In this document: one piece after another, positions 1-32,705 of the stretch
Position numbering within the stretch: the stretch's first letter is position 1
Layout of the letters: every line of letters begins with the position of its first letter
Assembly: GCA_020686985.1 (NCBI GenBank)
Contig: JAJEPU010000038.1
Coordinates: 1 to 32,705, forward strand
Length of the DNA stretch: 32,705 bases
Origin: Brotaphodocola catenula
GTDB lineage: Bacteria; Bacillota; Clostridia; Lachnospirales; Lachnospiraceae
Direction of reading: 5' to 3'
Notes under the pieces: model-generated
Databases searched by the model: none
What the model saw: the letters and a program-made list of their open reading frames with translations, nothing else
Told to the model about the DNA's origin: nothing
Made by a program: the position numbers and the translations under genes

Positions 1-141
1 AGGAATTTGCGTACGTCGAGTATAACTATGTTCGCCCTCACAGCTACAATGGCTATGCAACGCCTCATGAAGCGCGAATCAACGCATAACTGCCCAGATC
101 TTTTTTAGCCACAAGAGTTACAAAAACGCTTGACCACAACA
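1..141 (+). mobile_element. Right end of an IS3-family insertion sequence (truncated by the window edge)
   Basis: The stretch holds the last codons of an IS3-family transposase (3-89), about 50 non-coding bases, and an end reading CTTGACCACAACA at 129-141. The CA-3' terminus matches the TG...CA ends of the IS3 family. Immediately after base 141 the sequence resumes a group II intron reverse transcriptase reading frame on the other strand, which fixes the junction. The left part of the element lies outside the window. Confidence 0.75.
3..89 (+). CDS. IS3-family transposase, C-terminal 28 residues (partial)
   Basis: Reading from base 3, the frame gives YVEYNYVRPHSYNGYATPHE-type sequence and stops with TAA at 87-89. 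A tail of the form YN-x-x-RPHSxxGYxTPxEA is typical of the IS3/IS150 group integrase core (rve domain), just after the catalytic Glu. Only the C-terminus is inside the window, so completeness of the transposase cannot be judged. The identification rests on this short but characteristic motif. Confidence 0.75.
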   Translation, partial: EFAYVEYNYVRPHSYNGYATPHEARINA

Positions 142-294
142 TCTATAGGCTAATAAAATGTTATCTTCACTAATAATTAATTCATACAGCTTATAAAAGT
201 TATTACCATTTTTACTTTGAGCGTATAATTTATCTGTGATTTTACTCATGTCATAATACGCTTCTTCCGCTCTAAGTCTTGTTTCTAAAGCCAA
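142..294 (-). pseudogene. Group II intron reverse transcriptase/maturase, N-terminal fragment
   Basis: A TTG start at 294-292 is preceded by GAGAAGGAGGTTGACAAC, a strong ribosome binding site. The frame reads about 51 residues ending in FYKLYELIISEDNILLAYR, matching the conserved N-terminus of LtrA-type group II intron reverse transcriptases (normally followed by NIKxNxGSxTxGxD). At base 141 the frame enters the IS end and stops at 118-120. The catalytic RT motifs (YADD etc.), maturase X domain and any HNH domain are absent from the window, so this copy is broken here. The rest of the gene may lie beyond the IS to the left. Confidence 0.75.
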
Positions 295-1053
295 GTTGTC
301 AACCTCCTTCTCAAAAGGATAGTTTCTCTTAGTCTTACTCGAACCAACTTATAATTAACCCAAAATAATTATTCAATTGTAATTGACTAAAGGCTATCCC
401 TCAGCTGTGTTTCCATAGCTTCATTGGTACTGTGCCTTCGCTCTCATTGGAATTAAAATGAGTTATAGTCAAATTCTTTTCCTCATTAACCGAACATCTC
501 ATTGATTATATGATTTTCATTTCGGTTTCCAACTTTCCACGTTCCAATTTCTCTATCCATCATATATGAACTTAGGATTCCTCTATGAACCTTCCACATA
601 TCTTAGTCCTGTAAACTAACAAGGTCTTTCATAACCACGATTCTTACTAAACCCCATGCAGATAGTACAAAAGTACTAAATATCTTTCGATATTTTCGGC
701 ATTTAGATTCTTTACTTCGAGGATTCGTCAGCCAAGCATTACTTGTACATACTATCCATATTCACCTTTTTCGGATGCCCGGCCTATCGTAAACCATATA
801 TTACTTCCAAATTTTCAAGCAGGCGGACTCTAGTCACTTTTATACCAACTTATACTCATATGTTTTCTTACTTAGGTCTCTTCAGCCGTCTTCAACGAGC
901 TTCATACAATAATATATAATCACTATTATCGCATGTCGTAGTATTAGCAATAGTCCTTCAGGGCGTTACTCCATCATTTGACTATTCAAGAAATTAGTTC
1001 TTTTTCTTTAAACAAAGAAACGGTTAATCTTTTCAATTAACAACGTGTCGCAC
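142..1053 (-). mobile_element. Group II intron, 5' portion, disrupted by an IS3-family element
   Basis: On the minus strand the intron begins with GTGCGAC (plus 1047-1053), the group II 5' consensus GUGYG. About 740 non-coding bases follow, the length expected for ribozyme domains I-III, then a ribosome binding site and the start of an intron-encoded reverse transcriptase (from 294 downward). Exon bases just upstream of the junction (AACCATG, 1054-1060) can pair over 7 bp, with one G-U, to TATGGTT in the intron (plus 792-798, about 255 nt in), the position expected for EBS1. GCGGAC in the exon pairs perfectly with GTCCGC (plus 823-828), a plausible EBS2. The 3' part, with domains V and VI, is cut off by the IS and window edge. 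Confidence 0.8.
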
Positions 1054-1276
1054 CATGGTTGCCGTCCGCGAACAGTGTGGTATATGGTCTGTCCTCCAGC
1101 CAGTCTAGGAGCTGCTTCTCCCGTTTGCTTTCCTTATCCTCCGCCCAAACCAGTCCGAAATCGCCGCAGATGATCATGTAATCATCGCGCGTCAGCTCTT
1201 TCTGTTCCGGGAAATTCTCCGTATTAAAGCGGTCCGGTTCCGCGTGAATATCCCCTGTCACGTAAATTCTTCCCAT
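1054..1276 (-). pseudogene. Calcineurin-like metallophosphoesterase, 5' exon interrupted by the intron
   Basis: Translation from ATG 1276 gives 74 residues plus one base of codon 75. It shows the first three metal-binding blocks of the metallophosphoesterase family: GDIH (8-11), GDFG (38-41) and GNH (72-74). The family motif is GNHE, and the exon stops after the G of the Glu codon, exactly where the group II intron starts. The few residues read beyond this point are intron sequence. The start has a good ribosome binding site (AAAAAAAGGAGAAAAGAAAA). It lies 60 bp downstream of tniQ on the same strand and may be the next gene of that operon. Function could only be restored by intron splicing, which is doubtful because an IS interrupts the intron. 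Confidence 0.8.
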
Positions 1277-1335
1277 TTTTCTTTTCTCCTTTTTTTACAT
1301 GATTCCGTTCTGATTCTACAAGGAGCTTACTGACA

Positions 1336-3420
1336 TCATACCATTCCGTCATATTCCTGTACAGTCCCGCTCTCGGCAGCCTGATCTGCACCGTCATGTT
1401 CTCCCGGAAGCTTCTTTTCCGACAGGACGTATTCGCCGTATCCGATCCGTTCCAGATAATCGTTTCTTACCAGCCATCGCATCAGGTCCTGCACCTGTTT
1501 CAGCGGCAGGATGTCAGCCGAGTCCCTGGGGTTCCAGAATCCCTTCCGTCGGCAGATTTCTTTTGCGGATAAATAAATCAGCGCTTCTTTTCTTTGTAGC
1601 GGTTTCGGTTTTGCCAGCCGGTGCGTAAAAAGCTTTGATTCCGTGGGTCTGGACAGTTCCTGCATGATGCATCCGGAATCCCGGAAAAATCTCTCGCCGT
1701 TTTCGCCTTCAATGCAATATCTGACGTTTTTCATGCCCGTAATGCGGTAATACCCTCCGGTGCAGGTGTTAAGGGCCTCTTCCAGTTCCATTCTTCGAAT
1801 TGCCTTGTGGCACAGATTGCATCGTCTCCCGCGGAGAAAATCATTCGGAATCATCTCCGTAACGGTTTCGCATACCCGGTGTCTGACCAGGATCCGGCTT
1901 CTCAAATCCGTGAAGCCGCTCACCGGCTCGTATTCGTCTCCTGCCAGTTCCCGCATCCGTTCCCGGAAATCTTCCGGGGAATTTCTTGGGGCACGCCGTC
2001 TTCCGCACGCCATGCAGGTCGGCCTCTTCTCAAAACGGCTCAGTTCCCACTGAAAGGTCTGACCGCAAACTTTGTGTTTCAACCGGACGATGTGCTCCTT
2101 TTTCCCTCCGATATACCGGATCAGTGTAAAATCGGGGGATGCAGCGCGGACACGTTCCGCCGCATCCGCAAAACTCACTTTTGTTTCGCAGTCGCATTTC
2201 TTCTGCATCCAGAGTGTCTCCATAAGGCGGGTTTTCCGCAATTTCCCGCAGGTTTTATGGATAATCTCAGCCCGTTCTCCCATGTCCTCCTCATTGACAT
2301 CCTGCGCCAGCTCATAATTTCCGTCTCCGAGAAAAGAAAGCCTTTGGTTGATCCGTTGTTGCAATGACAGCTTTGCTTCACAAAACGGACAGCCGCAGCC
2401 CAGACCGTGCGCATACGGATGGATATAGAAATTCTTTCCGCAGGTCCCGCACTTCAGACACACCAGCCTGCCGAACCCGGACATCAGCCGGAACCGCCCG
2501 CTGATTACGTCCGCAAACGATTCCTCCAGTTCCCCAAGACAGCGCTGCGCCTTTTCTTCCAGAACGGAATATTTACCGAACAGGAATGTCGTGAACGCCA
2601 TCAGCTCTTCCATTCCGTTCCATGGTTCCATCAGTATTTTCAGTACCCTTTTTTCACATTCGCCTTTCAGGTACGGAAGAAATCCGGCCGTCTCCACCGC
2701 TTCCTTTATTTTCTTCCGGATCCCCAGTTCTTCCATGCGTTCTGAAAACAGCGCCTGCAGTCCGCGAAGATCCAGAAACAGCGGCCGTTCATACATTTCA
2801 TATGCGAAACGGCTGATCTTCCATTCCGTTTCCGGATCTCCGGCCGGTTCTTTCTCCGACAGGATGATTCCGTCCTCATCCGGGTCCAGCACTTTCTCTT
2901 TCCTGCATGTCAGGATCTGCAGAGGAACCCGGTGGACGACACACACACGCACACCAGGCAGATGGTGCCAGGTGCGCAGATAGGAAAAACCGTACCGTTC
3001 ACGATCCTGCCGTCTGCATTCGGGGCATGACAGGAACTCCGGAATCATGTTTCCGCGGTTTCCAGTCCCGGTCAGGGCAGTGTCTTTTTCCCTCAGGATG
3101 AACTGCGTCCACCGCGCCTGGTTCCCGTATGCAAGGAACGGAAAAACCGCATACAGCGGCGTCATCTTCCTCAGCATTTCATCCGCTGACGGAAAGAAAC
3201 GGACCTGCCCGTATTCCTTACAGGTCCGGTCCATATCCCGGATAAAATCAACCCGTGCAGTCCAAGATACCCCTTCCAACGGCTGCAGTACGGTCCTTTC
3301 GGCCAGAAACCGTGTCCCGAATTCTTTGAGTGACGTGTATCCGTTCTCCAGTGACAGCCTGGAAAGCCAGCCGTAAAGCAGCTCATCTTCCATCGGCTTC
3401 ATGCATACGGGCATGATCAT
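1336..3420 (-). CDS. tniQ: TniQ/TnsD-family target-site selection protein
   Basis: The 694-aa protein opens with the TniQ signature PMEDELLYGWLSRLS (9-23). It carries the TniQ zinc motif CPEC (132-135), H152, C160 and H163. A further Cys cluster follows at 321-347, then three tandem zinc-ribbon-like modules of the form H-x2-C...C-x1/2-C (388-411, 449-472, 514-537). In Tn7 the TnsD/TniQ protein binds a specific attachment site and recruits TnsC; the long zinc-rich C-terminus suggests sequence-specific DNA binding here too. The start ATG at 3420 overlaps tnsC by 38 bp and has AAAGGAG about 9 bases upstream. The target site is not identifiable from this window. Confidence 0.85.
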   Translation of the reverse strand: MIMPVCMKPMEDELLYGWLSRLSLENGYTSLKEFGTRFLAERTVLQPLEGVSWTARVDFIRDMDRTCKEYGQVRFFPSADEMLRKMTPLYAVFPFLAYGNQARWTQFILREKDTALTGTGNRGNMIPEFLSCPECRRQDRERYGFSYLRTWHHLPGVRVCVVHRVPLQILTCRKEKVLDPDEDGIILSEKEPAGDPETEWKISRFAYEMYERPLFLDLRGLQALFSERMEELGIRKKIKEAVETAGFLPYLKGECEKRVLKILMEPWNGMEELMAFTTFLFGKYSVLEEKAQRCLGELEESFADVISGRFRLMSGFGRLVCLKCGTCGKNFYIHPYAHGLGCGCPFCEAKLSLQQRINQRLSFLGDGNYELAQDVNEEDMGERAEIIHKTCGKLRKTRLMETLWMQKKCDCETKVSFADAAERVRAASPDFTLIRYIGGKKEHIVRLKHKVCGQTFQWELSRFEKRPTCMACGRRRAPRNSPEDFRERMRELAGDEYEPVSGFTDLRSRILVRHRVCETVTEMIPNDFLRGRRCNLCHKAIRRMELEEALNTCTGGYYRITGMKNVRYCIEGENGERFFRDSGCIMQELSRPTESKLFTHRLAKPKPLQRKEALIYLSAKEICRRKGFWNPRDSADILPLKQVQDLMRWLVRNDYLERIGYGEYVLSEKKLPGEHDGADQAAESGTVQEYDGMV

Positions 3421-5068
3421 GACGAGGCTCCTTTCCGTTCTCGATGCAGCCCATCAGCGCGGTTTCGATTTTTTTCATCTTTCCGTCATCCACGGCTGCC
3501 TGCTTTGTTCCAACCGTCCGTCGTTTTCCTTTTCCGACCTTTTTTAAGACGGCAAGAACCCTCTGAACACGTTCTCCCTTGGCGGCCTTTTTGAAGCCGT
3601 CCTCCTGCTCCGCTTTGGCAAATGCCTTCCGGATCTGAAGTTCCGAATACTCCGGATAACAGTCGGCAACGGATCCGATGACCTGGGATAGGACCGTGTC
3701 CCGGTCGTAACCGCTTTCGATGTTTTCCTTCGCCTCCCTGCGGATCGCTTCCGCCGCCCGTCTTTCCTCATCCGCCAGGGCCGACTGCTGGATATCCGCC
3801 AGCATGTTTTCCCGAAGCTCCAGGAACTTCTGCTCATTCTCAACCAGGGATTCCTTCAACAGCCCCCGCATTTCCCGGATGTGTTTTTCAGCAATCTTAT
3901 GTACATAGGCTTCGTCAAGCACCGGCTGCATCCGGCTGCTCAAAGCCTCGAACTGCAGCATCATCCATAAGGTGGTCAGAAGATCGATGCTTCCGCAGCT
4001 TTCCGCATACATGGCATCCGCGACTTCCTCTGTCAGATCCGCCGCTTTATCCAGCCACTGGTATTTCCAGATCCGGCGGATGATTTCGCCCATATAGGCC
4101 CGGTCTTTGCAATAAGAGTCCGCCCGGATAATCGAGCTTGCCATGCGCCTCTGGATCCGCAGCATGCTGCCCCATAACCTGCACGCCTCCGGGGTTCCGA
4201 TGGCCACGATTGCCACACCCGTCTGTGCCGTGATCGTCAGAAAATTCTCAAAGCTCTTCGCGCTGCTCTGTGAAAAATCAAGGAACTGGATCTCGTCGAT
4301 TGCAATCACCCCGATATGATATATCTCAATCCATCCGCAGACAATGGAAACAATCTTTCCCAGGTTTGCCTTACCCGAAACCGCATTCAGGTGATCCGTC
4401 CCGGTATCCAGCAGCCGGTCGATCTGTTTGGCAAATGAAAGGAACAGGGCCGTCAGGTTTGAATTTGCAAAGGCGGTCAGACGGATGATCGGGATCTGCG
4501 TGTAAAATCCGTCCGGAAAGGTGTGGCGGATGACCCGCGGATACTTCGCGCACGTCAGGTCAAATGCCGTTGATTTTCCCACCCCGGAAGTTCCGACGAT
4601 GGAGAATCCGAGCACATTGGCGGAAATATCGTTCGTGCATGAAATAATATTGGTCGGTGTCTCTTCGCCAGCCACCCTGGTCGGTCTGGCAATCGCCGTT
4701 ATCCCGTTCCGTCTGCTGACGTAGGATGAAATCAGGGCCGTGGACAGATGGTATTCGATGAGAGAGTGGAACGGGAACGGATACCGGATCCGTTTCAGGC
4801 CGATCAGCTGGCGCTTTCTTTCATACGGCGGTGCCGTCTTCACCTTTGCCGGATCATATCCGGGAATCGGGATGCTGTTCTGGCTGAACAGTTCACTGAC
4901 ATCGGCCGCCCGCGGCAGGGCACAGATATCCGGATTGCCCAGATTGCCGTTCCGCTTCCAGTAACGCGCCTCCACACAGTCCTCCGCCGTCAGATCCACG
5001 TCGTCATACAGATTGTCGCTCTCTTCCGTCTCCACGTAATCAAGAGGCATGTCCTTAAGAAATCTCAT
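3383..5068 (-). CDS. tnsC: TnsC-like AAA+ transposition regulator
   Basis: The protein has 561 aa from the ATG at 5068, chosen because AAGGAAGG lies just upstream; an in-frame upstream ATG (5143) would sit inside tnsB. It shows Walker A GTSGVGKST (about 159-167), Walker B VIAIDEIQF (about 253-261) and a sensor-1-like segment VAIVAIGTPE (about 284-293). TnsC is the ATP-dependent switch that links the target-selection protein (TniQ/TnsD) to the TnsAB transposase and gives target immunity in Tn7. The gene starts 22 bp after tnsB ends and overlaps tniQ, consistent with coordinated translation. The C-terminal third is charged and Lys/Arg/Glu-rich. Confidence 0.88.
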   Translation of the reverse strand: MRFLKDMPLDYVETEESDNLYDDVDLTAEDCVEARYWKRNGNLGNPDICALPRAADVSELFSQNSIPIPGYDPAKVKTAPPYERKRQLIGLKRIRYPFPFHSLIEYHLSTALISSYVSRRNGITAIARPTRVAGEETPTNIISCTNDISANVLGFSIVGTSGVGKSTAFDLTCAKYPRVIRHTFPDGFYTQIPIIRLTAFANSNLTALFLSFAKQIDRLLDTGTDHLNAVSGKANLGKIVSIVCGWIEIYHIGVIAIDEIQFLDFSQSSAKSFENFLTITAQTGVAIVAIGTPEACRLWGSMLRIQRRMASSIIRADSYCKDRAYMGEIIRRIWKYQWLDKAADLTEEVADAMYAESCGSIDLLTTLWMMLQFEALSSRMQPVLDEAYVHKIAEKHIREMRGLLKESLVENEQKFLELRENMLADIQQSALADEERRAAEAIRREAKENIESGYDRDTVLSQVIGSVADCYPEYSELQIRKAFAKAEQEDGFKKAAKGERVQRVLAVLKKVGKGKRRTVGTKQAAVDDGKMKKIETALMGCIENGKEPRHDHARMHEADGR

Positions 5069-5090
5069 GATTTTCCTTCCTTTCCGAATT

Positions 5091-7277
5091 TTATAAGCCC
5101 CAATATTTTTCCATTCCGCTGAAATCGTCCGGAAGAACCTCAAGTATCGTTTCGGACGATTTCACCGTCTTGGCTGTCTTCTTTTCCGTAATGTTTTCTT
5201 TTTGATCCCATGTATGTTCCGGTATCCTGCCGGTATCCGGCAGTCCGGTCACAACGTCGGCTTTCCCTGCCGTAAGACGATCTGCAAGCGTATTGGAAAT
5301 CTGACCGTTCTCCTGTTCCTGCTTTCTGGCATTCCGGATGTCCTTTTTCCGGTTCTTTCCGGCATTCTGCAGCTTTTTCGCCGTCCTGATGACATCCGCC
5401 ATGTCGCGCTGAACACTGACCTGCTGCTCCAGATCGTGTGCTTCCAGACCCTTGCCTGTCTCCTTTTTCCGTTTCCAGAGTCCGTCATATTCCTTCCAGC
5501 TCATGTTTTTAAAGGATTTCTGCTCCTCCCGGATTTCGTTCAGGGGGATGACGTGCAGCACGCCGTCTTCCATCAGGTACACGTGATTGATGCTTCGCGG
5601 ATCGTAGCGGACTCCCGGCAGTGCTTCCCTTTTTTTTCCCGTTTTCCACATTTTCTCCAGAAGCCACGGTTCTCCGTTTTCATAGAACAGGCCGCGGTAT
5701 GTAACGCCGCGTCGGGAGATCTGGAACTTCCGGTCCGTTTTCAGAAGTGCGAAAAATGCGGTCTTTTTCGTGCTTTCCGTCAGCCAACGCGGTGTCATCA
5801 GGTATTCACAGCCGTACTGCCAGATGGAGGCCGGGATTGGCGGAACATCTGCCTGAATCATTTCCTTTGTCAGCGGATATCCATCCCGCTTGTGCTGATT
5901 GAAATAAATGACAAACCGGTATGCCATGCGCCGGATGTCGTCCAGATCGGTGCAGGCGGTCTCGTAATGCCGGGAATCATGTTTCTTCATGATGACTCCC
6001 GTTCCGGCAGCCGCTCCTCTCACAAGTTCCTGGAACTGGTGGAATGACTGTTCGACGAGGCCTTTCATGGAACCCGTGGCCGGAGGCGCCAGAACGATGT
6101 TCATTCCGATTTCCCGGCCTACCCGTCTCATGTCCTCCGACGTGTACTCGGCACCGTGGTCCGTTCTAAGTTCCTGCGGAATGAATCCCATCGGGCAGAC
6201 TTCAACCGGTGCGGTCAGACCGTACCGTTCGTACTGTTCCCTTCCGTCAAAAAACAGCGACATCAAAAGGTTGGTGATTCCGACAAACGAGTTGTTCGCG
6301 TAATCGACCCAGCAGCCCACGATGCAGCAGGAATAAACATCGATGGCGAGATACATGACCGCACGCCCGACCACCTGCCTGCTGTCCTGCGTGGACACGT
6401 TGATCATGTCGATTTCCACCTCATCGACCTCCACGATATGGCCGGGACCGGCACAGCCGCTCTGGCTGTTTCCCAGAAGAAGCCTTGCGTTGTTTCGCCG
6501 CTCCTTCGCGCTCATCTTTAACGGCATGATGCCGTTTTCGCCACCCTGCTTTTTGCAGTAGGTCCAGAAACGTTTGTAGGTGGGGATTTCTTCCAATGGG
6601 AGCATCTTCTGGACCAGGGCACCGTCAACATATTCCTGCGTCATGTAGTGCTTTCCGACGAGATAGCGGTATGCAGATTTAAGTGACACTCCGGCCTCTT
6701 TTCCTTTCAGAAAATACTGATAACCGTCCTGAAATATCTCTTCCAGGCGTTCGTCATTGGCAACCGTTTTATCACCATGCCCCCGGACGGAATCTCCTGT
6801 TTTATAGTCATTCACTCTGTTTTTCTCGCCTTTTCTTCCATCAACCAGGGAATACCGATTACGTCCTGACTGAAGGTAAAGCCGAATCAGCTTATAAACG
6901 GTTGTTTTTCGGCAGCCCAGCTCCTGCATGAGCGCTTTTACTTCCGGTTTTGTTTCTTTCGAGGAAATTCTCTCCCATGCCGGATACATACTCTGGAGCA
7001 TGCGTTCCATTGCCTTTGCTTTACGCGCTATCTCTTCTTCTTCATCCAACGTAAGCTTCTTAACCCGGTAATCATCATTCCATTCAACCTTTTCAAATTC
7101 GCCCAGATTCATCCGGTATTTTAAAAGCTCCGTGGAAAAACGTACAATGTTTAACCTGCTTACATCCAGCTGTACGAATATTACCGTATTTTCCGTCAGT
7201 ACAAGAATTCGATAGTATTCCTTATCCGCATGTATTACATTACCCGCCTGTAACTGCGATTGTTCTTTATTTTCCAT
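5091..7277 (-). CDS. tnsB: TnsB-like DDE transposase
   Basis: The 728-aa protein has an N-terminal DNA-binding part with a helix-turn-helix-like segment (about 116-135) and an RNase H-fold integrase core. Candidate catalytic residues are D285 (in HIVEVDEVEID), D373 (in LRTDHGAEY) and E409 (in GLVEQSFHQ), with 35 residues between the second Asp and the Glu, i.e. a DD(35)E layout. TnsB joins transposon 3' ends to target DNA and binds repeated sites in the ends. The ATG at 7277 has AGGAGG upstream and overlaps tnsA by 11 bp. The C-terminal tail, which in Tn7 contacts TnsC, is long and polar here. Confidence 0.9.
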   Translation of the reverse strand: MENKEQSQLQAGNVIHADKEYYRILVLTENTVIFVQLDVSRLNIVRFSTELLKYRMNLGEFEKVEWNDDYRVKKLTLDEEEEIARKAKAMERMLQSMYPAWERISSKETKPEVKALMQELGCRKTTVYKLIRLYLQSGRNRYSLVDGRKGEKNRVNDYKTGDSVRGHGDKTVANDERLEEIFQDGYQYFLKGKEAGVSLKSAYRYLVGKHYMTQEYVDGALVQKMLPLEEIPTYKRFWTYCKKQGGENGIMPLKMSAKERRNNARLLLGNSQSGCAGPGHIVEVDEVEIDMINVSTQDSRQVVGRAVMYLAIDVYSCCIVGCWVDYANNSFVGITNLLMSLFFDGREQYERYGLTAPVEVCPMGFIPQELRTDHGAEYTSEDMRRVGREIGMNIVLAPPATGSMKGLVEQSFHQFQELVRGAAAGTGVIMKKHDSRHYETACTDLDDIRRMAYRFVIYFNQHKRDGYPLTKEMIQADVPPIPASIWQYGCEYLMTPRWLTESTKKTAFFALLKTDRKFQISRRGVTYRGLFYENGEPWLLEKMWKTGKKREALPGVRYDPRSINHVYLMEDGVLHVIPLNEIREEQKSFKNMSWKEYDGLWKRKKETGKGLEAHDLEQQVSVQRDMADVIRTAKKLQNAGKNRKKDIRNARKQEQENGQISNTLADRLTAGKADVVTGLPDTGRIPEHTWDQKENITEKKTAKTVKSSETILEVLPDDFSGMEKYWGL

Positions 7278-7956
7278 CCCGGTACCTCCTGTAAGTTTCT
7301 CTGATTTTCTCTTCGTTACCTTTTACCAGACCTGCAAACCGTATGCTTTCCCTATCCATGGGAATCGATACCGCCTTATGAGCGACCAGGTATTTCAGCA
7401 TGGCTTCCTCGCTCTGCACATGTGCCGGATCGTAATAAGCCATGCAGTGCTCAATGTTAACCGCGAGTGTTTTATTCAGGTTCTCCCGTAAAACAATCCG
7501 AAAATCAATGCCATACCGCGTCCAGTATTCCATCTCAATACATTGCCGCACCAAAAGAGTTTGGTATTTCGGCGAATCCGGATTAAACTCTTCCGCGCCC
7601 GATTTAATGCTGTATGCAATCCTGCTGTCATTACGAAATGTAATGAGGAAATCCGTGGACAGGACATTGCGCAGAACGCGGAATCCATGTTCCTCACAGA
7701 TGTTCCGTACCGTCTCGGAAGAAAGCATCATCTGTTCCTGAATCAGTTTCACGTCATCCCGGTAACGCATAATCCAGAAAAATTCCTTTTCACCCATTGA
7801 TAACGTATCCACGGTCCTTTCCGCAATCGGATCGTATACTGCCGTTGATGTTCCGATACTGCCGATTTCATTTGCTTTAATGAATCCGACGTACCGGTCA
7901 CCGGTTCCGAGGCATCTGCCCTCCTGTATTTTTTTGGCGTCGCTTTTCTGTTTCAA
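7267..7956 (-). CDS. tnsA: TnsA-like heteromeric transposase endonuclease subunit
   Basis: The protein has 229 aa from a TTG at 7956-7954, chosen because GAGGAGGTGAGAAA precedes it; an earlier in-frame TTG at 7977 has no such site. TnsA has a restriction-enzyme fold and cuts the 5' ends of the transposon. Residues fitting the catalytic set are E58 (in GEKEFFW), D102 (in STDFLITF) and K118 (in YSIKSG), close to the E/D/K spacing of Tn7 TnsA. It is the first gene of the tns operon. The stop TGA of a short upstream frame overlaps the TTG start (TTGA), suggesting possible translational coupling. Similarity is at motif level; its position next to tnsB supports the call. Confidence 0.82.
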   Translation of the reverse strand: MKQKSDAKKIQEGRCLGTGDRYVGFIKANEIGSIGTSTAVYDPIAERTVDTLSMGEKEFFWIMRYRDDVKLIQEQMMLSSETVRNICEEHGFRVLRNVLSTDFLITFRNDSRIAYSIKSGAEEFNPDSPKYQTLLVRQCIEMEYWTRYGIDFRIVLRENLNKTLAVNIEHCMAYYDPAHVQSEEAMLKYLVAHKAVSIPMDRESIRFAGLVKGNEEKIRETYRRYRDGK

Positions 7957-8474
7957 TTTCTCACCTCCTCGGTCCAATTATGGACCATTCCGATCCATTC
8001 TCTTTTATCTGCAAGGCTCATGGAATATAAACCTATCTTTTCTTTTTGAAAAAGTTCCTTATATCGACTGTGCATTTTTGAATTTTGACGAACTGAACAA
8101 TCAAAATGACTGTCTTTTGATGTATCTTTTCTTGCGGATAGATGAATTCCGCTTTTCAAGGCAAAATGTATGTATCATCTCGTACACATACAGTCATTTT
8201 GCTTTTAAAATACTGCTTTTCGTGCCGGCACACACTATGACTGTTTATTTCTTCATATTTATCACAAACACACGCACTATGACTGCGTTAGTTCGTGCTT
8301 ACTAACTGCGGATATCAAAATTTATTATATTTCATTTGGGATGACTGTATATTTTTGTTTGCACGCAGTCATTTCGATGTGTGATTTTCCTTTGTAAATC
8401 CAGTTTCCCGGAATCGGGAACTGTGCTATACTTTTGTTATTACTTATGAGAAAAATCTTCGAGGTACACGTAAG
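7957..8474. other. Divergent regulatory region between tnsA and an XRE regulator, with scattered ATGACTG sites
   Basis: No convincing complete gene is seen in these 518 bases. Six copies of ATGACTG or its reverse complement CAGTCAT occur: 8106-8112 (+), 8191-8197 (-), 8237-8243 (+), 8279-8285 (+), 8341-8347 (+) and 8366-8372 (-). The last two form an inverted pair. Several are followed by T-rich sequence. A short minus-strand frame (starting MSLADKREW) ends at 7953 across the tnsA start. The sites could be TnsB-binding sites of a transposon end, since tnsA lies next to an end in Tn7, or operators; mixed orientation favours neither clearly. Confidence 0.5.
8405..8432 (+). promoter_or_regulatory. 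Extended -10 promoter with inverted-repeat operator for the XRE gene
   Basis: An extended -10 TGC-TATACT lies at 8424-8432. A perfect inverted repeat TTCCCG-GAAT-CGGGAA (8405-8420) covers the place where a -35 would be, and no good -35 is present. This layout fits autoregulation by the XRE-type protein encoded 42 bp downstream, which is an inference. Confidence 0.6.
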
Positions 8475-8846
8475 ATGAAATTAAAACGCAATGATGAATT
8501 GATCCCTAAACGGCTCAAAAAACTTCGAGAGGAGAAAAGCTGGTCCCAAACGCAGGCCGGTAATGCCATCGGCGCAGGCCGTGGTGCCTGGCAGCAGTGG
8601 GAACTTCGCAAGCGTACGCCAAGTGACACCGCCCTTGTTGCTATTTCCTATATTTTCAACGTAAGCCTTCCGTATATCTGCGGTGTGGATGACGAACCGA
8701 CTCCACAAAGCATGATTATCCCGGAGTCCCGCTTACAGCCGATGGACCGTAACGGGATTGAGGCTTACCTCAGCCTGACACGGCAGGAAAAAGAGTTTGT
8801 GCGAAAAACCATAGATTTCCTTCAATCTCATCGTCATCAGCAATAA
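8475..8846 (+). CDS. XRE-family helix-turn-helix transcriptional regulator
   Basis: The 123-aa protein has a Cro/CI-type helix-turn-helix at about residues 10-65 (LKKLREEKSWSQTQAGNAIG, then the recognition helix and a PYICGVDDEP linker). A short C-terminal region ends in a predicted helix. The ATG at 8475 is preceded by GAGGT nine bases upstream. It is divergent from the tns operon and has an inverted-repeat operator in its own promoter, so it could control itself and perhaps tns transcription. No peptidase domain of the LexA/CI type is present. Its specific targets are not known. Confidence 0.8.
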   Translation: MKLKRNDELIPKRLKKLREEKSWSQTQAGNAIGAGRGAWQQWELRKRTPSDTALVAISYIFNVSLPYICGVDDEPTPQSMIIPESRLQPMDRNGIEAYLSLTRQEKEFVRKTIDFLQSHRHQQ

Positions 8847-8852
8847 AATCCC

Positions 8853-8890
8853 CACTGCCGGAATATAATCTGCTCCGGCAGTGCATTTCT
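8853..8890. terminator. Hairpin between convergent genes
   Basis: CACTGCCGGA (8853-8862) pairs perfectly over 10 bp with TCCGGCAGTG (8874-8883), followed by a short T-rich stretch. It lies between the stop codons of two converging genes and probably serves the plus-strand XRE gene; the minus-strand T tract is weak. Confidence 0.65.
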
Positions 8891-8910
8891 TTCTATGCTT
8901 TCTTCTTTCC

Positions 8911-9120
8911 TCATTTCTCGTTGCCACACAGCCATGCATCAAAGCTCTCCTTTGGCACACGGTACATGGTCCCGATTTTATGTACAAGGAACGGCTTACC
9001 GTCTTTATAGACCTTTGTCAGGAAATTGTAGGCAGCTGAACGCTTCACTCCAAGCATCACCTGAATATCTTCTGCACTGTACACACGCTGATCAATCTCG
9101 TGTTTCTTCTCATATTCCAT
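8911..9120 (-). CDS. Small excisionase-like helix-turn-helix protein
   Basis: The 69-aa protein reads from ATG 9120, chosen because AGAGGAGAG lies just upstream; a longer frame from 9207 has no such site. The sequence VYSAEDIQVMLGVKRSAAYNFLTK followed by GxxYRVPKESFDAWL is the pattern of the MerR-like HTH_17 (excisionase/DNA-binding) family, where the second part forms the wing. Such proteins act as excisionases or small regulators of mobile elements. No integrase is present in the window, so its partner is unknown. It has a near-consensus promoter of its own at 9245-9273. Confidence 0.75.
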   Translation of the reverse strand: MEYEKKHEIDQRVYSAEDIQVMLGVKRSAAYNFLTKVYKDGKPFLVHKIGTMYRVPKESFDAWLCGNEK

Positions 9121-9244
9121 ATCTGTTCTCTCCTCTCTTTTCCCTAAAAGACGCAAAAAGGCACAGCCCCTGCCGCCAATTTCATGGCCTCTAAACAGGA
9201 ACTGCACCTAGTGGTGTCCTTATCCGTATTCTTTTTACTCTTTA

Positions 9245-9273
9245 AGTATAATGTCCTCTCTGCCGGGTGTCAA
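9245..9273 (-). promoter_or_regulatory. Near-consensus sigma-70/sigma-A promoter for the excisionase-like gene
   Basis: On the minus strand the sequence reads TTGACA (plus 9268-9273), a 17-bp spacer and TATACT (plus 9245-9250). This gives a leader of roughly 120 nt before the ATG at 9120. The match to consensus is the strongest in the window. Confidence 0.8.
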
Positions 9274-9416
9274 TCCATATTCTGCTCTTTTCCTCTATCT
9301 TTTCCATTCTTGCTTTTCCATGTTTTCTCGTACTACCTATTTCCATAATTTCCGTATAAATCAAAGGCATTTGGAGTGAATACTTCGTGCCTGTTTTTAC
9401 GGAAGGAGAATATACC

Positions 9417-9749
9417 ATGATGCACGAGTTTTATGATCCTGCAAACCTGCAAAAGATTAAGGTTGCGATTCCGCTGCTGTACAGCCAGTTGGAAAAACTT
9501 CTTACCGGTATACACAAGTGTTGGCTGGTTTTGATATCTGATCCGACTCCATCAAAAGAGACCATAATTCTGTATCTCCTGTATCTGATGGATCTGATGG
9601 ATGACTTTTCGAAGATTTGCAAAAGTCTCCGTGTGGAATATCACACGCGGACCGGAAGTAAGTTTTTCAAGCGGATTAATAATTTCAGCTGCCGACGGAC
9701 GATGCTGAGGATTGCTCTGGCCATGTATGATGACCTCACTTCTCAGTAG
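9417..9749 (+). CDS. Hypothetical protein, 110 aa
   Basis: The start at 9417 is chosen because GGAAGGAGAATATACC precedes it; an in-frame ATG at 9387 lacks a site. I do not recognise the family. The protein is predicted to be mostly helical, with a hydrophobic middle (LYLLYLMDLMDDF) and a basic C-terminal part containing two Cys and several Arg. It has no signal peptide. It is a single-gene unit: a clear intrinsic terminator follows within 20 bp, then the 12-copy repeat array. It could belong to the mobile element's maintenance genes, but nothing in the sequence proves that. Confidence 0.6.
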   Translation: MMHEFYDPANLQKIKVAIPLLYSQLEKLLTGIHKCWLVLISDPTPSKETIILYLLYLMDLMDDFSKICKSLRVEYHTRTGSKFFKRINNFSCRRTMLRIALAMYDDLTSQ

Positions 9750-9763
9750 CACGAGCCTAACAG

Positions 9764-9797
9764 CCTCCTGTCATTTTTGGCGGGAGGTCGCTTTTTT
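9764..9797 (+). terminator. Intrinsic terminator
   Basis: CCTCCTG (9764-9770) pairs with CGGGAGG (9781-9787), 7 bp with one G-U, and is followed by a run of six T (9792-9797). It ends the 110-aa gene just upstream. Confidence 0.75.
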
Positions 9798-9806
9798 CTC
9801 GGGTGT

Positions 9807-10203
9807 TATTAACTTTCGTGATAGCTTATGGTACAGCAATATCAGTTTCGTGATAATCACGGTTGGGCTACGGATATCAGTATACGTGATATCCTGATGA
9901 TTACTGGATATCAGCTTTCGTGATAACTTACAGTACTTACGTATATCAGTTTCATGATAATTTTATTTTGGCAGGAGGTTATCAATATACGTGATAATGT
10001 ACTGGCAAGAATATATCACCTTTCGTGATAACACTCGATATCCGCGGATATCAGCTTCATGATAATTTCCCCCAATGTTTATAGCAGCTTTCGTGATAGC
10101 TTCTTTTCGCAACAGATATCAGTTTCGTGATAGTCTGTAATTTTTCATAAGTTATCACATACGTGATAGCTATGATTTTCCAGAAGTTATCACCTTCGTG
10201 ATA
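9807..10203 (+). repeat. Array of 12 imperfect palindromic repeats at about 35-bp intervals
   Basis: The unit is TATCA-N6/7-TGATA with the directional core TTTCGTGATA. Left arms start at 9807, 9840, 9875, 9909, 9944, 9980, 10014, 10049, 10082, 10117, 10153 and 10188, so spacing is 33-36 bp throughout. All copies face the same way: ten have CGTGATA and two (9944, 10049) have CATGATA. The sequences between copies are unrelated to each other. There is no gene inside the array. The layout resembles iterons, a partition site or a set of operator/transposase-binding sites. No ParA/ParB or replication initiator was recognised nearby, so the binding protein is unknown. Confidence 0.9.
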
Positions 10204-10222
10204 GTTTGCTTGTCAGAAAAAC

Positions 10223-10290
10223 ACGTCATTTTGCTCACCTCTCTTACTTTTCCTCACCGTACCACCCCCAAATACGTCATTTTGCTCACC
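10223..10290 (+). repeat. Two direct repeats ACGTCATTTTGCTCACC
   Basis: The 17-bp sequence occurs identically at 10223-10239 and 10274-10290, 51 bp apart, just after the 12-copy array. Its core GTCATTTTGC also occurs once in the tnsA upstream region (8193-8202). It may be another protein-binding site; the function is unknown. Confidence 0.75.
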
Positions 10291-10416
10291 ATAAGACATT
10301 GATAATTCCTCTTACCTTTAGGCGAAATCTGATCGTCCAAAATAATGGATGACGAGGCGCTCCAGTACAGTTGAAATCCCTGATTATGGGCTATTTGGAG
10401 ATTGCCATTATTATTC

Positions 10417-10456
10417 TTTATAACAGGCACAAAATGTATTATAATGGGTTTAACCC
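10417..10456 (+). promoter_or_regulatory. Promoter and palindromic operator of the 284-aa gene
   Basis: A consensus TATAAT (10440-10445) has a weak -35 (TTTATA, 10417-10422) 17 bp upstream. The perfect palindrome GGGTTTAACCC (10446-10456) follows directly, where transcription would start, a position typical of a repressor site. Confidence 0.6.
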
Positions 10457-10460
10457 AAAG

Positions 10461-10496
10461 ATTGATATGTCAGGCTGCCAAGCAGCACTTATCAAT
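10461..10496 (+). promoter_or_regulatory. Leader hairpin just upstream of the ribosome binding site
   Basis: Outer arms ATTGATA (10461-10467) and TATCAAT (10490-10496) enclose an inner stem GCTGC-CAA-GCAGC (10474-10486). The GGAGG of the next gene begins four bases later (10500). The arms contain the TGATA/TATCA half-sites of the upstream 12-copy array, so this may be an RNA structure, a DNA operator, or both. Confidence 0.55.
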
Positions 10497-10512
10497 TTTG
10501 GAGGAATGATTT

Positions 10513-11367
10513 ATGAACGAATGGAATGAATTCCGAAAGGAATTCTATGGAAAGGATACCATCGAAAGGTACCAAAACGGACTGATTGACTTCTCCCCGG
10601 ACAGCATGCAGGATGTGGAGAATGGCGATTTCAAGTCCTACGATGAATATCTGGAGGTACAGAAACGTTCCAGCAGCAAGGTCCGGCAATTTTTTGAACT
10701 GTGCTACTATCACGTTTCAGGTTTAACCGCTGATTTTAAAGGCCAGATTCTGCGGTTCGATCAGCGGAAAAATAAAGTAATCTTTAAACGCATCATGGTA
10801 AACGGCATGTACGGTGACGGTATCGGTTTTGTCGGCAAGAAAGATCATGTCTGGATTGACAGAACCGGCTTTGAATCATTTCAGCCCGGCGACTGTCTCC
10901 GGTTCGAAGCGGATATTTATCGTTACATGCGTAAAGGTAACGGGAAACGGATTGATTACGGACTGCGGAATCCTGACAATATTGAAAAGATTGATTCTTA
11001 CGAGGTTCCTACCGATGAACAGCTTATCGATCAACAGATTGAGCAGCTTGTCTGCGAGACCTGCAGGTACTTCGATCACTGCTACTTCGGAATGTGTGTG
11101 ACCAATGAAGAGGAACGGTTCGAGACACTGAAAAATTTCCAACCCGGTAAGTTTACACCCTTTACAGTCATGCTTGCATACGAGTTGGAGTATCGTTTTA
11201 TCATGCAAACTAAGAACTTTCGCTGTGATCCCACAAAGCCCAATTTCCCGATTATAAAGAAAATGCTGGAGATCTGTCAGGAGCACCCGGTCTACTATGT
11301 AGGAAATCCGCAGGAAGCATTTGTCAAAATGCTCTTTTCCGATAAACCGCGCATGTACATCGAATAA
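10513..11367 (+). CDS. Hypothetical 284-aa protein with a four-Cys cluster
   Basis: The start ATG has GGAGGAATGATTT upstream. I do not recognise the family. The N-terminal 70 residues are acidic and helical. A beta-rich middle (about 75-155, including DGIGFVGKKDHVWID and GDCLRFEADIYRYMRKGNGK) reads like a small OB-type fold, which is only an impression. A compact cluster CETCRYFDHCYFGMC (about 181-195) could bind zinc or an iron-sulphur centre. The C-terminal part is helical. It shares a likely transcript with the 63-aa acidic gene 18 bp downstream. Promoter, palindrome, leader hairpin and repeat array upstream suggest tight control. Confidence 0.65.
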   Translation: MNEWNEFRKEFYGKDTIERYQNGLIDFSPDSMQDVENGDFKSYDEYLEVQKRSSSKVRQFFELCYYHVSGLTADFKGQILRFDQRKNKVIFKRIMVNGMYGDGIGFVGKKDHVWIDRTGFESFQPGDCLRFEADIYRYMRKGNGKRIDYGLRNPDNIEKIDSYEVPTDEQLIDQQIEQLVCETCRYFDHCYFGMCVTNEEERFETLKNFQPGKFTPFTVMLAYELEYRFIMQTKNFRCDPTKPNFPIIKKMLEICQEHPVYYVGNPQEAFVKMLFSDKPRMYIE

Positions 11368-11385
11368 AAAGAAGGAGGCGACACA

Positions 11386-11577
11386 ATGTACGACAGCCAT
11401 ATATTCTGTAAGGAATACAAGGATCTGAAAGATCAGATTGTGGATATTGTGAATGGAGACATAGAGGATTATGACATCGAGGCTCTGGCGGAGCACATTC
11501 AGGAACTGTATGATAATGGCGAAATGTCTTCGTCACAGTATGATGATCTCATGAGCTACATACAGGATTTACAGTAA
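11386..11577 (+). CDS. Small, very acidic hypothetical protein, 63 aa
   Basis: GAAGGAGGCGACACA precedes the ATG. The product has about 17 Asp/Glu and only 3 Lys with no Arg, so it is strongly negative. It is predicted to be helical, with a repeated style of acidic helix (DIVNGDIEDYDIEALAEHI and SSQYDDLMSYIQDL). Family unknown. Size and charge resemble DNA-mimic or antitoxin-type proteins, but small acidic proteins are common and this is speculation. It follows the 284-aa gene by 18 bp and is followed by a clear terminator, so the two form an operon. Confidence 0.7.
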   Translation: MYDSHIFCKEYKDLKDQIVDIVNGDIEDYDIEALAEHIQELYDNGEMSSSQYDDLMSYIQDLQ

Positions 11578-11589
11578 TTTCAAGAAATC

Positions 11590-11615
11590 GAGCGCAGATA
11601 CACCTGCGCTCTTTT
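11590..11615 (+). terminator. Intrinsic terminator
   Basis: GAGCGCAG (11590-11597) pairs perfectly with CTGCGCTC (11604-11611) around a 6-base loop and is followed by TTTTGATTTTTAT. It ends the operon of the 284-aa and 63-aa genes and lies 6 bp from the end of the converging defence operon. Confidence 0.85.
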
Positions 11616-11620
11616 GATTT

Positions 11621-12100
11621 TTATACATTTTTTTCTTCTAACACTTCCGTGTCATCTCCGGCGGAATTCCCTTCCGACATCATATTATCAAATATCGTTT
11701 CCTCTATCACTTTCAGACATTCATCCGGCTTTTTTATTATATCCTTACCCCAAAACCGAATGACCGTCCATCCACGGAACAGCAGCGCTTTGTTCACCTC
11801 ATCATCCCGCTCCATGTTTCTTGCAATCTTTTTTACCCAGAACGGTCCGTTGTTTCCGCGCTCCAGCTGAGGTTTCAGCACCTCCCAGTCTTTTCCGTGA
11901 AAAAATTCGCTGTCGCAGAAAATCACAATTTTATACTTCGTCAGAACAATGTCCGGTTTTCCGGGCAGTTCCTCCCAGTTTTTCCTGTATCCGTATCCGT
12001 GCTCTCTCAAAACCTTCCGCAGGACAAGTTCAATCTTTGTGTCTTTTGCATGGATCCGGCGCATGTTTTCACTTCTCCGCTCGCTTACCGGCTTCGGCAT
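11621..12100 (-). CDS. Vsr-family (very short patch repair-like) endonuclease
   Basis: The 159-aa protein matches Vsr from SERRSENMRRIHAKDTKIEL (6-25) through LPGKPDIVL (45-53) to GWTVIRFWG. D50 corresponds to the catalytic Asp of E. coli Vsr. The next block reads FCDSEFFHG (61-69) where E. coli Vsr has FTHGCFWHH, so the active-site His is Asp and the zinc-ligand Cys is Glu; the last His (H68) is kept. This is the variant seen in Vsr-like nucleases without the zinc site. Vsr nicks T:G mismatches made by deamination of 5-methylcytosine, fitting two C5 methylases nearby. It is the last gene of the DISARM-like operon, 15 bp after the NERD-helicase gene, with AAGGAGAG overlapping that gene's stop. 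Confidence 0.85.
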   Translation of the reverse strand: MPKPVSERRSENMRRIHAKDTKIELVLRKVLREHGYGYRKNWEELPGKPDIVLTKYKIVIFCDSEFFHGKDWEVLKPQLERGNNGPFWVKKIARNMERDDEVNKALLFRGWTVIRFWGKDIIKKPDECLKVIEETIFDNMMSEGNSAGDDTEVLEEKNV

Positions 12101-12115
12101 GACCGCTCACTCTCC

Positions 12116-13813
12116 TTAATAATGCACCAGTGCCGTGCATTTCAGCATGGAGGCCAGATCCCTCATGGGTCTGCGCCCAGCACAGGCTCCTTCCGTCCGT
12201 TCCAATGCATTTCGGCATGATTCATTGTCCATGACGGTCATAATCTCCAGCCGGATGCGCGCCCTGGATGCTCCGACATAAAACAGCATGGCATCATCGG
12301 TCACGGTCCGTTCCGTGAAATCAACCAGAATGACCGCGTCCGCTTCAAGTCCCTTGAATTTTCTGCAGCTCATGAATCTGCACTCTCCGTAAAAACCGTT
12401 CTTCGCGGCTTTATTCACAAGGCTGTCTGTTTCCGTTGACAGGGTCAGAATCACGATGTCATTGATTTCGTCCCTGTGCAACCCGTCAATCACGGTATCC
12501 ATGTCTTTCAAATAGGTTTCCTTACTGCTGAAATGGATGCACGGGATTTTTCCCGCAATGCCGCGCAAAACCTCTGTCCTTCCGTGTTCCGGCAGAAGAC
12601 TCAACGCGGTCCTGCATATGTTCTCCGTGTTCCTGCAGTTTTTGTGCAGGGCAAGACGGCATTCCGCATTCCGTATAAGCCACGGAACCTGATCGGACTG
12701 CACCGTCTGGAGTTTGTCGTAAAACACGTAAAAGGATGATTTTGAATCCGGACGGGCCATCACGGCGTCGTGCAGCAACTGAAGCAGTCCCGCATTCTCC
12801 ATCGAGTCACGTCCGAAGTCCTGTCCCTCGTCCACGATGACATGATCATACGGGAAGCTGCCGTATGCCGCAAAATCCTTCAATTTCCGTTCCACCCGCC
12901 CATAATCCGAAACCGGAACGCCGCAAAGCCTGCACGCGTATCCGTCCAGGGTCATGAAGTCAATAAGCAGATTTTCATAATGAAGCGCAAGGAACTTTTT
13001 CAGTTCCGAATTGTAGCAGAGGAAAAGAACCCTTTCTCCGTCCGCGGCATGACGCACGGCTTTTTCAACAGCTATCATGGTTTTCCCCGTTCCGGCGGCG
13101 CCGTTTATGACCGCACTTCTCTGCTCCGTGAGGAAATTCAGAATTCCGCTCTGTTCGCCCAACATTCTGTGGAACACGGCGTGTTTCAGGTCAATGTCAA
13201 ATCCGGGCGGAGGAAATATGTTAAATTCCGGGCAGAGAATCTCACGTACCAGGGCACGGAAATCCACGTCCGAAACATCGGTGACTATACCGGCAGGGAC
13301 CTCCAGTGCAAACAGGCGGTCAATATACGGTGTGGGATTGGCAAGTGCTTCACTGCCCAGCGTAATTTCCCTGTCCGCTTCCAGCGGCATGTCAATCGCA
13401 TCAATCCGGGCATCGGAAAGGGATGGGAACCATACCCCGTGCAGGAATTTGATTTTTTCCGTCAGAGAGCCGAGGCGGCTGTTTCCGATCAGTTCCATTA
13501 GTTTCCATTTGTTTGCAGACGCCTGCCGGAACGGACCTCCCGAACGCATCGGTGCCCCGTTTCCGTACATCCATCGGCCGTCACGAAAGGAAACAGACCC
13601 CGCTTTCGCTTCCAGGCACAGGATTCCCTTCTCCCTGTCGAAGATGATAAAATCCGTCTCGCTTTCATTCAGAATCCCATCCTTCACTTCCGTAAGTCGG
13701 AAGGAATGGAAAACCATGCAGGAATCCGGCAGTTTCCTTAACGCCTCGAACATCACGTCTTCAAGACTTCCTGTCTGAAACGGGTTCGGTATTTCCGGAA
13801 TCATTACGGCCAT
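12116..13813 (-). CDS. NERD-domain nuclease fused to a superfamily 1 DNA helicase
   Basis: This 565-aa protein begins with a nuclease-related domain (NERD, about 10-110): SETDFIIFD with D54 and LEAKAG with E68 and K70 form a PD-(D/E)XK-like site. A UvrD/PIF1-like helicase core follows: Walker A GAAGTGKT (238-245), Walker B VDEGQDF (327-333), KNCRNT (391-396) and a final GASRARI motif near 525. The gene starts one base after the drmB stop, so the two are translationally linked. In a class 2 DISARM locus this slot is normally held by drmC, a phospholipase D-family nuclease; none is found here. A functional replacement of DrmC is inferred, not shown. Confidence 0.85.
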   Translation of the reverse strand: MAVMIPEIPNPFQTGSLEDVMFEALRKLPDSCMVFHSFRLTEVKDGILNESETDFIIFDREKGILCLEAKAGSVSFRDGRWMYGNGAPMRSGGPFRQASANKWKLMELIGNSRLGSLTEKIKFLHGVWFPSLSDARIDAIDMPLEADREITLGSEALANPTPYIDRLFALEVPAGIVTDVSDVDFRALVREILCPEFNIFPPPGFDIDLKHAVFHRMLGEQSGILNFLTEQRSAVINGAAGTGKTMIAVEKAVRHAADGERVLFLCYNSELKKFLALHYENLLIDFMTLDGYACRLCGVPVSDYGRVERKLKDFAAYGSFPYDHVIVDEGQDFGRDSMENAGLLQLLHDAVMARPDSKSSFYVFYDKLQTVQSDQVPWLIRNAECRLALHKNCRNTENICRTALSLLPEHGRTEVLRGIAGKIPCIHFSSKETYLKDMDTVIDGLHRDEINDIVILTLSTETDSLVNKAAKNGFYGECRFMSCRKFKGLEADAVILVDFTERTVTDDAMLFYVGASRARIRLEIMTVMDNESCRNALERTEGACAGRRPMRDLASMLKCTALVHY

Positions 13814-13814
13814 C

Positions 13815-16166
13815 TCATTCCATCCCCCTGATTATACCCTGATTGTTTTCATCTGGCCCGTCCGGTCCGTAAATGCACTTCATGCCGTTGGCTGTCGCGG
13901 TTTCCATGGCTTTTTCCTGACCGGAAGCAAAATACATGATTTCCGAATCCTGCCAGTAATAATCACATTCCCAGGTACCGGAGTTCCCGGGCACGCTGAA
14001 TTTCACATCCCGAAGCGGCATCCGTTTCCCAGCAAGCACGCCGCTGCTTTCAAGCCATTCGGCGAAATTCCGCTCTCCGTCGGTTTCCGAAAACTGTGCA
14101 ATGTCGGAAACCACCGTTTTCCAGCTTTCCCCGCGCATGTCCGTTCCCGCGGTGATGAACACGCATTCGTCCTTCCGTTCGTTTTTCACCGTCTTCCCTT
14201 CCGGGACTCCGGTCACATGTTTCCACCCGTCATTTCCGTATAACTGTTCATGGAAAAAACCGAGTCTCTTATTGCCGTATGTTCCGGCAACCACTCCGCG
14301 ATCCAGGAAAACGTTGAATTCCTCACAGCAGGTTTCCGGGAGAAGGCAACAGGAATAACATGCCGCAAGGTTCAGGGAATCCCTTCCCTGGCCGTTGCTG
14401 AGGGAACATACCGGGTCATTGGAACAAATGACTGCCGATTCGATTGCCTTTCTGTATATGTGCGGGAACGTGTCGCATTTTCCCTGACGCACAAGTCCGC
14501 CGAGGGTGCCCTCCGAATCTCCGCTTGCCGTGTAAATCAGGATTCCGGCCATTTCCTTTCCGTCCGCGGCTTCACCGCAGTAGATTCTTTCCTTTAGTGA
14601 GGACACGTTGTATCCGCATTCAAAACTCAATTGCTTAATCAGCAGATGCGAAACGGTATGAAGAAGCAGGAATTTCCCGGAAATATCCCGTTTGTGCTGG
14701 CTGCCGATGAATGATTTGTCATAGTTTTCCTGAAGCATTTTCACGCGCTTTTCCAGTGCTGCGTTTCCGCTTCTCCACCTGTTGATTGCATCCTCGTCAA
14801 ATTCGATGAAAATACCCTCACCGTACACGTTGTAGCCCGGATACCAGTCATCTTCCGCTTTTTTCACGGAAACAAACTTGGAATTTGACTCCCCGTCCGC
14901 TATCATGGATGCGGAAAAAGGGCTGATTCTTGAAAAACCGAGCATTACCTGCACTTCGCGTATTTTTTCAATCAGGGAAATGCTTTTTACAAACGGAATG
15001 CCGTATGTTTTTATGTCGGTTCCGACACGCTTGAAATCATCGTAGTCCGTTCCCGTGACGGAGGCTCGCCCGGAAAGGGCATCGAATTCCGCGGCCCTGT
15101 ATTCGATGCTGCCCGTATCGTAATTGATCACCTCGCCCGAAGACATCCGCCTGCCAAGAATTTCGCGCACCTGTTCCCTTCTGCATCCGATGTTATCCGC
15201 AATCTTTTCCGCATATTCATCAATCTTGTTCTGTATGAAAACACTCGTCTGTTCTTCCGGAAGGTTCATGCTGTTCTTCATGTCCATGGCCGCCTTGATT
15301 GTGTTCCTGAACTCTTCATACAAGGCGCTGTCTTCGACGCGGCTGTTGATGATATCCGAAAACGGCGGAATGACGAGGGAACTTGCCGTTACCGGGAAAT
15401 ACACGGAAGAACTTCCCCTCTGCAGTACCTTCGGATAGCACGGGCACGCATCCGTCCAGTTTTTCCACGGATGTCTTCCTTCGCACGTGAAATCATATCT
15501 GTTTTCCGTTTTCTCATCTAACAGTCCGAATATCCCGTCATTGAAAGCATCCTTCAACGTGGCCGATGCATTGCAGGTGGTGCATTTCAGACTGAGACCT
15601 TCCAGTCCTTCCGATGCGACTGGGCTTGTCGTGAACGTAAGCTGCGGGTTCGCGCAAACCGGTTTCTGACCTCCGAAACTCTTGGCGTGCGTCCATTTCA
15701 CCCACGGAAAATCATTGATGTGTCCCCGCTCGCATACCGTCACGATTCTTGCCACGACGAGTTCAACGCGATCCTTCGGACAGTAAAGCCTGCGGCTCAT
15801 GTTCCGGTTGTTTGTTTTTTCCTGATCCTTCGCCTTTTTGTCAAATTCGGCAATCCATTTCGAAAGGGGCTGGAAGCGGCGGCATTTCGGGCAGAAGTAC
15901 CATTCCGGGAACCTGGCATACGCGATTCCGTCCCGGTTTTTGCCGCCTGCCGGCATTCCGAAATACCGTACCCCGAGTGATTTTTCCAGACGTTCATCGT
16001 GAATGCGCACGATCTGATCGTTCCAGTATTCCGGTGCCGCCGTCATGAGTGTCTGGGAAGGGAAATCAACCATTGCACCGACACCGTACTGCAGCACCGC
16101 CTGGGACGCACGCACCGCATGGGATGTTGCGTTCAGTCTGATTTTTTCAATGTTTTTACCTGTCAT
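13815..16166 (-). CDS. drmB: DISARM protein DrmB (DUF1998)
   Basis: The 783-aa protein shows DrmB features: an N-terminal RASQAVLQYGVGAMVDFP segment (19-36), YFCPKCRRFQPLSKW (90-104), a Cys/His region with CERGHINDFPWVKW (145-158), and a C-terminal DUF1998 region with LLHTVSHLLIKQL (about 508-520), IYTASGDSEGTLGGL and a Cys-rich AACYSCCLLPETCCEEF. In DISARM, DrmA and DrmB form a complex that senses and acts on incoming phage DNA. The ATG at 16166 has GGAAGGAGG upstream and overlaps drmA by 11 bp. Length and motif order look intact. Confidence 0.93.
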   Translation of the reverse strand: MTGKNIEKIRLNATSHAVRASQAVLQYGVGAMVDFPSQTLMTAAPEYWNDQIVRIHDERLEKSLGVRYFGMPAGGKNRDGIAYARFPEWYFCPKCRRFQPLSKWIAEFDKKAKDQEKTNNRNMSRRLYCPKDRVELVVARIVTVCERGHINDFPWVKWTHAKSFGGQKPVCANPQLTFTTSPVASEGLEGLSLKCTTCNASATLKDAFNDGIFGLLDEKTENRYDFTCEGRHPWKNWTDACPCYPKVLQRGSSSVYFPVTASSLVIPPFSDIINSRVEDSALYEEFRNTIKAAMDMKNSMNLPEEQTSVFIQNKIDEYAEKIADNIGCRREQVREILGRRMSSGEVINYDTGSIEYRAAEFDALSGRASVTGTDYDDFKRVGTDIKTYGIPFVKSISLIEKIREVQVMLGFSRISPFSASMIADGESNSKFVSVKKAEDDWYPGYNVYGEGIFIEFDEDAINRWRSGNAALEKRVKMLQENYDKSFIGSQHKRDISGKFLLLHTVSHLLIKQLSFECGYNVSSLKERIYCGEAADGKEMAGILIYTASGDSEGTLGGLVRQGKCDTFPHIYRKAIESAVICSNDPVCSLSNGQGRDSLNLAACYSCCLLPETCCEEFNVFLDRGVVAGTYGNKRLGFFHEQLYGNDGWKHVTGVPEGKTVKNERKDECVFITAGTDMRGESWKTVVSDIAQFSETDGERNFAEWLESSGVLAGKRMPLRDVKFSVPGNSGTWECDYYWQDSEIMYFASGQEKAMETATANGMKCIYGPDGPDENNQGIIRGME

Positions 16167-19100
16167 CCTGATCGTCCTCCTTCCACTCGATGATGGAGCC
16201 CGGCACCATCACGTCAACGTTTCTCATGGATGTCATGGTTTCGAATGCCGGATCCTCCCGGAAGGTTCCGAACACTTTCATCAGGCGTTCTCCCGAAGCA
16301 TCCGGATTTTTCACCATGAACTTTCTGCCATAGCAGAAAATCTCCTCCGCATCTCTCGCCAGATCGTCCCATTTTTCCAGAATGTCCTCCATTTCCCTTT
16401 TAAGGTCAGCGGAGTCGTCCTTCATGTGAGGATTGATGCGGCGGTTGACATCAACACAACGTTTTACCATGTACCCGACGATATTATCAACTGTCTTTTT
16501 ATTGTCTTCCACGCGGAACTTTATTGCATCGGTTTCACCGGACAGCCCGCCCGCCGAAAGCCTTATGTAGGCAATCAGGACCGCATGAAGTGCCCTTTTC
16601 CGTGCAGGTGCCGAAAACGGGGTGGCGCCCGTCGGTTCCACGTGACGGTAGAAGGATTCGTGATACGGCCTGAACTGCTCATAATGAGATCTGTCGCGGC
16701 TCTTTCCTCCGTCATACATGGCAAACGCCACACCCGAATATTCACGTCCGACACGGCTGGATGCCTGGATGTATTCACTGGTGAGTTTCGGCTGTCCCAC
16801 CAGAAGCATTACGTTCAGCCGCGCAACGTCGATTCCGACGGAGATCATGTTTGTCGCCAGCAGGACATTGCACGGATACGGCGGCAGGTGGTTCTTCATG
16901 TTTTCCGTTGAATACTTATTCTTTTCCAGTTTGTCCAGTGTCTGGTTCAGCTGGGTGGTGGAAACACGGCTGGTCAGTTCGTCCGCGGTTCCGATTTTTC
17001 TCACTTCCGCGTTTGATTTCAAACGGTAACACATTCGCTTCATGAAGTCCTTGACGTCATCATCTACCATGGTGGCCGCCTTGCCAAGATCCTTCAGACT
17101 GTTGAAATAAGCGGTGAGCGTCCACAGTTTGTCCTTTACCTCGTCACTGGCATTCATATCTTTCGCTTTCTGCAGCATCGCGGCCATGGAGCGGATTTCC
17201 ATCATTGCCTTGGTCTTGCCCGATGGCATGAGTCCCACGTATTTTCTTCCGAAATTTTCCTTACCGTAATCAATCTTCTTTTCCCTTGCGAAGAAGGAAT
17301 CCTCCGCATCCAATGCCGGATGGGGGAACTGGCTGACATCCCGGTCGTAAAGAGCGGCGCACTGTTCCACCGCCCGGCGTATCGTCGCCGTTGACGCCAC
17401 GATTTTCGTCACGTTTCCTTTTCTGCGGCAAAGGGCATCCACAGCGCTCTCGTACAGACCGACCATGGTTCCGAGCGGGCCGGAAATCAGATGAAGCTCA
17501 TCCTGTATGATAAGCTCCGGTGCCCGGTTCCCGGAATTAAGCGCAAAGAAATTTCCGATCCGGTTCTCCCACGGAAGCATCGCGAATTTATCCACCGTTC
17601 CGAAAAGGAGCGTCGGCGGTTCGTTGTACAGTTCCTCGTCCACCACCTGAACTGGAAGCCGGTTCCCGAACGGGCATGCCTGCCTCGTGCAATAAAGGGC
17701 AAAGTGATTCCCTCCGTGCATCTTGTAGCCGAAAGCGCCGCGGATTTTTTTATCCCCGTCCCTTTCCGGTGTCATGCGGGTTCCGCACCATGGACATTTC
17801 AGGACCTGAAACTTATTGTACGTGTCCTTTGCATATTCCAGATTGTAGGAGGTTGCCTTGCGAAGTTTTTCCAGATTCTTTTTTGCCCCGTCATCAGTGT
17901 TCGGCGTGTGCTCCCCTCCGATCCACAGTCCTATGGTGATAGGAACCGTTCCGAGTGCGTAATGCCCGTACACGGGGTTTCTTGATTCGCAGTCCTTACG
18001 GATCAGTTCGCAGGCACATATAAGCGTCGAGGCTCTCGTAAACTGCTGCGCCGCAAGCAGTCTGAGCGTATACCGCATGATGACGGTCGTTCCTCCGTCC
18101 AGTCCGGGATACCGGAAACGCCGGTAAAAAATGGTCATTGCGGTCAGTCCCAGGTATGCTTCCGTTTTTCCGCCTCCGGTCGGAAACCAGATCAGATCCA
18201 CCAGGGAACGGTCGGCGCTGTCGTCATCAGTCACCGAGGCCACGTCCAGAAGCATGAACGCAAGCTGGAACGGTCTCCAGGCATACCGATCCTTTGAAAA
18301 GATTTCATCCGCCGTTCTGTAATCCATGTTCCTCAAAACATCCGACAGGACTTTTTCATCCGGATACGATGCCGGATATTCTCTTTGGACCGCAAGCTGA
18401 ACACGTTGCATGAACATGGCACGATTTGCAAGCTGAAACGCATCCCAAGCCATGTCGTCTTTTTCAAGAATGCGGATTCCATTCCTCATGCGTTCGCACG
18501 CTTCCCGACAGCCTTTCAGGTTCCTGTCCGCAGCCTTTGCAAAACGCGGTTCCAGTGCATGCGAACGAGCAACCAGATCATCGATCCATGCGGAATATGC
18601 ATCGACCAGAGTTTTCAGATCATGGATTTTCACACCCTTTTCCGTGGTGTCCAGATCGGAAAGATATTTCATGGACAGTGTCCGGCCGTTGACCCCGCAA
18701 TCATCCGGAAGTGCGAAATCCATGGACGGAACTTCAAACTCCGGGAAAAAGTCATTGCATATGAATCCCGTTCCGCTATCATCGATTTTCCAGTTGACCG
18801 CCGTTCCGAGTCCGGTTCCGTATACATGCTTGTTTCTGTACTGGAGTTCCAGGGATTGTTCTTCTGCATCAAGAAGATCGAAATTTGTGGTTCCGGAATA
18901 CTGCACAAACGAAAAACCATTATTTTCCGAATCCACCCGAAGCTCCGGTTGGAAAATGCAGTTGCTGCTCTGCGGCCGTTCCGTTTTGGCATTGACCACC
19001 ATAATTGTCAGGGCCGTGGTTCCATTTTCCATCTTCCTCCTGAGAGCCGTTATTTCCACAAGACCGTGATCCGGAATGTGCGATTCATTCACGTAATCCC

Positions 19101-19860
19101 CTTCACCGAAGACAATCTCGTAATTATTCAGTTCACGTGGTTCCCTGACATAACCGCCCTGAAGCTGATCGGCAAGTTTGTACAGATTGTCAATAAGCTG
19201 ATCCTCATCCGTGCCCAGCAGGTCACGTTCCTTCAGCTGACGGACCGCTTTCCGGTTGATTCCGCCTGTCAGTCTCAATGTTCTTTCTTCCCTGTCATAC
19301 TTGACGTAACAGTCAAATTCTTCCGGGACGCTCCAATCCCCCGGTTTCGAGGGTGTAAACGGAATCCGGCAGTCTTCCATGCGGGCATCCCTGTACGTGC
19401 CGTACTTTAAGGATATCCTGACACGGTCGGTATTTCCCTGGACAAAAAACGTGATTCCGAAAGAGGACGGCATGTTCTGGGCCGCCAGACTGACTTCCTC
19501 GTCCAGATTGTCTTCCGAATCCGGGTCATCATCGGTCTCATCTTCTGTTTTTTTATCCTTTTCCGTTACCGTGATGTCCTTTCCGATATAATCGGACGCA
19601 TCAAAGTCAACTGTGTCAGCCTGTTCCACGTCTTTCTTTTCGTCTTCCGAGACGGCGCGGTCCACGTCGTTTCCGTCCGCCTGCATTTTGTTTTCCTTCG
19701 GAAAAAGAATTCCGATGGAATACCTTTTTTCCGGAACGGTCGTGATCAGTTCATGTTCCGCATCCGGGACGGATACTTCCGATCCGGGACCGAGAAGTTC
19801 CGCTTTTACCAGGGCGATGAATTCGTCCCTGGCCTTAATCATTTCAGACTTAATTCCCAT
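16156..19860 (-). CDS. drmA: DISARM helicase DrmA
   Basis: The 1234-aa protein is a superfamily 2 helicase. Walker A is PTGGGKT (560-566) in DLIWFPTGGGKTEAYLG, the typical DrmA form. The Walker B block is QDELHLI (about 780). STATIRR is motif III, and the helicase C-terminal domain has LLATNMISVGIDVARLN and QASSRVGRE (about 1000-1040). CPWCGTRM (about 687) is a possible zinc ribbon inserted in the core. The N-terminal 550 residues include a very acidic linker (about 65-125). DrmA is the DNA-translocating core of DISARM. The gene starts two bases after the drmE-like stop and overlaps drmB. Confidence 0.93.
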   Translation of the reverse strand: MGIKSEMIKARDEFIALVKAELLGPGSEVSVPDAEHELITTVPEKRYSIGILFPKENKMQADGNDVDRAVSEDEKKDVEQADTVDFDASDYIGKDITVTEKDKKTEDETDDDPDSEDNLDEEVSLAAQNMPSSFGITFFVQGNTDRVRISLKYGTYRDARMEDCRIPFTPSKPGDWSVPEEFDCYVKYDREERTLRLTGGINRKAVRQLKERDLLGTDEDQLIDNLYKLADQLQGGYVREPRELNNYEIVFGEGDYVNESHIPDHGLVEITALRRKMENGTTALTIMVVNAKTERPQSSNCIFQPELRVDSENNGFSFVQYSGTTNFDLLDAEEQSLELQYRNKHVYGTGLGTAVNWKIDDSGTGFICNDFFPEFEVPSMDFALPDDCGVNGRTLSMKYLSDLDTTEKGVKIHDLKTLVDAYSAWIDDLVARSHALEPRFAKAADRNLKGCREACERMRNGIRILEKDDMAWDAFQLANRAMFMQRVQLAVQREYPASYPDEKVLSDVLRNMDYRTADEIFSKDRYAWRPFQLAFMLLDVASVTDDDSADRSLVDLIWFPTGGGKTEAYLGLTAMTIFYRRFRYPGLDGGTTVIMRYTLRLLAAQQFTRASTLICACELIRKDCESRNPVYGHYALGTVPITIGLWIGGEHTPNTDDGAKKNLEKLRKATSYNLEYAKDTYNKFQVLKCPWCGTRMTPERDGDKKIRGAFGYKMHGGNHFALYCTRQACPFGNRLPVQVVDEELYNEPPTLLFGTVDKFAMLPWENRIGNFFALNSGNRAPELIIQDELHLISGPLGTMVGLYESAVDALCRRKGNVTKIVASTATIRRAVEQCAALYDRDVSQFPHPALDAEDSFFAREKKIDYGKENFGRKYVGLMPSGKTKAMMEIRSMAAMLQKAKDMNASDEVKDKLWTLTAYFNSLKDLGKAATMVDDDVKDFMKRMCYRLKSNAEVRKIGTADELTSRVSTTQLNQTLDKLEKNKYSTENMKNHLPPYPCNVLLATNMISVGIDVARLNVMLLVGQPKLTSEYIQASSRVGREYSGVAFAMYDGGKSRDRSHYEQFRPYHESFYRHVEPTGATPFSAPARKRALHAVLIAYIRLSAGGLSGETDAIKFRVEDNKKTVDNIVGYMVKRCVDVNRRINPHMKDDSADLKREMEDILEKWDDLARDAEEIFCYGRKFMVKNPDASGERLMKVFGTFREDPAFETMTSMRNVDVMVPGSIIEWKEDDQDDR

Positions 19861-19862
19861 GT

Positions 19863-22457
19863 TTACAATCCCCCGTCAAGATCCAATGGCCGGTTTGTCA
19901 TGTAAGCCGGCACCGATCTGTTATCCTTTATTATCGTTTCTATTCTGAGAACCGCCGCAAGGGTTCCAAGACGTTCCCGTATTTCAAGCGGAATGATTCC
20001 GTCGGGTGCCTCCTGTCCTTCCAGGAATTTAATAATGGCCGTTCCCAGTTCCCTCAGAATGTCTTTCCGCACCCTTCTGATTCTTCTGCATGCCTCGAAA
20101 TACTCAGCCGCATGATCGAACATGTCCGTGTCATTCGTCAAAAGGGCAATCTGTTCCAAGGATTCCACTGACTGCGGTGCCACGATATGTGCATCCTCAT
20201 CAATCCAGTTCATCACGGTGTTTTTCTGAACCCGGACACCGTTCCCTTTCATTTCATCGGCAAGCTGCCTTGGAGAATGACCGGTTTTTTTCATGTGTTC
20301 CAGAAGATCGTTCTTCCATCTGCGGGATATTTCATAATCCTTCACGGTTCCGTCGGCTATCCGACCGCCGTCGATCAGTTCCTGTAAAATATAATCGACA
20401 ATATCCCTCGTATCTTCATCCCGGTTAAGGAAGATCATCCGATCCCCGGTTTTCAGATCATCCGCCTTTTTCTTTTCGGCTTCTCCCTTTTCATCGTTCA
20501 GTACGTATGCTTCATAATGTTTGGAAAGCATGGCTCCTTCCCCGTCCTCAAACCGGACAAGCACGGAAACATCCACGGGAGGAACCGTGTTGTTCTCTCC
20601 TTCCTGGCGCAAGGCCGCGTCGAACTTTTTCGTGACGATTTCTTCCGTGTAGGATGTAATTTTCTCATCCACATTCTCGATTTCATCCACATCCGTGACG
20701 GAAACATTTTCTTCGATTTCATCATTACCGTCATCAGCCGTGCACTGACGTTCATTAAACAGCCGCTCCGTCACGCGGCTCCGTTTCTCCCTTGCGTGGA
20801 ACATGACGGCTTCCGCCTCGTACAGAAGCACCGTGATTTCCGCAGATGACATGCAGCGAAAAATGTCAAAATGTTTTCCAATCAGATTCCCGACAACCAG
20901 AATGCGGTCATATGCATGGGTTCCGTCAAAACGGGCCATCGTCACGATTTCAATGCCGGATGTTTCCGGGTCAAGTTCGGGCAGCACGTAATTCCATATG
21001 ATGTCGGCATAATACGCCTTCGGAACCACCACGGCAATCCAGTGTCCGTGATTTTCTTGAATATATTCCTTCAGGAAACGGCGTTTTGGTGAATCGTCGT
21101 ATCCCGCATAGTATGCGGTCTCCAGTGAGTCCGCAATTTTCTCCGCGGCTTGTGTCAGGTTGGCCGGTAATGCCTTCAGTTTTTCTTCCAGTTCTTCCAG
21201 GCGAACATGCGGCTGCCCCACTTCCCTGCGGATTTTTTCTTCCTTAACGGCATCCTCCATTTCCCTGACGGAAAACGGTGCCGTCATGAACAGGTTCATG
21301 AGAGAATATGCATTGGGAATTATGTACGCTCTTTCATCCTCGTCCAGTTCATCCATTCTGACATATCCGACGGCTTTTTTGAAATCCCGGTATGCCTTCC
21401 AGTCCGTTTCACCGTGCAGAATCACCTTATGAATTTCGCGGTCCATCATCGCATCTGCCTGACGTTGCAGTTCGACGGTCAAATCATTTCCGTTTACCGA
21501 AGGCAGGGTATGCTCCAGAAGGAAATCCTTCGTGCAGGCAAACACTCCCGCTTCTCCGTATTCCTTTATCAGTTCTTCCGCACAGGACAGATCCATGCCG
21601 CCGGACACGACCGAAAAACCGATGGATTCCCTGGTCATGACCTGCCCAAGTTCCGTGATTCCTCTTTCGATCAGGCCGTTCCCGCATACAAACATTCCGA
21701 GATACTCATTTCCGTCCGATTCCCATGTCATGTCCAGACCGACGGATATTTTTGACGCGAATTTTATCATTGCTTCGTTCTTCCCGGCATTGCCGCCGTA
21801 CGGATACTCGTTTCCTTCCGTAAAATACGATGCGGTCACCAGATCCTGAAGACGTATTTTCAGATTTCCCGCCTGCAGAACCAGACCGTCCATGCAGCGG
21901 TTTGCCCGCTGACGGTCCATGACGATAATGACGGAAGCATCCGTCACGGAGGGGATGTCCTTTTTATCGCATTCAAGCAGCGTCGCCAGGAATTCTTCCC
22001 GGACACGGTTCCCGCGTCGGATTCCGCGCCCGTCATAGCGCTCCGACTGACCGTAATACGGCGTGATGCGTGCCCAGCTTTTTCTTCCTATCCTTGCCGT
22101 GCCGCCTCCGTAACGGATACTTACCCGTTCCATACCGTCCTCGTCCGTATTCAGGCCGATAAATTTCGCTCTTTTACGATCATAAAGGACTTTATCCCCC
22201 GGTCTGAGATTCCTGATGATGGATTCAACATCCTTTTCATTTCCGGCTATTACGGTCAGGGCCGCCCATGCAACCGCAATTGCGTCAAAACACGGTGAAG
22301 CCAGATGCAGCACGATGCTTCCGTTGTTTTCCTCCCTTCCGGCTTCATCAGCCAGAAAATCCATGAACGACTGCAGGAGCAGTTCTCCGGAAATGAGCTG
22401 ATCCTCAAAATAAACGTCGCATTTTTTCATAATCTTTTTCAGATACTCAACTTCCAC
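19863..22457 (-). CDS. drmE: DrmE-like protein of class 2 DISARM
   Basis: The 864-aa protein has few diagnostic motifs. I call it DrmE from its place directly upstream of drmA and downstream of a C5 methylase, as in class 2 DISARM, and its similar size. Visible parts are an N-terminal helical region, a basic beta-rich segment (about 90-150, GDKVLYDRKRAKFIGL), a Rossmann-like core (about 470-560, HWIAVVVPKAYYADIIW and DRILVVGNLIGKHFD), an acidic linker (about 580-620), and near the C-terminus a helix-turn-helix-like stretch (about 705-755, SPRQLADEMK...NTVMNWIDE). Its biochemical role is unknown in any DISARM system. It lies 19 bp after the methylase gene. Confidence 0.7.
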   Translation of the reverse strand: MEVEYLKKIMKKCDVYFEDQLISGELLLQSFMDFLADEAGREENNGSIVLHLASPCFDAIAVAWAALTVIAGNEKDVESIIRNLRPGDKVLYDRKRAKFIGLNTDEDGMERVSIRYGGGTARIGRKSWARITPYYGQSERYDGRGIRRGNRVREEFLATLLECDKKDIPSVTDASVIIVMDRQRANRCMDGLVLQAGNLKIRLQDLVTASYFTEGNEYPYGGNAGKNEAMIKFASKISVGLDMTWESDGNEYLGMFVCGNGLIERGITELGQVMTRESIGFSVVSGGMDLSCAEELIKEYGEAGVFACTKDFLLEHTLPSVNGNDLTVELQRQADAMMDREIHKVILHGETDWKAYRDFKKAVGYVRMDELDEDERAYIIPNAYSLMNLFMTAPFSVREMEDAVKEEKIRREVGQPHVRLEELEEKLKALPANLTQAAEKIADSLETAYYAGYDDSPKRRFLKEYIQENHGHWIAVVVPKAYYADIIWNYVLPELDPETSGIEIVTMARFDGTHAYDRILVVGNLIGKHFDIFRCMSSAEITVLLYEAEAVMFHAREKRSRVTERLFNERQCTADDGNDEIEENVSVTDVDEIENVDEKITSYTEEIVTKKFDAALRQEGENNTVPPVDVSVLVRFEDGEGAMLSKHYEAYVLNDEKGEAEKKKADDLKTGDRMIFLNRDEDTRDIVDYILQELIDGGRIADGTVKDYEISRRWKNDLLEHMKKTGHSPRQLADEMKGNGVRVQKNTVMNWIDEDAHIVAPQSVESLEQIALLTNDTDMFDHAAEYFEACRRIRRVRKDILRELGTAIIKFLEGQEAPDGIIPLEIRERLGTLAAVLRIETIIKDNRSVPAYMTNRPLDLDGGL

Positions 22458-22476
22458 CGGACTCCCTCCTTTCGCG

Positions 22477-23889
22477 TTACATTTCAGCCGAAAATTTTTT
22501 CTTTTCCGCCCTCAGTTTATAGCCGTCACTGTCAAATTCCACGCATTTTGCGCGTTCCAGTCTGTGCAGATAATTATAGGCGGTGACGTTGGACTGTCCG
22601 AGCGCCGTTCCGATGTCCTCCGCACGAAAACCGTTGCTCAGTCCGATTTCCGAAACAAGCCGACAGCATTTTTCAACCGTCTTCGGCTTCTCATTCTTCA
22701 GCAATTTCCGAATATCGTTCTGCACCTTGAGCAGTGCCCCGGGAATTTTATAATGCTCCCTTTCCTCTTCCGAAAATTCCGCTTCCATCCGTGTCACACA
22801 GTCTTTTATGAACAGCGCCATCTCCTCAATGAGAGGTATCGAAACGGAATTGCCGAACTGCTTGAATTTCTGCTGATTCGACATTTTTTCCGGGAATGAA
22901 AAAGTCTCCTTCCCATTCCCGTCAAGAAACGCATAGCCGATAAATCCCTGAAGGCGTCCCCATTCTTCCGGGGTCATGGTTCGGATGCATTTTTCGTTTA
23001 TGGGGGTCTTCTTTCCCTTCACATCCGTTCCGGCAATATCGCGACCGTTGACCGGATCATAAATCAGATTTCTTTCCTTGCCGGAACCTCCGGTTGCAAG
23101 AATGGTATGCGCAAGCGGTCTTGTAATGGAAGCATCATTGACAACCCGATAACCGAATCCGTTTCCGTTGCTTTTCTGCCTGGCCCGATGCTTTTCCAGC
23201 GTTTCCAGAAGACCGGATGAAAGGAAAAATTTCTCCGAAACCTCGGTATCCAGAATGTCCAAAACCGAATGGAATATTTCTTTCCGTCCTTCGGTCGGAG
23301 TTTCCTTAGGCAAAACATCCAGATGTTTTCCGAAATAATCTCTGCTGAATGCTACCATGTACACTCTCGGCCGGTTCTGCGGAAGCCCGAAATTCTTCGT
23401 GTTTCTTATGAAAGACTTTTTATCAAATGTCAGTTCGCCCTTTTCATCCCTTTCCACACCGATGACATGGTAGTTCAGCTCATTTTCCAGGGTATTTAGG
23501 ATGATCCTGAAAGTCTCTCCTTTGTTATGACTTACCAGGTTTTCCACGTTTTCCAGAAACACGACCTTCGGCATCGTACGGTCGATGATTTCCGCTATGT
23601 CGAAAAATATGGTTCCCTTCGTGACATCACGGAATCCTTTTCGGAGACCGACTTTGCTGAATGCCTGGCACGGAAACCCCGCAAGCAGCACGTCATACTC
23701 CGTCCGCGTTACCAGCTCCTTGAATGCTTCATCCGTCACATCGTGTCTGGGATCATCACCGAACAGATGCTGGTACGTCCTGCACGCATATTCATCTTTC
23801 TCCGCAGAAAGCACGTTCTCGAAGTCTCCGGCCAGTTCAAATCCCCTCCTGATTCCTCCGATTCCACAGCACAAATCAATTGTTTTCAT
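22477..23889 (-). CDS. drmMII: DNA (cytosine-5-)-methyltransferase of the DISARM operon, with a C-terminal winged-helix-like extension
   Basis: The 470-aa protein has the C5 methylase motifs in order: DLCCGIGG (5-12), GFPCQAFS (71-78, catalytic C74), FLENVENL (111-118), QNRPRV (171-176) and QFGNSVSIPLI near 365. In class 2 DISARM this enzyme marks self DNA. The core normally ends soon after motif X, but here about 95 further residues follow. They include two helical blocks and a winged-helix-like pattern (IGLSNGFRAEDIGTALGQ, then NVTAYNYLHRLERAKCVE), so the enzyme may also bind its own promoter. It heads the operon with GAGGGAATGGGATC before the ATG. The target sequence cannot be read from the protein. 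Confidence 0.88.
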   Translation of the reverse strand: MKTIDLCCGIGGIRRGFELAGDFENVLSAEKDEYACRTYQHLFGDDPRHDVTDEAFKELVTRTEYDVLLAGFPCQAFSKVGLRKGFRDVTKGTIFFDIAEIIDRTMPKVVFLENVENLVSHNKGETFRIILNTLENELNYHVIGVERDEKGELTFDKKSFIRNTKNFGLPQNRPRVYMVAFSRDYFGKHLDVLPKETPTEGRKEIFHSVLDILDTEVSEKFFLSSGLLETLEKHRARQKSNGNGFGYRVVNDASITRPLAHTILATGGSGKERNLIYDPVNGRDIAGTDVKGKKTPINEKCIRTMTPEEWGRLQGFIGYAFLDGNGKETFSFPEKMSNQQKFKQFGNSVSIPLIEEMALFIKDCVTRMEAEFSEEEREHYKIPGALLKVQNDIRKLLKNEKPKTVEKCCRLVSEIGLSNGFRAEDIGTALGQSNVTAYNYLHRLERAKCVEFDSDGYKLRAEKKKFSAEM

Positions 23890-23996
23890 GATCCCATTCC
23901 CTCATTTTCCTCATTTTTCGGGCTTCTTAATCCAAACCGATTCCGCGGTTTTATCCGGCCCGTTTCACTCGCATAAAAAATATTATATTTCCTTTA

Positions 23997-24005
23997 AGTA
24001 TATCA
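23997..24005 (-). promoter_or_regulatory. Extended -10 promoter candidate for the DISARM-like operon
   Basis: On the minus strand TGA-TATACT (plus 23997-24005) forms an extended -10 about 110 bp upstream of the methylase ATG; no good -35 is seen. The surrounding non-coding stretch (23890-24228) is AT-rich and also holds a second possible -10 (TATAAT, plus 23982-23987) and the terminator of the upstream operon. No gene is seen in it. Confidence 0.5.
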
Positions 24006-24181
24006 CAGAATCCGCTTAAAACCGTCATGTATTTCGCAATCTTAGCTAAAATTTCCCATATTTTGCATTTTTATACAAAATATCCGTATCACATCGTACT
24101 GACGGATGAATGTGACGGGAGTTTTTTCATGCGGATTTTCAATATAATTATGGGAAGAAAACATGAATTATCAGTTTTGGG

Positions 24182-24213
24182 CAAAAAAGAAGGACAAGGA
24201 TTTCTCCCTGTCC
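24182..24213 (-). terminator. Intrinsic terminator of the restriction-modification operon
   Basis: On the minus strand GGACAGGGA (plus 24205-24213) pairs with TCCTTGTCC (plus 24192-24200), 9 bp with one G-U, around a GAAA loop. TTCTTTTTTG follows. It lies 16 bp after the restriction gene's stop and separates it from the DISARM-like operon. Confidence 0.85.
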
Positions 24214-24228
24214 TGAATATTCTTTGCT

Positions 24229-25086
24229 TTATACCGATAAGTCCAGCGGTAAATCGCTGATGTCCTTCAGTCTCTTTCCTTCTATCAATGCGTTCAGCAT
24301 CTCAATGGAATCCTCAGCCCCGGTATCTTTTACGGCTTTCACCAGTTCATACAGTGCAAAATGGTACATACAGTCAATGTCACCGGTTCCCAATGCCAAT
24401 GAAGCAAGTCTGCTCGGCAGCGGCTCCCCGGTTACCACCACGATATGAGGCAGATGTCCCTTTCTGTTCCGGATCAGATTCAATGCTTCCGTTCTGCTGT
24501 TCTGGGCACGGTCACTTCTCATTGTCCATTTGGCTGAAATGGATGCATGCAGGATCGGCAATCCTCCGTTTTTTGCCCTGATATCCGTCTGCATGGCAAC
24601 CGAATCATCAACGATCACAACCTGGCTGTTCAGTTCTTCATCCGTAAGCGGTTCCCGATATACAACCACATCCGGCGCAACCATGTAATCGTTTCCCATG
24701 CTTGCGGCCAGCTTTGAATCAACAGCCAAAAGCTGTGCCAGATAATCCAAATGCTCATACTGACAGAAACTGCTTGTTTTTATCGCATTTCGGTTTCCCA
24801 GTTTCACGATGTGCCATTTCCCCGGGCGGACGTTCTGAAGTTTCGGGAATGTCGCCGCCAGGAATTCCATGTTTATCTGCTCAAACTTGGCTCCCGAAGT
24901 TTGTCCCAGGGCTTTTTCATGTACCTCAGCCATAAGCTGATCCGCGATTCCCTTTGCAATCTCCTTCGACAGCCTGGATGAGGAATCCGCATTGCTCGGA
25001 ATCCCGTTTTTGTCAACCGTCAGCACGCCGCCGTCAAGCAGCATCCGATGATAGTGTTTTCTTTCCTCAGTCAGTAACGCTTCCAC
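24229..25086 (-). CDS. NgoMIV-type Type II restriction endonuclease (predicted GCCGGC)
   Basis: The 285-aa protein starts at GTG 25086 with AAGGAGGATATTGGAAG upstream. It shows the Cfr10I/Bse634I/NgoMIV signature exactly: P138-D139, 46 residues, K186, 13 residues, E200. The block after the Lys reads WTMRSDRAQN, and R190, D192 and R193 occupy the positions that read the CCGG core in NgoMIV. E69 (in KFEQINMEF) fits the remaining metal ligand. From memory these fall one residue short of the published NgoMIV numbering (140, 187, 191, 193, 194, 201). The gene overlaps its C5 methylase by 20 bp. Target GCCGGC is inferred from family and neighbouring methylase; a related NCCGGN specificity is possible. 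Confidence 0.88.
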   Translation of the reverse strand: MEALLTEERKHYHRMLLDGGVLTVDKNGIPSNADSSSRLSKEIAKGIADQLMAEVHEKALGQTSGAKFEQINMEFLAATFPKLQNVRPGKWHIVKLGNRNAIKTSSFCQYEHLDYLAQLLAVDSKLAASMGNDYMVAPDVVVYREPLTDEELNSQVVIVDDSVAMQTDIRAKNGGLPILHASISAKWTMRSDRAQNSRTEALNLIRNRKGHLPHIVVVTGEPLPSRLASLALGTGDIDCMYHFALYELVKAVKDTGAEDSIEMLNALIEGKRLKDISDLPLDLSV

Positions 25087-26014
25087 CTTCCAATATCCTC
25101 CTTATCTCTTCTCCGACCGCCTGAGCCACCGGCGGCGGGAATGCATTTCCGATCATGCGGCATGCATGTGTCTTTTTGCTTCCGAAATCCCAGGTATCCG
25201 GAAAACCCTGGATTCTCGCGATCATCCGCGGAGTGAGTCTCGGCATCCCTTCAAAATCCTTTGCCGGTGCCTCATTCGCCACGCCGAGTCCGTCAACACC
25301 GAGCGCTTCCCACGCCTTTCTTGCCCTGACCGGCCCCAGATCCGGACCTCCGTGTTTCTTTGAACCGCCAACAATCGTCGGAGCAATGCTGTTTGCTTCC
25401 TTTGCCCATTTTGCGGCACCCTGCCAGCCATTTGCTTTCATAAGATCCAACAGTGTTTCTCCGACCGTTTTGGCATTCTCCGGATGTTCCTCCGGGTAAT
25501 GGAATTCCCCGTTTTCATTGTTTCTGATTCCGACAATGATAACTCTCGGACGAAGCTGCGGCACACCGTAATCACTGGCATTCAGTAATTTTATCTGTAC
25601 TCTGTATCCCAGATCCGCAATCCGCTGCAGGATGGATGTTCTGTATTCGGTAAACTTTGGATCAAGCAGTCCGCGGACATTTTCAAGCATAACGGCACGC
25701 GGCTGGATTTCACCGATCAGTCGAATTGCTTCCGGGAACAGGTCACGCTCATCTTCGCTTCCCAGCTGTTTCCCTGCCTGGGAAAAAGGCGGACACGGAA
25801 CGCCACCGGCCAACAGATCTATTTTCCCCTTATACGGTATTCCGGAAAACTCACGGACATCCTTACAGATTACATTCCATTCCGGACGGTTTCGCTTCAA
25901 GGCGGCACAATAGTCCGCTTCATATTCCACCAATGCCACATGAACGAACCCGGCCATTGCAAGCCCCAGCGCCTGTCCTCCGGCACCGGCACATATTTCC
26001 AAACTTGTAAGCAT
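25067..26014 (-). CDS. DNA (cytosine-5-)-methyltransferase of the NgoMIV-type system
   Basis: The 315-aa protein has a compact set of C5 methylase motifs: LEICAGAGG (5-13), GGVPCPPFS (70-78, catalytic C74), MLENV (109-113), QLRPRV (153-158) and IGNAFPPPVAQAVG (about 287-301). A short target-recognition region lies between about 200 and 260. It is first in the two-gene operon, as expected if protection must precede cutting, and overlaps the restriction gene by 20 bp. It differs clearly from the longer DISARM methylase, so the two are not duplicates. GAGG lies about 11 bases before the ATG. Confidence 0.9.
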   Translation of the reverse strand: MLTSLEICAGAGGQALGLAMAGFVHVALVEYEADYCAALKRNRPEWNVICKDVREFSGIPYKGKIDLLAGGVPCPPFSQAGKQLGSEDERDLFPEAIRLIGEIQPRAVMLENVRGLLDPKFTEYRTSILQRIADLGYRVQIKLLNASDYGVPQLRPRVIIVGIRNNENGEFHYPEEHPENAKTVGETLLDLMKANGWQGAAKWAKEANSIAPTIVGGSKKHGGPDLGPVRARKAWEALGVDGLGVANEAPAKDFEGMPRLTPRMIARIQGFPDTWDFGSKKTHACRMIGNAFPPPVAQAVGEEIRRILEGGSVTD

Positions 26015-26060
26015 ATATCAGTAACCTCATCCTTATGTATTTCTCTTTACGTGAGTTACA

Positions 26061-26069
26061 ATTATATCA
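26061..26069 (-). promoter_or_regulatory. Extended -10 promoter candidate for the restriction-modification operon
   Basis: On the minus strand TGA-TATAAT (plus 26061-26069) lies about 45 bp upstream of the methylase ATG. No strong -35 is seen. Confidence 0.55.
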
Positions 26070-26140
26070 TACGGCAATGCTTTTATCCAGTCGTTTCGGC
26101 TCATATTCGCAGCCGTATTGGTGAATCCGCATTATAATTG

Positions 26141-26179
26141 AAAAAATCAGCACGCCGAAGAATTCCCGGTATGCTGATT
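26141..26179 (-). terminator. Intrinsic terminator of the 67-aa XRE gene
   Basis: On the minus strand AATCAGCA (plus 26172-26179) pairs perfectly with TGCTGATT (plus 26145-26152), and the transcript ends in a run of six T (plus 26141-26146). Confidence 0.8.
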
Positions 26180-26196
26180 CTCTTTGTTTTCATTCA

Positions 26197-26400
26197 TTAT
26201 TCCTGCTTCGTGAACCGAATCACGTCATTCGGCGTACAATCCAGATAGGTGCAGATGCGTTCCAATGTAATCAACGTAATGTTCATGTTTTTCTTCAAAC
26301 GATCAAGCGTGTGATTGTCGAGGATCTTATCCTGCAGCATCATATATTGTGTTATTCCACGCTTGCGCATTGTGTCCCACAACGGGCTGTAATCAACCAT
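26197..26400 (-). CDS. Small XRE-family regulator, 67 aa
   Basis: The start at 26400 is chosen because GGAGGAGGACTTATC precedes it; an in-frame ATG at 26424 lacks a site. The product is essentially one helix-turn-helix domain: YSPLWDTMRKRGITQY, then LQDKILDNHTLDRLKKNMNITLITLERICTYLDCTPNDVI. This is the short XRE type common in Firmicutes plasmids and islands. It is divergent from the 26505 gene, and an inverted repeat lies in the shared promoter region, so it likely represses itself and that neighbour. Confidence 0.85.
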   Translation of the reverse strand: MVDYSPLWDTMRKRGITQYMMLQDKILDNHTLDRLKKNMNITLITLERICTYLDCTPNDVIRFTKQE

Positions 26401-26437
26401 GATAAGTCCTCCTCCTGCGAACAATCATAGCTGATTT

Positions 26438-26481
26438 TTGTGCAAATCAATATTGTGCATATATCCACAATGTGCTATGCT
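26438..26481 (+). promoter_or_regulatory. Divergent promoter with operator repeats
   Basis: TTGTGC (26453-26458), a 17-bp spacer and TATGCT (26476-26481) form a plausible promoter for the gene at 26505. The palindrome ATTGTG-N8-CACAAT (26452-26471) overlaps it, and a second TTGTGCA lies at 26438-26444. These are likely binding sites for the divergent XRE protein. Confidence 0.6.
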
Positions 26482-26504
26482 GTTCAAACAGGAGGTATAA
26501 ATAT

Positions 26505-26912
26505 ATGCAGGAATTTGATTTTACAAACAGGGATGGAGTCAACGAGTTATCCGAGATGACCGAGCATCTTTCACATGATGAAGCCGCCGCTGCCATTGCG
26601 GCAATTCATGCAACAAGAGATGAAAAGAAAAATACTGAGGCGGAAGACTTCAAAAACTGGTTTGATGCGGCCTTTCTTCCAATTCTAAAGGATTTTGCCG
26701 CCCTTACCGGCTCCAAACTGACAATACAGCAGGATTCATTTCATGACGTTATCGCCACTCTGACCAGCCGATGCGGTTTTGATATCACTGCAACTCAGAA
26801 AAGAATGCACATGGTTGTGGCGGCTGCTGACCATATCAGCATTAATCGATGGTCTGATTCCAGCGAGGTGGAACTTACGTTGATTTTCGGTCTTCCGGAA
26901 AATGAAGAATAA
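26505..26912 (+). CDS. Hypothetical protein, 135 aa, paired with a divergent XRE regulator
   Basis: The start at 26505 is chosen for AGGAGGTATAAATAT upstream; an in-frame ATG at 26472 overlaps the promoter. I do not recognise the family. The N-terminus is acidic and helical (DGVNELSEMTEHLSHDEAAAAIAAIHATRDEK). The C-terminal half has alternating strands (DVIATLTSRCGFDIT, HMVVAAADHISINR, EVELTLIFGLP). No catalytic motif or membrane segment is visible. The arrangement of a small regulator and a divergent gene with a shared operator resembles island control or toxin-antitoxin modules, but the protein shows no toxin motif. Confidence 0.65.
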   Translation: MQEFDFTNRDGVNELSEMTEHLSHDEAAAAIAAIHATRDEKKNTEAEDFKNWFDAAFLPILKDFAALTGSKLTIQQDSFHDVIATLTSRCGFDITATQKRMHMVVAAADHISINRWSDSSEVELTLIFGLPENEE

Positions 26913-26925
26913 AATTCCCAGAGTG

Positions 26926-26965
26926 ATAGAGTTAGTGTGATTTTTTACACTGGCTCTATTTTTAT
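26926..26965 (+). terminator. Intrinsic terminator
   Basis: ATAGAG (26926-26931) and AGTGT pair with ACACT and CTCTAT (26954-26959) across a small internal mismatch, and TTTTTATT follows. It ends the 135-aa gene. The rest of the gap to 27126 is AT-rich, with a -10-like TATAAT near 27103 and no gene. Confidence 0.75.
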
Positions 26966-27126
26966 TAAAATAACGAACAAATCAGTAAATATTTTCCACA
27001 AAAAGAGACTTGTATGGTAGCATAAATGTCAGGACCACCATTCTCTTGATATCTTAAGTTTTTATTCATAAAGAAATTATTTGTTTTGAGGAACAAAATT
27101 ATAATATAAGACGAGGAGCATTACAC

Positions 27127-27897
27127 ATGAGCGAACTAAGTAGCATTAGAATATTTCCACTAACTATGTTTTACTTTGAAACAGAAGAGATTGCAAAACT
27201 GAAAATAGCTAACGGTTTAGAGAGTGGCAATCATTTTTCAAACTTAAACTTTAATTCACATTCATTAATGAATGCTTATGGAAAAAATCTATTTTTATTT
27301 CAATATAAAGGAAAAATTATAGGAAAGGCTACTGTTCATATAGACTGGGACGGGAGAGGTTCCTTTTACTATTTAGATGATATTATGGTCTTTGATGATC
27401 CAATTACAAAATCTGATATCCAGGAAATCTGGAAAGACTTTAAAAAATTTAATTCTGTTGCACAAAACATACCAGAGAAACACATGGATGCTATAAATAA
27501 ATTATGTGAAAACAAAAAAAAATCGCACGCCCCAGTATTGGGAATTAATGAATCATTTGCTGTTAATAAGGCTGAAGGAAATAGAATCGAGTTTTATACA
27601 ACCAGATATGAAAGACATCAAAAATATAGAGATGCTGCGATAAAAATACATGGCACACAATGCCAAATTTGCGGTTTTGATTTTAAAAAAATGTATGGGT
27701 ATATTGGAGAAAATTATATAGAAGTACACCATAAAAAACCTTTATTTTCATTGGATGAGGAAATGATACCAAACCCAGAAACTGATATGATTACAATATG
27801 CTCCAATTGTCACAGGATGATTCACAGAAAAAAGGATGATATAATTACACCAGAGAAGTTAACGGAAATCATAGATGATATGAGAAAATCTCTATAA
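27127..27897 (+). CDS. HNH endonuclease, McrA-like, probable modification-dependent restriction
   Basis: The 256-aa protein ends in an HNH nuclease: CQICGFDF (179-186, C179/C182), IEVHHKKPL (198-206, H201/H202) and ICSNCHRMIH (224-233, C225/C228/H233), with an RYER lead-in at 160-163. This is the McrA/ScoMcrA-style HNH form that binds structural zinc. The N-terminal 140 residues form a beta-rich domain (for example KGKIIGKATVHIDW) that could read modified bases; I cannot assign its family. The start has GAGGAG upstream. Codons and flanks are far more AT-rich than neighbouring genes, indicating separate acquisition. Dependence on a specific modification is inferred. Confidence 0.8.
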   Translation: MSELSSIRIFPLTMFYFETEEIAKLKIANGLESGNHFSNLNFNSHSLMNAYGKNLFLFQYKGKIIGKATVHIDWDGRGSFYYLDDIMVFDDPITKSDIQEIWKDFKKFNSVAQNIPEKHMDAINKLCENKKKSHAPVLGINESFAVNKAEGNRIEFYTTRYERHQKYRDAAIKIHGTQCQICGFDFKKMYGYIGENYIEVHHKKPLFSLDEEMIPNPETDMITICSNCHRMIHRKKDDIITPEKLTEIIDDMRKSL

Positions 27898-27918
27898 ATA
27901 AGATTCTCTATGATAGTT

Positions 27919-27952
27919 AAGGGCAATAAACTTATGTATCCTTATTGCCCTT
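27919..27952 (+). terminator. Hairpin downstream of the HNH gene
   Basis: AAGGGCAATAA (27919-27929) pairs perfectly over 11 bp with TTATTGCCCTT (27942-27952). A T-rich stretch (TTTTTTT) comes only about 15 bp later, so it is a likely but non-ideal terminator. Confidence 0.65.
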
Positions 27953-28048
27953 CCTGCTCTTCATCATTTTTTTCAATCGTCTTACACACTATTCGGAGCA
28001 TCATGTTTATTACATATTTTCAACCCCTCCTCTCTTCTTCTGATCTGG

Positions 28049-28687
28049 TTATCCGAACACCTTCTTTAATACGGCAGGTTCTCCCGTCTTTCTGTATTCT
28101 TTTTCAACCGCTTTATATTCTTTCTGCGTCAGTTCCAGCGGTCTTTTTATCATAAGGGAAAGCCCGTAGATATCCGCTTTGGTGGTCCGAAGAACAATCT
28201 CCGCAATTTCCGTCAGGGAATAGCCTTTCTTGATCATATTGGAGCACACTTCCGCGCATACCATCGTGGTCTTGTCTTTCGCAACCAGATCCAGAAAGTG
28301 TTTCTTTGTCTCCCAGACCTCAACTTCACGGGCATACCGTAATGCTTTCTCGACACGGAGAATGGGGTCTTCCGTATTCTTGATTTCCTTCACCCATTCC
28401 AAGCGTTTCTTCTCAAAAACATCCATGGTAAGTCCCTGATACGTGCCGTCTTTGATATCATGCAGTATGTGTTCATATGATCTGTCACCCCACATGGTCA
28501 GACAAAAGCAGCGATCCAGAACCGGTGTACACAATACCCGGAGCAGATAATCCGGGGACGGATCCGCATACACGGTTGCGCCATCAAGGGCATTCATTGA
28601 AAAACTCTCCTCGGAAAGCATATCATCAAGCATATCCTGCAATTCCATCATCTCATCGTCATCCATATATACATAGTTTTCTCCCAT
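28049..28687 (-). CDS. Hypothetical protein, 212 aa, in operon with a PARG-like hydrolase
   Basis: AAAGGAGACAAGCG precedes the ATG at 28687. I do not recognise the family. The first 30 residues are extremely acidic (DDDEMMELQDMLDDMLSEE). A mixed region follows (YLLRVLCTPVLDRCFCLTMW), then helical segments and a C-terminus ending in LTEIAEIVLRTTKADIYGLSLMI and a basic tail. No nuclease or kinase motif is visible. It lies 21 bp after the TIGR02452-type gene and so probably shares its transcript; a role with ADP-ribosylation is only suggested by this pairing. Confidence 0.7.
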   Translation of the reverse strand: MGENYVYMDDDEMMELQDMLDDMLSEESFSMNALDGATVYADPSPDYLLRVLCTPVLDRCFCLTMWGDRSYEHILHDIKDGTYQGLTMDVFEKKRLEWVKEIKNTEDPILRVEKALRYAREVEVWETKKHFLDLVAKDKTTMVCAEVCSNMIKKGYSLTEIAEIVLRTTKADIYGLSLMIKRPLELTQKEYKAVEKEYRKTGEPAVLKKVFG

Positions 28688-28708
28688 CGCTTGTCTCCTT
28701 TCGATGCT

Positions 28709-29548
28709 TTACACTCCCATCACCCGCTTAAACACTTTGAAGTTCGTATCATCCCGCGGCGGGCAATAGACCGCAAATTCAATGGTTTTAAATGCGTGCA
28801 TATAATCCGCAATCACTTCTTTGGCAGCTCTTGCCACCACTTCCGGCTTATTCTGGAACGCTCCGCATCCGAAAGCACCCAGGATTACCACTTCGTCACA
28901 GTTCAGTACTGCAACATCCAGAATCCTGGTCAGCCTCTTCTTATGGATTTCCAGGAGTTCCCGGCCACTGACTTTTACCGCCCGGTCACCGTTACCCTGG
29001 TTGAACCGGTTGCTCGGCCGTTCCCGCAGGTTCGGTGCCGCACAGGTGATCACATCCACTTCATACCAGTCTTTTTCATCCATCAGCTTCGGCTTGTTCG
29101 TATCTGTCTTAAATACGGTCACATCCGGCGTATAGATGATATCCGCATTGTTGATCGGATTCTTTGCATTCCGATGAGGATAATAGAACCCCTTCATCAT
29201 TTCCGGTACGCTCAGGCAGAAATACAGGCCGGAACACCGACACAGACATTCCTCCTGTGCGCTGGATCCCCTTGTCACGCCGCCGCCCGGATTGGTTGCA
29301 GAGGCAAAGTTATGTACCGCCACCTTCTGACCTGCATAACCTGCAGCCGCCTCGAAAGTCCGCTTTGTGGATACGATAATCTTTGCTTCGTCTGTGAAAC
29401 GCGCCTTATCCACAGCAGACAGTTCCAATCTCTCCAGAATCAGCTTCTGATTTTTCACTGACCGCGCAAGGGTGTCCTTAATCTTTCCGTTTGTCTCGCA
29501 CAGCCTTTTGGTATCTTCAAAAATTTCCACATTCTCAACACTGCTCAT
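28709..29548 (-). CDS. TIGR02452-family bacterial PARG-like ADP-ribose hydrolase (macrodomain fold)
   Basis: The start at 29548 is chosen because the family begins at this point (SSVENVEIFEDTKRLCETN) and GGAAGGAATGGGAAACAT precedes it; the frame stays open for 30 more codons upstream. The 279-aa product contains NPGGG (86-90), seven residues and QEE (98-100), i.e. the GGG-X7-QEE signature of bacterial-type poly(ADP-ribose) glycohydrolases, where the second Glu is catalytic. A macrodomain-like ILGAFGCGAFQNKP follows near 215. Such enzymes remove ADP-ribose from modified molecules and are often found near defence or toxin genes. No ADP-ribosyltransferase is recognised in the window. Confidence 0.88.
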   Translation of the reverse strand: MSSVENVEIFEDTKRLCETNGKIKDTLARSVKNQKLILERLELSAVDKARFTDEAKIIVSTKRTFEAAAGYAGQKVAVHNFASATNPGGGVTRGSSAQEECLCRCSGLYFCLSVPEMMKGFYYPHRNAKNPINNADIIYTPDVTVFKTDTNKPKLMDEKDWYEVDVITCAAPNLRERPSNRFNQGNGDRAVKVSGRELLEIHKKRLTRILDVAVLNCDEVVILGAFGCGAFQNKPEVVARAAKEVIADYMHAFKTIEFAVYCPPRDDTNFKVFKRVMGV

Positions 29549-29597
29549 ATGTTTCCCATTCCTTCCTCTTCCGTTCATTCCGATACTGTCTGGAACT

Positions 29598-29628
29598 GTA
29601 AAAACAGCTGCGAAATTGCTCCCGCAGC
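29598..29628 (-). terminator. Intrinsic terminator of the 118-aa gene
   Basis: On the minus strand GCTGCG (plus 29623-29628) pairs with CGCAGC (plus 29607-29612), followed by TGTTTTTAC. It lies 23 bp after the stop of the 118-aa gene and just upstream of the PARG-like gene. Confidence 0.7.
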
Positions 29629-29650
29629 CGCCTGGCAACCATCGTCTGCC

Positions 29651-30007
29651 TTACATTCCATCATCACGGAAATACTCATTTACTGCATGCAGCAATAAAA
29701 TCATGTCCGCTTTCGAAACGCATGATGCATCCAGCTCAAATTCATAGACACTGTTCTTTGTTCTGATTGTCAATGCTCCATCATCCACCTGAATGCTTCC
29801 GTAGGTTGTATGCAGGTATTTGCCGGGGTATTTACTTGCCGGACTTGTGAAAAAGTAAATCATATACTTCTCATAGCGGCTGTCGGATTTATAGACCATG
29901 ATCAGTCCTGGCTGATCCATATACGGTATTCGCCAATCCATGTATTTCTGTCCGTATTTATCTTCTGCTTTACGGAGGATTCCCAATGCCGACTGATCCA
30001 AATGCAT
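29651..30007 (-). CDS. Hypothetical protein, 118 aa
   Basis: AAGGAGTTGATGAG precedes the ATG at 30007. The family is not recognised. Sequence alternates strands and turns in the middle (GLIMVYKSDSRYEKYMIYFFTS, YGSIQVDDGALTIRTKNSVYEFEL), suggesting a small beta-rich domain, and ends in a helix (KADMILLLHAVNEYF). No signal peptide or transmembrane segment is evident. It is a single-gene unit with its own terminator, the last island gene before the repeat region next to rsfS. Confidence 0.65.
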   Translation of the reverse strand: MHLDQSALGILRKAEDKYGQKYMDWRIPYMDQPGLIMVYKSDSRYEKYMIYFFTSPASKYPGKYLHTTYGSIQVDDGALTIRTKNSVYEFELDASCVSKADMILLLHAVNEYFRDDGM

Positions 30008-30314
30008 CTCATCAACTCCTTAATCTTATCACACGGGTATTTCACCGACCGCTGCAATGGAATACTGAGCCCGGTATCCGTGTTGATTTTTTCGTTGCAA
30101 CTATATCATTATCGAATTCGAATATCCAATTAGCGGTTTCTGCGGATAACGTTTTGAGTCAAATTTTCGCTCAGACGTTTCTGCCTGAAATCATAAAGCG
30201 CTTTATCATAATTCCGGTACCGGTATTTCGTTCATTTCATCATTCGCCAAACCGTTGCCGCCACTATATCATCAAGTTTTTTAAATTGCAAGAGGGTATT
30301 TTCAGATAATCAGA

Positions 30315-30524
30315 TGTTTGAGAAATAAAAGGAAAACACTTTATCAGCCTTGTTCGCGATAGATGGGAAAACACAGATTTCAAGTTTTAATCTCTTATTC
30401 GCGATAAAAGGGAAAAACCATTTGCAGGTTTTTCCCTTTCTGTTCGTGATATAAAAGGAATTTTTTTACGCTTTTTTTTACCCCTTGTTCGCGATTAGAG
30501 GGAATGTTCGCGAAATAAAAGGAA
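30315..30524 (+). repeat. Six direct repeats of TGTTCGCGATA-N3/4-GGGAA type
   Basis: Copies start at 30315 (diverged, TGTTTGAGAAATAAAAGGAA), 30351, 30396, 30441, 30486 and 30505 (TGTTCGCGAAATAAAAGGAA). The intervals are 36, 45, 45, 45 and 19 bp. All face the same way and end in GGGAA or AGGAA. Number, size and irregular last spacing resemble the transposase-binding sites in Tn7-like ends, but the orientation (TGT pointing inward from the left) is wrong for the right-hand end of an element lying to the left. The core TTCGYGATA is shared with the 12-copy array at 9807-10203. Confidence 0.85.
30407..30439. terminator. Long inverted repeat, possible terminator
   Basis: AAAGGGAAAAACC (30407-30419) pairs perfectly over 13 bp with GGTTTTTCCCTTT (30427-30439) around a 7-base loop. 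It lies about 100 bp past the rsfS stop and could end that operon, but it overlaps the repeat array, so it may instead be part of a binding site. Confidence 0.5.
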
Positions 30525-30542
30525 TTAAACAAAACAAAGATC

Positions 30543-30893
30543 CTACAGTTCTTCCGGAGAAATCTCTTTTCCGTCTCTCCAGATTCTCTCCAGATCGTAG
30601 AATAAACGGTCTTCGCGGTTAAATACATGCACAATAATGTCGCCGTAATCCATCAGAATCCAGCCGGCACTCTGGTAGCCCTCAATCTGACGGCACTCAT
30701 ATCCTGCGCGTCCGAGAACCTCTTCTACATTGTCCGTCATGGCCTGAACCTGGCTGGTATTGGTTCCGCTGGCAATCAAAAAGTAATCTGCCAGTGTGGA
30801 AATCTCATGAATATCAATGATCTTGATATCCTCTCCCTTTTTATCTTCCAGTGCGCCGACAGCCAGTTTTGCCATCTTGTTTGCCTGATCCAT
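30543..30893 (-). CDS. rsfS: Ribosomal silencing factor RsfS (DUF143)
   Basis: The 116-aa protein spans the whole family: KGEDIKIIDIHEISTLADYFLIASGTN (19-45), then VEEVLGRAGYE, EGYQSAGWILMDYGDIIVHVF and the C-terminal FYDLERIW. RsfS binds ribosomal protein L14 and blocks joining of the two ribosomal subunits when growth slows. It is the last gene of a minus-strand operon, 3 bp after yqeK, with AAAGGGG upstream. Its 3' side is where island DNA begins, so the gene is a candidate insertion hotspot. The coding sequence itself is intact. Confidence 0.95.
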   Translation of the reverse strand: MDQANKMAKLAVGALEDKKGEDIKIIDIHEISTLADYFLIASGTNTSQVQAMTDNVEEVLGRAGYECRQIEGYQSAGWILMDYGDIIVHVFNREDRLFYDLERIWRDGKEISPEEL

Positions 30894-30896
30894 ATG

Positions 30897-31499
30897 TCAT
30901 GCCCCTTTCTTTGGCTCTGATAAGAGAGCCTGATAATAATCAAATGCCTGTTTTGTCATGGAATCCACACGAGATCCCTTTTTATTCAGATAATCGAGCG
31001 TTCCTGACAGAATCTCATACATCGTGCGGTCAAGGTCCTGAAACGCAAGTGCGCGCATCTCGGGAAGGTTGGAGGCCTTGTCGCGGCGAGGCTCAATATA
31101 GTCTGCAATGTAGACTATCTTCTCGAGCATTGTCATCTCCGGCTTCCCGGTTGTGTGCCAGCGAATTGCGGAGAGAATTTCCTCATCCTGAATTCCATAC
31201 TTGTTCTTCGCAAGCCAGGCTCCGTACTTTGCATGGATGACCGCAGGAGCGCGAAGTTCATCTTCTGTCAGATCAATCTTGTGCTTCCGGCAGCGGATAA
31301 TCAGCTCGTTATCGGTAAAACGCTTGGCACAGTCATGCATGAGCCCTGCAACCTCCGCCTTGTTCAGATCATAACCGTACCGCATGGCAAGTGCCATACA
31401 GGTGAAGGAAACGCTCAAAGAATGTTCATACCGCATCGGGTCGAGCTTTGTCTCAAGCTGTCTGCGAAATGTGATAATCTGCTCTTTCAATGTAATCAT
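30897..31499 (-). CDS. yqeK: YqeK-type HD-domain hydrolase (Ap4A hydrolase)
   Basis: The 200-aa protein carries the HD-domain metal site: H26 (in RYEHS), H55-D56 (in LMHDCAKRF), the AIRWHTTG block with H115, and D133 (in YIADYIEP). Members of the YqeK family split diadenosine tetraphosphate symmetrically. The start overlaps nadD by 4 bp (ATGA), and the stop is 3 bp before rsfS, so the three genes are translated together. This order is common in Firmicutes. The sequence looks complete. Confidence 0.93.
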   Translation of the reverse strand: MITLKEQIITFRRQLETKLDPMRYEHSLSVSFTCMALAMRYGYDLNKAEVAGLMHDCAKRFTDNELIIRCRKHKIDLTEDELRAPAVIHAKYGAWLAKNKYGIQDEEILSAIRWHTTGKPEMTMLEKIVYIADYIEPRRDKASNLPEMRALAFQDLDRTMYEILSGTLDYLNKKGSRVDSMTKQAFDYYQALLSEPKKGA

Positions 31500-32125
31500 G
31501 TCGTCTCTCTCCTCTTCGGATGATACAGACCGTGTTCTTCGATGTAGTCATTTACAGATCCCGGAACAAAATTCTGAATCGGTTGTCCATCCGCCTCCCA
31601 TCTGCGAAGTTCGCACGAAGAAACATCCATTTCTGCACAGTGCAAAAGCCGGATATCTGCGTGCTCATAATGTGCCTTCAAAAAGCGAATCTGATCCTGA
31701 ATTTCCCGATGATTTTTCTCGTACTCCCTGTTTGCCACAAGAAGAATCGTCTGCGCCATAACAGATTCCGGGTGATACCAGTGCTCGATCTCATAGAGGG
31801 AATCCGCACCGATGATGAAAAAAAAACGATGCTGTGGATACTGCTCTCTCAAAAGTCGAAGCGTCTGCGCTGTGTAAGTCTTTCCGGTGCGCATCACCTC
31901 AAAATCCGAAAATCTGAAATACGGCCGGTCCTGAATCGCCAGCCGTACCATCGCACAGCGGTCAGTCGCAGGAGTTACACGATGATCGGTCTTGTGAGGC
32001 GGATCGCCTGACGGCATAAACCATACCTCAGCAAGTCCGTACTCCCGGTAAGCCTGTTCTCCTAAAAGCAGATGTCCATTATGGATGGGATCAAACGTAC
32101 CTCCCATGATGCCGATATCCGCCAT
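31496..32125 (-). CDS. nadD: Nicotinate-nucleotide adenylyltransferase
   Basis: The 209-aa protein starts at ATG 32125, which has AAAGGAGCAGTCGT upstream; the frame extends six codons further without a site. It has the nucleotidyltransferase motif GTFDPIHNGH (9-18, HxGH) and, near the C-terminus, SSCELRR, the counterpart of the SSTxxR signature. FIIGADSL sits between them. NadD makes deamido-NAD in the cytoplasm, an essential step in NAD synthesis. It forms an operon with yqeK and rsfS. The 129 bp before it contain an AT-rich stretch that may carry its own promoter, and a small CAGTCC-GGACTG hairpin. Confidence 0.95.
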   Translation of the reverse strand: MADIGIMGGTFDPIHNGHLLLGEQAYREYGLAEVWFMPSGDPPHKTDHRVTPATDRCAMVRLAIQDRPYFRFSDFEVMRTGKTYTAQTLRLLREQYPQHRFFFIIGADSLYEIEHWYHPESVMAQTILLVANREYEKNHREIQDQIRFLKAHYEHADIRLLHCAEMDVSSCELRRWEADGQPIQNFVPGSVNDYIEEHGLYHPKRRETT

Positions 32126-32254
32126 ACGACTGCTCCTTTCCACTGTGCGTTTTTATTTATTGTTTTTTTATCTAAATGAGCCTTGACTTGTCTTGTCTTT
32201 TTCTCAATTCTCAATTGTTCCAACTCGTTGCTTACAGTCCTTGTGGACTGATTT

Positions 32255-32551
32255 TTACTTCGGAAGAACAATCTTTCTCTTAGACTCATCCTTTGCCGGC
32301 TTGTACAGAACGATCTTCTTGCCGATCACCTGTACAACCTCAGAGTGAGTGCGTTCTGCGAGAACTTCTGCGATGGAACGACCGTCATCCAGACAGTTCT
32401 TGAGAACGGTGATCTTGATCAGCTCACGCGCCTCAAGTGCCTCTGCGATTGCGGAGGTAACTTCCGGAGTTACGCTGGACTTTCCGATCTGGAAAATCGG
32501 GTCCATCGTCATCGCGAGTCCTTTTAAATAGGATCTCTGTTTGCTTGTCAT
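32255..32551 (-). CDS. yhbY: YhbY-family RNA-binding protein (CRS1/YhbY domain)
   Basis: The 98-aa protein covers the full CRS1/YhbY (KH-like) domain: QRSYLKGLAMTMDPIFQIGKS (5-25), then EALEARELIKITVLKN and LAERTHSEVVQVIGKKIVLYK. Members associate with the large ribosomal subunit or its precursors. The ATG at 32551 has AAGGAGCAAAC upstream. It is usually found between obg and nadD in Firmicutes; obg would lie beyond the right edge. The gene is intact and marks normal chromosomal backbone. Confidence 0.93.
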   Translation of the reverse strand: MTSKQRSYLKGLAMTMDPIFQIGKSSVTPEVTSAIAEALEARELIKITVLKNCLDDGRSIAEVLAERTHSEVVQVIGKKIVLYKPAKDESKRKIVLPK

Positions 32552-32705
32552 GTTTGCTCCTTATCGGTATTTCTATGATACCCATTTTTGTTTACAATTT
32601 GTTATTTTGTTATCCAATTTCTTTATTTAACCTGAATTATTCACGGAGCAATCTCTAGCCTAAAAATTGCACCATGATTCGAAAAAATGATCCATGCAGC
32701 CATAA
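32552..32705. other. Non-coding right edge of the window
   Basis: AT-rich sequence upstream of yhbY. No gene, tRNA or clear repeat is seen; it may hold the yhbY promoter. Confidence 0.5.

Follow-up and report, generated by a model that had tools for sequence, protein, structure and literature searches.

Much anti-phage defence is carried by Tn7-like transposons, which are also the source of RNA-guided insertion tools; their familiar cis-acting sites are the ends and the attachment site. Operators of the lambda type (CI/Cro family) are palindromes of 16–17 bp with TATCA...TGATA arms and half-sites one helical turn apart, and the sopC centromere of the F plasmid is composed of 12 repeats of 43 bp. 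CRISPR repeats are near-identical and about 23–47 bp in length.

Inside a large Tn7-like transposon that lies next to rsfS and carries DISARM-like and other defence cargo is an array of 12 palindromic sites. The array acts like an operator or iteron array, yet no tested family fits it in full. It resembles lambda-type operators in the conserved outer half-sites of its palindromes, in the length of 17 bp in 6 of 12 copies and in the occurrence of such palindromes in viral clusters of two or three, but it has twelve sites at a pitch of about 35 bp, six of which have a centre that is shorter by one base, and the closest promoter-like site on the plus strand is 214 bp away. Like sopC, it comprises about a dozen evenly spaced palindromes; unlike sopC, it is located in a chromosomal transposon, with a pitch of 35 rather than 43 bp, mostly unrelated spacers and no partition genes among the proteins scanned. 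With plasmid iterons it shares multiple copies, one orientation and an even pitch, whereas its palindromic sites, their spacing by non-integral helical turns, the lack of a Rep family among the scanned proteins and the lack of a plasmid DNA match set it apart. The arrays of TnsB sites at the ends of Tn7-like elements (PMC8649781) likewise place sites of about 20 bp in an intergenic stretch, but the present array is internal, palindromic and built from another motif. No such array is described in the titles and abstract openings of the literature searched.

Architecture of the array

9807..10203, + strand: array of 12 palindromic sites, consensus WTATCA-SYTTTCG/SYTTCG-TGATAR, pitch 33–36 bp

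The window, that is, the whole stretch of DNA analysed (32,705 nucleotides, Brotaphodocola catenula contig JAJEPU010000038.1), contains 12 TATCA-N6/7-TGATA palindromes in a single orientation on the plus strand, starting at 9807, 9840, 9875, 9909, 9944, 9980, 10014, 10049, 10082, 10117, 10153 and 10188; a thirteenth match is a solitary site at 30812, within rsfS. Both arms are exact in 10 of the 12 copies, the left arm of copy 1 being TATTA and that of copy 9 TAGCA, and the sites divide evenly into 17 bp (N7, 6/12) and 16 bp (N6, 6/12) forms. The right half, TnCRTGATA, is better conserved than the left, with TGATA in 12/12 copies and a variable centre, and it is this conserved right half that sets the common orientation. 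Left-arm pitch is 33–36 bp (mean 34.6, s.d. 1.0), with spacers of 16–20 bp between sites. In 500 sequences generated with a dinucleotide model of the array region, the mean number of copies was 0.022 and the maximum 1, and, given 12 sites in the array span, the probability of all gaps being 16–20 bp under random placement is 1.1e-10. The pattern search and gap statistics therefore bear out the original prediction of 12 copies in one orientation at 33–36 bp steps.

The spacers, which had been described as unrelated, appear so for the most part (mean z of 0.77 over 55 pairs, of which 3 were reached by at most 3 of 300 shuffles). There is clear similarity between spacers 10 and 11 (z of 5.3), so at least part of the array expanded via duplication, followed by drift.

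Elsewhere the 3.3-Mb genome of the organism lacks the core motif: all 8 of its matches of TATCAN4-5CGTGATA fall within the array. The looser TATCAN5CRTGATA has 4 matches in the array and 2 elsewhere in the genome (contigs C24 and C28), with 1 for the reversed control.

The array stretch folds better than shuffled sequences (plus strand, z of −4.5; minus strand, z of −3.9). When six copies were folded singly, 4 gave hairpins of −3 kcal/mol or weaker, copy 9 among these being unfolded, and the two strongest gave −5.3 and −8.8 kcal/mol. Rfam yielded no match over the array at the gathering threshold, and the sole promoter-like site within it is weak and on the minus strand (9985–9957). A CRISPR array was considered and rejected, as the repeats here are 16–17 bp with variable centres rather than near-identical units of 23–47 bp, and the window proteins covered by the Pfam and PADLOC scans include no cas effector or adaptation family, with only a weak Csx26/HNH match at 27127.

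Genes and signals flanking the array

The array is located between two genes without family assignment, encoding proteins of 120 and 284 residues.

8911..9207, − strand: HTH_17 (excisionase-like) protein, 26.9 against 27 bits, just under the Pfam cut-off
9387..9749, + strand: 120-aa protein, no Pfam family
9763..9794, + strand: terminator-like hairpin (stem 9763–9788) with T run, after the 120-aa gene and before the array, a consensus match only
10219..10239 and 10270..10290, + strand: two 21-bp direct repeats AAAYACGTCATTTTGCTCACC, between the array and the 284-aa gene, from a repeat search
10417..10445, + strand: promoter-like site upstream of the 284-aa gene, a consensus match only
10455..10503, + strand: leader hairpin before the 284-aa gene, fold z-score −3.0
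10513..11367, + strand: 284-aa protein, no family match
11386..11577, + strand: 63-aa protein, no family match

The promoter-like site of the 284-aa gene begins 214 bp past the end of the array; promoter-like sites are not enriched in the region (6, compared with 7.8 in shuffles). The 63-aa gene is likely to be co-transcribed with the 284-aa gene. The leader hairpin had been thought to carry the half-sites of the array. It does fold well, but its segments TTGATA...TATCAA are in reverse order and about 20 nt apart, and it is not a copy of an array site. A strand-reversed core of the 21-bp repeats, AGCAAAATGAC, is also present at 8193, in the control region between xre and tnsA.

Relatives of the 284-aa protein in other genomes of the family share 45–51% identity over part of its length. 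Its profile has no match among solved structures, and its structure model is too poor for use (mean pLDDT of 36.8); the profile of the 120-aa protein gave weak matches only (E of 0.43–0.66). The 120-aa protein has a possible weak relative, 27% identical, at the same place in G117, a genome with a related element (E of 3e-5 in a search of three loci), and this relative is absent at E of 1e-4 from a larger search. Three viral matches of the 120-aa protein (27–28% identity, E of about 1e-4) look like chance, the match in L144, the one locus read, falling within a helicase reading frame. Owing to their similar identity and E-value, the G117 relationship is weakened and rests mainly on position.

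The host transposon and its cargo

1336..3420, − strand: tniQ, first of two, TniQ above cut-off
3383..5143, − strand: tnsC, AAA_22 above cut-off
5091..7277, − strand: tnsB, rve at 20.6 bits, below the cut-off of 32.6, homologous to TnsB of other elements
7267..7977, − strand: tnsA, TnsA N-terminal domain above cut-off
8066..8372, no strand: GACTGT/TGACTG motifs, candidate XRE operators, in the xre–tnsA control region
8475..8846, + strand: XRE-family regulator, in divergent orientation to tnsA, as also in two related elements
11621..23889, − strand: DISARM-like cargo comprising vsr, NERD-UvrD helicase, drmB, drmA, drmE and a DrmMII-like methylase (Pfam, PADLOC)
30314..30530, + strand: six outward-pointing sites of the TGTTYGCGATATAAAAGGAAA type at the rsfS-side transposon end, found as sequence repeats against the rsfS stop codon

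The window, which is the whole of contig C44, contains the Tn7-like gene set tnsA, tnsB, tnsC and tniQ. The second tniQ, of 814 aa, is on contig C22, where it is followed by a 657-aa gene and by outward-facing end repeats as at rsfS; the TGTTYGCGATATAAAAGGAAA motif occurs there at 7387–7634, so that outward-facing sites of one type are found at both ends. In the element of G117 the gene order is tnsA-tnsB-tnsC-tniQ-tniQ, and end repeats that match lie directly past the second tniQ. Parts of a group II intron are present in the window (768–1002) and on C22 (1802–1886, preceded by a reverse transcriptase), and the two contigs seem to meet in this intron, a join that we infer. The element extends over 1336–30530 of the window and 1–7640 of C22 (locus L126), in the rsfS–glmS region. 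Between the two tniQ genes, the intron (window 768–1276, L126 156–2464) apparently interrupts a metallophosphatase-like gene, and at the contig edge before it (window 1–90) the end of an IS3-type transposase gene can be recognized by eye. Abutting the first end in L126 is a second, inverted end, followed by a stretch 92–93% identical to window 29743–30335; this region (7640–8724) is what remains of a further element in tandem.

In 13 of 17 same-genus rsfS loci, counted with the organism's own locus and two fragments of genome G716 set aside, glmS is convergent and 95–301 bp downstream of rsfS; one of the other four has only 147 downstream bases. The organism's own glmS is on C22, but the junction on that side is not a clean one: the transposon end borders the inverted end, and about 4 kb containing ABC-transporter and D-glutamate cyclase genes precede glmS. 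Tn7 itself homes to the glmS region (PMC10293859).

Further cargo to the right of the array comprises an NgoMIV-type restriction system and HNH and PARG-type genes. Within 24229–26014 are the NgoMIV-type restriction enzyme and a C5 methylase, the latter scoring best against Druantia DruM models. The DISARM-like module, vsr and the NERD-UvrD helicase are kept as a unit in G114, from another genus (L159/L160), with vsr at the opposite end of the cluster.

The array in other genomes, viruses and plasmids

A two-site pattern matched 2 of 371 class-level genomes, the organism's own included, and the other match is a solitary symmetric pair. The palindrome pattern has at least one match in 91 of 200 family genomes, but no comparable array of diverged sites appears among the matches listed and the per-genome counts for these 200. 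Tandem repeats of 33 bp in G004 (L134, about 1072–1204) and of 34 bp in G047 (L133, about 1690–1880) contain TATCA-N6/7-TGATA; they were rejected as relatives of the array because their units are near-identical. Among viral contigs, three palindrome patterns retrieved 3, 35 and 22 loci. The 57 loci of the last two patterns hold at most three TATCA-N6/7-TGATA palindromes together, and as the viral clusters were retrieved with two-site patterns, the presence of two palindromes in each is by construction. A blast search with 9380–10500, a method weak on short repeats, found no match among 72,556 records of plasmids and 50,697 of phages.

Arrays with other arms, which exact-pattern scans overlook, were sought by exact 7-mers in 28 sequences (the window included), in 11 loci and in 10 loci. 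Five-copy chains were observed in L067 (G025), L076 (G075) and L077 (G067), with further chains in L159 and L164. The chain in L067 (11670–11821) consists of five TATTCAA copies at about 44-bp steps, on a contig with a distant TnsB relative, and its copies are possibly the end sites of that element itself.

Relatives of TnsB were found in 17 other genomes, of which 12 were examined, and a TnsB search of genome contigs gave 3 loci. Neither G117, where a relative of the 120-aa protein may also be encoded, nor G205 has the array beside its tns and xre genes, and L059 and L060 lack it over their extent. Helicase matches were found in 14 other genomes, of which seven were examined. The array is missing beside the defence module of G114, where homologues of vsr, the methylase, drmE, drmA, drmB and the helicase are present, and beside helicase homologues in six further genomes. 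The 284-aa protein has matches in five other genomes, a weak one in G001 lying outside the loci compared, and the four loci with its relatives (L127–L130) have no array. Neither an accessory of the defence module, which G114 keeps without the array, nor a partner of the 284-aa family, which L127–L130 have without it, is a tenable description. The original prediction proposed to look in related genomes for gene families that always accompany the consensus; no comparable array was found in the relatives or genomes searched. It had also looked, as evidence against itself, to loci that lack the array while conserving its neighbours: absence alongside tns and xre (G117 and G205), the defence module (G114) and 284-aa relatives speaks in part against a conserved role, and no locus with all of the neighbours conserved was found.

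A candidate docking site for an element-encoded protein

Our leading reading, which we hold tentatively at a probability of about 0.4, is that the array is an element-specific cis-acting docking site for a putative dimeric DNA-binding protein, probably regulatory. Each 16–17 bp palindrome would hold one dimer of the helix-turn-helix type, its two TGATA half-sites being about one helical turn apart, and with twelve sites about 3.3 turns apart many dimers could assemble cooperatively into one large nucleoprotein complex. Owing to this pitch, the dimers would be arranged in a spiral and not on one face of the helix. The likeliest role of such a complex would be in regulating or silencing the adjoining 284-aa and 63-aa genes and the neighbouring cargo. 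The original prediction took the regular pitch as a sign of selection for cooperative or higher-order binding; a multi-site protein–DNA structure stays the best reading, with arms and spacing kept and the core motif confined to the array, whereas cooperativity, like the DNA-binding dimer and the regulatory role, is a step that we infer.

The invariant right TGATA and its matching left arm would fit sequence-specific binding by a dimer, and the retention of arms and pitch while most spacers drifted argues for selection on a multi-site structure. As the core motif is absent from the rest of the genome, the binding protein is probably encoded by the element, and a host-wide regulator is unlikely. 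The position of the array, with the terminator-like hairpin on one side and the 284-aa gene's promoter-like site on the other, also counts in favour of a docking site, as do the single clusters of two or three such palindromes on viral contigs, which have the layout of a lambda-type operator. Against it are the placement 214 bp upstream of that promoter-like site, which is odd for a simple operator, and the even split between N6 and N7, a difference in length that one would not expect a rigid dimer to accommodate. The occurrence of 284-aa relatives without the array, the lack of an array relative across the species searched and the matches of the looser motif in C24 and C28 weigh on the same side.

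Alternative readings

A transposase-binding array was among the original suggestions, and the sites would then be bound by TnsB at a subterminal or internal position. The right half of the array sites, TTCGTGATA, does resemble TTCGYGATA, which forms the inner half of the end sites on the rsfS side, and a matrix of the six window-end sites placed 9 of its top 100 non-end windows in the array, against 1.3 expected, the nine inner-half matches being copies of one motif and hence not independent. This likeness fades when both ends are used (six window-end and six C22 sites), with 2 of the top 100 in the array (1.3 expected), 0 for the outer half and 1 for the full site. With the end-site matrix (19 matches representing 18 sites, one window site being doubled, one of the six missed and seven taken from the inverted C22 end), all 12 array sites score negative and rank 932 to 14351 of about 65,000 windows. 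The end repeats, beside rsfS and on C22, are thus a different motif, the array is internal to the element rather than at its boundary, and TnsB binding is very unlikely. The XRE regulator at 8475, also named at the outset, is encoded about 1 kb from the array, and XRE proteins bind palindromes of this type. In the three xre–tnsA regions compared (window 8066–8372, L058 7578–7708 and L068 18065–18214), however, the outstanding common 6-mer is ACAGTC/GACTGT, with 5, 3 and 3 copies in the window, G117 and G205 (0 of 300 shuffle sets, for 6-mers with three or more G/C). No exact array-type palindrome is found in these regions, the window having a one-mismatch match at 8313. From this comparison of sequences, ACAGTC is likely to be the operator of the XRE proteins, which are 39–46% identical in the two related elements. 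As ACAGTC is common to the xre–tnsA regions and the array motif is not, and as G117 and G205 lack the array, we consider an operator array for the XRE protein very unlikely.

A sopC-like site for partition or anchoring, at which dimers would spread, tether or segregate an extrachromosomal or replicating form, accords with how many sites there are, with their palindromic form and with their even spacing, and its geometry fits. No Rep, ParA/ParB, ParM/ParR or TubZ/TubR family was found among the window proteins scanned, which tells against both this reading and the origin or centromere of the original prediction; the 120-, 284- and 63-aa proteins, which have no family match, might include an unrecognised partition adaptor. 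Because the element is located in the chromosome next to rsfS, and because Tn7-like elements are not known to require a partition site, we regard this reading as improbable. The array could alternatively be a relic or a repurposed part of another mobile element, such as plasmid iterons, a phage immunity region or a different transposon end, captured as cargo. Such an origin, which we judge unlikely, agrees with the accessory nature of the segment, absent from the related elements G117 and G205, and with the pairs and triplets of the same palindrome form on viral contigs; but blast of 9380–10500, for what it detects among short repeats, gave no plasmid or phage match, the scanned neighbours include no replication family, and the arms seem too well preserved beside largely drifted spacers. 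If the array were instead transcribed, its twelve small RNA hairpins could titrate a protein as a sponge RNA does, and a hairpin loop of 6–7 nt per palindrome would account for the tolerance of both N6 and N7. The fold z-scores on both strands agree with this reading but are expected of any palindromic array, and the single copies fold poorly, 4 of 6 at −3 kcal/mol or weaker and copy 9 not at all. The invariance of TGATA means that there are no compensatory pair changes. With a terminator-like hairpin preceding the array, a weak minus-strand site as the only internal promoter-like site and no Rfam match at the gathering threshold, a transcribed array is distinctly unlikely.

The preferred reading, of a docking site for an element-encoded dimer, has a wider form that we hold to be doubtful: the array would be a new kind of internal cis-element of Tn7-like transposons, centromere-like or silencing in nature, at which a protein of the element builds a large nucleoprotein structure that controls the accessory cargo or the fate of the element as a whole, apart from the TnsB-bound ends and the XRE switch. 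If this is true, the internal twelve-site array would provide a further layer of control, over cargo or over mobility.
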